Assembly (NCBI RefSeq): GCF_010500815.1
Contig: NZ_JAAAMG010000008.1
Location: forward strand, 1-64,000
Source of the DNA: Jiella pacifica
GTDB taxonomy: Bacteria; Pseudomonadota; Alphaproteobacteria; Rhizobiales; Rhizobiaceae
Length of the DNA stretch: 64,000 nucleotides
Direction of reading: 5' to 3'
The notes beneath the pieces are model-generated. The model was not told the origin of the DNA. It saw nothing but the letters and a program-made list of their open reading frames with translations, and ran no database searches. The translations under genes were made by a program, and so were the position numbers. Shown here piece after piece: positions 1 through 64,000 of the stretch. Positions within the stretch are counted from its first letter, which is position 1, and the number at the start of each line of letters is the position of its first letter.

Positions 1-1
1 G

Positions 2-1033
2 CAACGGATGCTGTCGTTCTCACGGCGGCAGGACCTGCGCCCCATCGCCGTCAATCTTCCGGAACTCGTTCATGGCATGGCCGATCTCTTGCAGCGCTCC
101 ATCGGGCCCCACGTGCAGATCGAGACCAAATTCCCGATCGGTCTTCCGCTCGTGAAGGCGGATGCCAATCAGCTCGAACTGGCTCTGGTCAATCTTGCCG
201 TCAACGCCCGCGACGCTTTGCCGGAGGGCGGTACGATCACGATCTCGACCAAAGGCCTCAGCAAAGTGGCCGCCGATGCGGATCTTGCCGCCGGGGACTA
301 TGTCTGCCTCACCGTCACCGACACGGGCCACGGCATGGATGCAGCGACGCTGGCCGCGGCGACGCAGCCGTTCTTCACCACCAAAGGCGTCGGCAAGGGC
401 ACCGGTCTCGGCCTCTCCATGGTCCATGGCTTCGCCGGACAGTCCGGCGGCCAATTCGTGCTTTCGAGTACGGTCGGTGTCGGGACAACTGCCGAGATCT
501 GGCTCCCGGTCGCGACCGCTTTGCCCATGGCGGATGAGGCTTCGGCTGCCTCTCCACAAGAGACGCAGCCAACGCCGGTCCGTCCTCTCACCATTCTTGC
601 CGTCGATGACGATGCCATCGTTCTAATGGGCACCGTCGCCATGCTCGAAGATCTAGGCCACAGGGTCGTCGAAGCCACTTCCGGCAAGAAGGCTCTTGAG
701 ACACTCCGGCAAACGACCGTGGATCTCGTCATCACCGACCACGCTATGCCGATGATGACGGGTCTGCAGCTCATCGCCGCCATACGGCAGGACTACCCGG
801 ATCTGCCGGTGCTGCTTGCCACTGGTTACGTTGAATTGCCTGCGGGCGCAGATCAAAGCCTTCCACGTTTGTCGAAGCCGTTCTCCCTGGATGAACTTAC
901 TGACGCGATAAACGCGGTCCTGTCGGTGTCACGCGCCGACAACGTGACGTTCCTGCGCCAAAGAATGCGGCAGGCAACGCGCGCACCGACATCGCCGGGA
1001 GTTGGTCCTTCGCCCGATCACGCAGGAGGTTGA
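2..1033 (+). CDS. Hybrid sensor histidine kinase, C-terminal part (ATPase + receiver)
   Basis: The gene is cut by the left edge; the reading frame is open from base 2. The first visible residues (QRMLSFSRRQ) look like the end of the dimerisation helix that carries the phospho-accepting His in this family, so the sensor region and His lie outside the window. A HATPase_c domain follows, with an N box (NLAVNARDAL), a G1 box (DTGHGM) and an F/G2 region (PFFTTKG, GTGLGLS). After a short linker comes a receiver domain with an acidic pocket (VDDD) and the likely phospho-Asp in ITDHAMP. The expected role is autophosphorylation followed by internal transfer to the receiver. The stop overlaps the decayed reductase fragment that follows. 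The signal sensed cannot be told. Confidence 0.9.
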   Translation, partial: QRMLSFSRRQDLRPIAVNLPELVHGMADLLQRSIGPHVQIETKFPIGLPLVKADANQLELALVNLAVNARDALPEGGTITISTKGLSKVAADADLAAGDYVCLTVTDTGHGMDAATLAAATQPFFTTKGVGKGTGLGLSMVHGFAGQSGGQFVLSSTVGVGTTAEIWLPVATALPMADEASAASPQETQPTPVRPLTILAVDDDAIVLMGTVAMLEDLGHRVVEATSGKKALETLRQTTVDLVITDHAMPMMTGLQLIAAIRQDYPDLPVLLATGYVELPAGADQSLPRLSKPFSLDELTDAINAVLSVSRADNVTFLRQRMRQATRAPTSPGVGPSPDHAGG

Positions 1034-1161
1034 TCGAGGCGCCGCTCGTGCTCGTCAGTGCCGGTGTCGGGGCGACGGCGGTGCTGCCGATGCTGCACCA
1101 GAGCTTGTCGCAAACCCAGCAACGGCCAGTCTGGTTCGTGCATGGCGCCCGAGCGCCTCGC
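1033..1161 (+). pseudogene. Remnant of a flavin/ferredoxin-type reductase NAD-binding domain
   Basis: About 43 residues in one frame read like the nucleotide-binding segment of ferredoxin-NADP reductase-like oxidoreductases. They contain APLVLVSAGVGAT, then VLPMLHQSL, then RPVWFVHGAR. In that family the matching segments are a 'VLLSGGVGITP-x-ML' turn and a 'VWFIHGAR' strand. After this the frame loses all similarity, and the rest of the domain and the FAD half are absent. It sits directly behind the kinase stop. I read it as a decayed fragment, not a working gene; no start codon or ribosome site supports expression. The call is by eye only. Confidence 0.5.
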
Positions 1162-1363
1162 CCCTCTTGCCGCAATCACCGCCCACGACGGTTTCTCCAA
1201 CGCCAGCCCGGCCGAACAGGCGGCGGCCGGGATCGAACCGCCGGGTGCGCCGGCTGACCTTTGCGAATGAGCCGCTTGCGCCATCCGGCCTAATCTCACC
1301 GCAGCCGGGACATGCAAGGGAGCTGGGAGGTCGCCTCGCACAGCGTATCGAAGGAAAGAGAAC

Positions 1364-2503
1364 TTGAGTGAAATCTACGACGTCCTCATCGCCGGAGCAG
1401 GTATCTCCGGGCTTGCCCTGGCCCGCGCATTGTACAGGCTCGGCATCAACGCGCTCGTCCTCGAACAACTTACAAACGACGGGGACGCAGGTCTTGCGAT
1501 CAACCTCCCCGGCAACGCCATCGCTGCCCTGGCACAGCTCGGCCGTGGAGACGCGATCGGATCTTACGGACGGCCGGTCGAGCGCCGGGAGTATCGATCG
1601 GCCAGGGACCGTCTGCTCTTTGCCGTCGACGAGAAGCAATTCTGGGGCGATGCGATCACGCCACGATGTGTACGCCGCGGCGACCTGACGGCCCTGTTGG
1701 CCTCCGAATTCCCCACCGAGAGAGTGAGGCGGGGCGTCAAGATTGTCGCCGTCGAAGGAGAGATGGGCGATATCGCAGTTCGCACCAAGGACGGAGCCGA
1801 ATTTCGCGGCAAGGTCTTGGTGGGTGCCGATGGCGTCCACTCGACCGTCAGGGGGCTGCGGTTCGAATCCGGTTCGCCGGCCTCGGCTCGTCTTGCTTCG
1901 GCGAGCTGGCGGTTCATGGCGCCCAACCCCGACGTTGACGCCTGGACGGTATGGGCGGACGCGCATGCGACGGCGCTCCTGATCCCGGTCGGTCCGGACG
2001 AAGTGTACGGCTGGGCGGCAGCAACCGGAAAGCAGCATCCGCGAACCGATCTGTCCGACCTCAGACACCTTTTGGACAGCTTCCCGGACGCCGTGCGCAC
2101 ATCCGTCGATTGGGCGCTCTCCGAGGAGGGCCGTATGCACTATTCGCCACTCGAAGAGGTTCGGCTCCCGAAGTGGAGCCGCAACGGGTCGATCCTCATC
2201 GGTGACGCCGCCCATGCCACAGCGCCGGTCTGGGCGCAGGGGGCGGCTCTTGGCATGGAAGATGCCATCGTCCTTGCGGGCCTTCTCGCATCACGTCCAG
2301 ATTGGAGCGACGTCGGTGAACACTTCGAGCGCCTGCGCCGTGACCGCGTCGAGCATGTCCAGACGATGACGGATCGCATGGCGAAGGCCGCCCGCCTGCC
2401 TGTTGCCCTCCGACAGGTCCTGATGCCTTTCCTGGGGCCGCGCAGCTATCGGGCCACTTTCGAGCCGCTGAAGAAACCTGTTGCCGATATGCTGACAGTA
2501 TAG
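1364..2503 (+). CDS. FAD-dependent monooxygenase (aromatic-ring hydroxylase type)
   Basis: A 379-aa flavoprotein of the p-hydroxybenzoate hydroxylase superfamily, expected to hydroxylate a small organic substrate with NAD(P)H and O2. The N-terminus has the dinucleotide fold GAGISGLALARAL (about residues 11-23). The middle has GADGVHSTVR, matching the family's DG motif, and the C-terminal third has LIGDAAHATAP followed by GAALGMEDA, the GD motif that contacts FAD. The start is a TTG preceded at proper distance by a purine-rich AAGGAAAGAG. The gene stands alone, between a decayed reductase fragment and an integrase scar, so it may belong to an old island. The substrate cannot be inferred. Confidence 0.85.
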   Translation: MSEIYDVLIAGAGISGLALARALYRLGINALVLEQLTNDGDAGLAINLPGNAIAALAQLGRGDAIGSYGRPVERREYRSARDRLLFAVDEKQFWGDAITPRCVRRGDLTALLASEFPTERVRRGVKIVAVEGEMGDIAVRTKDGAEFRGKVLVGADGVHSTVRGLRFESGSPASARLASASWRFMAPNPDVDAWTVWADAHATALLIPVGPDEVYGWAAATGKQHPRTDLSDLRHLLDSFPDAVRTSVDWALSEEGRMHYSPLEEVRLPKWSRNGSILIGDAAHATAPVWAQGAALGMEDAIVLAGLLASRPDWSDVGEHFERLRRDRVEHVQTMTDRMAKAARLPVALRQVLMPFLGPRSYRATFEPLKKPVADMLTV

Positions 2504-2912
2504 TCCCGGCAGGAGAGCTTTCGGCGCGAAGCCGGGCCACCGCGACGCAAGTTATGTGCAAAGCTCGCCGCCACCCTCGGCGCGCGGTGCGGAATGTCTA
2601 TCGGCGTTCCGATTCAGCGATACTGATCGAGAGGATCGGCCAAGATGGTCCTGCCTTCTGCGGTCGCGCGGCGCTTTCGGCTCCACCACCGAGGGCGCTG
2701 ACCCGTTTCACGCTCTGCCCGTTCCAGCCCTGGCCCCGCATCGCTCCGGCAATGCAATGACGGCTGATCATTCTTCGTAGGAGCAGCGAGGCATGGGGCG
2801 GACTCCTGGAGGCACGTCATTTGGGTTCCCTGATTGGCTTGGTACGTGACGGGCTTCGGCGCAGAGCCATGCATCGAGTGCAGCGCCGGAGCTCGTCGCG
2901 TTCGGAACTGGA
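2504..2912. other. Intergenic stretch with no convincing gene
   Basis: About 400 bases between the monooxygenase and the integrase fragment. Open frames exist on both strands but none shows a family motif, a ribosome site or protein-like composition. It may be decayed island DNA. Confidence 0.5.
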
Positions 2913-3110
2913 TTAAGCCGAGGTGGCAATGTCAGGAGCCAAACCAACCGCACGCGCTCGTACGACCGCCGTCCGACGCGCGCCCGTATGCAGCGAACGC
3001 ACGATTTCGGAGCAACCGAATCGCTCGACGAGATTATACGGAATCTTCCGGCGAAAATGGAATCGGGAGCCCTTCAGGCGAAGGTTCGCCGCATATGCCA
3101 TGGCATGCAC
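2913..3110 (-). pseudogene. Truncated tyrosine-recombinase (integrase) N-terminus
   Basis: A 65-residue frame whose start reads like the N-terminal domain of phage-type integrases of the DUF6538 class. It contains NLRLKGSRFHFRRKIP, then LVERFG, then EIVRSLHTGARRTAVVRARA; family members read roughly 'RRGSTYYFRRRIP..L..RFG..EIRRSLGT...REA..RA'. The frame ends at a TAA just after this segment. The core-binding and catalytic domains (R-H-R-Y) are missing, so it cannot be active. It lies about 100 bases beyond the 3' end of tRNA-Gln, on the same strand, which is the usual place for the integrase of an element inserted in a tRNA gene. Confidence 0.65.
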
Positions 3111-3206
3111 TCTTGACCGGAGTGGACCAGCCCGGTGGACCCGCTGGGAGTCCGACGGACGATCGCCTGATCAAAACGCTGCAAAATCAGAGGCTTGGGA
3201 AATTTT

Positions 3207-3280
3207 TGGCTGGGGAACCTGGATTCGAACCAGGACTAACGGAGTCAGAGTCCGTGGGTCTACCGTTAACCTATTCCCCA
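3207..3280 (-). tRNA. tRNA-Gln (anticodon CTG)
   Basis: Read on the minus strand, the 74-base gene folds as a full cloverleaf. The acceptor stem is TGGGGAA paired with TTCCCCA. The anticodon arm ACGGA-CTCTGAC-TCCGT places CTG at positions 34-36. The T arm is CCTGG-TTCGAAT-CCAGG. The discriminator base is G and CCA is encoded. An integrase relic lies just past the 3' end, suggesting this gene once served as an attachment site. Confidence 0.96.
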
Positions 3281-3618
3281 ACTGGCGCCCAGGGCGCCGT
3301 GTCCAGAGGTGCGTCCGACACCGGACCCCTCAGGCCGATAACGGATGATGCTGACGCCGGACTTGCCGCGCGGCTCTGACTGCCGCCGACCGGGCGTCAT
3401 ATAACGGGGTCACGCGGCGATGTGAACCCTTCGCGGTGGTTTTTTTGGGGATGCCGCGCCGCGTGCTGGAGATGCGCCGCCGGCCGCAGCGGGGTCATCA
3501 GGCCGCACGCGGTGGCGGAAGGGTCGTGGCGCATGCTCCGACGTGGCGCCGGCGATTGACCACATGGGTCTCTCCGGCTTCAATCTCGGTCGGAGGCGGA
3601 CGAGGGAGCGGCCCGATC
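3281..3618. other. Intergenic region upstream of the EamA transporter
   Basis: About 340 bases between tRNA-Gln (minus) and the transporter (plus). It must hold the tRNA promoter on the minus strand and the transporter promoter on the plus strand, but I could not place convincing -35/-10 boxes. A frame continuous with the transporter reaches back to 3436, but its residues are arginine-rich and unlike any transporter leader, so I leave it out. Confidence 0.5.
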
Positions 3619-4536
3619 TTGCGCAGCTTGTGGCCGACGATCCTCGCGATGATCGCCTTTGCCGGCAATTCCCTTCTGGCGCGGCTGGCGCTGGCCGACG
3701 GCGCCGTCGATGCGGCGGGCTTCACGGCACTGCGGCTCCTCTCCGGTGCGGCGGTGCTGGCCGTCATCGTCTTTGCGCCTCGTCTCGCCGCGCAATCGCC
3801 GCGGGGCCGGCGAGGCAGCGATGCAGCGGTGGCGAGCGCTCCTCCGGCAAGACTCGAGGGCAGCCTGGTCGCGACGCTGGCGCTTTCCGCCTACGCGCTG
3901 TTCTTCTCCCTCGCCTATCTCAGGCTCGGCGCCGCGGTCGGCGCGCTGATTCTCTTCGCCTCCGTCCAGGCGACGATGATCGCCGTTGGTGTTGCCCGCG
4001 GCGAACGCCCGAGCCCGCGCGAAGCGGCGGGCCTGGCGCTGGCCTTCGGCGCCTTCGTCTGGTGGCTCGCGCCGGGGCTGACGCGGCCGGATCCGCTGGG
4101 GCTGTCGATGATGGTCGCGTCCGGCATCGCCTGGGGCGTCTATTCGCTTAAAGGTCGCGGCGCCCGCGATCCCGTGGCGGCGACGGCCGGCAACTTCATC
4201 TATGCCGTCCCCCTCGCTCTGCCGCTGCTGGCCGCCTCCATTCTCGCCGCGCGGGGACCTGCCGGCTCCCTCTTCGGTGGTGTGATCACCCTCGAAGGTG
4301 CCCTCATCGCCTGCCTCTCCGGCGCCGTCACCTCGGCTCTCGGCTACATCTTGTGGTACCGGGCGCTGGCGGGCTTGACAGCGCTCGCCGCGGCGATCGT
4401 CCAGCTCTCGGTGCCGGTGATCGCCGCCGTCGGCGCGGTGCTGTTCCTGGGCGAGCCGCTGACGGCCCGCTTCGCCGTCGCCGGCAGCCTCGTCATCCTC
4501 GGCATCGGCTTTGCTTTAGTGTCGAAGCGGCGGTGA
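3619..4536 (+). CDS. EamA/DMT-family membrane transporter
   Basis: An inner-membrane protein of about 305 aa, made of two repeats of roughly five helices, the EamA layout typical of metabolite exporters such as RhaT and YdcZ relatives. The first repeat begins WPTILAMIAFAGNSLLARLA. The second ends with alternating hydrophobic helices containing GAVTSALGYILWYRAL and VLFLGEPLT, both characteristic of the family. I chose the TTG at 3619 because it begins the first helix a few residues upstream and has a GAGGGA about 11 bases before it; the frame extends to 3436 but the added segment is not protein-like. The substrate is unknown. Confidence 0.85.
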   Translation: MRSLWPTILAMIAFAGNSLLARLALADGAVDAAGFTALRLLSGAAVLAVIVFAPRLAAQSPRGRRGSDAAVASAPPARLEGSLVATLALSAYALFFSLAYLRLGAAVGALILFASVQATMIAVGVARGERPSPREAAGLALAFGAFVWWLAPGLTRPDPLGLSMMVASGIAWGVYSLKGRGARDPVAATAGNFIYAVPLALPLLAASILAARGPAGSLFGGVITLEGALIACLSGAVTSALGYILWYRALAGLTALAAAIVQLSVPVIAAVGAVLFLGEPLTARFAVAGSLVILGIGFALVSKRR

Positions 4537-4603
4537 CCGTCATCCTCCGATTTCGGCGAGCGCCGCGCTGGCGCATCGCCGGCGCCGCTCCTACTTCATC
4601 CCC

Positions 4604-7159
4604 GTGACCGCTCATCCCTCCCCTTTTGCGCTCGGCCTCATTGCGCCCGACAGCGCCCCCATCCACCTGCCGGAGCCATTCCTCCGGTGGTTCGCGCAGC
4701 ATGGCTGGGCGCCGCGGCCGCATCAGCTGGAGCTGCTGTCGAAGGCGGAGACCGGCGCTTCGGTGCTGTTGATCGCGCCGACCGGGGCGGGCAAGACGCT
4801 GGCGGGGTTCCTGCCGGCGCTGGTCGATCTGTCGCGGCGAAGGCGCCGCAAGCCCGGCGAGCGGCCGCGGGGGGTGCACACGCTCTACATCTCGCCGCTG
4901 AAGGCGCTGGCGACGGACATCGCCCGCAATCTGGAGCGCCCGGTCGAGGAGATCGGGCTTGCCGTCACGATGGAGACCCGCACCGGCGACACGTCGCAGG
5001 TCCGCCGGCAGCGCCAGAAGCTGAAGCCGCCGGACATCCTGCTCACCACCCCCGAGCAGCTGGCGCTGCTGATCGCCGGCAAGGACGCGGCGGACTTCTT
5101 TTCCGACCTTCGCTACGTCGTCTTCGACGAATTGCATTCGCTCGTCACGTCGAAGCGCGGGCATCTCCTGGCGCTCGGCCTGGCGCGGCTGCGCAAGCTC
5201 AGGCCGGAGCTCCAGACAATAGGCCTGTCGGCGACGGTCTCCGAGCCGGCGGAGCTCTGCCGCTGGCTGGTGGCGCAGACGCCTGGGGCGGCTCCGGAAG
5301 CCGATCTCATCACTGTCGAGGGCGGGGCGAAGCCCGACATCTCCATCCTCGAATCCGAGGAGCGGGTGCCCTGGCAGGGGCATACGGCGCGCTATGCGCT
5401 GCCGGAGATCTACGAGGCGATCAAGGCGCACAAGACGACGCTGCTCTTCGTCAACACCCGCAGCCAGGCGGAGCTCCTCTTCCAGGAGCTTTGGCGTATC
5501 AACGACGACACGCTGCCGATCGCGCTGCATCATGGCTCGCTCGACGTCGGGCAGCGGCGCAAGGTCGAGGCGGCGATGGCGCGGAACGAACTGCGCGCCG
5601 TCGTGGCCACCTCGACGCTCGATCTTGGCATCGACTGGGGCGACGTCGATCTCGTCATCCACGTGGGCGCGCCAAAAGGTGCCTCGCGGCTGGCGCAGAG
5701 GATCGGCCGGGCGAACCACCGGATGGACGAGCCGTCCAAGGCGATCCTCGTGCCGGCCAACCGCTTCGAGGTGATGGAGTGCCGGGCGGCGCTCGACGCC
5801 AACTATCTGGGGCATCAGGATACGCCGCCGCTGCGGGACGGCGCGCTCGACGTGCTGGCCCAGCACGTCCTTGGTATGGCCGTGGCGGCACCGTTCCGGA
5901 CCGAAGATCTCTATGAAGAAGTCACGTCAGCGGCGCCCTATGCGAGCCTTGCCCGCGAGACCTTCGAGCGGATCGTCGAATTCGTCGCCACCGGCGGCTA
6001 TGCGCTGAAGGTCTATGAGCGCTATGCCAAGATCAGGCTGACCGCGGACGGCACCTGGCGGCTCACCCATCCGCGCTTCGCGCAGCAGTACCGGATGAAT
6101 GCCGGCACCATTATCGAAGCACCGATGCTGGAGATCCGGATGATCCGGCGCCGCACGGCCTCGGCGATTGCCCGCGGCGGCCGGGCGCTCGGCAAGATCG
6201 AGGAGGCGTTCCTGGAGACGCTCTCGCCCGGCGACACCTTTCTCTTCGCCGGCGAGGTGCTGCGCTTCGAGGGGATCCACGAGACGTCGTGCCTCGTCAC
6301 CAAGGCGGCCAGCGAAGAGCCGAAGGTGCCCTATTACGGCGGCTCGAAGTTTCCGCTGACCACGTACCTCGCCAAGGAAGTGCGGGCGATGCTGGCCGAC
6401 CCCGCCCGCTGGTCGGCGCTGCCGGACCAGGTGCGCGACTGGCTGTCGCTCCAGAAGCTGAAGTCGGTCATTCCGGGCCCGAACGACCTCCTGGTCGAGA
6501 CCTTTCCGAACGGCCGGATGTTTCACATGGTGCTTTACCCGTTCGAAGGTCGCCTCGCCCACCAGACCCTCGGCATGCTGCTCACCCGGCGCCTCGAGCG
6601 CGCACGGGCGATGCCGCTCGGCTTCGTTGCGACGGATTATTCGATCTCGATCTGGGGCCGGCGGGACATAGGCGAGATGATCGCAGGCGGATCGCTCTCC
6701 CTCGACGCCCTCTTCGACGAGGACATGCTGGGCGACGATCTGGAAAGCTGGATGGCCGATTCATGGCTCCTGAAGCGCAGCTTCCGGCAATGCGCGGTCA
6801 TTTCCGGTCTGATCGAAAAGCGCCATCCGGGCCAGGAGAAGACCGGACGGCAGGTCACCGTCTCGTCCGACCTCGTCTATGACGTCCTGCGCGCCCACGA
6901 GCCTGATCACATCCTGATGCAGGCGACCTGGGCGGATGCCGCGACCGGGCTTTTAGACGTTTCCCGCGTCTCGGATCTCCTCGCCCGCGTCAAGCACCAC
7001 ATCGTCCACATCGATCTCGACCAGATCTCGCCGCTGGCCGTGCCGGTGATGCTGGAAATCGGCCGCGAGAGCGTCGTCGGCGAGGCCCGCGACGCCGATC
7101 TGCGCGACGCCTCGCGGGAGGCGATGATCGCGCTGGCGATGGGTGAGCCCGGCGGCTGA
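4604..7159 (+). CDS. Ligase-associated DEXH-box helicase (Lhr type)
   Basis: An 851-aa superfamily 2 helicase of the Lhr group, expected to unwind DNA or RNA-DNA hybrids during repair. Motif I is APTGAGKT (about residues 58-65). Motif II is DELH (about 175). Further along come a motif III-like LSATVSE, VNTRSQAE in the second RecA-like domain, and ATSTLDLGIDWG with QRIGRANHR (motifs V and VI). The C-terminal half matches the winged-helix/DUF4910-like region of Lhr core proteins. The start is GTG at 4604. The short form and its nearness to pdeM fit the bacterial ligase-associated repair set, but the ATP-dependent ligase and the exonuclease are not in this window. Confidence 0.9.
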   Translation: MTAHPSPFALGLIAPDSAPIHLPEPFLRWFAQHGWAPRPHQLELLSKAETGASVLLIAPTGAGKTLAGFLPALVDLSRRRRRKPGERPRGVHTLYISPLKALATDIARNLERPVEEIGLAVTMETRTGDTSQVRRQRQKLKPPDILLTTPEQLALLIAGKDAADFFSDLRYVVFDELHSLVTSKRGHLLALGLARLRKLRPELQTIGLSATVSEPAELCRWLVAQTPGAAPEADLITVEGGAKPDISILESEERVPWQGHTARYALPEIYEAIKAHKTTLLFVNTRSQAELLFQELWRINDDTLPIALHHGSLDVGQRRKVEAAMARNELRAVVATSTLDLGIDWGDVDLVIHVGAPKGASRLAQRIGRANHRMDEPSKAILVPANRFEVMECRAALDANYLGHQDTPPLRDGALDVLAQHVLGMAVAAPFRTEDLYEEVTSAAPYASLARETFERIVEFVATGGYALKVYERYAKIRLTADGTWRLTHPRFAQQYRMNAGTIIEAPMLEIRMIRRRTASAIARGGRALGKIEEAFLETLSPGDTFLFAGEVLRFEGIHETSCLVTKAASEEPKVPYYGGSKFPLTTYLAKEVRAMLADPARWSALPDQVRDWLSLQKLKSVIPGPNDLLVETFPNGRMFHMVLYPFEGRLAHQTLGMLLTRRLERARAMPLGFVATDYSISIWGRRDIGEMIAGGSLSLDALFDEDMLGDDLESWMADSWLLKRSFRQCAVISGLIEKRHPGQEKTGRQVTVSSDLVYDVLRAHEPDHILMQATWADAATGLLDVSRVSDLLARVKHHIVHIDLDQISPLAVPVMLEIGRESVVGEARDADLRDASREAMIALAMGEPGG

Positions 7160-7232
7160 GCCGCGGGACGGTCACTCGCCCTTATCGTTCAACGCCCTAG
7201 CTCCCGGGCGACCCGCCCAGGAGCCCTAAGCC

Positions 7233-8867
7233 ATGTATAATCTCTGGTACAAGAACGCCGTCATCTACTGTCTCGACGTCGATGCCTTCATGGATTCCGA
7301 CGGCGACGGCGTCGGCGACTTCCAGGGGCTGGCCGACCGGCTCGACCATATCGAGGCGCTCGGCTGCGACACGATCTGGCTGTTGCCCTTCTACCCCTCG
7401 CCGGACAAGGACAACGGCTACGACATCACCGACTACTATTCGGTCGATCCGCGGCTCGGCAATCTGGGCCATTTTGTCGAATTCGCCCAGGCCGCCAAGG
7501 ATCGCGGCCTGAAGATCATGGTCGACCTCGTGGTCAACCACACTTCGATCGAGCATCCATGGTTTCAGAAAAGCCGCGAGGGCCATCCGAAATATCGCGA
7601 CTGGTATCTGTGGAAGGACGAAAAACCCGCCGACGCCGAAAAGGGCGTGATCTTTCCCGGCGTGCAGGAATCCACATGGACCTACGACCGCAAGCGCCAA
7701 GCCTATTATTTCCACCGCTTCTACAAGCACCAGGCCGATCTCAACATCGCCAACCCCGCCGTGCGCGAAGAGATCGAGCGGATCATCGGCTTCTGGCTGG
7801 CGCTGGGCGTCTCGGGCTTTCGCGTCGATGCGGTGCCGTTCATCCTCGAGGATCTCCAGGGGCCGGACGACGGGCAGTCTCCCTATGGCTATCTCGGCCA
7901 GATCCGCCGGTTCCTCTCCTGGCGGCGGGCCGAGGCGATCCTGCTCGCCGAGGCGAACATCCCGATGGACCAAGCGGGCGACTATTTCGGCAATGACGAC
8001 CGGTTGAACGTCGTCTTCAATTTCCCCCTGAACCAGAAGCTGTTCCTGGCGCTGGCGAGGCGCGAGGCGGTGCCGGTGCGCGACTTTTTGAAGGCACTGC
8101 CGGAGATCCCCGAGACGACGCAATGGGCGACCTTCCTGCGCAATCACGACGAGATCGATCTCGGCCGACTGGAGGATGAGGAGCGCGGGGCGGTCTTCGC
8201 CGCCTTCGGGCCGGAAAAGTCGATGCAGATCTACGATCGCGGCATCAGAAGGCGGCTCGCGGCGATGCTTGGCGGCGACGAGCGGCGGATCGCCATGGCG
8301 TTCTCCCTGATGCTGTCGCTGCCGGGAACGCCGGTGATCTGGTATGGCGACGAGATCGGCATGGGCGACAATCTCGACCTGCCCGAGCGCAACGCGGTCC
8401 GCACGCCGATGCAGTGGTCCGACAAGCGCTCGGGTGGTTTCTCCTCCGCCAGGCCGGAAGACTGCGTCCGCACCCCCGTGACGGATGGGCCGTTCGGCTA
8501 TGCCCACGTCAATGCCGACGCGCAGCGGATCGACCCGACCTCGCTGTTTGCAACGGTGCAGCGGCTGATCCGGGCGCGGCGCAGTTGCCCGGAGATCGGC
8601 TGGAGCCGAGCCGAAGTGCTCGACATCGACGGGCCGTCGGTCATCGCCCTGCGCTATTCCTGGCGCGGCAACCGGCTGGTGACGCTGCACAACCTGTCCG
8701 ACGAGCCGCAAACCGTGGAAATCACACCGCTGATCGAGGGTTGCGAAGTCCGCCCGGTGCTGCGGGCTGGCATCGACATCGACCGGACGGGCGACGGGCT
8801 GACGCTGCGGCTCGGGGCCTATGGGTACGAGTGGCTGCGACTGGAGGCGCCGGCCGATCCGGAATGA
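7233..8867 (+). CDS. GH13 alpha-amylase family enzyme, trehalose synthase-like
   Basis: A 544-aa (beta/alpha)8-barrel enzyme. The catalytic set is visible: nucleophile Asp199 in GFRVDAVPF, acid/base Glu240 in ILLAEANIP, and transition-state Asp306 in LRNHDEID. The N-terminal LWYKNAVIY and GDGVGDFQGL, together with QADLN near 170, match trehalose synthase (maltose alpha-D-glucosyltransferase) more closely than amylases. A small C-terminal beta domain follows. There is no fused maltokinase. The expected reaction is isomerisation of maltose to trehalose in the cytoplasm, but a maltase or sucrose-acting relative cannot be excluded. It sits 73 bases after the helicase gene and before pdeM, on the same strand. 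Confidence 0.88.
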   Translation: MYNLWYKNAVIYCLDVDAFMDSDGDGVGDFQGLADRLDHIEALGCDTIWLLPFYPSPDKDNGYDITDYYSVDPRLGNLGHFVEFAQAAKDRGLKIMVDLVVNHTSIEHPWFQKSREGHPKYRDWYLWKDEKPADAEKGVIFPGVQESTWTYDRKRQAYYFHRFYKHQADLNIANPAVREEIERIIGFWLALGVSGFRVDAVPFILEDLQGPDDGQSPYGYLGQIRRFLSWRRAEAILLAEANIPMDQAGDYFGNDDRLNVVFNFPLNQKLFLALARREAVPVRDFLKALPEIPETTQWATFLRNHDEIDLGRLEDEERGAVFAAFGPEKSMQIYDRGIRRRLAAMLGGDERRIAMAFSLMLSLPGTPVIWYGDEIGMGDNLDLPERNAVRTPMQWSDKRSGGFSSARPEDCVRTPVTDGPFGYAHVNADAQRIDPTSLFATVQRLIRARRSCPEIGWSRAEVLDIDGPSVIALRYSWRGNRLVTLHNLSDEPQTVEITPLIEGCEVRPVLRAGIDIDRTGDGLTLRLGAYGYEWLRLEAPADPE

Positions 8868-9068
8868 TCGCCATCATCGCCGCGCCGGGACCCCGGCTCG
8901 GGCCAGGATGACGAAGCGGTGACGTTGCAGCCCCACGCCTACGCTCTGTCCCATGCCGGCGAGGTCTGTCTCTGCGCCCTCCTGCCGCAGCGAAGTCGCG
9001 CGCCCACCCTTGCCATCCGCCCGTCATCTCGGCCAAATGGGAACGAAACGCGAATCAAGCAGCGAGAC

Positions 9069-9791
9069 ATGCGGGCGATGAATGCTTTGGCGCGGCGGCG
9101 ATCGCAGGGCGAATGCGCGGCGCTGGAAATCGCGCTGGCGGGGGAGCGGGTGGCCTGCGATCCGTCCGGCGTCCTTTACCTGCCGGCCGAAGACTGCCTC
9201 GTCGTCTCCGACCTGCATCTGGAAAAAGGCGCAGCCTTTGCCCGGCGCGGCATGTTCCTGCCGCCCTACGACACGGCGGCGACGCTTTCGCTGCTTGCCC
9301 TTTGCCTCGATCGCTATTCCCCTGCCCGCGTCGTCTGCCTCGGCGATTCCTTCCATGATCGCAAGGGCGCGGCGCTGATGCCGGCCAGCGAGCGCGACAC
9401 GCTGGCAGGCCTCATGCGCGGGCGTGACTGGGTCTGGATCGCCGGCAATCACGATCCCGAGCCGCCGCAGGGCATCGGCGGCGAGACGCTTCTGGAAATG
9501 ACGATCGGCGCCCTCGCCTTCCGCCACGAGCCCAGCGCCGGGCTTCGCCGCGGCGAGGTTTCGGGCCATCTCCACCCGGTGGCGCGGCTTGCCGGCCGCG
9601 GCTCACGCCGCGCCTGTTTCGCCACCGACGGCGCCCGGATGATCCTGCCTTCCTTTGGCGTCACCACCGGCGGGCTGAACGTCCTCGACCGGGCGTTTCA
9701 CGGGTTGTTCGACATGCCGCGGGCGCTCGCGTGCATGATCGGTCATGCGGGCATCTATCCCGTGCGGTTTGGATCGCTCGCGAGGGGGTGA
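9069..9791 (+). CDS. pdeM: Ligase-associated metallophosphoesterase PdeM
   Basis: A calcineurin-like phosphoesterase of about 240 aa. The metal-binding motifs are in order: SDLHLEKG, GDSFHD, GNHD and GHLHP. The segment EKGAAFARRGMFLPPYDT is characteristic of the PdeM repair group that travels with Lhr-type helicase and ATP-dependent ligase. The expected role is a Mn-dependent phosphodiesterase or endonuclease in DNA damage response. I chose ATG 9069; the frame is open back to 8919, but the added residues are low-complexity and 9078 is also possible. Here it is separated from its usual partner, the helicase, by the GH13 gene. Confidence 0.85.
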   Translation: MRAMNALARRRSQGECAALEIALAGERVACDPSGVLYLPAEDCLVVSDLHLEKGAAFARRGMFLPPYDTAATLSLLALCLDRYSPARVVCLGDSFHDRKGAALMPASERDTLAGLMRGRDWVWIAGNHDPEPPQGIGGETLLEMTIGALAFRHEPSAGLRRGEVSGHLHPVARLAGRGSRRACFATDGARMILPSFGVTTGGLNVLDRAFHGLFDMPRALACMIGHAGIYPVRFGSLARG

Positions 9792-9822
9792 TGCTGCGTC
9801 CGGCGCGCTCCGCAGTGAGCTC

Positions 9823-10347
9823 TCACGCCCAGGTGCAGGCGAAAGCGACGATCTGGCAGAGCGTGACGATGCCGGAGAGAACCAGCCGCAGCCGGCCGAA
9901 CCAGCCCGGCAGTTCGCCGCGCCTCGCCGAGAGGACGTCCCATGCGCCGGTCGCTGCAAAGCCCAGTGCAAAACCGGCAAAGACATAGGGGCTCGGCGCG
10001 AACAGAAGCACCCAGCCGAGCAGCGACGGGACGACCGAGGCGACGAGCGTTCCGATCCCCTGATGGGCCGGGGCGAGCGAAAAGCCCCAGCGGATGCCGC
10101 CGAGAAAAGCCAGGATCGTCGCCGAATAGCCGGCGAGCGCCAGGATCAATTGCGGATAGGCGATGAAGTCCCGGCCGGCATAGGCGAGCAGGCCGGTCAT
10201 GATCACGAAGGGCACGAGGCCCAGAAGCGCCAGCACCCAGGCCGATCGCCTATGGTCAGGGCGATGGTCGTTGCGCCGGCGGTTGCCGGGCGCCGGGGCG
10301 GCGTTGGGCTGTTCCAAATCGAGGTCGCCGTCGTCTGTCTTTGTCAT
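9823..10347 (-). CDS. DUF3429 membrane protein
   Basis: A 174-aa protein with a charged N-terminal tail of about 35 residues, then five predicted membrane helices (starting WVLALLGLVPFVIM, then about 65-85, 95-115, 118-135 and 150-172). The segment LAFLGGIRWG in the second helix region is the signature of the DUF3429 family. No function is known for the family. It is convergent with pdeM and lies downstream of the TIGR02186 gene on the same strand, with about 60 bases between them. Confidence 0.75.
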   Translation of the reverse strand: MTKTDDGDLDLEQPNAAPAPGNRRRNDHRPDHRRSAWVLALLGLVPFVIMTGLLAYAGRDFIAYPQLILALAGYSATILAFLGGIRWGFSLAPAHQGIGTLVASVVPSLLGWVLLFAPSPYVFAGFALGFAATGAWDVLSARRGELPGWFGRLRLVLSGIVTLCQIVAFACTWA

Positions 10348-10406
10348 CGGATGGAAGATAGGCGGTCGTGGCCGCGGGTCATCATCGGGCGCAGTGCGCC
10401 GACCGT

Positions 10407-11336
10407 TCAGTCACGCTTGAAGACCAGGCGCCCGAACCAGCCGGTGAAGATCGCGAGAAGAACGGCCGCGACGCCGTAGAGGGCGCCGTAGCGGGTCGCC
10501 ATGTCGTCGATATAGCTCTCGAAGCCGGATTTGCGCACATAAAGCGGTTCAGAACTCTCACGGATGAAGACGCCACTGCGAAACAGATAGGCCCGCGCCA
10601 TGTGCGTGCCCGTCGGCAGGTCGGCCGGCAGATAGAGGTCGGCGCGAAACAGCGTCGGACTGACGAACTGGACGGCGCCGACGCTCTGATTGTAGAGGCC
10701 CTTCGCCTGGCGGATGCGCTTCAGCGCCTCGGCATAGTCGTCGACGGTGACGATGTCCGCGCCCGGCGGACTTGCACCGGCGTCCTGGGCCGCCTTGGCG
10801 CGACGTTCGGCAAGGCTGACATTCACCTGGCCCTTCGCCTCTTCCGGCTTTTCCGGCGCCGGCTGGCCGAACGCTCCGGTCGTCGTCGCGCTGTCCAGCC
10901 TCAGATCGGCGATGCCGAGCGACAGGCGCTGGCGCAATTCCTGCCGCGCGATGTCGGCGAGGGGCCGGGTCGCCGCAAGGGCGTAGGAGCCCGGCACAGC
11001 GTCGAAGGTCTCCGAGCCGCGGTTGATCCACAGCCCGAAGGTTCGCTCCTTCTCACGCACCACGGCCGGGCTTCGCGGTCCGACCAGGACGACGACGATG
11101 TCGTAGCGCTGCTGCCTGAGGAGCTTCGCATCCGCATTGTCGAGCGCGCCGAAGACGACCAGCCTTGCACCGGTGAAATCGGAGCTGATCGAGATCGTGT
11201 TGGTGGACAGACCAATCTCGAAGGTTTCGATGCCCTCCTGCGCGAAACTTCCGGAAACCGTCAGTGCCAGACAGCCGGCGGCGATCGCGAGGCCTTTCAG
11301 CGTGAACGACCGGTTTCGCCGCCTCCCGCCCCTCAT
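10407..11336 (-). CDS. TIGR02186 family membrane-anchored protein
   Basis: A 309-aa protein that recurs beside TauE/SafE exporters in alphaproteobacteria. The N-terminus is basic, then a signal or anchor helix (LKGLAIAAGCLALTVSGSFA). The periplasmic body begins with ETFEIGLSTNTISIS. A single C-terminal helix (about 280-300) is followed by RLVFKRD, so the protein is probably anchored with the bulk outside. The start ATG overlaps the stop of the upstream exporter gene in an ATGA, so the two are translationally coupled. The likely role is an accessory to the exporter; no enzymatic motif is seen. Confidence 0.85.
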   Translation of the reverse strand: MRGGRRRNRSFTLKGLAIAAGCLALTVSGSFAQEGIETFEIGLSTNTISISSDFTGARLVVFGALDNADAKLLRQQRYDIVVVLVGPRSPAVVREKERTFGLWINRGSETFDAVPGSYALAATRPLADIARQELRQRLSLGIADLRLDSATTTGAFGQPAPEKPEEAKGQVNVSLAERRAKAAQDAGASPPGADIVTVDDYAEALKRIRQAKGLYNQSVGAVQFVSPTLFRADLYLPADLPTGTHMARAYLFRSGVFIRESSEPLYVRKSGFESYIDDMATRYGALYGVAAVLLAIFTGWFGRLVFKRD

Positions 11337-12262
11337 CCGATCTCTCCCGTCGGCAGCGTGATGGTGAACCGCTCGACCGGCGTGACGACGAGTTCGTAGC
11401 CGAGGCGCAGCCCGACGGCGAGGACCAGGAGGGCCAAAAGCGCCCGCAACTGGTCGCCGCGCAGCTTGCGCCCGGCCTGGGTGCCGAACTGCGCGCCGAT
11501 GACGCCCCCGAGCATCAGGAGAAAGGCGAGGACCACGTCGACCGTGCGGTTGGTCGCGGCCTGCAGGATGGTCGTCGCGGCGGCGGTGAAGATGATCTGG
11601 AAGAGCGACGTGCCGATGACGACGCTGGTCGGCACCCTGAGGAGATAGATCATCGCCGGCACCGCGATGAAGCCGCCGCCGACGCCCATGATGCCGGCGA
11701 GAATGCCGATCAGGAAGCCGAGCAGCAGCACCGGAATGATCGACACGTAGAGCTTGGAGCGATGAAACCGCATTTTCAGCGGCAGGCCGTGCACCCAGCT
11801 GTGCTGCCCGGGCCGGCGGACTTCGCCGCTGCCCTGCGACCGGGACTTGAGGATCGACTGGACGCTCTCGACCAGCATCAGCCCGCCGATGCCGCCCAGG
11901 AAGACGACGTAGAGAAGCGAAACGACGAGATCGAGCTGGCCGAGCCGTCGAAGCAGCGTGAACAACAGGACGCCGGCCAGCGAGCCGAACAGGCCGCCGA
12001 TGAGCAGCACAGTCCCCAGGCGCAGATCCACCGTGCCGCGACGATAATGGGCGAGAGCGCCCGAGAACGACGCCGCGATGACCTGGTTCGCCCCGGTCGC
12101 GACCGCCACCGCCGGCGGAATGTTGTAGAAGATCAGCAGCGGCGTGATCAGAAAGCCGCCGCCCACGCCGAACAGGCCGGAGATGAATCCGACTGCCGCG
12201 CCCATGCCGACGAGGACAAAGACGTTGAGCGAAATTTCCGCGATCGGCAGGTACAGATTCAC
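11333..12262 (-). CDS. Sulfite/organosulfonate exporter, TauE/SafE family
   Basis: A 309-aa inner-membrane protein with about eight helices in two halves. Each half opens with the glycine-rich family motif: GFISGLFGVGGGFLITPLL near residue 25 and GILAGIMGVGGGFIAVPAM near 170. Family members export sulfite, sulfoacetate or related anions. It is the first gene of a two-gene unit with the TIGR02186 partner, joined by a 4-base overlap. No sulfur-metabolism gene is nearby, so the substrate is inferred from family only. Confidence 0.88.
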   Translation of the reverse strand: MNLYLPIAEISLNVFVLVGMGAAVGFISGLFGVGGGFLITPLLIFYNIPPAVAVATGANQVIAASFSGALAHYRRGTVDLRLGTVLLIGGLFGSLAGVLLFTLLRRLGQLDLVVSLLYVVFLGGIGGLMLVESVQSILKSRSQGSGEVRRPGQHSWVHGLPLKMRFHRSKLYVSIIPVLLLGFLIGILAGIMGVGGGFIAVPAMIYLLRVPTSVVIGTSLFQIIFTAAATTILQAATNRTVDVVLAFLLMLGGVIGAQFGTQAGRKLRGDQLRALLALLVLAVGLRLGYELVVTPVERFTITLPTGEIG

Positions 12263-12389
12263 GGGGCTCGGCCGATGGATTTTTCGAGATTCCGCAGCGC
12301 GGTGTATCCAATCGTTCTCGCCCGAAGCCCGGCGAGTGTCAAATGCCGAAACGCCCCCGTCGATCTCGTGACGTGGCGCGCAGATGGCA

Positions 12390-15300
12390 TCAGCCGTCCT
12401 TGCGCTCCAGGAGCTTGCGGATCAGCGTTTCGTCGACCTTGCCGGTGGCCTCGATTCCGGCATCCTTCTGGAAGGCCTTGATCGCCTGGGTCGTCTTGGC
12501 GCCGATGACGCCGTCCGGCGCCCCCGGATCGTAGCCGATCTTGATCAGGATGGCCTGGATGTTCCGGATCGCCCGGGTCATGTCGATCGAGGACGTCACG
12601 GTCGATTCCGACTTCCCCATCCATTCCTGGGGGACGTCGACCGTGTTGGCCGCGTCGTTTCGCTCCAGAGGCTCGAATCCGGCGATCTGGCCATCGACGG
12701 TCTTCAACTGCGACGGCGTGAGGCCGTTCCTGATCTCGTCGCGCTTTGCCGCGGCATCGGCGTCGCCATTGGCCGCGACGATCGAGAACCACTTGTAGGA
12801 CTTGGCGAGGTCCTGATCGACCCCGGCGCCGCGGGCATAGAGAATGCCGAGATTGTACTGGCTGTCCGGCATGCCGTAGCTTGCCGCCTTCTCGAACCAC
12901 TGGGCGGCCTGCGCGGGATCCGACTTGCCGTCGATGCCGGTGGCGTACAGGACCGCCAGGTTGTGCATGGCGCGCACGTTGCCGCTGCCGGCGGCGGCCA
13001 GATACGCGTCGCGTGCCTTGGCGAGATCGCGGTCGACGCCGTTGCCCTTCTCGTAGAGCGTCCCGAGGCTGTATTCGGCCGGTGCGAAACCGCGCGCGGC
13101 CGCAAGCTCGAACCAGTCTACCGCCGCCTTCGGATCCGGCTCGCCGACGCGGCCCTCCATCAGCCGCAGACCGATCTCGAACAGCGCCTTCGGATCGCCC
13201 GCCTTGGCAGCGTTCGTCAGCGGCTCGGTTGCAAGGCCCTCCGGGATCGAGGGAAGATCGGCGGGCACCACCGCCTGCGGCTGGACCGACGCGATCGCGC
13301 CGGCTGCCTGCGGCTGGCTGCCGGCGGCTTCCGGCCCTGCCGGCGCAGCAGCCTCGCCCGAACCCGGCGCGGCCTGCACGGATGCCAACGCCGGCTCTGC
13401 AGCGGCGACGCTTGAGGAATTTGCGGTGTCGGCAAAGCCCGACCGGCGCGGGCCGTCATTCAGCGAGAAGCCGACCTTCGGGGCCCGGTCCGTTGCGGGC
13501 ACCGAAGGTATCGCGATGCCATCGACGACCGGGGGCGCGGTGGCGGTGGTATCGTCGGCGCGTTCCAAGGGGGCGGCAACGCCCTGCGCGGCCGGGGCCA
13601 TCTCGGCGGCGCGGCGCGGTGCGGGCTCGCCGGTCCGTCCGTCGTTCCGGTCGATCGCGAGGTCGTCCTGCATGGCCGGATCGGGGGAGACGGTGGCGGA
13701 AAACAGCCGCGGCGCCATCTGGCTGGCGAGAACGGCCAAGAGGATGGCGCTGACCGCCAGAAGGATCGGCTTGCGGCGGCGCCGGACCTTGGCGACGAAG
13801 CCCTCTTCGTCGGCGGTGTCGTCGTCGACCTCCGAAGCGTTGCGCATGGCGTCGGCTTCCGCCGCCGCGGCCAGTGCCGCCCGGCGGGCGGCGGCGATGA
13901 AGTCGGCCTTGCCGGTATCGTCCTCGCTGGCCCGCCCCGCCTGCTGAGCCCGCACACGCTCGATCAACGAAACGATGTCGGGCTGGCCCGAGCCGACGGC
14001 CAAGGGCCGGTTGGCGTCGCTGGCGGCGAAGGCGCCGGAATCGTCTTCAGCCTCGTCCTCGCCATCATCGGCGGCGTGGCCGGCGACGGCATGCGACGGG
14101 TCGGCGGCAAACTCCGGCTCCTGCCAATATTCGGGCCGCTCGTCCCGCGGCGCGGCCGTCTCGGCGACCCTGCCGGTGCGGCGCCTCAGCATGGCGCGAA
14201 GACCGCGCGGAGCCTCCTCGACGAACGGCGTCTCGTCGAAGGCATCCGCCACGTCGTTCTGCCGTCCGCCGACGATCTCGGCGTCGAGCCGGTCGATGCG
14301 ATCGACGAGCTTCAGGAGCGTCGCGTGCATCGCCTCGTAAAACGACTGGCTCTGCTCGCCGCTGGCGCGGGACATTTCCTGGAGCGCGCGCAGATCGCCG
14401 GCGAGCTGCTCGACATAGGCGCCCTGCTGCCCCTCGCCTTCCTCCATCATCCGGCGGACGGCGGCGTCGGCAGCGGCCTGCGCCGATTCCAGGATCGCCT
14501 CGCGGTTCTCCTCGATGCGGAATTCGATGGTCGCGAGGCGCTCGTCGAGTTCGGGATCGGCGAGAGCGCCGGCGCTGCCGACGTCGGCGATCCGCTCCGA
14601 CAGACGAGAGATCTGCGTCTCGAGCGCCGATACGATCTCCGGATCGAGCCCCGGGGCGGCCATCGCCTCCAGCCGCTCGTGCAGGCTGGCGAGCCGCGCC
14701 TCGATCGCGCCGACGTCGTGGCCGGGCGCGACGCCGAGATTGGCGAGCGCATCGAGTTGCGTCGAGAAGGTCTCGATCCGCTCGCCGAGAGCGGCGATGG
14801 CAGGGCCGTTGGACAGGGTCTCGATCCGATCGGCGAGCTCGGCGATCCGCGCCGACATCGCCTCGACATCGGCCTCGCCGAGGCTGTCGACACGGGTCTG
14901 CAGCGACTGCAGCCGCGCCTCGACCCGCTCGACCGGCGACATGTCGACGGGCGGCGCCTTGGTAGCGGCGGCGACGATGGCCCGCGAAATCTCGTCGAGA
15001 CGCTCTTCCAGCGCCTGGAAATTGGCGTCGTCGCCCTCGCGTTCGTAAGCTTTTCCCAGGGTTTCCAGCCCGTCCGACAAGGCCTGGAGGCGCGCCTCGA
15101 TCGGGCCCAGCGCGAAACTGTCGGGCAGTTTACTCAGGGCCTTCTCGAGCTGCTCCATGCGGCCCGCCATAGCCTCGATGTTCTCTTCGATCGCCCGCGA
15201 GGCGAAGCGCTCCTCGAGCGAGCCCCAGCGCTCCTCCACGGCCTTGACCGATTGCTCGGAAGCCAGCGTCTCCAGCTTGTCGCGAAGGCTCGCCATCTCC

Positions 15301-16295
15301 GACTTCAGGAGCTCGGTGAGATCCGGCCCCTCGGACCGCTCCGGCTTGTCGAGATAGCGGGTCTCGAACTCGTCCCAGCGGCGCTCGACGGCCTTGATGT
15401 GTTCTTCGCTGGCAAGGCCGCCCAGCGACTGCCGCAGCCGCTCCAGTTCGTCCTTGATGTCCCGGCGCTCGGTGGTGGAGGCGGCATCGCGGTCGTCCAT
15501 CGACTGACGGATGCCGTCCCACTTCTCGTCGGCGAGCTTGAGGCTCTCCTCGCGGGCGAGGTCCCTCACCAGCGACTTGATCGAGTCGAGTTCCGTGCGC
15601 AGCCCCTTGACGCCGTGCTCGTCGGCGCCGCTCGTCGCCATCTGCGCCAGGCCCTCGTGAACCCGGGCGATTTCGGCGTCGATCCTGTCGCTGCTGGCCC
15701 GGTCGGCGATCATCCGGCGCAGTTCGTCCACCGCCGCGCGCATGTCGTCGAAGCGCGGCTGGAAGCTCTTCGCCATGTCGGCGCGCAACTCCTCCCGCAG
15801 CCGCTCCAGCTGTTCGGTGATGCTAGGTCCGGTCGGCAACGCCGGCCGCGCCGCCAGCCGGGCGGCGGCCGCTCCCTCGGCGACCGGCAGCCGGGCCACC
15901 CGCTCGCGCCGTTCGGCAGGCCGGCTCACGCTCTCCGCCTGCGCATCCGTCCGCGTCGCGCCGGAGGCGGCCGAAGCGGGAGGCGTCCGGTTCAAGGTGC
16001 GCTGGCGCATGACGATTTCCGAGACGGCCTGGGCCAGGTCGCTGCGCGGCGACTGGCGCCCGGCACCCGCGACCTTTCGCACGTCCACCGGGCCGGACGG
16101 CGATTCGGCCGCCGGGGCCGGAAGCGGCGTCTCGGTTTCGTGTTGTCGCAGATCGGCGGCGGCACGCGCATGACTGGCGGTCAATTTCGATAGGCGGGAT
16201 TCGAGCTGTTCGAGAGTCCGGCTCAGCGATTCGAGCGAGGACGTTTCGTCCGACGCCTGGCGCCTGCCTGCTTCCATCCCTCTTTGGTCGGCCAT
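12390..16295 (-). CDS. PodJ-like Sel1-repeat and peptidoglycan-binding protein
   Basis: A 1301-aa protein built like the polarity factor PodJ. Residues about 10-40 hold a short coiled coil (SLSRTLEQLESRLSKL). A long coiled-coil region with repeating ER/LE/DE heptads runs to about 690. Then comes an acidic and disordered linker, and one membrane helix near 850 (ILLAVSAILLAVLASQ). The periplasmic end has at least three Sel1-type repeats (such as YSLGTLYEKGNGVDRDLAKA) and a C-terminal peptidoglycan-binding domain (IGAKTTQAIKAFQKDAGI). The likely role is organising a cell pole and linking it to the wall. I chose ATG 16295; the frame is open to 16424. Confidence 0.82.
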   Translation of the reverse strand: MADQRGMEAGRRQASDETSSLESLSRTLEQLESRLSKLTASHARAAADLRQHETETPLPAPAAESPSGPVDVRKVAGAGRQSPRSDLAQAVSEIVMRQRTLNRTPPASAASGATRTDAQAESVSRPAERRERVARLPVAEGAAAARLAARPALPTGPSITEQLERLREELRADMAKSFQPRFDDMRAAVDELRRMIADRASSDRIDAEIARVHEGLAQMATSGADEHGVKGLRTELDSIKSLVRDLAREESLKLADEKWDGIRQSMDDRDAASTTERRDIKDELERLRQSLGGLASEEHIKAVERRWDEFETRYLDKPERSEGPDLTELLKSEMASLRDKLETLASEQSVKAVEERWGSLEERFASRAIEENIEAMAGRMEQLEKALSKLPDSFALGPIEARLQALSDGLETLGKAYEREGDDANFQALEERLDEISRAIVAAATKAPPVDMSPVERVEARLQSLQTRVDSLGEADVEAMSARIAELADRIETLSNGPAIAALGERIETFSTQLDALANLGVAPGHDVGAIEARLASLHERLEAMAAPGLDPEIVSALETQISRLSERIADVGSAGALADPELDERLATIEFRIEENREAILESAQAAADAAVRRMMEEGEGQQGAYVEQLAGDLRALQEMSRASGEQSQSFYEAMHATLLKLVDRIDRLDAEIVGGRQNDVADAFDETPFVEEAPRGLRAMLRRRTGRVAETAAPRDERPEYWQEPEFAADPSHAVAGHAADDGEDEAEDDSGAFAASDANRPLAVGSGQPDIVSLIERVRAQQAGRASEDDTGKADFIAAARRAALAAAAEADAMRNASEVDDDTADEEGFVAKVRRRRKPILLAVSAILLAVLASQMAPRLFSATVSPDPAMQDDLAIDRNDGRTGEPAPRRAAEMAPAAQGVAAPLERADDTTATAPPVVDGIAIPSVPATDRAPKVGFSLNDGPRRSGFADTANSSSVAAAEPALASVQAAPGSGEAAAPAGPEAAGSQPQAAGAIASVQPQAVVPADLPSIPEGLATEPLTNAAKAGDPKALFEIGLRLMEGRVGEPDPKAAVDWFELAAARGFAPAEYSLGTLYEKGNGVDRDLAKARDAYLAAAGSGNVRAMHNLAVLYATGIDGKSDPAQAAQWFEKAASYGMPDSQYNLGILYARGAGVDQDLAKSYKWFSIVAANGDADAAAKRDEIRNGLTPSQLKTVDGQIAGFEPLERNDAANTVDVPQEWMGKSESTVTSSIDMTRAIRNIQAILIKIGYDPGAPDGVIGAKTTQAIKAFQKDAGIEATGKVDETLIRKLLERKDG

Positions 16296-16597
16296 GTCCC
16301 GCACTTCCCGCTTCTTCGGGGCTTCGGGCCCTATGGCCCCCCCCTCGGCTCGCATCGCGTTTCGTCTTGCTACCGCCCGCAAAACCAGCCGCTTTCCGAC
16401 CGATGCCGCCGTGACGATCCACACACGCCTTGTTAGCGATTAGACCGGCAAGCCGGTTTGAAGCTGGATTCCGTCACCCTCCGTAACAAATCTGTCTTTG
16501 AAGAGCCGCAATTCGATCCATATTCCTCTAGGTAGGGACCCGGGGCTTGCTTATCGGCAGGTGGACCCGGGTCTCGGGGCAAAAATGGAATTTCGCA
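16296..16597. other. Divergent intergenic region, PodJ-like gene / MerR gene
   Basis: About 300 bases that must hold both divergent promoters. It contains the perfect inverted repeat ACCGGC-AA-GCCGGT (16444-16457) and the 10-base palindrome GACCCGGGTC (16564-16573), which repeats part of the nearby GGGACCCGGGG. Either could be a regulator site. No gene is seen. Confidence 0.5.
16444..16457. promoter_or_regulatory. Perfect inverted repeat, candidate operator
   Basis: ACCGGC and GCCGGT flank a 2-base AA. It lies about 150 bases before both divergent genes. The symmetry is exact over 6 bases per arm, but in GC-rich DNA such repeats arise by chance, so this is a weak call. Confidence 0.3.
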
Positions 16598-17074
16598 ATG
16601 TCTAAACCATCAGCGGTCGAAAGGCCGGAAGAAGAAGAATCCCAAGTCGACATCGACTTTCTCCTGGGCCTCGCCGGAGACCCAAACGCCGACAAGGAGA
16701 CCTTCAGGATCGGCGACCTCTCCCAGGAATTCGGCGTCACCTTGAGAACGCTGCGTTTTTACGAAGACCGCGGCCTTCTGGCGCCGGCACGTCGCGGCAC
16801 GACGCGCCTCTACAGCCGCCGCGACCGCGCGCGCCTCCGGCTCATCCTCCTAGCCAAGATGCTGGGTTTTTCGCTGACAGAGGCCAAGCAGCTCATCGAG
16901 CTCTATCATCAGCCGAACGGCAAGCAGAAGCAGCTGGAAGTTTCTCTCGAACGGTTTGAAGAACAGCGGCACATTCTGCTCGAGCAAAAGCGGGAGATCG
17001 AGGAGTCCATCGCGGCAATGGACAAGACGATCGACTTCGCACGCAGCCGTTTGCAGCAGCAAGCCGCCGAGTGA
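16598..17074 (+). CDS. MerR-family transcriptional regulator
   Basis: A 158-aa regulator. After an acidic lead of about 40 residues comes a MerR winged helix-turn-helix: FRIGDLSQEFGVTLRTLRFY with EDRGLL, then TRLYSRRDRARLRLI. A C-terminal antiparallel coiled coil (about 110-155) would form the dimer. The metal-binding cysteines of MerR/CueR types are absent, so it probably senses an organic ligand. It lies just before the thiolase gene, and related MerR proteins (LiuR-like) control acyl-CoA degradation. It may bind the palindrome at 17329. I chose ATG 16598 over the upstream 16547. Confidence 0.85.
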   Translation: MSKPSAVERPEEEESQVDIDFLLGLAGDPNADKETFRIGDLSQEFGVTLRTLRFYEDRGLLAPARRGTTRLYSRRDRARLRLILLAKMLGFSLTEAKQLIELYHQPNGKQKQLEVSLERFEEQRHILLEQKREIEESIAAMDKTIDFARSRLQQQAAE

Positions 17075-17438
17075 CGCAAGCGCCACCGCGGCGCATTGCG
17101 GGGATGCGGCCAGGTTCGCATCGCGCCGGCCACCGGCCGGCGCCTCACCCGATTAGTGGACGCAGCGGGCAGCTACCGCGGCGCCGAGGGGCGGCCCTCA
17201 AAGCGGCCCGCCCGTCGACCATTTCCCCGGCTGCTCTTGCAGTTGCCTTGCCTTCCCGCGCTTAATCCGCGAGGCCGAGCGTCAGCCTTCCTCGCGAGCG
17301 GAATTGCCGCCTTGCCGCGGCGGAACAATTGACGTTTACGTCAATGCAAGTCATAAACTCGGCGAAGCTAGAGACTGCGGATGCTTCGCCCTTCCAGGCG
17401 GCCACCGCGGCAGGATCATGGGAGAGGAGGCAACGCTC
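17075..17438. other. Regulatory region before the thiolase gene
   Basis: About 360 bases without a gene. The only strong signal is the palindrome at 17329-17344. The thiolase ribosome site GGAGAGGAGG lies at 17421-17430, 8 bases before its ATG. Confidence 0.6.
17329..17344. promoter_or_regulatory. Palindromic operator TTGACGT-TT-ACGTCAA
   Basis: Two exact 7-base arms around a 2-base spacer, in a region otherwise rich in G and C. It lies 95 bases before the thiolase ATG. An ACGT-n2-ACGT-type core is, from memory, the shape of sites bound by MerR regulators of acyl-CoA and branched-chain amino acid degradation. A MerR gene lies directly upstream, so it is the natural candidate. The first six bases (TTGACG) also resemble a -35 box. 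Confidence 0.6.
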
Positions 17439-18647
17439 ATGGCCGAGGCCTACATCTACGATCACGTCCGCACCCCGCGCGGGCGCGGCAAGAAGGACGG
17501 CGCGCTGCACGAAGTACCGGCGGTCCGTCTCGGCGCCAAGGTCCTCGAAGCTCTGAGAGACCGCAACGGCATCGACACCGCCACGGTGGACGACATCATC
17601 TTCGGCTGCGTCGACCCGGTCGGCGAGGCCGGCAGCGTCATTCCGAAAGCCGCCGCCTTCGAGGCTGGCTACGCCTTCGCGGCGCCCGGCATGCAGATCT
17701 CCCGCTTCTGCGCCTCCGGTCTCGACGCGGTGAACCTGGCGGCCGCCAAGGTCGCGCAGGGCGCCGACGATCTCGTCATCGCCGGCGGCGTCGAATCGAT
17801 GTCACGCGTCGGCATGGGCATGTCCGGCGGCGCCTGGGTCATGGACCCCTCCGTCGGCATTCCGGCCTATTTCATGCCGCAGGGCGTCTCGGCCGATCTG
17901 ATCGCGACGAAATACGGCTTTTCCCGCGACGACGTGGACGCCTATGCCGTCGAGAGCCAGAAGCGCGCCGGCAAGGCGTGGACCGAGGGTCGGTTCGAAA
18001 GGTCCGTCGTTCCGGTCAAGGACCAGAACGGCCTGACCATCCTCGACAAGGACGAGCACATGCGTCCGTCGACGGACATGCAGTCCCTCGGCAGCCTGAA
18101 GGCGTCTTTCGCCCAGATCGGCGAGATGGGCGGCTACGACACCGTCGGCATCCAGGCTCATCCCGAGATCGAGGCGGTCAGCCATGTCCACCATGCCGGC
18201 AATTCGTCGGGCATCGTCGACGGCGCAGCCGGCGTTCTCGTCGGCTCGAAGGCCGGCGGCGAGACGCTCGGCGTCAAGCCGCGGGCCCGCATCCGCGCCT
18301 TCACCAATATCGGCTCTGATCCGGCCTTGATGCTGACCGGCCCGGTGGACGTGACGAAGAAGCTGCTCGAGCGTTCGGGCATGTCCTTGAAGGACATCGA
18401 CCTCTTCGAGCTGAACGAGGCCTTCGCCGCCGTGGTCCTGCGCTACATGCAGGCGTTCGACATCGACCACGCCATCATGAACGTCAATGGCGGCGCCATC
18501 GCCATGGGCCATCCCCTGGGTGCCACCGGGGCGATGATCCTCGGCACAGTGCTGGACGAGCTCGAGCGCCAGGACAAGCAGACGGCCCTCGTCACGCTGT
18601 GCATCGGCGCAGGCATGGGCACGGCGACGATCATCGAAAGGGTTTGA
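17439..18647 (+). CDS. fadA: Acetyl-CoA C-acyltransferase (thiolase)
   Basis: A 402-aa thiolase that would cleave 3-ketoacyl-CoA to acetyl-CoA and a shortened acyl-CoA, the last step of beta-oxidation. The acyl-accepting Cys91 is in [12 protein letters not shown]. The family's C-terminal motifs are [18 protein letters not shown] (His) and CIGAGMGT (second Cys). The start ATG at 17439 follows a near-perfect ribosome site. The partner fadB gene is 1.3 kb downstream on the same strand, separated by an orphan gene and an EAL gene on the opposite strand, so the two are unlikely to share one transcript. Regulation by the neighbouring MerR protein through the palindrome is inferred. Confidence 0.92.
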
Positions 18648-18649
18648 AA

Positions 18650-18982
18650 ATGTCGGTTGAGAAAGTCACGATTAGAGGTGGTGGAAAGTTCATCTACAGC
18701 GTTTCGAGCAAGTTGCAGGACTGGGACAACGGCAGAGGTCCGGTAACCTACGAAGTCGCGGTAATCGAAACGTGCGATGAAAATTATAAGCCAGAAGAGC
18801 GCCGTCTGGCTATGCGCTGGCATGGGTCCGGCAATTCAGGATTAGGCTTTCCCAACTCATTTGGCCATTCGTCCTGGTTTGAGGTCGATCCTCAGTTGGA
18901 GATCAGCATTCTCAACGGACTTGGGCTCTCTGCGAAAGTTTTTAGTGAAACGCTGTCGCACCTTTCATACAAACCGACATAG
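18650..18982 (+). CDS. Small hypothetical protein of lower GC content
   Basis: A 110-aa protein I do not recognise. It starts 2 bases after the thiolase stop, so it can be read from the same transcript. The sequence is soluble, beta-rich in appearance, with several Trp and Gly residues ([20 protein letters not shown]). Its codons use A and T at third positions far more than its neighbours, which suggests recent transfer. Its 3' end overlaps the end of the convergent EAL gene by 18 bases. No signal peptide or membrane helix is present. Confidence 0.6.
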
Positions 18983-19768
18983 TGCTGGCGCTCTGCTTGA
19001 GTTGACTGAATGGGCGGAGACGCATTGAATGCTGGGACTGGGCAGCGCCTCGAACGCCGGCTTGGCGAAGTAGTAGCCTTGAAAGAGGTTCACGCCGGCG
19101 GCTTTGAGCGCACCGAACTCGCCTTCGGTCTCGACGCCTTCGGCCAGTACCGTAATGCCGAGTTCCCGCGCCACGTAGAGGATCGCCGACAGGATCACCT
19201 GCCGGGACCGGGAGGTGTCGACGTCCCGGACGAGCTTCATGTCGATCTTGATGAGGTCGGGCTGGAAGTCGGCCAGAAGGCCGAGCCCGGCATAGCCGGC
19301 GCCGAAATCGTCCAGCGCCGTGATGAAGCCCATGCGGCGATACTCGGCGATGATGCGCTGGAGATGACCGACATCGGTCATCTCTTCCGATTCGGTGAAT
19401 TCGAACATGATCGACTGCAGCGGAAACCGGCTCTTGCGGGCCGCCGCGAGCGTCGCCCTGAGGCAGGCGGCGGGTTCGTAGACGGCGTTCGGCAGGAAGT
19501 TGATCGACAGATGCAGGTCAGGATCCGGGAACAGGCGTGCCGCGAGATCGATCGCCTTGACCCGGCAGGCCTGATCGAAGCGGTACTTCTGGTCGTCCGC
19601 GACCCGGTTCAGAATGGAATAGGCGCCCTCACCCGCTTCGCCCCGCACGAGAGCCTCATAGCCCCAGACGCGCCCGGCCTTCACATCCATGATCGGCTGA
19701 AATGCCATCGAGAAATCGAAGTCGAGCGGTTTGGAGGTCTGGCAGCCGGGGCAGGCAGTCGCGGACAT
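18965..19768 (-). CDS. EAL-domain cyclic-di-GMP phosphodiesterase
   Basis: A 267-aa protein made almost wholly of one EAL domain, expected to hydrolyse cyclic di-GMP in the cytoplasm. The catalytic features are present: the signature EAL (38-40) in GYEALVRG, the Asn in SINFLPN, FTESEE, the DDFGAGYAGL loop, KIDMKLVR, and AEGVETEGE with FQGYYFAKP. This suggests an active enzyme and not only a receptor. A CPGC pair near the N-terminus is unusual. There is no sensor domain. The frame is open to 19834 and ATG 19768 fits the domain better. It runs against the thiolase/fadB pair. Confidence 0.88.
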   Translation of the reverse strand: MSATACPGCQTSKPLDFDFSMAFQPIMDVKAGRVWGYEALVRGEAGEGAYSILNRVADDQKYRFDQACRVKAIDLAARLFPDPDLHLSINFLPNAVYEPAACLRATLAAARKSRFPLQSIMFEFTESEEMTDVGHLQRIIAEYRRMGFITALDDFGAGYAGLGLLADFQPDLIKIDMKLVRDVDTSRSRQVILSAILYVARELGITVLAEGVETEGEFGALKAAGVNLFQGYYFAKPAFEALPSPSIQCVSAHSVNSSRAPALCRFV

Positions 19769-19925
19769 GACGGGCGTTTCCTTGCATTCGTTCGCAAGAC
19801 TGAAAATGCTTCGCAAAGATTGAAACTGTCTCAACAGTCGCCCCTTTGCGCGCGATAAGACATTCTAATCGTAAGAGAATTGATAGCCGGATAATATTCG
19901 GCCAGGAATGGGATGGGAGCCAGCC

Positions 19926-22133
19926 ATGACTTACGAGAATTTCACCGTCGAGACCGACGCCGACGGCATCGCCCTCGTCACCTGGGACATGCCGGGGCGC
20001 TCGATGAACGTCTTCACCGACGAGGCGACGGGTGAGATCGACGCGATCATCGACCAGATCGTCGCCGACGACGCGATCAAGGGGGCGGTGATCACCTCGG
20101 GCAAGAAGGGCTCGTTCACCGGCGGGGCCGACCTCAAGTCGGTCAGCGCGATGTTCGAGGCGTTCTACGCCGAGGTCGACAAGAACCACGACGCGGCGAT
20201 CGCCACCTTGTTCGAGCGGGCCGGGCGGATGTCCTGGATCTGGCGCAAGCTGGAGACCTGCGGCAAGCCCTTCGTCGCGGCGATCAACGGCACATGCATG
20301 GGCGGCGGCTTCGAACTGGCGCTGGCGAGCCACGGCCGCATCGCCGCGCGCTCGGCCAATATGGGCCTGCCCGAGGTGAAGGTCGGCATCCTGCCCGGCG
20401 CCGGCGGCACCCAGCGCGTGCCCCGGATGATGGACACCCAGGGTGCGCTGCAGATGCTGATGAAGGGTTCGACCCTTTCGGCGGAGGATGCCCTGAAGAT
20501 GGGGCTGATCGACGCCGTGGTCGAGGACGGCGAGCTGGTTGCGGCCGCCAAGGCGATGCTGAAGAAGGGCGTCTCGCCGGTGAAGCCCTGGGACGAGGAC
20601 CGCTTCAAGCTTCCCTCCGGCCCGGTCTATTCGCCCGCTGGCGCAAAGGTGTGGCCGGCGGTCGCCTCGCTTTATCGCAAGGAGACCAGCGACAACTACC
20701 CCTCAGCCAAGGCGATCGTGAAATGCGTCTATGAGGGCCTGCTGCTGCCGATGGATACGGCGTTGAAGGTCGAGCAGCGCTACTTCACCGAAGTGCTGCG
20801 CACCACCGAGGCGCGGATGATGATCCGCTCGCTCTTCGTCTCCTCCCAGGCGCTGGCGAAGGGTGCCCGTCGCCCGAAGGACGTTCCGCCGAGCGAATTG
20901 AAGAAGATCGGCGTCGTCGGCGCCGGATTCATGGGCGCCGGCATCGCGTATGTCGCCGCCATGGGCGGCCTCGATGTGGTGCTGATCGACCAGGAGCAAG
21001 CCGCTGCCGACAAAGGCAAGGCGCATTCGCAGAAGCTCGTCGAAGCCGCTGTGTCGAAGGGCCGGATGGCTGAGGCCAAGGGCGAAGCGCTGGTCTCGCG
21101 TATCACGGCGACGACCGATTATGGCCAGTTGGCCGATGCCGGTCTCGTCATCGAGGCGGTGTTTGAGGACCGCGACGTCAAGGCCGAGGTGACGAAGAAG
21201 GTCGCCGAGGTGCTCTCCAAGGACGCGATCTACGCCTCTAATACCTCAACCATCCCGATCTCCAGCCTCGCAGAAACTTTCGCCGATCCCCAGCGCTTCA
21301 TCGGCATCCACTTCTTCTCGCCGGTCGACCGGATGCCGCTCACCGAAGTGATCCTCGGCGAGAAGACCGGCGACAAGGCTCTCGCCGTCGCCCTCGATTT
21401 CGTCCGGGCCATCAAGAAGACGCCCATCGTCGTCAATGACTCGCGCGGCTTCTTCGCCAATCGCTGTGTGCTTCGCTACATGAACGAGGCCTATGACATG
21501 CTGGTCGAGGGCGTGCCGCCGGCGATGATCGAGAACGCCGCCAAGTTCGCCGGCATGCCGGTCGGGCCGCTCGCCCTCAACGACGAGACGGCGGTCGATC
21601 TGTCGCAGAAGATCATGAAGGCGACGATGCGCGACATGGGTGAGGACGCCGTCGATCCGCGCCATTTCAAGCTGGTCGAGACGATGGTCTCGAACGGGCG
21701 GCTCGGCCGCAAGGCGGGCAAGGGCTTCTACGACTATCCGGAAAAGCCGGCCAAGAAGAAGCTGTGGCCGGGGCTGAAGGAGATGTTCGCGCAGAAAGAC
21801 CCGGAGACGATCGATTTTACGGAGCTGAAGCAGCGCTTCCTGGTGACGATGGCGCTGGAAGCCGCGCGCACCATGGAGGAAGGCGTCGTCACTGACCCGC
21901 GCGAGGCCGACATCGGCTCGATCTTCGGCTTCGGCTTTGCCCCCTATACCGGCGGGACGATCAGCTACATCGACGGCATGGGCGCCAAGGCCTTCGTCGC
22001 CTTGTGCGAAAAGCTCGAGGCAAGGTTCGGCGAGCGCTTCTCGCCCACCCCGCTGCTGCGCGAGATGGCCCGAAAGGGCGAAACCTTCTACCAGCGGTTC
22101 GATCCGCAGGGGACCTCCGCCAAGGCGGCGTAA
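19926..22133 (+). CDS. fadB: 3-hydroxyacyl-CoA dehydrogenase / enoyl-CoA hydratase
   Basis: A 735-aa bifunctional beta-oxidation enzyme. Residues about 1-190 form an enoyl-CoA hydratase domain with the oxyanion loop NGTCMGGGFELALAS and PGAGGTQRVPR. From about 320 a Rossmann fold begins with GVVGAGFMGAGIAYVAA, followed by ASNTSTIPI and IHFFSPVDRM in the NAD domain. The C-terminal helical dehydrogenase domain has GRLGRKAGKGFYDY. It would convert enoyl-CoA to 3-ketoacyl-CoA, feeding the thiolase encoded upstream. The start ATG at 19926 follows GGGAG. No acyl-CoA dehydrogenase lies in the window. Confidence 0.93.
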   Translation: MTYENFTVETDADGIALVTWDMPGRSMNVFTDEATGEIDAIIDQIVADDAIKGAVITSGKKGSFTGGADLKSVSAMFEAFYAEVDKNHDAAIATLFERAGRMSWIWRKLETCGKPFVAAINGTCMGGGFELALASHGRIAARSANMGLPEVKVGILPGAGGTQRVPRMMDTQGALQMLMKGSTLSAEDALKMGLIDAVVEDGELVAAAKAMLKKGVSPVKPWDEDRFKLPSGPVYSPAGAKVWPAVASLYRKETSDNYPSAKAIVKCVYEGLLLPMDTALKVEQRYFTEVLRTTEARMMIRSLFVSSQALAKGARRPKDVPPSELKKIGVVGAGFMGAGIAYVAAMGGLDVVLIDQEQAAADKGKAHSQKLVEAAVSKGRMAEAKGEALVSRITATTDYGQLADAGLVIEAVFEDRDVKAEVTKKVAEVLSKDAIYASNTSTIPISSLAETFADPQRFIGIHFFSPVDRMPLTEVILGEKTGDKALAVALDFVRAIKKTPIVVNDSRGFFANRCVLRYMNEAYDMLVEGVPPAMIENAAKFAGMPVGPLALNDETAVDLSQKIMKATMRDMGEDAVDPRHFKLVETMVSNGRLGRKAGKGFYDYPEKPAKKKLWPGLKEMFAQKDPETIDFTELKQRFLVTMALEAARTMEEGVVTDPREADIGSIFGFGFAPYTGGTISYIDGMGAKAFVALCEKLEARFGERFSPTPLLREMARKGETFYQRFDPQGTSAKAA

Positions 22134-22453
22134 GGCTCGCAACCTTCGAGCGTCACCGGGGCGGCGAAACGCCGTCCCGTGATCCCGCCGTCCGATGCCG
22201 TCCCTGTTTCAAAATGGGATGGCGTCAGACGTTCGCCATGTTTACCAGTTCCAATCCGAACGAAGGGATTCGTCGCGGACTTTGCAACGGATGACGGGTG
22301 GGCACGTGGGGACGAGCCATCCGGCATGCGCCGAAACCGATCGTGCAGGGCGAAATCCGATCGGATACGCGCCACTCGGTCGGGCAAGGCCGCGATCTCC
22401 GGCATGCCGCCTGAAGGCGACGCCGGCGAGAACAGGCATGGAGACGGGGATCG
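22134..22453. other. Intergenic region, fadB to SH3 protein
   Basis: About 320 bases. Frames are open on both strands but show no motif or protein-like composition. I see no clear terminator or operator. Confidence 0.5.
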
Positions 22454-23755
22454 ATGGAAACGGGGGATCGGCCGTCCCGCGACGGCGATGGCATCAGTGA
22501 CGACGGTTACCGGCGAAAGGGCGAACGCCCGAGCGAAGAGGCCATCCGCAGCCGGCTGATCGATCGGCGCAAGGCGTTCGACGAGGCCGAGGCGGGACGC
22601 ACGCTGGCCAATCGCTTTCGCCAGCAGATGCGCGCCGGCGGGTCTTCGGTGTCCTGGTCGCGGCGGGCACTCGCCCCCGCGCGGACGGTGTCGCGCCTCG
22701 CCGCGGGGCTGCGGAACCGGCCGATCATCGCGTTCGTTCTCGCGGCCTCGATGTCCGCCGTCATTCTCGTGCCGCTGGCGCTCTCCTCCTACGCGCCGCT
22801 GCCGGGCGAGATGCCGCTGCCGGCCGCGACCCCTTCCGCACCTTCCACGATCGCCATGCAAGACGAGCCATCGCCTCCGTCGGTGGCCGCATCCTCCAGT
22901 CCGCAAGCCGACTTGGAGCCGACGGAGACAACAGACGTCCGCGCTCCGATCGCGCCCCGCGCACCCGACGGTTCGATGTTCGAGACGCTCGAAAGCGAGG
23001 AAGCCGCCGCCATCGGCGCGCCTTCCGATCGACCCGATGGTGCGGAACAGAACGCTACGATCGCGAAGTCGGGCGAAACCGGCAGCTCGCCGGCTACAGA
23101 TCCGAATCTCCTCGAAACCGCCTCGCTTCGGAAGGTCGCCCCCGCCCTGCCCGAGCGGGCGGCAGACGGGACCGGCGGGGCGGCTGATCCCGCAGGGGCA
23201 ACCCGCATCGATCCCGTCGCAGCGGCCCTCGCCTTGCGGCTGCCGGAGGATGTCTCAGGTATCGTGGCAGCAGCCCCGACCACCCTCGATCCGGCAACGA
23301 CTGGCAGCATCTCTTCTGCCGCAGCACCGACGGCTCCCTCGCATGATGCCACTGCGGATGCCCCCGGCACCGCCCTGCCAGGCATCGAAACGGCCGGTCC
23401 AGCCAAGAGTTTCATTACGGTCTCCCCCTCGATCCTGATCGCCACCTCGGATGAAGGCGGGCCGGCGTCGGTCTCGCCATCCGCGGCCGGGGTCGTCGAA
23501 ACGCCAAGCGCGACCGACGGAGCGAACGCAGATCCCGCGGCGACCGGCACGCCCGAGGCAGTCACGAAGGGCCGCGCCACCGCCTCGGTCAATCTGCGCG
23601 CCGAGCCGACCAACGAGGGCAGGATCGTCGCCGTCCTGTCGAAGGACGAGGCCGTGACGGTCGTCTCTTGCCAGGGATGGTGCGAGGTCCAGACGGCCAG
23701 CGGACAGAAGGGCTACGTCTACGAAAAGTTCATCACCCGCGGGTCGGAGGGCTGA
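22454..23755 (+). CDS. Membrane-anchored protein with a C-terminal SH3 domain
   Basis: A 433-aa protein. Residues 1-90 are charged and cytoplasmic. One helix follows (IIAFVLAASMSAVILVPLAL, about 95-115). A long Ala/Pro/Thr/Glu-rich disordered stretch runs to about 370. The last 60 residues form a bacterial SH3 (SH3b) domain with VNLRAEPTNEGRIVAVL and KGYVYEKF. Such proteins reach across the periplasm and bind cell-wall peptides. Its partner is unknown; it stands alone between fadB and a tautomerase gene. Confidence 0.78.
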   Translation: METGDRPSRDGDGISDDGYRRKGERPSEEAIRSRLIDRRKAFDEAEAGRTLANRFRQQMRAGGSSVSWSRRALAPARTVSRLAAGLRNRPIIAFVLAASMSAVILVPLALSSYAPLPGEMPLPAATPSAPSTIAMQDEPSPPSVAASSSPQADLEPTETTDVRAPIAPRAPDGSMFETLESEEAAAIGAPSDRPDGAEQNATIAKSGETGSSPATDPNLLETASLRKVAPALPERAADGTGGAADPAGATRIDPVAAALALRLPEDVSGIVAAAPTTLDPATTGSISSAAAPTAPSHDATADAPGTALPGIETAGPAKSFITVSPSILIATSDEGGPASVSPSAAGVVETPSATDGANADPAATGTPEAVTKGRATASVNLRAEPTNEGRIVAVLSKDEAVTVVSCQGWCEVQTASGQKGYVYEKFITRGSEG

Positions 23756-23803
23756 GGAGGAGCGGACGCGGAGACCGGTCCGCGCTCCTCGTAGCATCCC
23801 CCT

Positions 23804-24208
23804 TCAACCGGGATGGGCTGCCGCCCACCGGCCGTTCTGCGTCCGGCCCCCATAGCCATAGGCGTCGCCGTCGGTCGCGTGGACATGGACGTAGCATTCC
23901 TCGTGCAGCGGCCCGAGCAGCGCTCGCATGCCATCGTAGGCCGCCGACACGAAGGCCGTCGTCTCGCCCTTGGTGTTCGTCCCGGCGGTAATCTTGATGT
24001 CGAGCCAGAACGCCGACAGCCCCGCATCGGTCGGCCGCTTGCCGGCGATGAACCAGTTCTGCGGATCGGCCGGCTCGACCAGCACGGCCGTCACGCCCGG
24101 ATCCTTGTCGAGCGTTTCCGCCCCGAGCTGCGCCACAAGGGTGGCGATCTGCTGGATCAGTTCGGGGCGCGGCGTCGGCGTGACGAAGCGCACGGTGATC
24201 ATCGGCAT
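23804..24208 (-). CDS. Tautomerase-superfamily protein
   Basis: About 134 aa. The start MPMITVRF gives the catalytic N-terminal Pro that the family exposes after Met removal. That supports ATG 24208, which also has an AGGAGA 7 bases before it; the ATGs at 24214-24226 lie on or before the ribosome site. The length is about twice a 4-oxalocrotonate tautomerase, as in fused or MIF-like members, but only the N-terminal unit is clear. The expected chemistry is keto-enol tautomerisation or dehalogenation of a small acid. It is divergent from a LysR gene that probably controls it. Confidence 0.72.
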   Translation of the reverse strand: MPMITVRFVTPTPRPELIQQIATLVAQLGAETLDKDPGVTAVLVEPADPQNWFIAGKRPTDAGLSAFWLDIKITAGTNTKGETTAFVSAAYDGMRALLGPLHEECYVHVHATDGDAYGYGGRTQNGRWAAAHPG

Positions 24209-24243
24209 CGGCATTCTCCTCATCATGTTGATGTTGCCGATGT

Positions 24244-24255
24244 TGACACATGTCA
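24244..24255. promoter_or_regulatory. Inverted repeat TGACA-CA-TGTCA, candidate LysR site
   Basis: It lies in the 95-base gap between the tautomerase and its divergent LysR gene. Arms of five bases are exact. LysR proteins bind dyads of a T-n11-A form in such gaps. A second, weaker dyad (ATTG-n5-CAAT, 24267-24279) is 11 bases away and could be the activation half. The gap is AT-rich compared with the rest of the window. Confidence 0.5.
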
Positions 24256-24303
24256 GCCATTACTCAATTGCATGACAATCAATATCTACTATAGTGATTT
24301 TTT

Positions 24304-25191
24304 ATGGCTCTCGATCTGGAATCCGTCCGCCTGTTCGTCCTGGCTGCCGAATACGGCAACCTGACCCGCGCTGCCGAGGCGGCCGGGACCGTCCAGCCCG
24401 TCGTCAGCCAGCGGATCAAGTCGCTGGAGGCGGCGCTCGGCAAACGGCTTCTCGATCGCGGTCCCCGGCATGTTCGCCTGACCGAGGCGGGCACAGCCTT
24501 CATCGACCCGGCGCGCCGCCTGTTGGCCGCTCACGAGGCCGCGCTGAGATGGGACGACGACCAGCCGCCCGCCTTGGCGCTCGGCATCAGCGACCATGCT
24601 CTCGGCACGGCCTTCGAGGGCCTGCTGCGCCGGCTTCAGTCGACGCTGCCGGCGCGTACGCCGATCACCGTCCGGCTGGGACAATCTGGCGACATCCGGC
24701 ACCTCTACGAAGGCGGATCGATCGATCTCGCGATCATCCGCCGGGAGGCGAACACCGGCGAAGGCGAAGTCTTGGGCGAAGACCCTCTCGCCTGGCACGC
24801 TCCGGAGGGTTGGGCGATGCCGGACGGTCCAATTCCCGTCATCAGCCTGCCACCGCCCTGCGGGGTTCGCGCTGTCGCGGCAAAGGCCCTCGATCGCGCT
24901 GGGCTGCCATGGCGGGAAGCCTTCGTCGGCGGAAGCTGTCTTGCCCTCGCCGCCGCGGTTCGGGCCGGTCTCGGCGTCGCCCCGCTCGGCCGGATGGTGG
25001 GTGGCGATCTGCCGGCTGCAAACGTCGCATGGGGGCTGCCGGCGCTCCCTGCCTCGCAGATCGTCATGCTGGCGCGGACGGCGACGCCGGCTCAGGCCAT
25101 CGCTGCCCGGGCCCTGGCCGCCAGCGTGCGGGAAACTTTGAAGCATCCGGCGACCGCGGCTAAGCCTCGCCGGAAGTTCAACACAAGGTGA
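24304..25191 (+). CDS. LysR-family transcriptional regulator
   Basis: A 295-aa regulator. The N-terminal helix-turn-helix reads LESVRLFVLAAEYGNLTRAA and VQPVVSQRIKSLEAALGKRL, standard for LysR. The rest is a periplasmic-binding-like ligand domain. It is divergently placed to the tautomerase gene with a 95-base gap holding dyad symmetry, so autoregulation plus control of the tautomerase is the likely scheme. Its 3' end overlaps the end of the convergent serine deaminase gene by 14 bases. Confidence 0.88.
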   Translation: MALDLESVRLFVLAAEYGNLTRAAEAAGTVQPVVSQRIKSLEAALGKRLLDRGPRHVRLTEAGTAFIDPARRLLAAHEAALRWDDDQPPALALGISDHALGTAFEGLLRRLQSTLPARTPITVRLGQSGDIRHLYEGGSIDLAIIRREANTGEGEVLGEDPLAWHAPEGWAMPDGPIPVISLPPPCGVRAVAAKALDRAGLPWREAFVGGSCLALAAAVRAGLGVAPLGRMVGGDLPAANVAWGLPALPASQIVMLARTATPAQAIAARALAASVRETLKHPATAAKPRRKFNTR

Positions 25192-26557
25192 CGTTCGCGG
25201 CGAGGCCGCCGAGGGCGGTCTCCTTGTATTTTTCGCTCATGTCCTCGCCGGTCTGGCGCATCGTCTCGATCACCTGGTCGAGCGAGACAAAATGCGTCCC
25301 GTCGCCCTTCAGCGCCAGGCGCGCGGCGTTGATCGCCTTGACCGCGCCCATGGTGTTGCGCTCGATGCAGGGGATCTGCACGAGACCGCCGATGGGATCG
25401 CAGGTGAGGCCGAGATTGTGCTCCATGGCGATCTCGGCGGCGTTCTCGACCTGGCGCGGCGTTCCGCCGAGAACGGCGGCCAGCCCCGCCGCTGCCATCG
25501 AGCAGGCGACGCCCACCTCCCCCTGGCAGCCCATCTCGGCCGCCGAGATCGAGGCGTTCTGCTTGTAGAGGGCGCCGATCGCCGCCGTCGTCGCCAGGAA
25601 GCGGATCGAACCGTCGTCGTCGGCGCCGGGGATGAACCTCTCGTAATAGGCGAGAACCGCCGGGATGACGCCGGCAGCCCCGTTGGTCGGAGCGGTGACG
25701 ACGCGCCCGCCGGCAGCGTTCTCCTCGTTGACGGCAAGGGCGTAGAGATTGACCCAGTCGAGCGTCGTCAACGGATCGCGCAGCGCCCGCTCCGGCCGGT
25801 GGACGAGACCCTCATAGAGCGATTTTGCCCGGCGCTTGACCTTCAGCCCACCGGGGAGCAGCCCGTCCATCCGACAGCCGCGCTCGATCGAGGCCATCAT
25901 CGCGTCGCGGATCGACAGGATGCCCGCCCGCACCTCGGCGCGGCTGCGCCAGGTTTCCTCGTTGGTGAGGACGAGATCGGCGATTGCGAAGTTCTCCACG
26001 TCGCAATGGACGAGGATTTCGGCGGCATCGGCGAACTCGTAGGGGGCGACGGCATTCCTTAGGACCGGAGTCTCATTGCTTGCTTCCTCCGCCGAGAGGA
26101 CGAAGCCGCCGCCCACCGAATAGTAGTCGGCGCGGTCGATCTCCTGCCCGGCCTCGTCGAAGGCCCTGAATCTCAGGCCGTTCGGGTGATGCGGCAGGCG
26201 CTCGCGCTTGAGAAAGGTGAGTTCCTCCCCCGCGCGGAACGGCATTTTTAGGCCGGCGTCGAAGGAAAGCTCGCCAGTCCGGCAGATCTCGACATAGGCA
26301 ACCTCGGCGGCATCGGGATCGACCTGGTCGGGCCGCATGCCCTGCAGGCCGAGCATCACCGCCTTGTCGGTGCCGTGGCCGACGCCGGTCAGCGCCAGGG
26401 AGCCGTAGAGTTCCGCCTTGACGCCGGCGACCTCCCCCTTGCGGCCCTTCTGCTCGAGCCGGTCGAGAAACCGCCGTGCCGCCCACATCGGCCCGACCGT
26501 GTGCGAGGAGGAGGGTCCGATGCCGATCTTGAAGAGATCGAACAGGCTGATCGACAT
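25178..26557 (-). CDS. sdaA: L-serine ammonia-lyase (iron-sulfur type)
   Basis: A 459-aa single-chain enzyme converting L-serine to pyruvate and ammonia. The N-terminal alpha/beta region begins [20 protein letters not shown], a family hallmark. The [4Fe-4S] cysteines are those in [16 protein letters not shown] and [19 protein letters not shown] near the C-terminus. The last residue is the free-standing Cys that caps the cluster in this group (NVTLC). It ends against the LysR gene and is not in an operon. Confidence 0.92.
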
Positions 26558-26635
26558 GCGGTGCTCCGATCTGGCCGCAGCGCTGCCAAGATTGGCAACG
26601 CCTGGTCGAAGGGGAGCCTGAAGAGTGCTGCCGCG

Positions 26636-27652
26636 TCAAGCCTTTGATCCGCCGATGCGCCGGCCGACCGTGTCGGCGACCCGCGCGCCGCGCCTGCCGA
26701 TCGGCTTGGGCGGCGGGTCTGTGGTGTCGACCGCCGTCTGGTGCTCCATCTCGGCGTTGATCTCCGCCCCGATGATGAAGATCAGCGACGAGATCCAGAC
26801 CCACATCATGAAGCCGACGACGGCTCCGAGCGAGCCGTAGATGGCGCCGTAATTGGCGAAGTTCTGGAGATACCAGGAAAAGCCGATCGATGCGACGAGC
26901 CAGACGCTCGCCGTCAGGACGGCGCCGAGCGTCACCCAGCGCCAGCGGGCGCGCTTCCGGCTCGGCCCGTAGCGGTAGATGATCGCGATCGACGCGACGA
27001 TGAGCAGGTAGGCCGCCGGCCACCGGGCCGCGGCGATCACCGCCTCGGAGAGCGTCCTGAGGCCGAAGATCGCCATCAGGGCCGGCACCACGCCGACGAC
27101 GGCGATCAGGACGATGCCGATGAAGATCGCCCCGAGGGTGAAGACGAGGGCGATGAGATTGAGACGGATGAAGCTGCGCTTCTCGCTCTCGCCATAGGCG
27201 ACGTTCATCGCCTCGAACAGCGTCTTGATGCCGTTGTTGGCGCTCCACATGGCGAAGATCAGGCCGGAGACGAAGCCGAAGGACAAGGACGTCGAATTCT
27301 GCTCGGTGAGATTGGTCAGCTGCGCTTCCAGGAGGTCCGTCCCGGCCTGCGGCAGGAACTGACCGATGAAGGCGATGTGGTCGCTGATCGTCGTCGGGTC
27401 GCTGACGAAGCCGTAGAAGGAGACGAAGACCGCGAAGGCGGGGAACAAGGCGAGCAGGAGATAGAAGGTGGCGCCGGCGGCGATCAGCATCACCCGGTCT
27501 TCGAAGAACGAGACGTAGAGCCGTGCCGCGATGTCCTTCCAGCCCTTCCATGGGATTCTGGTCGGAAAGTCGGCGTCGCGGCCGCGGCCCGGCTCGCTCG
27601 CCCGATGGCGCATCTCCTCGCTGGTCTGGGCGGCGAACCGCGTCTCACTCAC
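26636..27652 (-). CDS. YihY/BrkB-family inner-membrane protein
   Basis: About 338 aa with six predicted membrane helices. The first is preceded by the family's WKDIAARLYVSFFEDRVMLI and followed by AGATFYLLLALFPAFAVFV. NNGIKTLFEAMNVAYGE is the central conserved loop. The family was once called ribonuclease BN or virulence factor BrkB, but its function remains unclear. The GTG at 27652 fits best; the frame reaches 27763, but the extra residues are arginine- and tryptophan-rich and unlike the family. It is divergent from the S24 regulator. Confidence 0.82.
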   Translation of the reverse strand: MSETRFAAQTSEEMRHRASEPGRGRDADFPTRIPWKGWKDIAARLYVSFFEDRVMLIAAGATFYLLLALFPAFAVFVSFYGFVSDPTTISDHIAFIGQFLPQAGTDLLEAQLTNLTEQNSTSLSFGFVSGLIFAMWSANNGIKTLFEAMNVAYGESEKRSFIRLNLIALVFTLGAIFIGIVLIAVVGVVPALMAIFGLRTLSEAVIAAARWPAAYLLIVASIAIIYRYGPSRKRARWRWVTLGAVLTASVWLVASIGFSWYLQNFANYGAIYGSLGAVVGFMMWVWISSLIFIIGAEINAEMEHQTAVDTTDPPPKPIGRRGARVADTVGRRIGGSKA

Positions 27653-27916
27653 CTCGTTGCGACTCCATTGGAACGGTTTTCGGGCGACTCGGGGCCGCCC
27701 GTCGCGAACCTTCGTCGGAAGAGGATTAGCATATCCTCGCCAGCCGTGGCCCGCGCTCGCCAAATGCCGCAGGGCGGTCTTCGTTCCCGCCCGACCCGGG
27801 AAGATCCCGCGCCCCTTCCTGACGTCCCGTCATTTCCTATGGACAACGACACGATGCGCTTTTATGAAGCAATCGAGGGATATTTTCCTTGGCCGCCTGA
27901 CGACGGATCTTCCGCC

Positions 27917-28570
27917 ATGTTTTCCCATGACCGCATCTGGGCTGCGATCGACGCGCTCGCCGCGCGCAACAACCTTTCGGCCTCCGGTCTGGCGCGGCGG
28001 GCCGGCCTCGATCCGACGACGTTCAATCGCTCGAAACGCAGCGCCGGGGACGGAAGGCCGCGCTGGCCCTCGACGGAATCGATCGCCAAGGTCATCGAGG
28101 CAACCGGCTCGACGATCGAGGAATTCACCACGCTGATGGCCGGCAGCGGCGCAGTCGATGCCGGCCTCCAGGCGCGCCGCGCCGCAGTCTCGGTGCCGCT
28201 GCTCGGCTTCGCCCAGGCCGGCGGCGGCGGCTTCTTCGACGATGCCGGCTATCCGGTCGGCCAGGGCTGGGACGAGATCCGGCTGCCGGCGCGGTCGGAC
28301 GAAACCACCTATGCGCTGGAGGTCGCCGGAAATTCCATGCTGCCGCTCTATCGCGACGGCGACGTCATCATCGTCGCGCCCGGCGCCTCCGTGCGCCGCG
28401 GCGACCGTGTGGTGGTGCGCACCCGCGACGGCGAGGTGATGGCGAAGATCCTGCAGCGCCAGACGGCGCGGACGATCGAGCTCGCTTCGGTCAATCCGGA
28501 ATATCCCGACCGGCATTTCCGCCTCGACGAGATCGACTGGATGGCACGCATCCTCTGGGCGAGCCAGTGA
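27917..28570 (+). CDS. HTH regulator with S24 (LexA-like) peptidase domain
   Basis: About 217 aa. A helix-turn-helix (ALAARNNLSASGLARRAGLD) is followed by an S24 domain. An Ala-Gly bond in GFAQAGGG fits the self-cleavage site. The Ser of GNSMLPLYRDGD and the Lys of VMAKIL fit the catalytic pair. It may therefore be a repressor that cleaves itself on stress, like LexA or CI. The start is uncertain: 27839 and 27854 are also in frame, but 27917 (MFSHDRIW) begins where the protein-like composition starts. Its stop overlaps the GTG of the downstream nuclease gene, so the two are translated together. Confidence 0.78.
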   Translation: MFSHDRIWAAIDALAARNNLSASGLARRAGLDPTTFNRSKRSAGDGRPRWPSTESIAKVIEATGSTIEEFTTLMAGSGAVDAGLQARRAAVSVPLLGFAQAGGGGFFDDAGYPVGQGWDEIRLPARSDETTYALEVAGNSMLPLYRDGDVIIVAPGASVRRGDRVVVRTRDGEVMAKILQRQTARTIELASVNPEYPDRHFRLDEIDWMARILWASQ

Positions 28571-29343
28571 GGTTGGGCTTGCAAGTCGAGGATATCCGGC
28601 GCGTCATCGTCGTTTTCGCCGGCCTCGTCCTCGTCACCCTCCCGCTCCTGTGGCTCGCGCCGGAAAAGGACGGCTCGCGTACCGTTTTCGAGGCGGTCCG
28701 ATCCAGCCGGCTGGCGCAATCGGAAGCGCGCGAACGGGCGGCCGAACGCAGGGCGGCCGACGAGCGGCAAGGCAGTGTGGCAGGCGCGTCAGCGGGCGGA
28801 GAGGATGGAGCCGGTGCCGGCAACATCTCACCCGAGCCGGGCACCTCGGCCGAGCCCGGAAGCACCGCAAAGGATGCTCCGCTGGAGCGGCTGCCGCCGC
28901 GCCCGCCGCTGTCGGACGAATCGCTCCGCGCCGATACCCCGAAGCCGCAGCTTCTCCCCCGCCCCGTCGCCCTCGACGGCGCGCGCATCGCCTACCGCCA
29001 GGGCGTCATCATCCTGCCCGGTGTGGAGGCCATGCCCCTCGACCAGCGCTGCGGCACGGGCGCGGACGCCTTTCCCTGCGGCGTCATGGCGCGCACCGAG
29101 CTGCGCCGCTTCCTGCGCGGCCGGTCGATCGAATGCGACGTGCCGCCGGATTTCGGCGTCAGGCGCGGCGAGGCGACCAGTGCCTGCACCGTCGCAGGGG
29201 ACGACATCGGCCGCTGGGTGGTCGAGAACGGCTGGGGCAAGGCGACGGCTGGCGGGCCCTATGTCGAGGCGCAAGCCGCGGCGAAGAAGGCGCGACGCGG
29301 CGTCTGGCAATACGACGACGCCACGCCGACCGAAACCCAATGA
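28567..29343 (+). CDS. Membrane-anchored thermonuclease-like (SNase) protein
   Basis: A 258-aa protein. An N-terminal helix (RRVIVVFAGLVLVTLPLLWL) anchors or exports it. A disordered Ala/Glu/Pro linker follows to about 135. The C-terminal part matches an SNase-like fold: VIILPGVEAMPLDQRC, CGVMARTELRRFLRGR, and RWVVENGWGKA with AAKKARRGVW. Some catalytic Arg/Glu residues of staphylococcal nuclease are not obvious, so nuclease activity is uncertain. It starts with a GTG that overlaps the regulator stop (GTGA). Confidence 0.65.
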   Translation: MRLGLQVEDIRRVIVVFAGLVLVTLPLLWLAPEKDGSRTVFEAVRSSRLAQSEARERAAERRAADERQGSVAGASAGGEDGAGAGNISPEPGTSAEPGSTAKDAPLERLPPRPPLSDESLRADTPKPQLLPRPVALDGARIAYRQGVIILPGVEAMPLDQRCGTGADAFPCGVMARTELRRFLRGRSIECDVPPDFGVRRGEATSACTVAGDDIGRWVVENGWGKATAGGPYVEAQAAAKKARRGVWQYDDATPTETQ

Positions 29344-29351
29344 TATCGTCC

Positions 29352-29374
29352 GGCGCCGGTCTTCGAGCGGCGCC
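29352..29374. terminator. Hairpin between convergent genes, candidate terminator
   Basis: GGCGCCG and CGGCGCC form a 7-base stem around a 9-base loop, just past the nuclease stop and before the end of the convergent synthetase gene. There is no clear run of T on either side, so a bidirectional terminator is only possible. Confidence 0.3.
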
Positions 29375-29417
29375 AAGGGGTTTACGCTCAAGCGCCGCGC
29401 GGCTCGATGCCGGGGCA

Positions 29418-31073
29418 TCAGTTCGCGCCGGCGAGCGTACCGTCGAGGGCCTGGCGGATCAGCGAGCGGGTCTCGCCGATGCCGTAGAGCGCCACGAAGG
29501 AGCCGAAACGCGGCCCTTTCTCCTGGCCGAGCAGGATCTGGTAGAGCGCCTGGAACCACTCCACCGAGACGCCCGGGCCGCCCTCGGGGCCCTTCTTCTT
29601 CAGGTCCTGGTAGCGCTCGATCGGCCGGGCGACGTCGAGCATGGCATTCTGGATCGCCTCGCCGTCGGCGTCCTCCGGCAGTTCGGCGAGCTTGGCATCG
29701 AGTGCCGCCAAGGCTTCCCGCTCCACCGCATCCGGCGCGCGGAAACGCTTCGCCGGCTTGACGAAGTCGTCATAGTAGCGGAGCGCATAGCCGACCAGCC
29801 GGTCGAGTTCCGGATCGGTCTTGGCCGTCGTGCCCGGCGCATAGCGGCTGATGAAGCCCCAGAGCGTCTCGGTGTTGGAAGCGTTCGAGGCGGAGACCAG
29901 ATTGAGCAGCATTGCGAAGGGCACGGCGATGCCCTGCGACGGCGGCTTGCCGTCGTGGATGTGCCAGACCGGGTTCTGCAGCCGCTGCTTCTGATCTTGC
30001 CGCTGATAGGCCGAGAGGAAGGCGTAATAGTCGTCGACCGCCTTGGGAATGACGTCGAAATACAGCTTCTTCGCCGTCTTCGGCTTCTGAAACATGTAGA
30101 GCGACAGGCTCTCCGGCGAGGCATAGGCGAGCCAGTCGTCGATCGTCAGGCCGTTGCCCTTCGACTTGGAGATCTTCTGGCCGCTATCGTCGAGGAAGAG
30201 CTCGTAGTTGAAGCCCTCCGGCGGCTTCGCGCCGAGGGCCCGGCAGATCTTCGACGACAGGGTGACGCTGTCGATCAGGTCCTTGCCGGCCATTTCATAG
30301 TCGACGCCGAGCGCCGCCCAGCGCAGCGCCCAGTCGGCCTTCCACTGGCACTTCACCTTGCCGCCGGTGACGGAAGTCTCGATCCGCTCGCCGGTGTCCG
30401 GATCGAGATAGGCGATGGTGCCGGCGGCTGGATCGCGCTCGACCATCGGCACCTGCAGGACGATGCCGGTCTGCGGATGGACCGGCAGGAAGGGCGAATA
30501 GGTGGCACGCCGGTCCGGCCCGAGCGTCGGCAGGATGATCTCCATCACCTCGTCATAGGCGGCGAGCATTTTCAGCAGCGTCTCGTCGAAGCGGCCGGCA
30601 GTGTAATAATCGGTCGCCGAGGCAAATTCGTAGTCGAAGCGGAAGCCGTCGAGGAAGCGGCGGAGCTTGGCGTTGTTGGCCGCCGCGAAGGACGGATATT
30701 CGTTCGAGAACGGATCGGGGACCCGCGACAGCGGCTTGCCGAGATGGGTCAGCATCATCTCGCGGTTGGGAACGTTGTCCGGCACCTTGCGCAGCCCGTC
30801 CATGTCGTCGGAAAAGCAGAGAAGCCGGGTCGCGACCGCGTCCTCGGTGAGGACGCGAAAGGCATGCCGGACCATCGAGGTGCGGGCGACTTCGCCGAAG
30901 GTGCCGATATGCGGCAGGCCCGAGGGGCCGTAGCCGGTCTCGAACAGCACCTCCGCCGGCATTCCCGAAGCCTCGAAGCGCTTCAGGAGTTTGCGCGCCT
31001 CCTCGAACGGCCAGGCATTCGAGGCGAGCGCCTCCTCGCGCATCGGTTCGGCATGGTCGGCGGGCGTCGGCAT
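29418..31073 (-). CDS. lysK: Class I lysyl-tRNA synthetase
   Basis: A 551-aa enzyme charging tRNA-Lys. It belongs to the class I (archaeal-type) LysRS, which alphaproteobacteria use in place of the common class II enzyme. The HIGH motif is HIGTF in [15 protein letters not shown]. The KMSKS motif is KISKSKGNG. Residues between include the class I-specific [14 protein letters not shown]. The start ATG 31073 gives [14 protein letters not shown], though the later Met (MREEAL) is possible. It is divergent from the TerB-like gene and convergent with the nuclease gene. Confidence 0.93.
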
Positions 31074-31280
31074 TCGAGATTCCAGAAGATCGAGAAAGGA
31101 AGGAGCGCGCGGTCGCAAGGAGGCGGCAGCGAGCGATCTGGCGAGTGGTCTAGAAAGAAGCCGGTCCGGCGTCAACAAAACCCGGACGCCCGCAAAGTCG
31201 CCTGCGGCCGGCCTTCGCCCTTGTGGCAGGCCCCCTCCACTCCTAGGTTGGCCGCACTCGACCTTTGAGGAGCAGGAAGC

Positions 31281-31691
31281 ATGGCCGCAATGAACCCGCA
31301 GGACGCGCTCGTCCATCTGATGATTGCCGTCGCTGCGGCCGACGGGCAGATCAGCGGCATCGAGCGGAGGGAATTCACCGTGCTGCTGGCCACCCTCCCC
31401 GTCTTCGAAGGCTTCGACGGAAGCCGTCTGGCGGAGATCGCCCACGACTGCGGCGATTTGCTCGACGAGGACGACGGCATCGACCGGATCATCGCGAATG
31501 TCCGCGCCGCCGTCCCGAAAACGCTCTACGAGACCGCCTATGCCCTGGCCGTCGAGGTCGTATCGGCCGACGTCGAGGCCTCCCAGCCGGAACTCAGGCT
31601 GCTCGAAATGCTGCGCGACGCCTTCGAACTCGACCGGCTGACGGCGGGCGCCATCGAGCATTCGGCGCGGGTACGCTATCGCAAGCTCTGA
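31281..31691 (+). CDS. TerB-like (tellurite-resistance fold) protein
   Basis: A 136-aa all-helical cytoplasmic protein. The N-terminus [20 protein letters not shown] is the TerB signature with its acidic metal-binding turn; a second similar turn is [17 protein letters not shown]. The start follows GAGGAGCAGGA. No other ter gene is near, so tellurite resistance itself is not implied; the family is a general stress or metal-binding module. Confidence 0.82.
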
Positions 31692-31712
31692 CCTTCCGGC
31701 TCGCGCTCGTCG

Positions 31713-32576
31713 TCAAAAGGCGCTGATCGGGAAATAGCGCAGCATCAGCTCGGTCATCCGGCCCTTGGCCACCAGTTGGGCGATGGCATAGTCCACCGCC
31801 TCGGCGAGGGCCGCATCGTCCGGCCGAACCGCGATCGAGAGCCCCTCGCCGAGAAACCGGTCGGACAGGAACGGTCCGCCCGCGAAGGCGCAGCAATCGC
31901 CGGCGGCTTCGCTCTCCAGCCAGAAGGACAGGCTGACCCCGTCGCCGAAGAAGGCGTCGATCTTGCCGTCACGCATCGCGTTCAGCGCCTGAAACCGATC
32001 CGGATAGGTCTGCACCTTGGCTGCCGGAAAGAAGGCACCGAGCATCGCCGCATGAGCGCTTCCAAGCGTCACGCCGACCACCTTGTCGGCCAGATGATCG
32101 GCGATCGGGCTCTCGATCGCTCGGTCCTTGCGTGTGACGAACCGGGCCGGATAACGGAAATAGGGCTGGCTGAAGGCAAATTCGGCTCGCGTCGTCGGGT
32201 TCATCGCCAGGCCCGCGACGATCGCCTCGCCGTCGCCGCGCTTCAGCGCCGGGACGACGTCCGCGAACGGCAATGCCTCGATCTGACACCGGGCAAGGAT
32301 GCCCAGTTCCTCGCAGATCGCTCGGGCGAGATCGACGTTGAAACCGGTCAGCCGGCCCTCACCGTCGAGGAAATTGAACGGCGGGTAGTCCGTCGATGTC
32401 AGGAAGCGGATGCGCTGACGATCGGCGAGGTCCGGCTTGGCGATCCGCTGGTGCTGATCGACGAAATTGGGGGTCGCGACGCTCTCGCCGCCCACCTCGG
32501 CGCTCCAGCAGGGACCAGCCGCGCCCAGCAGCCAAACGATGACGAGAATCAACCAGCGCAAGAATTTTTCGCCCAT
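31713..32576 (-). CDS. Periplasmic solute-binding protein (amino acid type)
   Basis: A 287-aa protein of the family 3 extracellular binding proteins. The signal peptide is WLILVIVWLLGAAGPCWSA. The ligand-binding core has IRFLTSTDYPPFNFLDGEG with RLTGFNVDLARAICEELG, the standard opening, and VVGVTLGSAHAA later. The usual role is delivering a small polar solute to an ABC permease. No permease or ATPase gene is adjacent, so it is an orphan or serves as a sensor. It is divergent from the glycosyltransferase gene with a 74-base gap holding an AT-rich dyad. Confidence 0.85.
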   Translation of the reverse strand: MGEKFLRWLILVIVWLLGAAGPCWSAEVGGESVATPNFVDQHQRIAKPDLADRQRIRFLTSTDYPPFNFLDGEGRLTGFNVDLARAICEELGILARCQIEALPFADVVPALKRGDGEAIVAGLAMNPTTRAEFAFSQPYFRYPARFVTRKDRAIESPIADHLADKVVGVTLGSAHAAMLGAFFPAAKVQTYPDRFQALNAMRDGKIDAFFGDGVSLSFWLESEAAGDCCAFAGGPFLSDRFLGEGLSIAVRPDDAALAEAVDYAIAQLVAKGRMTELMLRYFPISAF

Positions 32577-32581
32577 TGGTT

Positions 32582-32602
32582 AGTTTACTGAATAGTTAAA
32601 CT
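32582..32602. promoter_or_regulatory. AT-rich inverted repeat in divergent promoter
   Basis: AGTTTA and TAAACT flank 9 bases in the 74-base gap between the binding-protein gene (minus) and the glycosyltransferase gene (plus). It is a candidate operator or promoter element. Confidence 0.35.
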
Positions 32603-32650
32603 TCAACACGATCCCCAGAAATTGCATCTGACGCGAATGCACCTGGAAAG

Positions 32651-34819
32651 ATGGGACGCGCTCACGTGTGGGGGAATCTGGATCTCGCTCACGGCCTCGA
32701 TGCGCAGCCTTATCCGACCCTGAGAGGCGCCGGCAAGCGCGCTCCGTGCCAAGATCCGTCTCAGCCCGCCTCGAAGCGGGCTTCCCGGCTGGATGGCGGA
32801 TGGCGTTTGGGCTCCCCCTTCAGCCCGAGACAGCTTCAGCTTTTCGACGCCATGGGGATTTCCCGCATCGATGCGGTCGAAGCGAATATCGCGGCGCGGC
32901 GCAACGGCAGCGACATCGCTGCGGAGCTGATCGTTGCCGGCCTGCTGACCGAGAGGCGCTACGGCGAATGCCTCGCCGCCCAGCTCGCCCTTCGCTTCGA
33001 CACCATCGGTGAGGACGACCGGATCCTGGGCGGCGCCGACCTGCTGGGGCGCCCGCCGCCGCGCCTGGTCAAGGTCTGCAACGACCGGCTGAACGCCCGT
33101 CTCTTCGTCTGTCCGACCATCGAGAGCCTCGACGCCTTCGCCGCCTATCTGGCCCGCTTGCCGGAGATGCGGTCGATGACGAGGATCACCACCCGCTCGG
33201 TGGCCGCGCAAGCGCTCGATCGCCAGACGATGGCCGAACGCTATCGTGCCGCCCGTGCGAGCCTTTCGGCCGAAACGCCGCAGCTTTCCGCCCGCACCGC
33301 GATCGAACCCCTGCAGGCGGCCTTTTTCGTCGCCGCCCTCGTGGCGACTGCCCTCGGCTTATGGTTCCTGCCCGGTTGGACCTGGGCGATCGGTCACGGC
33401 GCCGGGACGGTGTTTTTCATGGCCTGCCTCGCCATCCGCATCCCCGCCGCGATCGCGCCGAGGTCGGAGCCGGTTTCCGCGACCGACCTGCCGGCGCCCG
33501 GCGTTCTCGAGGAGGGATGGCAGGGTGTGCCGGTCTACAGCGTCCTCGTCGCACTGCACAACGAAACCGCCATGGTGCCGAAACTCGTCGCCGCGCTGGA
33601 GGCGCTCGACTGGCCGAAGACGCGGCTCGACGTCAAGCTGGTCTGCGAGGCGGACGACGAGGCGACGAGCGCCGCAGTATCCCGCGCGATCGCCGGCAAG
33701 CCGCAGTTTTCGCTGGTGCTGGTGCCGCCGGGCGCGCCGCGAACGAAGCCGAAGGCGCTCAACCACGCCCTGCCGCTGGCCCATGGCGAGTTCCTGGTGC
33801 TCTACGACGCCGAGGACGAACCCGATCCCGGCCAGCTGCGCGAGGCCTATCTGCGGTTCCGCACCGGGCCGGCCAATCTCGCCTGCCTGCAGGCCCCGCT
33901 CGTCGTCACCAACGGCGAAGCGCATTGGCTTTCGGCGCTCTTCGCGATGGAGTACGCCGCGCTGTTTCGCCGGCTCCTGCCATGGCTGGCGCGGAAGGGC
34001 CTGCCCGTCCCGCTCGGGGGGACGTCGAACCATTTCGTCCGCGAAAGTCTGGTGGCGATCGGCGGCTGGGATTCGCACAACGTCACCGAGGATGCCGATC
34101 TCGGCATCCGCTTCCATCGGGCCGGCTACCGGATCGGGACGCTGACGTTGCCGACCTTCGAACATGCGCCGGAACGCTGGCACGTCTGGCATTGCCAGCG
34201 CACACGATGGATGAAGGGCTGGTTCGTCACCTATCTCCTGCACATGCGCCGACCGCTGAAGCTGACGAACGAACTCGGCATCGGCACCATGCTGGCCTTC
34301 CAGCTGATGTTCCTGGGCATGCTCGTTTCCTCGCTCGCCCATCCGTTACTGCTCGGCCTCGTCGCCATCCAGTTCGGCGCCATCGCACTCGGCTTCGCCT
34401 CGTTTCGCGATCTCGGCCCGCTGACGGCCATCGACCTCTTAAACGTGGCGGCTGCCTATGCGCTGTTCGTGGTATTGGCCGTGCAGGGACTGGCCTCCGC
34501 GGAGACGAAGCCGCCGCGGCGGCGCTACTTGCTTCTGCCGGCCTACTGGGTCCTGCTCGCATTCGCCTCCGGGCGCGCCTTCCTGCAGTTGCTGATCGCT
34601 CCGCACAAATGGGAAAAAACACCCCACGGGATCGACTCACGAGCCCATTCGCACGACCACCGCTATCGCATCGAGCCGTTCTTCGGCGAGGCGTTCCCAC
34701 TCGCGGTAGACGCGGTCGGCGCCGACCGACTTATCAGTGGCCCGTCTACCCAGCCGCTTGCAGCCGCTCCATGGCCTTTTTCAGCACCCCTGCAAGACGC
34801 TCGCGTTCACGCTCGCTGA
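32651..34819 (+). CDS. Membrane family 2 glycosyltransferase
   Basis: A 722-aa processive-type glycosyltransferase of the cellulose synthase/beta-mannan class. The N-terminal 200 residues hold a small helical domain (ISRIDAVEANIAARRNGSDI and TERRYGECLAAQLAL) like those seen before GspE/PilB ATPases. Two helices come near 220-265. The GT-A core has YDAEDEPD (about 386), TEDADLG (about 480) and QRTRWMKG (about 516). Four or more C-terminal helices follow. It would use a nucleotide sugar at the inner face and pass a polysaccharide outward. Its 3' end overlaps the convergent cyclase gene by 74 bases; the last 70 residues are not typical and the true end could be degraded. Confidence 0.82.
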   Translation: MGRAHVWGNLDLAHGLDAQPYPTLRGAGKRAPCQDPSQPASKRASRLDGGWRLGSPFSPRQLQLFDAMGISRIDAVEANIAARRNGSDIAAELIVAGLLTERRYGECLAAQLALRFDTIGEDDRILGGADLLGRPPPRLVKVCNDRLNARLFVCPTIESLDAFAAYLARLPEMRSMTRITTRSVAAQALDRQTMAERYRAARASLSAETPQLSARTAIEPLQAAFFVAALVATALGLWFLPGWTWAIGHGAGTVFFMACLAIRIPAAIAPRSEPVSATDLPAPGVLEEGWQGVPVYSVLVALHNETAMVPKLVAALEALDWPKTRLDVKLVCEADDEATSAAVSRAIAGKPQFSLVLVPPGAPRTKPKALNHALPLAHGEFLVLYDAEDEPDPGQLREAYLRFRTGPANLACLQAPLVVTNGEAHWLSALFAMEYAALFRRLLPWLARKGLPVPLGGTSNHFVRESLVAIGGWDSHNVTEDADLGIRFHRAGYRIGTLTLPTFEHAPERWHVWHCQRTRWMKGWFVTYLLHMRRPLKLTNELGIGTMLAFQLMFLGMLVSSLAHPLLLGLVAIQFGAIALGFASFRDLGPLTAIDLLNVAAAYALFVVLAVQGLASAETKPPRRRYLLLPAYWVLLAFASGRAFLQLLIAPHKWEKTPHGIDSRAHSHDHRYRIEPFFGEAFPLAVDAVGADRLISGPSTQPLAAAPWPFSAPLQDARVHAR

Positions 34820-36314
34820 CCTGGCCGATATCGAGAAAGATGCGGGCGCCATCGGAATATTCGTTGATGACTTCGCCGGCATCCACCGGCGCATCGTCGA
34901 TCAATCCTTCCACCAGATAAGGCACCACCTGGCGGCTGATCCCCTTCAACGAGATCGGCTCGAGCGGCCGCGCCTTCACCACATCGGTGACGAGCGCATA
35001 GGTCTCGTAGCTCAGCACGATGCCACCGGGCGCGGCGATCGATTCCAGCCGCGCGGCGAGGTTCGCCTCGGCGCCGATGATCGTATAGTCCATACGATCC
35101 TCGCTGCCGAAATTGCCGACGTTACAATAGCCGGTATTGATGCCCATCCGGGTCTGGAACGGCCTTTCGATGCCGCGCCGCCGCCAGTCATCGTTGAGCG
35201 CGGCCATCCGCCGCTGCATGGCGATCGCCATCTTGACGCAGGCCTGGGCATCCTCCTTGGCGCCCCTGGTTTCCGGATCGCCGAAAAAGGCCAGGATCGC
35301 GTCGCCGATGAACTTGTCGACCGTCGCCCCGTGCTCATGGGCGATTTTCGACATCTCGGTGAAATACTCGTTGAGGAGTTGGGTCAGCTCTTCCGGCTGC
35401 AGCCGCTCCGACGTCACGGTGAAATCCTTGATGTCGGAGAAGAACACGGTGAGCTTCTTGCGCTCGGTGGAAATGACGACGTCGCGCTCGCCCGAGAAGA
35501 TGCTGCGATAGACCTGCGGCGAGAGATATTTCGAGATCTTCATCGAAACCGCCGCGAGAAAGGAGTTGGCCTCCTCCAGGTCGCCGTTCAGCCGCTGGAA
35601 CACCTTCGCCTGCCGCCACTGCATCGATGCGAAGGCGATGCCGAAGACGCCCGCGCCGGCGAAGTAGGCGAGCAGATATTTGAAGGAGAAGATGTTGGCG
35701 GCGATCGGCTGGGCGATCTCGACCTCCTGGAGGCCGCGCACGTCGCCGACTTTCCAGTCGCGCTTGGGGCTTTCGGGATGGATGTTGTGGCAGGCAACGC
35801 AGGCCTCGCCCATCAGGACCGGTGCCGCCAGGCGGATGTTGCGGTCGAAGAGCGACCCGCCGACCGCCATGATCGCCGGCTTGTCAGTGCCTTCGGCGCG
35901 AAACGTCTCGAGGGCCCCGCGCTCGAACGCGTCCAACGGATGCGGCTCGCGCGACTTGAACACGTAATCCGAGACGAACCGATAACGCATGTTCTCGCCC
36001 CGCCGGCCGATGACCTCGCCGAGTTCGAGCGACAGCGTCGCCGGGATGGGAATCCCGCCGGAAACCAGCTGATAGTTGTGCACTGGGACCGCGCGGCCCT
36101 CGGCGGCATTGATCCGGCCGACGACGTTCTTGGCGTAATAGCCGCGAATGTCGGAGATCATCGCATCGAGGCTTTGCGCCTGCTCGCGCAGCGACACGTC
36201 CGACAAATGTCGGAGATCGAGCCAGACCGCCACCGGTAGAAGCGCAAGTGCGGCGACGACGACGAAAGCGAAGATCGCTGGTCGCCCCATCAGGGCGTTG
36301 AAGAAGGTGGACAT
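34746..36314 (-). CDS. Adenylate cyclase with a c-type haem sensor domain
   Basis: A 522-aa class III nucleotide cyclase. A first helix (PAIFAFVVVAALALLPVAVW) leads to a periplasmic DUF3365 (Tll0287-like) domain with CVACH at 172-176, the CxxCH signature for covalent haem c. A second helix lies near 213-230. A short coiled linker leads to the cyclase domain, with metal-binding Asp294 (VFFSDIKDFT) and Asp338 (KFIGDAILAFFG), and an INTGYCNVG/DYTIIGAEANLAARLE region. Haem in the periplasm would sense redox, O2, NO or CO and set cyclic AMP output. Cytochrome c maturation genes would be needed and are not in the window. Confidence 0.88.
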   Translation of the reverse strand: MSTFFNALMGRPAIFAFVVVAALALLPVAVWLDLRHLSDVSLREQAQSLDAMISDIRGYYAKNVVGRINAAEGRAVPVHNYQLVSGGIPIPATLSLELGEVIGRRGENMRYRFVSDYVFKSREPHPLDAFERGALETFRAEGTDKPAIMAVGGSLFDRNIRLAAPVLMGEACVACHNIHPESPKRDWKVGDVRGLQEVEIAQPIAANIFSFKYLLAYFAGAGVFGIAFASMQWRQAKVFQRLNGDLEEANSFLAAVSMKISKYLSPQVYRSIFSGERDVVISTERKKLTVFFSDIKDFTVTSERLQPEELTQLLNEYFTEMSKIAHEHGATVDKFIGDAILAFFGDPETRGAKEDAQACVKMAIAMQRRMAALNDDWRRRGIERPFQTRMGINTGYCNVGNFGSEDRMDYTIIGAEANLAARLESIAAPGGIVLSYETYALVTDVVKARPLEPISLKGISRQVVPYLVEGLIDDAPVDAGEVINEYSDGARIFLDIGQVSERERERLAGVLKKAMERLQAAG

Positions 36315-36375
36315 GGAGCCCTCGGCACATGACGATATGCCGAGGGATGATACCGGACGGTTGAAGCTTGGTCAC

Positions 36376-36394
36376 CCGCGGGACGTACCCGCGG
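36376..36394. terminator. Hairpin downstream of the entericidin gene
   Basis: CCGCGGG and CCCGCGG pair perfectly around a 5-base loop, about 100 bases past the entericidin stop and before the cyclase start on the same strand. A second GC-rich hairpin-like stretch follows at about 36405-36440. There is no T tract, so termination is only possible. Confidence 0.35.
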
Positions 36395-36492
36395 CTACAC
36401 CGGTCGGCCCGGCCGAGACTGCCCTATCGGGCCGGGGTCGGCCGACGGCCTCATTCTGGCGGTCACTCCCGCCTGGATATGCGCCGAAGTGG

Positions 36493-36639
36493 TTACCGCG
36501 CCACGTCGTTGACGGCGGCGCCCGTGGCGTCGACGGTGTTGCCCACGTCGCGACCGACGCCGCGAACCGTGTTTGCGCAGGCCGACAGCATCAGGGCACT
36601 GGCGAGAAGAGTGACGAGGAAAACACTGCGCCTGGTCAT
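36493..36639 (-). CDS. Entericidin A/B-type small lipoprotein
   Basis: A 48-aa gene that is easily missed because of its size. It begins MTRRSVFLVTLLASALMLSA and then CANTV, a classic lipoprotein signal with a lipobox L-S-A-C and lipidated Cys21. The mature part (GVGRDVGNTVDATGAAVNDVAR) matches entericidins, small cell-envelope lipoproteins linked to stationary-phase stress. The start has CGGAG 7 bases upstream. It lies alone between the cyclase (same strand) and the divergent patatin gene. Only one copy is seen, so an antidote/toxin pair is not supported. Confidence 0.85.
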   Translation of the reverse strand: MTRRSVFLVTLLASALMLSACANTVRGVGRDVGNTVDATGAAVNDVAR

Positions 36640-36826
36640 GGTGTACTCCGGAAAAACAACTTGGTCGGCAGTCTAACGCCTACGAGCCTGCGAGGTTCCC
36701 GCAGGTCTCGCCCGCGGGGCGATCGCGACCAATTTCGCCCTGTTGCAGTGCAACAAAACCTGATGCCGTCCGTTGCTCCGAGCGCGGGCCATCCCGCAGA
36801 CGCACCGGCATTGAAGGCTCCAGTTC

Positions 36827-37975
36827 ATGAACCAGCATCAGACGGCTCAGGCGGTGACCAGCGATCCGACAATCACCAAGCCCGACGAAATGCTCGTGCT
36901 CGTCCTCCAGGGCGGAGGCGCGCTCGGCTCCTATCAGGGTGGGGTGTTCGAGGCGATGGAGCGGCGGGGCGCGCGGCCGGAATGGATCGCGGGGATTTCG
37001 ATCGGCGCGATCAACGCGGCGCTGATCGCCGGCAACAAGCCCGGCGAGCAGGCCCGGGCGCTGCGCAGCTTCTGGGACGAGGTTTCTTCCAACATCACCT
37101 TCGGCGCGCCGCTTCCGGGTCTTTTCATGGAGACGACCTTCAACGAGGTCAGCGCTGCCTCGACGGCGCTTTACGGCATCCCCGGTTTCTTCGAACCGCG
37201 CTTTCCGCCGACCTATCTCTTGCCCGGCGGGACGCCCGGGAACGTCGGCTACTACGACACCGGGCCCTTGCGCGCGACGCTCGAACGACTGGTCGACTTC
37301 GACCGGCTGAACAATGGGGAGACGCGGGTCAGCCTCGGTGCGGTGAATGTCGGTACGGGCAACTTCCGCTACTTCGACACCAACGACACGCGGATCGGCC
37401 CCGAACACGTCATGGCCAGCGGCGCGCTGCCGCCGGGCTTTCCGCCGATCGAAATCGAGGGCGAGTGGTATTGGGACGGCGGCCTCGTCTCCAACACGCC
37501 GCTGCAATACGTCCTCGAACGCGACCATCATCACGACATGTGCGTCTTTCAGGTTGATCTGTTCTGCGCGACGGGTCCCGTTCCCCGGACGATCTCCGAG
37601 ATCGCCGAACGGGAAAAGGACATCCGCTTCTCGAGCCGGACGCGCCTCAACACCGACATGATGAAGGAGCAGCGCAAGTTGCGAGCGGCGCTGCACCGAC
37701 TGCTGCGCAAGCTGCCGGCCGAGTTCGCCGACGATCCGGACGTGAAGCTTCTCGCCGACCGGTCGAACGACGCCTGCGTCACGATCGTTCACATGATCAA
37801 TCGCCGCAAAGCCGCGAGCCGGGATTCCAAGGACTACGAATTCTCCCGCCGCTCCGTCGACGCGAGGTGGAACGACGGTCTCGCCGACGCCGAGGAGACG
37901 CTGGAGGACGAGCGCTTCCTGCACCGGCGGATGCCACCGCACTCGGTCGAAGTGCTGGATCTGACCCGGAAGTAG
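36827..37975 (+). CDS. Patatin-like phospholipase
   Basis: A 382-aa cytoplasmic lipid hydrolase with a C-terminal DUF3734-type region. The oxyanion loop is LQGGGALGSYQGGV, the nucleophile Ser58 is in GISIG, and the catalytic Asp is in WDGGLVSN (about 218). It would free fatty acids from phospholipids or short acyl esters. The following region (about 240-380) is the DUF3734 C-terminus common in rhizobia, often linked with polyhydroxybutyrate metabolism. It stands alone. Confidence 0.88.
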   Translation: MNQHQTAQAVTSDPTITKPDEMLVLVLQGGGALGSYQGGVFEAMERRGARPEWIAGISIGAINAALIAGNKPGEQARALRSFWDEVSSNITFGAPLPGLFMETTFNEVSAASTALYGIPGFFEPRFPPTYLLPGGTPGNVGYYDTGPLRATLERLVDFDRLNNGETRVSLGAVNVGTGNFRYFDTNDTRIGPEHVMASGALPPGFPPIEIEGEWYWDGGLVSNTPLQYVLERDHHHDMCVFQVDLFCATGPVPRTISEIAEREKDIRFSSRTRLNTDMMKEQRKLRAALHRLLRKLPAEFADDPDVKLLADRSNDACVTIVHMINRRKAASRDSKDYEFSRRSVDARWNDGLADAEETLEDERFLHRRMPPHSVEVLDLTRK

Positions 37976-38164
37976 ATGCCGGTCGTTCCGGGGGCGACTC
38001 GGCAACATCGCGATTCTTTGCATCGCCGACCGGCGCCGGAAACCTCGACTTAACGGGGGAATGGGCATAGTGAGCCCAGTGCCGATCGTTCGAGATGCAT
38101 CCGTTTAACTCGGGAGACTCGTAGCGGCCGGCAACATCCCGCGCCTCGTTGGGCAGCTTTTACA

Positions 38165-38833
38165 GTGTCACACCACAGAGTCTCGTCCGTGCCCCCTGGT
38201 GGTTTTTCCAGTCTGCGCCGCGCCATCCGCCGGCAAGGTGGCAAGCGCCAGAAGCGGATCTCCGCGATCCTTCGCACGTTCAGCCACACGCGCCGCGAAG
38301 AACCCACCATCGGCGAACTTTCGCAGGCCTTCGACACGCGCGCCTTCGGTGCCTTCTTCATCCTGTTCGGGGGATTGAACCTCGTTCCCCTGCCGCCGCC
38401 GGCGTCCTTCTTCATCGGCCTACCGCTGATGTTCTTCACCTTCCAGCTGGCGATCGGACGTCACCGGCTGTGGCTGCCGAATTTCGTCGGGCGCATGAGG
38501 CTCAGCCCGGACCGCATCGCGCTTGTGATGGACAAGATCGGCCCGATGCTGCGGCGGATCGAGCGGCTGGCGCGGCACCGTTACTGGCTGGAGCCGGAAC
38601 GCCTCCTCCTGCCGCTCCTCGGCTGGTACTCCTTCATCATGGCGACGATCGTCGCGATCCCCTTTCCGCTGACCAATCTCATTCCGGGCATATCGGTCGC
38701 TCTCGTCGGCGTCGCGATCAGCACCCGCGACGGGCTGTGGCTCGCCGCTGCGCTGATCACCGGCGTGATCGGCATCGTCGTTCTCGGGGGATTCTACGGA
38801 GCCGCCGCCTTCGCCGTCCTGCAACTGTTCTAA
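38165..38833 (+). CDS. exoD: Exopolysaccharide synthesis ExoD-family protein
   Basis: A 222-aa membrane protein. After a basic lead of about 45 residues come TIGELSQAFDTRAFGAFFIL and NLVPLPPPASFFIGLPLMFF, the family signature, then a short cytoplasmic loop and two C-terminal helices with PFPLTNLIPGISVALVGVAI. ExoD was described in rhizobia as affecting exopolysaccharide and alkali tolerance. The start is a GTG. Together with the family 2 glycosyltransferase 3.3 kb upstream it hints at an envelope polysaccharide theme. Confidence 0.86.
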   Translation: MSHHRVSSVPPGGFSSLRRAIRRQGGKRQKRISAILRTFSHTRREEPTIGELSQAFDTRAFGAFFILFGGLNLVPLPPPASFFIGLPLMFFTFQLAIGRHRLWLPNFVGRMRLSPDRIALVMDKIGPMLRRIERLARHRYWLEPERLLLPLLGWYSFIMATIVAIPFPLTNLIPGISVALVGVAISTRDGLWLAAALITGVIGIVVLGGFYGAAAFAVLQLF

Positions 38834-38920
38834 GGTCGCGCCTTCGACCGATGGAAATTCCCTCGGCGGACGACTGTTTCTGCCGGTTTGAAATTCCTCT
38901 CGACATGCGAGGTCCGCTGT

Positions 38921-39292
38921 ATGAGCCCAGTCGATCCCTCTGCCGACGCTCGAAGCTTCCGGGCAAGCAGAAGCACTGCCGAATTCGTGGCTCTTGCGAC
39001 ATTGTCCCCCTTTGTGATCGCAAGCCGCGTCGGACAACTCTGGTTCGCCATGGCGACGGCGCCCACCGCCAGGGACGAGGCCGAGGCGATCCGGATGGTC
39101 GACGAAAAGATCGTGGCGACGGCCGAAGCCGTGATCGCCGTCCAGACGGCCATCGCCAGGGCCGCCGGCGAGGCTGCAATCGCCGCGATGACGGGGCGGC
39201 GCAGTGCCAATCCAATGGATGCCATCGTCAGCGCCGGCTTGCGGCCCTATGCGAAGCGGGTCCGCGCCAATCATCGCAGGCTCTCGCGATAG
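38921..39292 (+). CDS. Alanine-rich hypothetical protein
   Basis: About 123 aa, not recognised. It is rich in Ala, Glu and Arg and probably all-helical (AEFVALATLSPFVIASRVGQ, then long amphipathic segments such as AEAVIAVQTAIARAAGEAA). Phasin-like or other small surface-binding proteins have this character, but no motif confirms it. I chose ATG 38921 with a GAGG 9 bases before it; a TTG at 38888 is in frame. Confidence 0.6.
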   Translation: MSPVDPSADARSFRASRSTAEFVALATLSPFVIASRVGQLWFAMATAPTARDEAEAIRMVDEKIVATAEAVIAVQTAIARAAGEAAIAAMTGRRSANPMDAIVSAGLRPYAKRVRANHRRLSR

Positions 39293-39453
39293 CCCTCGCC
39301 GTCGTAGAGACGACCGCATGATTGGCTGCTGACGGTCCTTCGGCCCACCATCGAAACGACCTATCCATTTGCATTGCACAGGCGACGAATTTTCGTCACC
39401 GTCGCCGGGCAAAGGCGAGGTGATCGTCGCGATTTGGGTCGAAGGCCGGGTCG

Positions 39454-40506
39454 ATGAGCTATTTTGATGACGCTGGCGCGGCGAGCGAGATCGTCATGGT
39501 CGATGCGACCGGGGATGGTCCGAAGCGGACGATCCTGTTCCTGCTCGTCCCGAATTTCTCGATGATCGCTTTTGCGAACGCGATCGAGCCGCTGAGGATC
39601 GCCAATCGCATCGTCGGCCGGGAGGTCTATCGCTGGCGCCTGGCCTCGTCGGACGGTGCTGCCGTCGCCGCGTCGAACGGCATCGCCTGCGCCGTTTCCT
39701 CGTCCCTCGACGCGGAGCGGCGCGACCTCGTCTCGAGCAATCGGCCGTCGATGGTGCTGGCCTGTTCGGGCGTCTTCGTCGAGGAGTATGAGGACAAGCC
39801 GGTATTCTCCTATCTCCGGGAAGCCCATCAGCGCGGCATTTCGGTCGGCGGCCTGTGCACCGGCGCGTGGATTCTTGCCCGCGCGGGGCTCCTCTCCGGG
39901 CGCAAATGCGCCATCCACTGGGAGAATCTCGCCGGCTTCGCCGAGGCCTTTCCGATGGTCGAGGTCTATGCGGATCTCTTCGAGATCGACCACAACATCT
40001 ACACCTGCGCCGGCGGCACCGCGGCGCTCGACATGATGCTCGCGCTGATCCGCGAGGATCTCGGCGACGGGGCGGTCAACCGGGTTTGCGAACAGGCGAT
40101 CACCGACCGCGTACGCGGATCGCACGACCGCCAGCGGCTGCCGCTGAAGGCGCGGCTCGGCGTCCAGCACGCCAAGGTCGTCCGGGCGATCGAGATCATG
40201 GAAGCCAATCTCGCCGATCCCCTCTCATTGGCCGAGATCGCCTATCACGTCGGCCTGTCACGCCGGCAGGTGGAGCGGCTGTTCGAACGCGAGATGGGGC
40301 TCTCGCCGGCCCGCTATTACCTCGAAATGCGGCTCGATCGGGCCAGGCATCTGTTGCGCCAGTCGCAGTTGCCGATCGTCGAGATCGCCATCGCCTGCGG
40401 CTTCGTCTCGGCCTCGCATTTCGCCAAGTGCTACCGCGAGCTCTACGATCGATCGCCGCAGCAGGAGCGTGCCGGCCGCCTGAAGAAGGCCGCGTCGCTG
40501 GCATGA
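39454..40506 (+). CDS. GlxA-type AraC regulator with DJ-1/PfpI domain
   Basis: A 350-aa regulator. The N-terminal 200 residues have a class I glutamine amidotransferase-like fold (ILFLLVPNFSMIAFANAIEP and VGGLCTGAWILARAGLL), which binds a ligand and is usually non-catalytic here. The C-terminal 130 residues hold two AraC helix-turn-helix units (LSLAEIAYHVGLSRRQVERL and IVEIAIACGFVSASHFAKCY). Relatives control choline, betaine or carnitine use. No such genes are adjacent, so its target is probably elsewhere. Confidence 0.88.
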   Translation: MSYFDDAGAASEIVMVDATGDGPKRTILFLLVPNFSMIAFANAIEPLRIANRIVGREVYRWRLASSDGAAVAASNGIACAVSSSLDAERRDLVSSNRPSMVLACSGVFVEEYEDKPVFSYLREAHQRGISVGGLCTGAWILARAGLLSGRKCAIHWENLAGFAEAFPMVEVYADLFEIDHNIYTCAGGTAALDMMLALIREDLGDGAVNRVCEQAITDRVRGSHDRQRLPLKARLGVQHAKVVRAIEIMEANLADPLSLAEIAYHVGLSRRQVERLFEREMGLSPARYYLEMRLDRARHLLRQSQLPIVEIAIACGFVSASHFAKCYRELYDRSPQQERAGRLKKAASLA

Positions 40507-40670
40507 CGAAGCGGGCGGGGACGGGAGGTTGGCTGCGCCTTGGCGGGCGTCGCCCACCGTCGACGCACAGGACACGAAACGCCGAGCCCGCGCCAGGAAA
40601 CGGAACTCCCGGAAAGGCTTGCAAGGAACCGAAGCGGCAGGCCGGCGGCCGGCCGACCGAGGCGGCGCGT

Positions 40671-41651
40671 TCAGCGTGCGTCGTCCATCCAGCGCTGCTG
40701 GCGTTCCATCCACATGGCTTCGCCGACGAGACAGTCGGCCGGAGGCAGCGCCTGCGTCTTCACGACCGGCCTCGTCTCCTCCTGATCGACGGGCCAGCCG
40801 CCGGCGAGTTCGAGGATCAGCTTGCGCCTGACGGCGTCGGGAAACTGCGACCAGTCGTTGACCGGAATGACGAAGGCGCGAGGCCCGCCGATCACGCAAT
40901 CGGAATAGTATCGATCGAGATCGGGGATCGAGCCCCAGGAGAAGCCGTTGCCCGAGGTCATCAGCGGCAGGCCGTTGATCGTGATACCTGCGGCGACGGC
41001 CCCATCGCGCGCCATCGTCACCATGCGGCCCTGATTGTTCGGTCCATCGCCGGAAATGTCGATCACCCGGCGCAGACCGTCGTAGCCGTTGCCGGCGAAC
41101 ATCGGCACGATGGTGTCGATGGCTGCGGAGATCGAGGTGCGGCGTTCGCGGTCGGGAAGTTCCGTCGTCAATTGATAGGCGAAGGCGTCGGCGGCGGCCT
41201 TGCTGTCGATCAGTGTCCATGGGACGACCACCGTCTGCGACACCGTGCCCGCCCATTCGACATAGGTGACGGCGACCTTGCCATTGACCCCGTCGAAAAT
41301 CGCTTCCTGGACCTTCGGATCGCGGAAGGCGGCGGCATAGCCGTCGCGCTGGATCGCCTGCTCGGACTGATCCATCGACCAGGAAACGTCCACTGCGAGG
41401 ACGAGTTCGACGTCGACGGCCGTCCCCTCCGGCGCGGCCTTCGTCCCGGCGCCGAAATCCGACAACCCGCGCTCGATGGCGACTGCCGGCAACGGCATGG
41501 CGAAGAAGGCGGCAAGAGCGAACGGGCGGACCAGACCGCCGAACGGCCACGGGAACGATCCGGGTCGTCGGTCTCTGGAACGGGGCTCTGCGGGCACGCC
41601 TGACTGAAAAATCCGGCCGCCGACCCCTCGGGTGCAATGCCGCTCTTGCAT
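40671..41651 (-). CDS. DUF1194 secreted von Willebrand-type protein
   Basis: A 326-aa exported protein. A hydrophobic segment FALAAFFAMPLPAVA at about 44-58 is the signal peptide, so the true start is probably internal, but no ATG or GTG lies close before it in frame. The body has a vWA metal site (DVSWSMDQSEQ), and VIDISGDGPNNQG with FVIPVNDW are DUF1194 hallmarks. The family is common in rhizobia, with unknown function. Confidence 0.75.
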   Translation of the reverse strand: MQERHCTRGVGGRIFQSGVPAEPRSRDRRPGSFPWPFGGLVRPFALAAFFAMPLPAVAIERGLSDFGAGTKAAPEGTAVDVELVLAVDVSWSMDQSEQAIQRDGYAAAFRDPKVQEAIFDGVNGKVAVTYVEWAGTVSQTVVVPWTLIDSKAAADAFAYQLTTELPDRERRTSISAAIDTIVPMFAGNGYDGLRRVIDISGDGPNNQGRMVTMARDGAVAAGITINGLPLMTSGNGFSWGSIPDLDRYYSDCVIGGPRAFVIPVNDWSQFPDAVRRKLILELAGGWPVDQEETRPVVKTQALPPADCLVGEAMWMERQQRWMDDAR

Positions 41652-41843
41652 CGCAACACGCTACGCCGAAGACGTCTGTGCGCAATTCACAAAGCCGTCA
41701 CACCGGCCGTCCGCCGGGGGCGCCCGCCGCGGTGCCCGGCCAACGAGACTGCCCAACGACCGGATTTGCCACAGTATCATCAGCCTTTCTTAAGTCGGCC
41801 GCGCCATGATGCGGCAATCCATCGCAATGCGGGACCGTTCACC

Positions 41844-43625
41844 GTGACGTTCACCTCGACCGCCGCCCAGGCTCATTCGGCGCGACGTTTTTCCCCTCTC
41901 GCTTCGCCGCTCGTCCTCCTGGCGGCCGTGTCGATCCTCCTGGTCGCGCTGCTGCTCCTGCCGCTGACCGTCCCGATCGGCGCGATGTACTGGGACCTCT
42001 TCATCTATTTTGACGCGGCCAACCGGATCTTCGGCGGCCAGGTGCCGGGGGTCGACTTCTTCACCCCGGTCGGGCCGCTCGGCTATTGGCTGTTCGCCCT
42101 CGTCGAATGGATCTTCCCCAAGGGCCAGCCGCTCCTCGTCGCCCAGTGGTCGCTGTTCCTCGTCACGGGCCCGCTGATCGCCCTCGTCGTCGCCGACGTC
42201 GACAAGCGCTCGCGGGGCCTAGCGCTGGCGCTGCTCGGACCGTTCCTGGTCTTCCAGCTGCTGCCGTTCAACGTCACCTCCTACTACTCGTTTCCGAGCG
42301 TCGACGGGTTCGGCATCTACAACCGGCAGATCACCGAGATCCTCTACGTCCTTGCGGCGGGGCTCGTCTTCGCGGCGTCGCGGCGGGTGATCCTCGCCGT
42401 CGTCGTCGGCACGATGCTGGCGCTGTTCCTGACCAAGGTCACGGGCTTCTTCGCCGGCGGGCTCCTCTGCGTCGTGGCGCTTGCGGCGCGGCGGATCGAG
42501 CTGCGCCTGGCGCTGGCAGCAGCCGCGGCCTTCCTGGCGGTCCTCGCCGTCCTCGAGCTCTTCCTCGGCATCGTCTCGGCCTATGTCGGCGACATTGTCG
42601 CGCTGCTTTCGATGAACGAGGGCAGCCTCTTGCCGCGCTTCCTGCAGGCCGCCTCGATCCACTTCACCGTCTTCGGCCCGCTCTGCCTCCTGATGCTCGC
42701 CCTCGCCGTCTTCGACGGGCGCGAAATCGCCGGCGCGGCCAAATCCCTCGCCCGGTCGCCCGGCTGGACGTCGCTTGCAAGGCTTGTCGACCGGCCGATC
42801 GTATGGATCGCGGCAGCGACCTTCGCGGCCCTCTTCGTCGAGACCCAGAACACCGGTGGCCAGGGCTTCATCTTCCTGTGGCCGATGCTTCTGATGGCCT
42901 GGACGCGGCGCGGCGCAATGACCGGGACGCGCCTCGGCCTCGTCGCGCTCCTGATCGCCGCCTCTTCGCTTCCCTATTTCGTCGAGGTGACGAGCCGCGC
43001 CACCCGCGCCTTCGTCGGCCAGATGAAATACCAGAGGCTGGCGAACGATCATCTCGGTCCGCTCGGCCAGGTCACCCAGCGGCCGGAGATCATCCACCAC
43101 GCCGAGGTGATGAAGCAGATCTATATGGATCATCCCGAAACCTACGAGGCGATCGCCCGAGCCGGCGAACTGCCGAACTTCACCCTCTACAGCGAGCCGG
43201 ACTTCCAGCTCACCTGGCTGATGGCGGTGGATGAGGCGGCGGGTGCGATCAAGGCCTTCGAAGCAAGCCACGGCGTCCGCTTCGAGACGATCATGAGCCT
43301 CAATTTCGTCAACCCGTTCCCATGGCTGCTGGAGCGGCAGGCGCCGCACGCGATCGCCATCGGCGCCGATCCCTACCGCGCCGTGCCGGACCCGGACGGG
43401 ACGGTGATTTCCGCCGTGCAGGACACCGACCTGATCCTCTACCCCCGCTGCCCGGTCACCGGCGCCAACGAGCGGCTCCGGTCCCTTTACGATGTGGCGA
43501 TTCAGACGAAGACGAAGATCACGCTGTCGCCCTGCTGGGACGCCTATGTGGATCCCGCGGTGGCTGCCGCAGCCTCCGCCGGTGCGGCGCCCAAATTGCG
43601 CGGCGCGGTCTCGGCGGTACAATAA
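41844..43625 (+). CDS. Polytopic membrane protein, possible GT-C glycosyltransferase
   Basis: A 593-aa protein with about ten membrane helices in the first 400 residues, then a soluble C-terminal domain of about 170 residues. The loop after the first helix (GAMYWDLFIYFDAANRIFGG, then PGVDFFTPVGPLGYW) looks like the acidic first periplasmic loop of GT-C/PMT enzymes, but I cannot name a family. The frame is open to 41637; I chose GTG 41844 since the hydrophobic region starts soon after it. It is followed by a secreted protein gene. Confidence 0.6.
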   Translation: MTFTSTAAQAHSARRFSPLASPLVLLAAVSILLVALLLLPLTVPIGAMYWDLFIYFDAANRIFGGQVPGVDFFTPVGPLGYWLFALVEWIFPKGQPLLVAQWSLFLVTGPLIALVVADVDKRSRGLALALLGPFLVFQLLPFNVTSYYSFPSVDGFGIYNRQITEILYVLAAGLVFAASRRVILAVVVGTMLALFLTKVTGFFAGGLLCVVALAARRIELRLALAAAAAFLAVLAVLELFLGIVSAYVGDIVALLSMNEGSLLPRFLQAASIHFTVFGPLCLLMLALAVFDGREIAGAAKSLARSPGWTSLARLVDRPIVWIAAATFAALFVETQNTGGQGFIFLWPMLLMAWTRRGAMTGTRLGLVALLIAASSLPYFVEVTSRATRAFVGQMKYQRLANDHLGPLGQVTQRPEIIHHAEVMKQIYMDHPETYEAIARAGELPNFTLYSEPDFQLTWLMAVDEAAGAIKAFEASHGVRFETIMSLNFVNPFPWLLERQAPHAIAIGADPYRAVPDPDGTVISAVQDTDLILYPRCPVTGANERLRSLYDVAIQTKTKITLSPCWDAYVDPAVAAAASAGAAPKLRGAVSAVQ

Positions 43626-43766
43626 GTCGCGTTGAGACGCGTTGCCGGGCACTGCGCGAGATTTCCACGACGCCTTCCCAAGGTCGCAGTTTGCCGCCAC
43701 AAAAGCGGGTCTCGACCTTCCACTTCGCACCATTGCGACAGAACCCTCGTCCGGACCCTCGACAAG

Positions 43767-45329
43767 ATGCGCCTTCGCTCCGCTCTCACCGCCCTCCCGT
43801 TCCTCGTCCCGGCCGCAGCCCATGCGCAAGGCGACGGTTCCGGCGAGGCAGGGACGGCCCTCGGCGCCGCCGCCCTGACCGCGGCCCTGAAGGACTATCT
43901 CGGCCCGCTGCCGTTCAAGGACGGCTTCGTCACCATCGAGCCGGACCCGAAGGGCTATCGGATCACCCTCGCGGCCAAAGGTAGTTTCTCGACCGCCCTG
44001 CCCGGCGGCGGCCGCGCCGAGACCAATGTCAGCCCCTATTCGCTCGTCGTCAGCCAGCGCAGCGACGGCAACTGGCAGGTGAACGGCGATGGCGCGGTGG
44101 CCTTCTCCTACGGCCTCGACGTCGATGGTGGGAAGGTCGACACCGACTACGCGATCAACGGGATCGAGTTTGCAGGGATCTGGGCGACTGACATCCGCAG
44201 CTTCCTCACGTCGACCGGAACGATCGACGGGATGCAGATGTCGCAGGCCCAGCCGAACGGCGACGTTCGGGCCGAGTTCGGGCCGATGCGCATTCAGTCG
44301 ACGAGCCAGCCGAAGCAGGACGGCATCGTCGACTACAGCCTTTCCCAGGTCGTCGACGGGTTCACCGAAACGATCCGCACCGCGCTCGATCCGGCGCAGC
44401 CGGACAAGTTCATCGACATCGTCTTTTCCGCCGGCGCCTATACGGTCACCACGGACGCCGCGGACCTCCAGGCGCGGCCGATCACCGATCTCGCCGCCTT
44501 TCTCTTGAGGAAGGCCGGCGACGACACACTGCGCCAGTCCGAGCCCGAGCTGAAGCGCCTGATCGGCGAGGCGATGCCGCTGTGGAGCCGGATCGCCGGC
44601 GACACCAGCCTCGATGACATCGCCGTCAAGACACCCTTTGGAACCGCCGCGATCGGCCGCCTCGACCTCGCACTGTCGGGCGACGGGATCGTCACCGACG
44701 GCACCTACAGATATCGCTTCGCCGCCAGCGGCATGACCTACGATTTCCCGCAGATCCCCGGCTGGGCGAAGCCGCTCATCCCGAGCGACATGACGATGGA
44801 CGTCGTCGGCGCCGGCATCGATCTCGAAACACCGGCCCGCATCATGATCTCGCGCCTCGACCTGTCCACCGACGAGCCGCTCTCGGAGGAAGCCGGTCGG
44901 GAGATCCTCGCGACCTTCGAAGAGAAGCGGCCGCGGCTGCGGCTGGAAAACGTCCGGCTGGCCGCCCGCGACTACGACGTAACCGTGGACGGCGAGATCA
45001 CCTTCGACGCAGCCAAGCCCGAGACGCGGTTCGACATCGTCGCGACCGGCCTCGACGCGGCCTTGAAGTCGCTCCAGGACGCCGGCGCCGAGGATCCGCA
45101 GGCGCTGCAGGGCTTTGCCTTCGGCTCGATGGCGAAGGGCTTCGGCAGACAGATCGCGGACGGCAAGACCCAGTGGGTGATCGAGACCGCAGCGGACGGT
45201 TCGGTGAAGATCAACGGCGTGACGATCAAGGGCCCCGATGCGCCGTCGGTGGAGCCGCAGCCGTCTCCCGAGATCGAACCCGCGCCCCTAGCGCCGGAGG
45301 GCGACGACGGCGCCGGCCAGCCGCTCTGA
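43767..45329 (+). CDS. Secreted hypothetical protein
   Basis: A 520-aa exported protein with a clear signal peptide (MRLRSALTALPFLVPAAAHA, cleavage after AHA). The rest is beta-rich with repeated 'DYxINGIEFAG', 'RFAASGMTYDF' and 'VTVDGEITFDA' type strands, recalling DUF2125/AsmA-like periplasmic proteins, which I cannot confirm. The end is Pro/Glu-rich. It follows the membrane protein gene by about 140 bases. Confidence 0.6.
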   Translation: MRLRSALTALPFLVPAAAHAQGDGSGEAGTALGAAALTAALKDYLGPLPFKDGFVTIEPDPKGYRITLAAKGSFSTALPGGGRAETNVSPYSLVVSQRSDGNWQVNGDGAVAFSYGLDVDGGKVDTDYAINGIEFAGIWATDIRSFLTSTGTIDGMQMSQAQPNGDVRAEFGPMRIQSTSQPKQDGIVDYSLSQVVDGFTETIRTALDPAQPDKFIDIVFSAGAYTVTTDAADLQARPITDLAAFLLRKAGDDTLRQSEPELKRLIGEAMPLWSRIAGDTSLDDIAVKTPFGTAAIGRLDLALSGDGIVTDGTYRYRFAASGMTYDFPQIPGWAKPLIPSDMTMDVVGAGIDLETPARIMISRLDLSTDEPLSEEAGREILATFEEKRPRLRLENVRLAARDYDVTVDGEITFDAAKPETRFDIVATGLDAALKSLQDAGAEDPQALQGFAFGSMAKGFGRQIADGKTQWVIETAADGSVKINGVTIKGPDAPSVEPQPSPEIEPAPLAPEGDDGAGQPL

Positions 45330-45350
45330 TCGTCGCCGCGCGCACTGCCG

Positions 45351-46730
45351 TCAGCCGAGGAGAAACGCGCCGAGGCTGCCGGCCGCGCACAGGCCGAGAG
45401 TCGGCAGCATGCCGAGCCTGAGGACGAAGATCGCCACGACCGCCGTCAGGACCAAGGCGAGCGCCAGGAGATCGAGGCTGGAGAGCACCGGCACGTCGAG
45501 CGACAAGCCGTAACGTTCGACCTCCTCCACCCGCGCGAACAGAACGTGCAGGGCGAACCAGACGGCGAGATTGAGGATCACGCCGACGACGGCGGCGGTG
45601 ATCGTCGACAGGGCCGCCGACAGCGCGCGGTTGCTTCTCAGCCGCTCGATGAAGGGCGCGCCGGCGAAGATCCAGAGGAAGCAGGGCGCGAAGGTCACCC
45701 AGGTGGTCAGGCACGCCCCGAGCGCACCGGCGAGATAGGGATTGAGCGACCCGGGCTCCCGGAAGGCCGCCAGAAAGCCGACGAACTGTGTCACCATGAT
45801 CAACGGTCCCGGCGTCGTCTCGGCCAACCCGAGGCCGTCCAGCATCTCGCCCGGCTGCATCCAGCCATAGGTACCGACGGCCTCCTGCGCGACATAAGCG
45901 AGCACCGCGTAGGCGCCGCCGAAGGTCACCACTGCCATCTTGGAAAAGAACACCGCGATCTGCGAATAGACGTTGTCCGGGCCGAAGGCGAAGAGCAGCG
46001 CCGCCACCGGCAGCAGCCAGACGGCGAGGCAGACCGCGGCCGTCAGAAAGGCCGATCGGGCCGAGGACCGGACCGTGCCGGAATGGGTTCCGACGGCATG
46101 ATCGCCGTCCGTCACCGCCACGTCGCCTTTTCCCGCCGCTGCAAAGGCCGGATGGCCCGCCCGCCCGCCGGCGAAGCCGAGGAGGCCCGCTGCCGCGACG
46201 ATCGCCGGAAAGGGGACGGCGAAGAGGAAGATGGCGACGAAGGCGGCCGCGGCGATGGCGATCATCCAGCCGTTCTTCAGCGCCCGCCCGCCGATCCGCA
46301 GCACCGCCTGGACGACGATGGCGAGCACCGCCGCCTTCAGCCCGAGAAACAGCGAAGAGACGATCGCCATCTCGCCATAGGCGGCATAGACGATGCTGAG
46401 CCCCATGATCGCCAGAAAGCCGGGCAAGACGAAGAGGAGCCCGGCGACGAGGCCGCCGAGGGTGCGATGCAGAAGCCAGCCGCAATAGGTCGCGAGTTGC
46501 TGGGCCTCCGGCCCCGGCAGGAGCATGCAGAAGTTCAACGCGTGCAGAAACCGATCCTCGCCGATCCAGCGCTTCTCCTCGACCAGGATGCGGTGCATCA
46601 CCGCGATCTGCCCCGCCGGCCCGCCGAAGGAGAGGCAGGCGATCCGCGCGAAGGTCTTGGTCGCCTCGCCAAGGGAGATCCCGTGACCGGTAGCGAGATC
46701 GCCGACCGTTGCCGGTGCATCACGCTGCAT
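45351..46730 (-). CDS. chrA: Chromate transporter, two-domain ChrA
   Basis: About 459 aa with two homologous CHR halves of about 6 helices each. The N-half has FARIACLSFGGPAGQIAVMH and CMLLPGPEAQQLATYCGW. The C-half has FFSKMAVVTFGGAYAVLAYV and LGLAETTPGPLIMVTQFVGF; the paired SFGG/PGP motifs are typical. It would expel chromate, or perhaps sulfate-like anions, using the proton gradient. ATG 46730 fits; the frame is open to 46841. No chrB regulator is present. Confidence 0.9.
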   Translation of the reverse strand: MQRDAPATVGDLATGHGISLGEATKTFARIACLSFGGPAGQIAVMHRILVEEKRWIGEDRFLHALNFCMLLPGPEAQQLATYCGWLLHRTLGGLVAGLLFVLPGFLAIMGLSIVYAAYGEMAIVSSLFLGLKAAVLAIVVQAVLRIGGRALKNGWMIAIAAAAFVAIFLFAVPFPAIVAAAGLLGFAGGRAGHPAFAAAGKGDVAVTDGDHAVGTHSGTVRSSARSAFLTAAVCLAVWLLPVAALLFAFGPDNVYSQIAVFFSKMAVVTFGGAYAVLAYVAQEAVGTYGWMQPGEMLDGLGLAETTPGPLIMVTQFVGFLAAFREPGSLNPYLAGALGACLTTWVTFAPCFLWIFAGAPFIERLRSNRALSAALSTITAAVVGVILNLAVWFALHVLFARVEEVERYGLSLDVPVLSSLDLLALALVLTAVVAIFVLRLGMLPTLGLCAAGSLGAFLLG

Positions 46731-46994
46731 CAAGGCAACCGATGGCGTAGCCGCGAGCAGCAAGGCACGACGGCAGGTAATCCGCGCGAAGGCGGATCGC
46801 GGCCGGTCTTTTCCGTCCGAGGGGCTGCGTGACGAGGGCATCCGGGCTCATGGTGATCTTCATCTGCCGATGGAGCCAGCCATGCGTGTCAGGCGTGTGA
46901 CGGTGCGGCATTTGCCTCCATCGTGCACCGCCATCGAAGCGAACGGAAGCGAGGGCGCTTCAGCGACCTTGTCCGTTCGGCTATCAGGGCGGCC

Positions 46995-47441
46995 ATGACG
47001 AGCGAGTTCCTCTCCGCCGCGGCGATGTTCTGGTCGGCCTTCCTGGCGGCGACGCTGCTGCCGGGGGCGTCCGAAGTCGTGCTCGCCGCCGCCCTCGTCG
47101 AGCGGACGGTAGATCCCTGGGTCCTGATTGCGCTCGCCACTGCCGGAAATACCCTCGGCTCCCTGTTCAACTGGGTCTGTGGACGCTTCTTGATCGGCTT
47201 CCAGGACCGCCGATGGTTTCCGGTCTCGCCTCGGCACGTCGAGCGGTTCTCCTCCCTCTTCCAGCGTTACGGCGTGTGGACCCTGCTCTTCGCCTGGGCG
47301 CCGATCGGCGGCGATGCGCTGACCGTCGTCGCCGGCATCGCCCGTGTCAACGTCGGCCTCTTCCTGGTCCTCGTCGGGGCCGGCAAGCTGCTGCGCTATC
47401 TGGTGGTCGCGGCAGGGGTGCTGGCCTGGCCCTGGTGGTGA
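46995..47441 (+). CDS. YqaA/DedA-like membrane protein
   Basis: A 148-aa inner-membrane protein with four helices. FWSAFLAATLLPGASEVVLA and ATAGNTLGSLFNWVCGRF match the YqaA branch of the DedA (SNARE-associated) group. DedA members help carry undecaprenyl phosphate or phosphatidylethanolamine across the membrane. The ATG at 46995 fits; an upstream basic leader to 46923 is unlikely. It is convergent with the DUF2945 gene. Confidence 0.85.
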   Translation: MTSEFLSAAAMFWSAFLAATLLPGASEVVLAAALVERTVDPWVLIALATAGNTLGSLFNWVCGRFLIGFQDRRWFPVSPRHVERFSSLFQRYGVWTLLFAWAPIGGDALTVVAGIARVNVGLFLVLVGAGKLLRYLVVAAGVLAWPWW

Positions 47442-47492
47442 GGACAGGGCGTTCATCCGCCAGAGCGTCCGACCTTCGCCCAGGATCGGCAG

Positions 47493-47711
47493 TCAGCCGC
47501 TTTTCTTCAGTTCCGATTCCGACTTCAGCACCTCGGACCCGTCCTCCTGCTCGATGAGATAGGCCGGATTGTCGTCGCTGGCGTTGCGGGTAATCTCGCT
47601 GCCGGCAATGGTGCGTGTGACCCTTTCCTTGAAATGCTCCTTCACCTGCCCCGTCCCCTCGCCGTTTCCCCACGACCAGGCGACATGCTGGCCCTTTCGA
47701 AATTGCGTCAT
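47493..47711 (-). CDS. DUF2945 (HVA1-type) small protein
   Basis: A 72-aa basic protein. FRKGQHVAWSWGNGEGTGQV and then NPAYLIEQEDGSEVLKSESE are the DUF2945 signature, a Tudor-like fold of unknown role. It is divergent from the topoisomerase IB gene; the same pairing hints at a shared stress regulon. Confidence 0.85.
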   Translation of the reverse strand: MTQFRKGQHVAWSWGNGEGTGQVKEHFKERVTRTIAGSEITRNASDDNPAYLIEQEDGSEVLKSESELKKSG

Positions 47712-47901
47712 GGCTCTTTCACCTCCGATGGGTTTTCACGTTGCCGCGTGAAAGGCGAAAAGCCGGAGACGGTTCCCGGGCAAGCGGTTGATCCGGGGAG
47801 CGAAATCGTCGCAGGCAGGGGTCGGAACGACGGCGGGCGAAATTGCGTTAGCGCATCTCCGAGCAACCCAACTTTCGGCGAGCGCCGAGTCCGAGACGCC
47901 G

Positions 47902-48927
47902 ATGCATCACGATCTTGCCCTTCATGCCCAACGTCACGGGCTCGAAATGGTCGATCCCGGGAGTTTCGAGATCGAGCGGCACAAATGCGGCCGCGGCTTC
48001 AGGGTCTGTTTCGGCGGTGGCGAAACCATCCGGGACGCGCAAATCAGGCGCCGTATCAAGGCGTTGGCGATCCCACCCGCCTGGACGCAGGTGAAGATCT
48101 GCGTCTTCGAGAACGGCCATATCCAGGCGGTGGGGCGGGACGAGAAGGGCAGGCTGCAATATCGCTATCACGATGCCTGGGTGAACGTGCGCAACGCCGT
48201 AAAGAGCGAAAGGCTGCTGCGCTTCGGTCGGGCGTTGCCGAAGCTGCGCGGCCAGATCGAGCGGGATCTCCGCCGCCGCAAGGCCGATCGGCGGATGACC
48301 GCGGCCGTCGCCACCCGCCTCGTCGACGTCGCCGCGATGCGCCCCGGCCACGAGAAATACGCCGCCGACGGCGGCCGCGGCGTCGCGTCACTGCGTCGCC
48401 AGAACCTGAAGATCGTCGACAAGGTCGCGGTGCTGAAATTCGTCGGCAAGTCCAACAAGGAACATCGCATCGAGATTGCCGAGCGCCCGCTCGTCGCCTC
48501 GCTGAAAAAGATGCGCCAGGGCCGCGGCCAGCGGCTGTTCCGCTATCCCGGCAAGACCAAGAAGCAGCGCGAGCTGACGGCAAACGCTCTCAACGACTAT
48601 CTGCACGAGGCCTCGGGCGCGGCGATATCGGCCAAGGACTTCCGCACCTTTCACGGCTCTGCCGAGGCGCTGCGGTTCCTCATCGAGGAGGCCGGCGACG
48701 CCGACACGCCGAACAAGAAGAAGCGCGCCGTGGCGGCGGCGATGCGCTCGGTCGCCGCAAGGCTTCGCAACACGCCAGCCGTTGCCCGCTCGTCCTATGT
48801 CCATCCGGCGATCGTCGAGGCCTACGAGGCGGGCATGCTCCCCGCCGATCTCCTGCAGGGGCGCCGGCGCGAGCGGCTGACAGCGCCCGAAACCGGGCTG
48901 ATGCGGTTTCTGGAACAGGCGCGGTAA
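47902..48927 (+). CDS. DNA topoisomerase IB (poxvirus type)
   Basis: A 341-aa type IB topoisomerase that relaxes supercoils by a 3'-phosphotyrosine intermediate. The N-domain has IPPAWTQVKICVFENGHIQA and GRDEKGRLQYRYHDAW. The catalytic region shows an Arg in MRPGHEKYA, Lys in VGKSNKEH, KDFRTFHG (Arg, His) and the nucleophile Tyr in SYVHPAIVEAY. MHHDLAL is the chosen start; the frame is open to 47788. Such enzymes are common accessory genes in alphaproteobacteria. Confidence 0.9.
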   Translation: MHHDLALHAQRHGLEMVDPGSFEIERHKCGRGFRVCFGGGETIRDAQIRRRIKALAIPPAWTQVKICVFENGHIQAVGRDEKGRLQYRYHDAWVNVRNAVKSERLLRFGRALPKLRGQIERDLRRRKADRRMTAAVATRLVDVAAMRPGHEKYAADGGRGVASLRRQNLKIVDKVAVLKFVGKSNKEHRIEIAERPLVASLKKMRQGRGQRLFRYPGKTKKQRELTANALNDYLHEASGAAISAKDFRTFHGSAEALRFLIEEAGDADTPNKKKRAVAAAMRSVAARLRNTPAVARSSYVHPAIVEAYEAGMLPADLLQGRRRERLTAPETGLMRFLEQAR

Positions 48928-48939
48928 CCCGGCGCGCCC

Positions 48940-50241
48940 TCACCCGAGCAACGCCGGCCTCTCGCCGCCGAACGCCCAGTCGAGCAATTCCACCGTATGC
49001 ACCACGGGAATCTTCGTCCCCCCGCCGATCTGCGTCATGCAGCCGATATTGCCGGTGGCGATGACATGCGGCGAAACGCTTTCGATGTTCTTCACCTTGC
49101 GCGTCTTCAGCCGGTCGGCGATCTCCGGCTGCAGGATGTTGTAGGTGCCGGCCGAGCCGCAGCACAGATGCCCCTCCGGCACGTCCCGGACAGCGAAGCC
49201 GGCTTTCGACAGAAGCGCCTTCGGCTGGCGGACCACGCGCTGGCCATGCTGCATCGAGCAGGCCGAGTGATAGGCGACGACGATCGGCCCGACGTCGCGC
49301 GGCGCCGGCAGTTCGAGGTCGGTCAGGAACTCGGTCACGTCCTTCGCCAGCGCCGAGACCCTGGCGGCCTTTTCCGCATAAGCCGGATCGAGCCGGAGCA
49401 TGTGGTGATAGTCCTTGATCGTCGTGCCGCAGCCCGACGCCGTGATGACGATCGCGTCGAGGCCGCCACGCTCGATCTCGCGCATCCAGACGTCGACGTT
49501 GCGGCGAGCGAAGTCGAGCGCCGGCTCTTCCTGGCCCATGTGATGGACGAGCGCACCGCAGCAGCCCTCGCCCTCCGGCACCACCACCTCGACACCGAGC
49601 CGGGTCAGAAGCCGCACCGTCGCCTCGTTGATCTTCGGATCGAGCACCGACTGGGCGCAGCCCCTCAGCAGCGCGACGCGCTTGACGCGCGCGCCCTCGG
49701 CCTTGCGCACGCCCGGTTCGTTGACCACCGACTTTTTCGGCATCGACATGGGCGCCAGCTTCAGCATGGCGGCAAGCGGCTTCAACGGCTTGACCGCATC
49801 GAACAGTCCGGCGAAGGGCCGGCCGAGCCGCGCCAGCGTCAGGCTCGCCCGGAACCGCGCCGGATAAGGCAGCGTCATCGCCAGGATCGTGCGGATCATC
49901 CGGTCCGCCAGGGGCCGCTTGTAGGTCCGCTCGATATGCGCCCGGGCGTGATCGACGAGATGCATGTAGTTCACGCCCGACGGGCACGTCGTCATGCAGG
50001 CGAGGCACGAGAGGCAGCGGTCGATATGGGTGACCACCTTGTCGTCCGCCGGCCGGTCGTTCTCCAGCATTTCCTTGATCAGGTAGATGCGGCCGCGCGG
50101 GGAATCGAGCTCGTTGCCGAGGGTGACATAGGTCGGGCAGGTCGCCGTGCAGAAGCCGCAATGCACGCATTTGCGGATTATCTGCTCGGAATGGGCGACG
50201 TCGGGCTGCTGCAGCTGATCGGCGGTGAAGGCGGTTTGCAT
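48940..50241 (-). CDS. glcF: Glycolate oxidase iron-sulfur subunit
   Basis: A 433-aa electron-transfer subunit with two N-terminal [4Fe-4S] sites (CVHCGFCTATCP and CLSCLACMTTCP) and two C-terminal CCG domains (EGCCGALVHH and HLCCGSAGTYN). It passes electrons from the flavin subunits GlcD/GlcE to the quinone pool. It is the last gene of the glcD-E-F unit. Between it and glcE lie the DUF433/PIN-like pair, whose last stop is 13 bases before glcF. Confidence 0.93.
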   Translation of the reverse strand: MQTAFTADQLQQPDVAHSEQIIRKCVHCGFCTATCPTYVTLGNELDSPRGRIYLIKEMLENDRPADDKVVTHIDRCLSCLACMTTCPSGVNYMHLVDHARAHIERTYKRPLADRMIRTILAMTLPYPARFRASLTLARLGRPFAGLFDAVKPLKPLAAMLKLAPMSMPKKSVVNEPGVRKAEGARVKRVALLRGCAQSVLDPKINEATVRLLTRLGVEVVVPEGEGCCGALVHHMGQEEPALDFARRNVDVWMREIERGGLDAIVITASGCGTTIKDYHHMLRLDPAYAEKAARVSALAKDVTEFLTDLELPAPRDVGPIVVAYHSACSMQHGQRVVRQPKALLSKAGFAVRDVPEGHLCCGSAGTYNILQPEIADRLKTRKVKNIESVSPHVIATGNIGCMTQIGGGTKIPVVHTVELLDWAFGGERPALLG

Positions 50242-50254
50242 CGGTCAATGTCTT

Positions 50255-50608
50255 TTATGGAGCGAGGACGTCGAATTGGCCGGTCCGATTCAACAGAACA
50301 ACATGACCCGGCGCAGCGGATTTTATGGCTTGCGATATCTGCTCGCAGATCGCCAACAACCTGACCAATCGCTGATCGGGCGGCACGACGAGGGCGAATG
50401 GCCGTGTTCCGATCGTGTGCTGAAACCGCATGTTCCGGTCACAGGTGATCAAGACCGAAATACTCTCCGCCTCGACACGGGCCAGCAGATCGCCGTTCCT
50501 CAAGCCTTTCCATTCGTTCGGGAACGGCGCGACGACACAGTTGAATGTGGCAAGCGCAGCGATGAGGTCCCGAGGCACCGGCTCATCGAGAATGGCATGT
50601 GGGCTCAA
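50255..50608 (-). CDS. PIN-like (DUF5615 type) protein, probable toxin
   Basis: A 117-aa protein with the acidic pattern of DUF5615 PIN-like RNases: LDE (8-9) in HAILDEPVP, Asp40 in RNGDLLAR, and ITCDRN (Asp57). These fit a metal-dependent RNase fold. The start is TTG and overlaps the DUF433 gene stop as TTGA, the standard arrangement of such pairs. It lies inside the glycolate oxidase operon, between glcE and glcF. Confidence 0.75.
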   Translation of the reverse strand: MSPHAILDEPVPRDLIAALATFNCVVAPFPNEWKGLRNGDLLARVEAESISVLITCDRNMRFQHTIGTRPFALVVPPDQRLVRLLAICEQISQAIKSAAPGHVVLLNRTGQFDVLAP

Positions 50609-50820
50609 GCGACCAATCGCTCGAGGTCCTCGCTCGCCGCGACAAGCGCCCCCTCGACCTGCTCGCGCGTCACAGTCGGAAAGTTATCCAAAAATTCTGC
50701 CAGGGACATGCCCGATGCGAGATTCCCGAACAGAGCCTCGACCGGCACACGCGTCCCTTTGAACACGAGTGCCCCCGACATGATGTCGGGATCGCGTGCC
50801 ATGATATCGTTCACGTCCAT
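50605..50820 (-). CDS. DUF433 antitoxin-type protein
   Basis: A 71-aa DUF433 protein. The diagnostic segment is DPDIMSGALVFKGTRVPVEA followed by LASGMSLAEFLDNFPTVTRE. DUF433 proteins are winged-helix antitoxins usually upstream of a PIN-like (DUF5615) partner, as here. It begins 24 bases after the glcE stop and shares a 4-base overlap with the partner gene. An autoregulatory site was not seen. Confidence 0.85.
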   Translation of the reverse strand: MDVNDIMARDPDIMSGALVFKGTRVPVEALFGNLASGMSLAEFLDNFPTVTREQVEGALVAASEDLERLVA

Positions 50821-50844
50821 GACCGAACCCTCTTTGCTGGCATT

Positions 50845-52089
50845 CTACCCCATCTTCCCCGGGTTGAGCACGCCCTTCGGATCGAACTGCTCCTTCAGCC
50901 GGTGCGACAGCCCTGCCAATGGCCCCGGCTGCGGCTCGAACACGGCCGTCGCCGCCCGAACACTCTCCGACGCCCGCACCAGCGTCGCGTGGCCGCCGCC
51001 GAAGCGGCGGAGCGTTGCGCGAACCAGATCGGCTTCGGGCTCGCCCGTCTCCATCTTCAGCCAGACGAGGCCGCCCTGCCAGTCATAGAAGGCGTCGATC
51101 GCCGCCTGCATCCTCAGGCTCATGACGATCTCGTGCGCCCGCGTCGGCGTGACCGACAGACGCCAGACGGGCTTCTGCGTTCCGTCGACGAAGGGGCGGA
51201 CGTCGCGGACGTCGCGCCAGAGCCGCCGCGAAGCCTGCGGATCCAACCGCTCGACTTTTCCGACCTTTTCCAGCCCCCGTCCGAGATGGGCGGCCCGCGC
51301 CTCGACCGACGGGCCGAAGCCGTCGATGCGGATGAGCGTCGCGGCATCGTTGCCGAGCGCGCCGTCGGCGACGCGGGCGGCGACATACATCGGCAGATGC
51401 GCCGCACCCGAGACCTCCGCCGAGGAGCCCATGGAAGCGGCCATCGCGCCGGCCGCCTCTGCGTCCGACAGGCCGCGCAGCACCAGCGTCGTCTCGGTCT
51501 CGCATTTCGGCAGGACCTTGATGGTGATCTCGCTCATCACCGCCAGCGTCCCGTAGGAGCCGGTGAGGCCCTTCGACAGATCGTAGCCGGTGACGTTCTT
51601 GACCACCCGGCCGCCGGACTTGAAGATTTCGGCCCGCCCCGAGACGGCCCGGACGCCGAGGACGTGATCGCGGGCGGCACCCTGCTTCAGCCGCCGCGGA
51701 CCGGAAAGGTTGCAGGCGACGACGCCGCCCAGCGTCCCCTGCCCGGCGCAGAGCCCGTGCAGCGGGCCGTAATCCATCGGCTCGAATTCCAGCCGCTGCC
51801 CATGCGCGTCGACCAGCGCCTCGATCTCGGCGATCGGGGTGCCGGCTTTGGCTGAGAGCACCAGCTCTTCCGGCTCATACAGCGTGACGCCGGACATCTT
51901 AGCGAGCGACAGCGTTCGCGCCGCCTGCACCGGCCGGCCGAGCCCGGCCTTGGAACCCGTCCCCTCGATCGCCAGCGGCTCCTCGGCCGCGACGGCGGCG
52001 GCGACGATGTCGCGGATGTCGGCTTCGGATTGGGGGTGGAGGATGGTGGCGGCGCTATCGTCCTGCGTCATCGATCGGGCACTGCTCAT
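50845..52089 (-). CDS. glcE: Glycolate oxidase FAD-binding subunit
   Basis: A 414-aa flavoprotein of the PCMH-type FAD-binding family. ATILHPQSEADIRDIVAAAV and GTGSKAGLGRP begin the FAD domain, and GTLGGVVACNLSGPRRLKQG with ARDHVLGVRAVSGR follow. It ends FDPKGVLNPGKMG, the GlcE/GlcD C-terminal motif. It works with GlcD and GlcF. I chose ATG 52089, which overlaps the Uma2 stop as ATGA; MTQDD at 52071 is a close alternative. Confidence 0.9.
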   Translation of the reverse strand: MSSARSMTQDDSAATILHPQSEADIRDIVAAAVAAEEPLAIEGTGSKAGLGRPVQAARTLSLAKMSGVTLYEPEELVLSAKAGTPIAEIEALVDAHGQRLEFEPMDYGPLHGLCAGQGTLGGVVACNLSGPRRLKQGAARDHVLGVRAVSGRAEIFKSGGRVVKNVTGYDLSKGLTGSYGTLAVMSEITIKVLPKCETETTLVLRGLSDAEAAGAMAASMGSSAEVSGAAHLPMYVAARVADGALGNDAATLIRIDGFGPSVEARAAHLGRGLEKVGKVERLDPQASRRLWRDVRDVRPFVDGTQKPVWRLSVTPTRAHEIVMSLRMQAAIDAFYDWQGGLVWLKMETGEPEADLVRATLRRFGGGHATLVRASESVRAATAVFEPQPGPLAGLSHRLKEQFDPKGVLNPGKMG

Positions 52090-52676
52090 CCGAGATCGGT
52101 CCGGGCATAGAGGTCGCGGAGAAGGCAGGAGAAGCCGAATTCCGGCAGGTCGATGCGGTCGTCCGGCGAGCGGTAGACCAGCCCCTTCCATCCGTTCGAG
52201 CGAGACCAAACCTCGATCGCCACGTCGGTCTGGGACAAAATCAGGACGTGGAGGCAATCGGGGTGATCGGCGTAGCGCATCCGCTTGGTGCTGATGAAAT
52301 CAGGGGCATTGGAGTCGGAAAGAACTTCCGCGGCAAGATAGAAGCGCTCGGCAAAATAGACGCCGGTCGGAACACGATCGACGACGGCGACGTCGACCTG
52401 CGGCCGAAAGCCCGGATGACCCGGGACGCAAAGACCGATCTCTCTCATGGCGTCGAGATCGGGCCGCACGACATCGAGCGCATCGTTCAGGAGACGCTCG
52501 AGGTTCGAACCAATACGCTGATGCTTCAGGCTCGGCGGATGCATCATCTGGATCGGCTCCCCCTCGATCAGTTCCCAGCGTTCGTCCTCGCCACGTGCTT
52601 CCAAAAACTTCAGGAATCGCGCCTCGTCCATCGGCGGCTCGTCGCGCAGCGAGGGAAGTCGTTCGATCGCGCTCAT
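52086..52676 (-). CDS. Uma2-family restriction-fold endonuclease
   Basis: A 196-aa protein with the Uma2 pattern. ERWELIEGE comes near 32-40. Candidate active-site residues of the PD-(D/E)xK fold are Asp95 (QVDVAVVD), Glu117 (AAEVLS) and Lys131 (STKRMRYADH). Their biological role is unknown; the family is widespread and multicopy. It lies between glcD (15 bases) and glcE (4-base overlap). Confidence 0.82.
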   Translation of the reverse strand: MSAIERLPSLRDEPPMDEARFLKFLEARGEDERWELIEGEPIQMMHPPSLKHQRIGSNLERLLNDALDVVRPDLDAMREIGLCVPGHPGFRPQVDVAVVDRVPTGVYFAERFYLAAEVLSDSNAPDFISTKRMRYADHPDCLHVLILSQTDVAIEVWSRSNGWKGLVYRSPDDRIDLPEFGFSCLLRDLYARTDLG

Positions 52677-52691
52677 TGCATTCTCCTCCCT

Positions 52692-54191
52692 TCAGAACCT
52701 CGGCAAATCCGGAAACGCCACCTGTCCCTTGTGGACATGCATGCGGCCGAGTTCGGCGCAGCGGTGCAGCGTCGGGAACACCTTGCCGGGATTGAGCAGG
52801 TGCTTGTCGTCGAAGGCGCACTTGACCCGCTGCTGGTGCTTCAGGTCGGTCTCGTCGAACATTTCCGGCATCAGGTCGCGCTTCTCGACGCCGACGCCGT
52901 GCTCGCCGGTCAAGACACCGCCGACCGCCACGCAGAGCCTGAGGATGTCATTGCCGAACTCCTCCGCCCGGTGGAGTTCGCCCTCCTTGTTGGCGTCGTA
53001 GAGGATCAGCGGGTGGAGGTTGCCATCGCCGGCATGGAAGACGTTGGCGACCCGCAGGCCGTATTTCTCCGACATCGCCTTCATGCCGGCCAGCACCTTC
53101 GGCAGTTCCTTGCGCGGGATCGTGCCGTCCATGCAGTAGTAGTCCGGCGAAATGCGCCCGACGGCCGGGAAGGCCGCCTTGCGCCCGGCCCAGAAGGCGG
53201 CGCGTTCCTCTTCCGACTGCGACACCCGGCAGGTGACCGCGCCGTTGGCATTGGCGATGCCCTCGACTTCCGCGAGAAGATGGTCGACCTCCGCCCCCGG
53301 CCCGTCGAGCTCGACGATTAGCAGCGCCTCGACGTCGGTCGGATAGCCGGCATGGACGAAATCCTCCGCCGCGCGGATCGCCGGCCGGTCCATCATCTCC
53401 ATGCCACCGGGAATGATCCCCTTGGCGATGATCGCGGCGACGCATTCGCCGGCTTCCTCGGAGGTCGGAAAGCCGATGAGCACCGCCCGGGCGGTCTCGG
53501 GCTTCTGCAGAATGCGCACCGTCACCTCGGTGACGACGCCGAGCAACCCTTCAGAGCCGGTCATCAGGCCGAGCAGGTCGTAGCCCTCGGCGTCGAGATG
53601 CTTGCCGCCGAGCCGCATCACCTCGCCCTCGATGGTGACGAATTCGATGCCCAAGACGTTGTTCGCCGTCAGGCCATATTTCAGGCAGTGCACGCCGCCC
53701 GAATTCTCCGCGACATTGCCGCCGATCGAACAGGCGATCTGCGACGAGGGGTCCGGCGCATAGTAGAAACCATGGCCAGCCACGGCATGGGTGATGCCGA
53801 GATTGGTGACGCCCGGCTGCACCACGGCGCAGCGATTGTCGTAGTCGATCTCCAGCACCCGGTTGAACTTCGACAGGACCAGCAGCACGCCGTCCTCGAG
53901 CGGCAGCGCGCCCCCGGACAGCGACGTGCCCGAGCCGCGTGGCACGACGGCGATATCCTCCCGATGGCAGTATTTCAGCACGGCGGCGACCTGATCGACG
54001 GTGGAGGGCAGGACGACGACGAGCGGCAGCTGGCGGTAGGCGGTCAGGCCGTCGCTCTCGAAGACCGCCATCTCGTTCGCCGCATCGACGACGCCTTCCC
54101 CCGGCACGATCGCGCGCAACGCCTCGACGATCGCACGCCGACGGGCGAGGATGGCCTCGGACGGCTTCGGCATCATCACGGACATCGGCAA
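52692..54191 (-). CDS. glcD: Glycolate oxidase large FAD subunit
   Basis: A 499-aa FAD-linked 2-hydroxyacid dehydrogenase and the first gene of the glc unit. The FAD-binding fold has VVPRGSGTSLSGGALP and SIGGNVAENSGGVHCLKYG. The C-terminal part has FHAGDGNLHPLILYD and GVLTGEHGVGVEKRDLM, the substrate-contacting motifs of GlcD. It oxidises glycolate (or D-lactate) to glyoxylate. The several in-frame ATGs near the start (54191-54173) cannot be told apart. Confidence 0.94.
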   Translation of the reverse strand: MPMSVMMPKPSEAILARRRAIVEALRAIVPGEGVVDAANEMAVFESDGLTAYRQLPLVVVLPSTVDQVAAVLKYCHREDIAVVPRGSGTSLSGGALPLEDGVLLVLSKFNRVLEIDYDNRCAVVQPGVTNLGITHAVAGHGFYYAPDPSSQIACSIGGNVAENSGGVHCLKYGLTANNVLGIEFVTIEGEVMRLGGKHLDAEGYDLLGLMTGSEGLLGVVTEVTVRILQKPETARAVLIGFPTSEEAGECVAAIIAKGIIPGGMEMMDRPAIRAAEDFVHAGYPTDVEALLIVELDGPGAEVDHLLAEVEGIANANGAVTCRVSQSEEERAAFWAGRKAAFPAVGRISPDYYCMDGTIPRKELPKVLAGMKAMSEKYGLRVANVFHAGDGNLHPLILYDANKEGELHRAEEFGNDILRLCVAVGGVLTGEHGVGVEKRDLMPEMFDETDLKHQQRVKCAFDDKHLLNPGKVFPTLHRCAELGRMHVHKGQVAFPDLPRF

Positions 54192-54285
54192 TCTCCCAGT
54201 CTTTGCCTCAGCTTATGCAGTCGCGGCAGGTTCGTCCACAAGACCGGGCAGGCTCACGACTGCGCGGGGCGAAGATCGGCCAGGT

Positions 54286-55587
54286 TCAATGGTCGCCGTC
54301 CTTTCCCGGACGGACGTGACGGCGGCGGATACGCCCGACCACCGTCCAAACGGCGAGAAGCGCGATCGGCACGAAGAGCGCGGTCAGGACCGTCGAGGAG
54401 ACCGGAAAGCCTTCGTGCTCCAGCCCCTTCGCAACATAGCCGAACAGCCCGACGACATAATAGCCGATCGCCGCCACCGACAGGCCCTCGACGGTCTGCT
54501 GCAGCCGCAGCTGCAGCTGCGCCCGGCGATTCATCGACGACAGGAGATCGCGGTTCTGGTGTTCGAGTTCGACGTCGATCCGGGTGCGCAGGAGATTGGC
54601 GGATCGGGCGAGCTTTTCCGAAAGATTGGCCTGGCGCTCCTCCACCGATCGGCAGGTGCGCATCGCCGGCGCCATGCGCCGCTTCAGGAACGCGCTCCAG
54701 CTTTCCTGGCCGGCGAGCGGCTGCTCGACCACCCCAGCGAGGCGCTCGCGGACGATCTCGTCGTAGGCCCGGCTCGCCCCGAACCGGTAAAGCACCGAAG
54801 CGGCCGACGCCTCGACTGCGGCGGCGGCCAGCGTGATCTCCTGCAACAGTTCGCGCGAGTGGCCCGGCCCCGCCTTCATCTCCTCGGTGATCTGCATCAG
54901 GCGGCCCTCCAGCGCCTGGACCTCCGGCCCCACTGACTGGGCGAGAGGCAGGCCAAGCAAAGCGAGCGTCCGGTAGATCTCGATCTCGACGAGACGCATC
55001 GCCAGCGCCCCCGCGCGGGCCGGCGGCAACCCGTCGTCGAGAACGAGGATGCGCGTCAGGCCGTCGCCGTCCTGGCGAAAATCGGTCGCGGCATGGGCGA
55101 GGCCCGCCTCCATCACCGAAAAGCAGAAGCTCGTCTTGTCGAAGATCTCGAGGGCTGCCTGGCCGTCCGCGTCGTTCGGCCGCATTTCGAGATGGACGCC
55201 GCCGATCAGCGGGCCTGGCGCCTCGAAATCGGCGCCGAAGGGATGGCCCGCCACCGGATCGCCGAACCGCTCCGGCACCGGGCCTTCCCAGGAATAGGTG
55301 CAGAATTCGGTGTGGCGTTCCCAGCGCAGCTTGCCCTTGCCGAAGGCGAAGGCATGGGTGCGCGCGTCCTTGGCCGGCGGCGGAACGCCCCGGCGTACCG
55401 ACATGTCGGAAAGGATCTGATGGTCGCGCACACCATGGTCGGCGTTCATGAAGGCGAGGACGATGAGCGCCCGCGGCAGCTTCATCAGGGGAAACGGGCG
55501 CGCGTGTAATTCGCCGAGGACGAGCGCCCGGCGCGGATCCTGTTCAAAGCGTTCGAGCGACTGTCGTGCGAATGTGATCGACGTCAT
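54286..55587 (-). CDS. DUF3422 membrane protein
   Basis: A 433-aa protein of the DUF3422 family, which is common in alphaproteobacteria and of unknown function. It starts with ELHARPFPLMKLPRALIVLA, a conserved opening. A long coiled-coil-like central part (about 220-350) is followed by two C-terminal helices (SVAAIGYYVVGLFGYV and STVLTALFVPIALLAVWTVV). It lies between the glc unit (same strand) and lut genes (opposite strand). Confidence 0.85.
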   Translation of the reverse strand: MTSITFARQSLERFEQDPRRALVLGELHARPFPLMKLPRALIVLAFMNADHGVRDHQILSDMSVRRGVPPPAKDARTHAFAFGKGKLRWERHTEFCTYSWEGPVPERFGDPVAGHPFGADFEAPGPLIGGVHLEMRPNDADGQAALEIFDKTSFCFSVMEAGLAHAATDFRQDGDGLTRILVLDDGLPPARAGALAMRLVEIEIYRTLALLGLPLAQSVGPEVQALEGRLMQITEEMKAGPGHSRELLQEITLAAAAVEASAASVLYRFGASRAYDEIVRERLAGVVEQPLAGQESWSAFLKRRMAPAMRTCRSVEERQANLSEKLARSANLLRTRIDVELEHQNRDLLSSMNRRAQLQLRLQQTVEGLSVAAIGYYVVGLFGYVAKGLEHEGFPVSSTVLTALFVPIALLAVWTVVGRIRRRHVRPGKDGDH

Positions 55588-55773
55588 GCGGCCCCCTCCC
55601 CGAGAGACCGCCCTTGCTACAGGATGGCGGTTCGGGAGAAAACGCCAATTTGCGATCGTTCCAAATCCGGCTCAGGATCGTTACATGAGTCGGACCATCT
55701 CGACAAAGGTCGACCGAGGCTTACCGAGCGCGGTGCCGGCCGGAGATGACAGTGGAGTTTCAGTGCCTTGACC

Positions 55774-56574
55774 ATGAACGGCATGACAGACGGCGCCCCC
55801 TCGACGGCCCCCGCACAGACAACGCCGACCGTGGCGCTGTTCGTCACCTGCCTCGTCGACCTGTTCCGGCCGAGCGTCGGCTTTGCAGCGATCAAGCTTC
55901 TGGAGGGCGCCGGCTGCAAGGTGGTCGTCCCCGCATCCCAGACCTGCTGCGGCCAGCCGGCCTATAATTCCGGCGACCGCGAGGACACCAAGGCGATCGC
56001 CCGGCAGGTGATCGAGACCTTCGAGGGTTACGACTACGTCGTCGCGCCGTCCGGCTCCTGCGGCTCGACGCTGCGGAAGCATTATCCGGAGCTCTTCGCC
56101 GAGGACCCGGCATGGCACGAGCGGTCGGAGCGGTTTTCCCAAAAGGTCTACGAGCTCGTCAGCTTCCTCACCGACGTTAGGGGCGTCACCGCGGTGAATG
56201 CCACCCTTTCCACGACGGTCACCTACCACGATTCCTGCTCCGGCCTGCGCGAGCTCGGCATCCGCGAGCAGCCGCGGCGGCTATTGAAGAGCGTCGAGGG
56301 CCTGACGCTGAAGGAGCTTCCCGAGGCCGACGTCTGCTGCGGTTTCGGCGGCACCTTCTGCATCAAATATCCGGACGTTTCCAACGCCATCGTCGGCAAG
56401 AAGGCCAAGCACGTCGCCTCGACGGGCGCCGAGATGCTGCTCGCCGGCGATCTTGGTTGCCTGATGAACATGGACGGCAAGCTGAAGCGCGAGGAGATCG
56501 GCGTCGAGGTGCGGCACGTCGCCGAGGTACTGGCTGGCATGACCGACAAGCCGCCGATCGGGGGCAAGCTGTGA
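55774..56574 (+). CDS. lutA: Lactate utilisation protein LutA (LldE)
   Basis: A 266-aa subunit with two CCG domains ([14 protein letters not shown] and [14 protein letters not shown]). It forms the LutABC complex, oxidising L-lactate to pyruvate. ATG 55774 fits (MNGMTDG); MTDG at 55783 is also possible. Its stop overlaps the GTG start of the macro-domain gene, so LutB and LutC come only after three unrelated genes. Confidence 0.93.
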
Positions 56575-57110
56575 CGACCATCCGGCGCGGCGATACGGCG
56601 ATCGAGGTGATAACAGCCGACATCACCACGCTGGAGGTGGACGCCGTCGTCAACGCCGCCAACCAACAGCTCAAGGGCGGCGGCGGCGTCGACGGCGCGA
56701 TCCACCGCGCCGCCGGCAAGGCCAGGCTTCAGGAGGCTTGCCGCACCATTGGCGGCTGCCCGACCGGTGAAGCCAGGATCACCGAGGGCTTCGACCTGCC
56801 GGCCCGTTCCATCGTCCATGCGGTCGGCCCGCGCTGGAAGGACGGGACGAAGGGCGAGGACGATCTGCTGGCCGGCGCCTACCGCCACTCCTTCACGCTG
56901 GCTGCAGAACACGGCGTCCGCTCCATCGCCTTCCCGGCGATCTCGACCGGCATCTACGGCTTCCCGAAAGAGCGCGCGGCAACGATCGCGGTCTTGCAGT
57001 GCTTGGCCGCAGCCGATTCTGGCAAGTTCGAGCGGATCGTGCTCTGCTGCTTTTCCAGCGGCGACGCGGAAATCCACGCCGCTGCGCTGACACGGGAGGC
57101 GACGTCATGA
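56571..57110 (+). CDS. Macro-domain protein (ADP-ribose hydrolase type)
   Basis: A 179-aa MacroD/YmdB-type protein. [20 protein letters not shown] (27-46) is the ADP-ribose loop and [11 protein letters not shown] is the second. It would remove O-acetyl- or protein-linked ADP-ribose. The GTG start overlaps the lutA stop (GTGA), and its stop overlaps the ATG of the next DUF29 gene (ATGA), so it is coupled on both sides. Confidence 0.9.
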
Positions 57111-57571
57111 GCCTTGCCAAGGACAGCCGGCAGATCGCAGGCACAGCCCGCTACGACGAGGACTTCACCGCCTGTGCCTTCGAACAGGCCGAGCTGCTGC
57201 GGCGCGGCCAACTCGCGGATGCCGATCTGCCCCATCTCGCCGAGGAGATTGAGAGCTTGGGCAATGAGCAGATCCACGCGATGGAGTCCTTTTATACGCT
57301 GCTGATCTTTCATCTCCTGAAGTGGCAGTTTCAACCGCAGCGGCGAACGCGGTCGTGGGATCTAACGATCCACAATGCGCGAGGCCAGATCGCCCGAGGG
57401 GAAAAGCGCAATCAGACCCTGCGCGCTGGCGCGGAAGAAATCGTCAACGACATCTATTCCCAATCCCGTGGTTCAGCGGCCAAGGAAATCGGCCGGCCGA
57501 TCAACACCTTCCCCATGACCTGTCCCTATTCGCTCGACTTCTTGCGCGATCAGAACGCAATGCCGGAGTGA
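57107..57571 (+). CDS. DUF29 family protein, first copy
   Basis: A 154-aa cytoplasmic helical protein. [30 protein letters not shown] and [13 protein letters not shown] are the DUF29 pattern; the end [20 protein letters not shown] is also typical. DUF29 has no known activity but is often multicopy in accessory regions. It starts as ATGA with the macro gene. The second copy follows after 4 bases. Confidence 0.88.
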
Positions 57572-57575
57572 GACG

Positions 57576-58034
57576 ATGAGCAACGCACCGAGGATCGAAC
57601 CGGCCGACGATCTCTATGAAAAGGACGGATACGCTTGGTCTAAGCGCGAAGCCGAGCTTTTGCGCCAGCGCCGGTTTGCGGAAGTTGACCTCGCCAACGT
57701 CATCGAGGAGATCGAGAGCGTGGGAAAATCCGAACGGCGCGCGTTGAAATCGAGTTATCGGGTGCTCATTCAGCATCTTCTGAAATGGCAGTTTCAGCCC
57801 GAGCGGCGTTCGCGATCGTGGGCGGATACCATCAGGACGCAGCGGACCGAAGTCGAATCCGACGAGGAGGACAACCCGTCCCTCAAGGCGGAATCCGACG
57901 CGATCGTAGTCTCGGCTTATCGTCTCGCCAGAAAGCAGGCGGCCGACGAAACCTGCCTTCCTCTCGCGACTTTTCCCGATACCTGCCCCTATACCGCCAA
58001 CCAGCTTCGCGACCGCGACTACCTGCCCGAATAG
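57576..58034 (+). CDS. DUF29 family protein, second copy
   Basis: A 152-aa paralogue of the gene before it, sharing IEEIESVGKSERRALKSSYR, LKWQFQPERRSRSW and FPDTCPYTANQLRDRDYLPE. The two copies differ at many positions, so the duplication is old or each was acquired separately. It lies 10 bases before lutB. Confidence 0.88.
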   Translation: MSNAPRIEPADDLYEKDGYAWSKREAELLRQRRFAEVDLANVIEEIESVGKSERRALKSSYRVLIQHLLKWQFQPERRSRSWADTIRTQRTEVESDEEDNPSLKAESDAIVVSAYRLARKQAADETCLPLATFPDTCPYTANQLRDRDYLPE

Positions 58035-58044
58035 GCTCCCCTTC

Positions 58045-59472
58045 ATGCAGATCACCTCACAGACCTTCAAGGCCAACACCGTCAAGGCGCTCGCCGACGT
58101 CGACCTGCAGCGGGCGCTGCGCCACGTCGAGAAGGGCTTCATCGGCAAGCGCCAGAAGGCGGCCGACGCCCTGCCGGAGTTCGACGCGCTGCGCGACAAT
58201 GCGGTGAAGATCAAGAACCACACGCTGAAGCATCTCGACCTCTACATCGAGGCCTATGTGGCGAAGGTCGAGGCGTCGGGCGGCAAGGTGCATTTCGCCG
58301 AGGACGCCGACCATGCGCGGCGGATCTTCCTCGACATCGCCAAGCGCCGGAAGGCCAAGACCGTCACCAAGGGCAAGACGATGATCTCCGAGGAGATCGG
58401 GCTGAATGCCTTTCTGGAAGAAAACGGCATCCTCCCCGTCGAGACCGATCTCGGCGAATACATCATCCAGCTCAGAGGCGAGCATCCGAGCCACATCATC
58501 GCGCCTGCGGTCCACATCAACCGCGACCAGGTCGAGGCCGATTTCCGCAGGTTCCACGTCCACCTGGACCCGGAACGGGATCTGGTGAAACCGGAAACGC
58601 TGCTGTCGGAGGCGCGTCAGATCCTGCGCCAGAAATATGGCGAGGCCGACATCGGCGTCACCGGCGCAAATTTCCTCATCGCCGAGACGGGCACCTCGGT
58701 GATCGTCACCAACGAGGGCAATGGCGATCTCACTCAGTTGATGGGCAAGTGCCACGTCGTGCTCGCATCGCTGGAAAAGCTCGTGCCGACGCTGGAGGAC
58801 ACCGCGCAGATCCTGCGCGTCCTCGCCCGTTCGGCCACCGGCCAGGAGATGAGCGTCTACACGACCCTGTCGACTGGCCCGAAGCGGGCCGAGGACGAGG
58901 ACGGGCCGGAGGAATATCACGTCATCCTCCTCGACAACGGCCGCTCCAACATGCTCGGCACCGAGTTCGAGGAGATGCTGCGCTGCATCCGCTGCGGCGC
59001 CTGCATGAACCACTGCCCGGTCTACCACGCCGTCGGCGGCCACTCTTACGGCTGGGTCTATCCCGGCCCGATGGGCGCGGTGCTCACCCCGTCCCTCATC
59101 GGCGTCGACAAGGCCGGGCATCTGCCGAACGCTTCCACCTTCTGCGGGCGCTGCGAGGCCGTCTGCCCGATGCGCATTCCGCTGCCGAAGATGATGCGGC
59201 ATTGGCGCGAGAAGGAGTTCGAGAGCCATCTGCAGCCAAAGACGGCCCGCGCCGGGCTCGGCGTCTGGGCCTATCTCGCCCGGCGGCCGAAGCTCTACCG
59301 GGCGGCGGTCTCCTTCGCCATGCCGGCGCTGAAGCTTCTGGCCGGGCGCAAGGGGCGCTTCCGCTCGCTGCCGCTTGCCGGCGGCTGGACCAAATGGCGC
59401 GATCTGCCGGCGCCGGAGGGCCGCACTTTCATGCAGGCCTATGCCCAGAGCGGCCACGGAGATGCGAAATGA
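58045..59472 (+). CDS. lutB: Lactate utilisation iron-sulfur protein LutB (LldF)
   Basis: A 475-aa subunit with two [4Fe-4S] sites (CIRCGACMNHCPVYHAVGG and CGRCEAVCPMRIPLPKMMRH). The N-terminal half is the LutB/LUD domain with ITGANFLIAETGT-like residues (VTGANFLIAETGTSVIVTNE). It transfers electrons in the LutABC complex. It overlaps lutC by 4 bases. Confidence 0.93.
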   Translation: MQITSQTFKANTVKALADVDLQRALRHVEKGFIGKRQKAADALPEFDALRDNAVKIKNHTLKHLDLYIEAYVAKVEASGGKVHFAEDADHARRIFLDIAKRRKAKTVTKGKTMISEEIGLNAFLEENGILPVETDLGEYIIQLRGEHPSHIIAPAVHINRDQVEADFRRFHVHLDPERDLVKPETLLSEARQILRQKYGEADIGVTGANFLIAETGTSVIVTNEGNGDLTQLMGKCHVVLASLEKLVPTLEDTAQILRVLARSATGQEMSVYTTLSTGPKRAEDEDGPEEYHVILLDNGRSNMLGTEFEEMLRCIRCGACMNHCPVYHAVGGHSYGWVYPGPMGAVLTPSLIGVDKAGHLPNASTFCGRCEAVCPMRIPLPKMMRHWREKEFESHLQPKTARAGLGVWAYLARRPKLYRAAVSFAMPALKLLAGRKGRFRSLPLAGGWTKWRDLPAPEGRTFMQAYAQSGHGDAK

Positions 59473-60155
59473 GCGGATCGACGCGCGACGCGGTGATGGG
59501 GCGCATTCGCCGCGCCGTCGGGGCAACCCCGGCGAACGATGCGGCGCGGCGGGCGGCCGTGTCGGGGCGGCTCTCGGGCGCGCCGAAGGGGATCGTTCCC
59601 GAACGCGGGCATTTGCCGCCCGCCGAACGGCTCGATCTGTTCATCGCCATGGCGACCAGGGCCGACGCGACGGTGACGCGGTTGAAGGCCTATGCCGAGG
59701 TTCCGCAAGAAGTCGCCGCCTTCCTGCGCGAGCGCAACCTTCCCGCCGCGATCAGGATGGGGCGCGATCCGCGCCTTGCCAGCCTCGACTTTTCCGACAC
59801 CGCTTTGACCGTGACGACCGGTCCGAGCGAGGGCGACGATCTCGCCAGCCTTTCCCATGCGATGGGCGGCATCGCCGAGACCGGCACGCTGGTCCTGACC
59901 TCGGGGCCGGACAATCCGACGAGCCTCAACTTCCTGCCGGAATACCACCTCGTCGTTCTCGACGCCGCGGACGTTGCCGGCGACATGGAGGCGGTGCTGA
60001 CGCGGGTAAGGGAGCGTCACGGCAAGGGCGTCATGCCGCGCTCGGTGAACTTCGTCACCGGCCCGTCGCGCTCGGCCGACATCGAGCAGACCCTGCTTCT
60101 CGGCGCCCACGGGCCGCGGAGTTTGCACATCGTGGTGGTGGGAGAGCCGGCCTAG
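59469..60155 (+). CDS. lutC: Lactate utilisation protein LutC (LldG)
   Basis: A 228-aa LUD-domain protein. SHAMGGIAETGTLVLTSGPD and LNFLPEYHLVVLDAADV are the family core. It completes the LutABC set. ATG 59469 overlaps the lutB stop (ATGA). Its own stop (60153-60155) overlaps by 3 bases the end of the antisense Uma2 fragment. Confidence 0.92.
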   Translation: MSGSTRDAVMGRIRRAVGATPANDAARRAAVSGRLSGAPKGIVPERGHLPPAERLDLFIAMATRADATVTRLKAYAEVPQEVAAFLRERNLPAAIRMGRDPRLASLDFSDTALTVTTGPSEGDDLASLSHAMGGIAETGTLVLTSGPDNPTSLNFLPEYHLVVLDAADVAGDMEAVLTRVRERHGKGVMPRSVNFVTGPSRSADIEQTLLLGAHGPRSLHIVVVGEPA

Positions 60156-60286
60156 CCGAGCAGCGGTCCCGGCACGAATTCGATCCCGTCGAAGATCTCC
60201 GCGAGCGGCAGGACGATGCCGAGCGCCGGGATCGCGATCTGCTGATCGAGACCGACGACCCGCCTCTCCTGGGACCAAAAGTCCCC
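60152..60286 (-). pseudogene. C-terminal fragment of a Uma2-like gene
   Basis: On the minus strand, about 44 residues before a TAG read like the end of Uma2 proteins: RRVVGLDQQIAIPALGIVLP followed by LAEIFDGIEF. Uma2 relatives end with a similar 'LPLPALGLELPLAEIYRGVEF' stretch. Nothing matching the rest of a Uma2 protein lies upstream; at 60355 the DUF2171 gene begins. It is therefore a remnant, and it is not the same sequence as the intact Uma2 gene in the glc operon, whose ending differs. Confidence 0.55.
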
Positions 60287-60354
60287 GGCGGGGTTTGGGG
60301 CGAAGCCCGATGATCCGAAGGAAGCTGCCCCGAAGTTCCGCTCGCGCGGCGATG

Positions 60355-60612
60355 TCAGGCCTGTCGCCCGTCTTCCTCCTCCTCGAAGGAAACGGCGACG
60401 TCCGCATTCGCCGACAGTCGGACGCGATCGCCTTCGACTTCCGCCACAAGCCCAAGCGGGACGAAGTGATGGTGCCCGCGGTGCGATCCCTCGCCGGCGT
60501 CCTTCTTCGTCAGCTTGATCCGGTCGTCCTCGACCTTGTCCACCGTCCCGACGTGAACCCCGTCGGCTCCGATGACTTCCATGTGCTCGCGAATTCCGTG
60601 ATGGTCAGCCAT
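60355..60612 (-). CDS. DUF2171 small protein
   Basis: An 85-aa acidic and His-rich protein with REHMEVIGADGVHVGTVDKV and DRIKLTKKDAGEGSHRGHHH, the DUF2171 pattern (PRC-barrel-like strands). Function is unknown. The start follows after GGACGGAGCGCAGCT with GGAG near the expected ribosome-site position. Confidence 0.85.
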   Translation of the reverse strand: MADHHGIREHMEVIGADGVHVGTVDKVEDDRIKLTKKDAGEGSHRGHHHFVPLGLVAEVEGDRVRLSANADVAVSFEEEEDGRQA

Positions 60613-60897
60613 AGCTGCGCTCCGTCCTCATGAGGCGCCCGGCGGGCACCGTCGCGGTGTCACATAGAGCCGGGCGTCCGGCAATCGAGCACGCCGGCGA
60701 AGAGCGCGGTGGCGCCCTGGCCTCAGCGAAACCCTCTCCTGTCCTGCAGCCATCTTCCTATTGAAGGAGGGAGCGGCCAGCATGGACGCGAAGGTCCGAT
60801 GGGCGATGCTCGTCGTTACCGCGCCGCAGAGTTGCGGCCGGGAGCCGGAGCCTGCCGCGATCGTCGGCGGATGGGTGAACCGCTCGAACAGATCGAC

Positions 60898-61134
60898 CTA
60901 TTCGGCTTCCGAACGTGCCGCCTTCAGTTCGGCGATCTTGAATTCCTCTTCCTCGCGGTCTCGAGCGCCGTCCGCAAGACCTTGCCAAGCATCGCGCGCG
61001 CTTTCGAACCGGCCCTTCACCGATACCAGACTGGCTGCCTTCATTTCCTCGTCGGCGTCATCCGCACGCGCTTGGAAAACGGAGCTGTGTTCCTTGGCCA
61101 TGAAATATCTTTCGTCGTTGGTCGTCCCCGGCAT
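60898..61134 (-). CDS. Small helical hypothetical protein
   Basis: A 78-aa charged protein (NDERYFMAKEHSSVFQARAD and ARDREEEEFKIAELKAARSE), probably a two-helix bundle. I do not recognise a family with certainty. ATG at 61134 or 61101 is possible. It is flanked by gaps with no obvious gene. Confidence 0.5.
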   Translation of the reverse strand: MPGTTNDERYFMAKEHSSVFQARADDADEEMKAASLVSVKGRFESARDAWQGLADGARDREEEEFKIAELKAARSEAE

Positions 61135-61372
61135 ATAGGGCAGCCGCGCAGGAATCCGTCATCACGACATCAGCGACGCTCGCACCATCCGCAATGGAGA
61201 ACGCAAGCATCCAGCCCGAGGGCCGAAGGATCGGGCCCAGCAAAAGCGCGCCCACATACGGCCCGCGCCGTCCCTCCCCGGTGCCGACGGCGGCTTTTCG
61301 CGTCCGGCAGATCCCGTCGATGCGCGAGAGTATCGACGGCAGGATAACTGGCTTGAACGGCGGGAGCCGCAG

Positions 61373-61894
61373 CTAACCGAAGAGCCACGTCCCGAGCAGG
61401 CGGTGGAAAGGGAACGTGAAAAAACCGGCGATCAGCAGGGAACCGACGACCATCGCCCGGGCAGCACTCTGGTGGCGCCCGATCTGTCTCCTTCGGGCGG
61501 TTATCGCGATCGTCGGTACCTGGATCATGACCCAGACCGAAAGAACATGGAGGATGCTGTAGCCGCTGTCGTCCGCGCCCACGATGAAGAGGGTGATCAG
61601 CGCCGTTCCGAACATCAGCGTCACCCATATCCGGCCTATGGCCCGGTGGGTGGATCCGCCCTTCGGTCGCCAGAGCTGGACGACCGTCAGCGCCAGCGCG
61701 AAGACGATCGTCAGCAGATGCGCCCAAACGAGCACAGGCGCCTCCGCCCAACGGGCGTGTCCGCGACCAATCGCCACGAGAACGACGCACAGCAGCGCCA
61801 GAGCCGCCAGCGACAGGCCCCGATCGAACGAGCTCGCGCGCGCCGGATTCCGGACGTGCACTTCCGCCGCAGTCGCGCTCATCGTCAACACCAC
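61373..61894 (-). CDS. DUF2306 membrane protein
   Basis: A 173-aa protein with four to five helices. PVLVWAHLLTIVFALALTVV, then GSTHRAIGRIWVTLMFGTAL and FIVGADDSGYSILHVLSVWV, match DUF2306, whose role is not known. The start is either 61894 (MVLTMSA) or 61882. Confidence 0.8.
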   Translation of the reverse strand: MVLTMSATAAEVHVRNPARASSFDRGLSLAALALLCVVLVAIGRGHARWAEAPVLVWAHLLTIVFALALTVVQLWRPKGGSTHRAIGRIWVTLMFGTALITLFIVGADDSGYSILHVLSVWVMIQVPTIAITARRRQIGRHQSAARAMVVGSLLIAGFFTFPFHRLLGTWLFG

Positions 61895-62026
61895 CAGTTA
61901 CCGATCGCAATCGGGAATCTCCAATTCTCCGCTAGCATGAAGGATGCATACGGAGAAGGTTGCGACGAGAAGGTTCCGCTTCCTGCGCTTGGCAGACGAT
62001 GATCTCGACGACCGCTATTGACCATC

Positions 62027-62243
62027 ATGGCAAAGGTCTACGGAGGCAAAATACCCACTGTGAGCAGGTTGAACGCCAAGGCGTTCTCAGAACTCGCCGC
62101 CGCCCCGAAGACCCCGATCGAAATGCGCGAGGAAGTCGAGACGATGATCGAGGCCAGGAACGGCGAGCTTCATCACCGAGCGTCTCGTCGTGTCCGGCAG
62201 GACCATCACAGTCGAAGCAGGCCCGCGACGTCTGACCGGGTAG
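62027..62243 (+). pseudogene. Small hypothetical gene with an apparent frameshift
   Basis: The N-terminal frame reads MAKVYGGKIPTVSRLNAKAF, then AAPKTPIEMREEVETMIEAR. Right after NGE (about 62166) the protein-like reading moves to the +1 frame: FITERLVVSGRTITVEAGPR and RLTG to a TAG at 62241-62243. Read together this gives a compact product of about 70 aa. Either a base was gained, or this is a sequencing error. I cannot name a family. Confidence 0.4.
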
Positions 62244-62367
62244 CCATGTCGCATCCCATGTCGTGGAGCTGCCGAGCTTACTCGGCCTTCTGCGAACCAA
62301 GGGAAATCGCAGCAGCATGCAGGCGACATGAAATCGGGCGGAAGCGTTTCTGAACGACTGGTCCGAA

Positions 62368-62442
62368 TGGTGCCGGCGGAGAGGATCGAACTCCCGACCT
62401 TCGGTTTACAAAACCGCTGCACTACCGCTGTGCTACGCCGGC
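62368..62442 (-). tRNA. tRNA-Thr (anticodon TGT)
   Basis: On the minus strand the gene folds as a full cloverleaf: acceptor GCCGGCG paired with CGCCGGC, a D-arm, and an anticodon arm with loop TTTGTAA placing TGT at 34-36. The T arm is GGGAG-TTCGATC-CTCTCC-type (GGAG/CTCC pairing). CCA is encoded, 75 bases in all. The anticodon stem has a G-A pair at its end. Confidence 0.95.
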
Positions 62443-62543
62443 GCGGTGCTTGCGATATCACATCGCAATGATCGGAAACACCCCAAAACGCGCTCGGCGA
62501 TCACGCCTGAAGCGCGCCGGCAACGGTCGCTGGGGAGAGCGCC

Positions 62544-63290
62544 TCAGCCGGCGAGACGGGCGAGATCGGCAGCCGAGATGCGGCCGTCGTGCAGCGCCGT
62601 GGCGATCAGGGCGCCGGCGACGCCCATCTCCTTCAGCACCGCAAGATCCTGCGGGCCGCGCACGCCACCGGCGGCGAAGACCCGTCGCCCCCCTGCCCGC
62701 GCAACGATCTCGGCAAGCCGTGCGAAGTCCGGTCCGGCGCCGCTGCCGACCTTGGCCAGGGTCATGACGATCAGCGTCTCGGGCCACAGGCTTTCGTCGT
62801 CTAAGAGTTCGGGCGGCCCAAGGAAGACGTCGCCGCGAAAGTCGAGGGACAGCGCAAGATCGGTTTCCTGCGAGAGCCGGCGAACGGTCTCGGCATCCTC
62901 CACCGATTCGCTGCCGACGACGCACAGCACGCCCGGCAGCGCCTCGATCGCCATGGCTTCGTCGAAACTCCCGACGCCGGCGTCGAGCCAGAGTGTGACG
63001 CCGGGATGGGCCGCAACGAGGGCGGCCATCAGATCCGCGTCGGGCTCGCCCCGCCGGCGATGCTTCTCGCTCTCGGCCACCACGCCTTCGACCGCCAGAC
63101 CTTCGATCGCGTCGAGATCGGCGATGTAGAGCGCCTCGAACGGGTGCAGGGCCAAAAGCCCCCGGGCGACGTCGAGGGGCCCGGCACCCGACGACAGCGG
63201 CGTCTCGATCGGCCGGTAGTTGGCCCGATCGCCCATCACGCCGCGCACGACGAGCGAGTTCTTGACGTCGAGTACCGGGATGACTTGCAT
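62544..63290 (-). CDS. HisA/HisF-related TIM-barrel protein (C1 pathway type)
   Basis: A 248-aa (beta/alpha)8 protein that resembles HisA. It begins MQVIPVLDVKNSLVVRGVMG and has ALYIADLDAIEG and VFAAGGVRGPQDLAVLKEMG. The Asp pair positions of HisA (first D in VLDVK, second in LDFRGD) are there, but the family members beside H4MPT-linked genes act in C1 metabolism and not in histidine synthesis. It is divergent from the TIGR03123 gene, with 168 bases between. Confidence 0.78.
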   Translation of the reverse strand: MQVIPVLDVKNSLVVRGVMGDRANYRPIETPLSSGAGPLDVARGLLALHPFEALYIADLDAIEGLAVEGVVAESEKHRRRGEPDADLMAALVAAHPGVTLWLDAGVGSFDEAMAIEALPGVLCVVGSESVEDAETVRRLSQETDLALSLDFRGDVFLGPPELLDDESLWPETLIVMTLAKVGSGAGPDFARLAEIVARAGGRRVFAAGGVRGPQDLAVLKEMGVAGALIATALHDGRISAADLARLAG

Positions 63291-63458
63291 CTTCGACCTT
63301 GAGACAGCAACAGGTTCGATGGTCTTATACGCATGGCCGGGCAGAGGACCAAGGGTGGCCTCGACGATCGCCCGGACGGGCGGATCCGGCCACCGAAGGG
63401 TTTCTTGCCGCAGCCGGACAGGCCCGGCGCAGCAGGATGAATGCGAGACGTTGATGTC

Positions 63459-64000
63459 ATGACGAGAACACTGGGCTGGGATGTCGGCGGCGCCCATCTG
63501 AAGGCGGCCCTTGCCGAGAACGACCGCATCCTCAAGGTCTGGCAGGAGCGAACGCCGATCTGGCAGGGCCTGGAACATCTCCAGACCGGCCTCGCGGCGA
63601 TCCTCGAAGATTGCGATCTCGAAGCCGTCGAGCGCCACGCCATCACCATGAGCGGCGAACTCTCCGACGTCTTTGCCTCCCGCCGCGAGGGGGTGGAGAA
63701 ACTGGCTCGGCTCTTCGCCGAGAAGCTGTCGGGCGACGTCTCGCTCTATGGCGGGGCGGCCGGCTTCCTGTCGCCGGGCGATGCCCGCTCCCACGCCGAC
63801 GAGATCGCCTCGGCCAACTGGCACGCCAGCGCGGCTCTCGCGGCGGCCAGTATCGAAGAGGCGGTGTTCATCGACATGGGCTCGACGACCACCGACGTCG
63901 TTCCCGTCACGGGTGGCGCGGTGAAATCCGCCGGCTTCACCGACAATGCGCGCCTCGCCTGCGGTGAACTCGTCTATCAGGGCTACACCCGCACGCCCCT
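63459..64000 (+). CDS. H4MPT-linked C1 pathway protein (hydantoinase/oxoprolinase-like), partial
   Basis: The gene runs off the right edge; about 180 residues are visible. TRTLGWDVGGAHLKAALAE is the opening of TIGR03123 proteins, and FIDMGSTTTDVVPVTGGAVK is the central ATPase-like (ASKHA) motif. Such genes sit in the methanopterin-dependent formaldehyde oxidation clusters of methylotrophic and related proteobacteria. This suggests more C1 genes beyond the window. Confidence 0.85.
   Translation, partial: MTRTLGWDVGGAHLKAALAENDRILKVWQERTPIWQGLEHLQTGLAAILEDCDLEAVERHAITMSGELSDVFASRREGVEKLARLFAEKLSGDVSLYGGAAGFLSPGDARSHADEIASANWHASAALAAASIEEAVFIDMGSTTTDVVPVTGGAVKSAGFTDNARLACGELVYQGYTRTP

Follow-up and report, generated by a model that had tools for sequence, protein, structure and literature searches.

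The lutA and lutB genes of Jiella pacifica are parted by a macrodomain (macro) gene and two DUF29 genes, and sequence comparison places the DUF29 proteins in a subfamily linked to the position between lutA and lutB. On balance, we lean toward reading the locus as a lutABC operon for lactate oxidation whose lutA and lutB flank an accessory block. The DUF29 proteins would then be accessory to LutABC or to a sister oxidase, and the macro protein would be an independent hydrolase. DUF29 and macro are probably dispensable accessory passengers, DUF29 being probably a lut-linked accessory protein.

Organization of the lut locus

The window analyzed, a stretch of 64,000 nt from one contig of J. pacifica, encodes lutA, a MacroD-type macro gene, DUF29a, DUF29b, lutB and lutC in this order on one strand, as read from open reading frames and sequence (Table 1). 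The Pfam domains that define LutABC (CCG in LutA, LUD with Fer4 in LutB, and LUD in LutC) were all detected, and the LutB_C domain of LutB scored 26.2, slightly below its cut-off of 26.8. The homology matches of lutA and lutB were separated by 1473 nt rather than adjacent. The first-pass annotation had described the two genes as split by a macro gene and two DUF29 genes, which the reading frame coordinates and the Pfam matches bear out. A chance one-off arrangement was ruled out because the arrangement recurs in related species and because, of 59 DUF29 genes detected across 297 genomes of the order, 8 occupy the lutA-lutB interval. An Rfam search of positions 52,000 to 64,000 matched a tRNA only.

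Table 1. Genes of the lut locus and its neighbors in the window.
Gene	Positions	Strand	Product and profile evidence
glcD-like	52692..54191	-	FAD oxidase; Pfam and homolog context
DUF3422	54286..55587	-	divergent neighbor; PF11902, 485 bits
lutA	55774..56574	+	two CCG cysteine-rich domains; Pfam CCG, 112.5 bits in 2 stretches
macro	56571..57110	+	MacroD-type, 179 aa, GTG start; PF01661, 157.5 bits (cut-off 22)
DUF29a	57107..57571	+	154 aa, lut-linked clade; PF01724, 123.7 bits (cut-off 22.5)
DUF29b	57576..58034	+	152 aa; PF01724, 162 bits (cut-off 22.5)
lutB	58045..59472	+	LUD and 4Fe-4S dicluster; PF02589, 149.9 bits; Fer4_8, 46.8 bits
lutC	59469..60155	+	LUD; PF02589, 96.9 bits

The genes are packed as expected for co-expression. 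Overlaps of 4 nt occur at lutA/macro, where the GTG start of macro sits within the lutA stop (CTGTGACG), and at macro/DUF29a and lutB/lutC, both of which are ATGA overlaps. Gaps of 4 nt and 10 nt precede DUF29b and lutB, respectively. Similar junctions were found in the window's clade. The 4-nt overlap between macro and the first DUF29 gene occurs in six genomes (G000, G001, G002, G003, G005, and G035), consecutive DUF29 genes are 3-5 nt apart at 13 of 17 junctions, and the gap preceding lutB measures 8-11 nt in 11 of 12 loci. A promoter and terminator scan yielded no promoter-like sites, and its terminators were at chance level. It had been proposed that translational coupling on both sides leads ribosomes to LutB through the macro and DUF29 genes. 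The overlaps at lutA/macro and macro/DUF29 agree with this proposal, but the gaps into DUF29b and lutB do not support an unbroken coupled path to LutB. Nor is an obligate route supported by three loci (G008, G009, and G030) in which DUF29 persists as mere remnants and lutB is intact, or by the order sample, where the lutA-lutB gap is 150 nt or less in 92 of 111 resolved loci.

A lut-linked DUF29 subfamily

Each of the 12 loci in the window's clade has DUF29 sequence between lutA and lutB, as one to five units in nine loci and as remnants alone in the three just named. Beyond the clade the arrangement is sparse. DUF29 lies between lutA and lutB in 7 of the 297 order genomes and immediately upstream of lutB in 7 of the 150 that bear LutB, which belong to four families; the slot holds no DUF29 in the other 143 genomes or in 11 further loci with LutB from the window's family. 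Of the LutB-bearing genomes, 117 loci were examined in sequence (111 resolved, six without an upstream lutA match); in the remaining 33, which mostly have the most diverged LutB, absence of DUF29 was judged from match coordinates. Match positions of DUF29, LutB, and macro in the order sample were compared by eye with a few LutB positions missing, and draft contig ends may conceal neighboring genes. In the class sample, DUF29 was detected in 23 of 337 genomes. LutB was searched for in 20 of the 21 newly examined DUF29 genomes, one below the family cut-off being omitted, and none of the 14 genomes that had LutB carried DUF29 next to it. Among the best 80 matches of a genome scan, DUF29 (PF01724) occurred in cyanobacteria, Nitrospirota, gammaproteobacteria, and alphaproteobacteria.

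Phylogenetic analysis grouped 32 lut-linked DUF29 proteins from four families with three Aureimonas proteins in one clade of 35 rows (SH-aLRT 99) in a tree of 95 of 154 rows, from which L176, L178, and L179 had been removed as duplicates of G035, G239, and G224. A second tree of 63 rows, which omitted truncated copies and the long-branched L275_1, supported a 21-row subset of this clade at 100/99. The DUF29 paralogs sampled from G000, G009, G046, G191, G224, G251, and G313 fell outside the clade in the first tree, and both trees rule out random insertion of unrelated DUF29 genes. The lut-linked rows alone did not form one clade in the best tree, and their monophyly was not rejected (p-AU 0.104). 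The genes for the three Aureimonas proteins are not in lut loci. In Aureimonas leprariae, the gene adjoins a glcD homolog and LutB was not found, so a DUF29 of this type can be kept without LutB.

LutA and LutB largely track family lines. Their combined rows from DUF29-bearing loci, with the remnants in G008, G009, and G030 counted as DUF29-bearing, are not one clade (p-AU 0.00018), and presence or absence of DUF29 changes five times on the best LutA+LutB tree, four of the changes being forced by well-supported branches; the history may be one of ancestral presence followed by many losses or one of several separate gains. Flanking identities did not support the idea that G251 acquired a lutA-DUF29-lutB cassette as a unit: its 60-column blocks at the LutA end and LutB start were 94% and 93% identical to those of the sister G271 and 61-83% identical to those of the six other DUF29-bearing loci compared. 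DUF29 therefore either arrived alone in G251 or was lost by its relatives.

By dN/dS, both accessory gene types are under purifying selection. Median dN/dS values, from pairs that are not independent and with the split reading of G001 LutA left out, were 0.27 for macro and 0.22, 0.18, 0.17, and 0.23 for DUF29 a, b, c, and d, respectively, with 0.19, 0.085, and 0.20 for LutA, LutB, and LutC. Across the loci compared, DUF29 and macro are nevertheless frequently missing or deleted, whereas lutB is retained.

The DUF29b model is all-helical with a mean pLDDT of 91.9. Its best match in the PDB was 3FCN (Foldseek probability 0.99, TM 0.54), with an E-value of 0.13 and an rmsd of 7.9, and phmmer matched 3fcn at an E-value of 0.0019; the fold search revealed no convincing relatives in other families. 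To our knowledge, no biochemical function is known for DUF29. A literature search found no function in print for PF01724 and no paper containing DUF29 or PF01724 as a whole word.

The macro gene and its link to DUF29

The macro protein aligns with YmdB and MACROD structures over most of its length, and N28, N31, D41, H45, and Y129 match N27, N30, D40, H44, and Y134 of OiMacroD, as numbered in the available text of PMC5413906. It has the residues of a MacroD hydrolase and may, as the first-pass annotation suggested, take part in ADP-ribose removal. The gene is intact in eight of the 12 clade loci, a remnant in one, and absent from three. DUF29 arrays remain after macro loss in G004 and G007, and macro remains with only a DUF29 remnant in G030. 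The macro of G031 adjoins a DUF3422 homolog; LutB was not found there, nor was DUF29 within its 3.4-kb locus.

The first-pass annotation had regarded the locus as a candidate for a new functional link. Trees and gene counts indicate that DUF29 does not sit in the lut slot at random, but a macro-DUF29 partnership was not supported, and the link between these two is weak. Adjacency of macro and DUF29 was seen only in the window's clade. Ten order-sample genomes have both genes, which were adjacent, by eye, only in the window's genome; six lut operons of that sample have DUF29 without macro and one has macro without DUF29. No macro homologue at an E-value of 1e-4 or less was present in the 77 non-lut loci among the best 80 DUF29 loci. 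A general macro-DUF29 module is therefore not supported.

Macro genes lie in or beside lut loci of three lineages (the G000 clade, G318, and G193), the G193 gene being about 360 nt beyond lutC and encoding a protein 41% identical. The window's genome has one SIR2 gene, on another contig than the lut operon.

Possible roles and related systems

Under the favored reading, the block would be a DUF29 array (a, b) preceded by one MacroD-type hydrolase gene and probably reduced from an ancestral series a-b-(b)-c-d. The lut-type DUF29 may help the LutABC iron-sulfur complex or a sister 2-hydroxyacid oxidase as an assembly factor, stabilizer, or adaptor, and macro may be an independent ADP-ribose or O-acyl-ADP-ribose hydrolase that in this clade is carried along with the operon and is not a partner of DUF29. 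The main competitor, to which we give about a third of our credence, is a neutral passenger site, where the gap tolerates insertions, the jobs of DUF29 and macro are unrelated to lactate, a promoter is conveniently at hand, and vertical inheritance or sporadic transfer explains the DUF29 clade. The lutA-lutB gap exceeds 310 nt in 16 of the 111 resolved order-sample loci, nine of them without DUF29, and it also takes unrelated genes (GNAT, ParA-like, SDR with MarR, DUF6653, and two unidentified reading frames), so the site does tolerate passengers. Frequent deletion in sister species, the macro kept beside DUF3422 in G031, and the DUF29 genes kept outside lut in Aureimonas fit this reading as well. 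What argues against it is that one DUF29 subfamily, rather than random paralogs, fills the slot in four families, while LutA and LutB largely follow family lines.

Cooperation of macro and DUF29, for example with DUF29 as the target or adaptor of a LutABC ADP-ribosylation switch that macro reverses, would agree with the 4-nt overlap in six genomes, the MacroD residues, and purifying selection, but is improbable given adjacency in one clade only, including among the best 80 DUF29 loci, arrays that outlast macro, and macro genes that outlast DUF29 genes or have none nearby. We consider similarly doubtful a scheme in which a sirtuin produces O-acyl-ADP-ribose (acetyl or lactoyl) and macro removes it, and would itself for that reason be induced with lactate metabolism. 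The SIR2 gene, the macro genes at lut loci of three lineages, hydrolysis of O-acetyl-ADP-ribose by MacroD-like proteins (PMC5413906, in part), and the lysine delactylase activity of CobB in Escherichia coli (as given in the accessible portion of PMC9636275) speak for it. However, two macro-bearing genomes (G002 and G031) yielded no SIR2 match, and three genomes without macro (G007, G008, and G009) retain SIR2; the G193 macro is distant in both position and sequence, and a literature search found no paper with both macrodomain and lactoyl-ADP-ribose. Slimmer still are the chances of a combined scheme in which the lut-type DUF29 is a LutABC (perhaps GlcDEF) subunit or assembly factor dosed by copy number and the clade's macro frees lactate from sirtuin-made O-lactoyl-ADP-ribose; if true, the operon would salvage lactate from protein lactylation besides oxidizing free lactate.

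The precise roles of Lut proteins are described as unclear in the available part of PMC3924224, so an accessory factor would also be relevant to that question. The ADP-ribose side is less promising than the DUF29 side, where the link of a subfamily to a known enzyme operon, by both phylogeny and position, offers a concrete, testable hypothesis for DUF29.

SirTM / zinc-macrodomain pairs have a lipoyl operon context. In these pairs, as in the window, a macrodomain gene is linked to metabolic genes, whereas the window's macro is MacroD-type and its operon has no sirtuin (compared with the accessible text of PMC4518038 and PMC11490716). The likeness to MacroD-type macrodomains (YmdB, MACROD1/2, and OiMacroD) covers most of the protein and, in the OiMacroD account available, five residues; unlike them, this predicted hydrolase is encoded inside a lactate operon. 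The LutABC operon (also YkgEFG or LldEFG) has the same LutA CCG, LutB LUD with Fer4_8, and LutC LUD domains, but is described in the text of PMC3924224 at hand as a three-gene operon with no mention of inserts, whereas here macro and DUF29 part lutA from lutB. Both window copies of DUF29 exceed the Pfam cut-off for PF01724, the family of the solved structure 3FCN from Rhodospirillum rubrum. Unlike DUF29 at large, the window's subfamily is tied to the lutA-lutB slot and, in the clade, often forms a tandem array of variable copy number.

Gene order and junctions of the lut block

The first-pass annotation had described lutA and lutB as separated by a macro-domain gene and two DUF29 genes (DUF29a and DUF29b), followed by lutC, and had singled out this arrangement as a possible functional link. 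The observation at the lutA-lutC locus was right, and the six-gene layout was borne out by coordinates and Pfam matches alike. The functional link worth following is that of DUF29 with lutA-lutB; the macro gene is more likely a clade-specific co-passenger.

Sequence and open reading frame analysis placed the GTG start of the macro gene before the lutA stop, and the DUF29a start lies at the macro stop (see table). DUF29b starts 4 nt after the DUF29a stop, lutB starts 10 nt after the DUF29b stop, and lutB and lutC overlap by 4 nt. The end codons of DUF29a (CCG GAG TGA) are followed by GACG and the ATG of DUF29b, and the GGAG at this end could be a putative ribosome-binding site for DUF29b. A simple scan detected no promoter-like sites within the region and no more terminator-like sites than the chance level. 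A tRNA gene is located downstream of the lut region.

Positions of features in the window and in compared genomes
Feature	Sequence or locus	Position	Strand
lutA-lutC block	NZ_JAAAMG010000008.1	55774-60155	
macro start (GTG)	NZ_JAAAMG010000008.1	56571	
lutA stop	NZ_JAAAMG010000008.1	56574	
DUF29a start	NZ_JAAAMG010000008.1	57107	
macro stop	NZ_JAAAMG010000008.1	57110	
tRNA gene	NZ_JAAAMG010000008.1	62371-62442	minus
Third DUF29 of the window's genome (L003)	G000:C74	142085-142498	
LutA in two pieces, G001	L034	5339-6137	
Lut-type DUF29 adjoining glcD, Aureimonas leprariae	L180	5935-6934	
Macro adjoining DUF3422, G031	L265	1516-3492	
Macro downstream of lutC, G193	L319	5025-5546	minus
Inverted repeat upstream of lone macro, G318	L055 (oriented with lutB on plus)	about 5700-5970	

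Occupancy of the lutA-lutB slot

Among the 297 genomes of the order sample, DUF29 was detected in 32 (59 genes), LutB in 150 (E<=1e-100) and a window-like macro in 89 (E<=1e-10). Eight of the 59 DUF29 genes were directly upstream of lutB, in seven genomes spanning four families: G000 (the window's), G046, G191, G313, G224, G251 and G239, which is Oryzibacter oryziterrae (order Hyphomicrobiales, Pleomorphomonadaceae). The class sample (337 genomes) had DUF29 in 23; of 20 further DUF29 genomes from this sample searched for LutB, 14 carried it and DUF29 adjoined LutB in none.

We took 117 of the 150 order-sample LutB loci and resolved the lutA-lutB gap in 111: it was at most 150 nt in 92, 151-310 nt in 3 and more than 310 nt in 16. 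DUF29 filled seven of these 16 long gaps, one of which also held a macro gene. A macro without DUF29 occupied one (G318), a GNAT acetyltransferase three, all from one family (Pfam check on two), and the others contained a ParA-like ATPase, SDR and MarR genes, DUF6653, and two ORFs without a Pfam match. Such unrelated genes lie between lutA and lutB at loci L051, L068, L070, L071, L073, L122, L151 and L160. In the window's family, a further 11 LutB-bearing loci (G017 and ten others) contained neither DUF29 nor macro in the slot. By eye, an inverted repeat around CTAGTGGTCC precedes the lone macro of G318, which suggests a REP-like or mobile sequence.

The window's proteins were compared to the corresponding loci from nine genomes of the same genus (G001-G009) and from two of the same family (G035 and G030). 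Including the window, these loci number 12; they group as a single clade in the LutA+LutB tree (SH-aLRT 99), and each has DUF29 sequence in the lutA-lutB slot. Nine (G000-G007 and G035) have one or more full-length DUF29 genes, with one to five units per locus; pieces of 25, 84 and 53 residues remain in G008, G009 and G030, respectively, and G004 has an extra 24-residue remnant beside its counted units. The last unit lacks its first 47-48 residues with the frame open in G003, G004, G005 and G035; these shortened copies are 104-105 aa long (loci L036, L037, L038 and L043). The window's a-b pair resembles a shortened a-b-(b)-c-d array. G035 (Aurantimonas sp. VKM B-3413, NZ_JAJAVB010000023.1) has the same genes as locus L176, taken from that record. 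The LutA of G001 is in two overlapping pieces in different frames, which may reflect an error in sequencing or a genuine frameshift.

The macro gene is intact in eight of the 12 loci (G000, G001, G002, G003, G005, G006, G035 and G030) and is a deletion remnant in G004. G007, G008 and G009 gave no macro match at E<=1e-10; a 145-nt spacer in G007, read by eye, resembles the final residues of macro. Median Nei-Gojobori dN/dS between clade loci, from non-independent pairs, was 0.27 for macro (28 pairs), 0.22 for DUF29 a (20 usable pairs of 21), 0.18 for b (44 of 45), 0.17 for c (6 pairs) and 0.23 for the shortened d (6 pairs), compared with 0.19 for LutA, 0.085 for LutB and 0.20 for LutC. By these ratios, macro and DUF29 behave as functional genes while retained, and both are easily lost.

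The macro gene as a probable passenger

The macro genes of the clade's lut loci form one group (100/96) that includes the macro of G031, the closest non-lut macro. The latter adjoins DUF3422, which in the window is the neighbor of lutA, and a genome search found no LutB in G031, a member of the window's family; thus, macro can persist here without LutB, as if the lut genes had been lost and macro left behind. The G318 macro was separate in the best tree, and a single clade was not rejected (p-AU 0.169). In G193, a different macro (41%) is encoded on the lutC strand, about 360 nt downstream of that gene. The presence of macros at or next to lut loci of three lineages is suggestive, although this pattern was sought post hoc.

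Macro adjoined DUF29 in only the window's genome among the ten order-sample genomes carrying both. Of the best 80 DUF29 loci in named genomes, three were at lut, one of which (L176) had macro, and the other 77 had no macro homologue (E<=1e-4) within the locus DNA compared. The window's macro contains every catalytic residue named for OiMacroD; in G003, A replaces T in the STG motif. SIR2 was detected in 13 of 15 genomes searched, including the macro-less G007-G009, and was not found in the macro-bearing G002 and G031; thus, macro and sirtuin show no simple coupling.

The lut-type DUF29 lineage

All 32 lut-linked DUF29 rows and three Aureimonas proteins formed one clade in a 95-row tree (SH-aLRT 99), and other DUF29 proteins fetched from G000, G009, G046, G191, G224, G251 and G313 fell outside it. 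This clade, with 21 rows, had support of 100/99 in a 63-row tree with bootstrap. The lut-linked rows alone were not one clade in the best tree, where Aureimonas rows were nested among them, and their forced monophyly was not rejected (p-AU 0.104). The third, distant DUF29 of the window's genome groups with one from G008.

In contrast, the tree of LutA and the LutB start (133 loci) mostly follows families, and a single clade of the 18 DUF29-bearing loci was rejected (p-AU 0.00018). Therefore, the same DUF29 lineage sits in the same slot of several LutAB lineages. From the trees, this shared occupancy would reflect either ancestral presence with losses or repeated gain. The LutA and LutB blocks flanking DUF29 in G251 remain similar to those of its sister.

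The Aureimonas cases weaken a lut-specific role for DUF29. The lut-type DUF29 of A. leprariae adjoins glcD and is followed after 4 nt by an ORF that by eye resembles GNAT; LutB was not found in this genome. Aureimonas sp. SK2 has two lut-type DUF29s near an ORF judged GroEL-like by eye, and its sole LutB-like match is 49% identical. On this evidence, the partner of DUF29 may be a broader one, perhaps 2-hydroxyacid oxidases that contain CCG subunits (LutA, GlcF).

Nine positions are invariant over 68 aligned DUF29 proteins (D17, D38, E45, L69, K70, Q74, W82, R90 and L103) and may form a common binding surface. The predicted DUF29b model is of high confidence (pLDDT 91.9) and all-helical. Its best PDB match, 3FCN (probability 0.99 and TM 0.54, yet E 0.13 and rmsd 7.9), is also a DUF29 family member.
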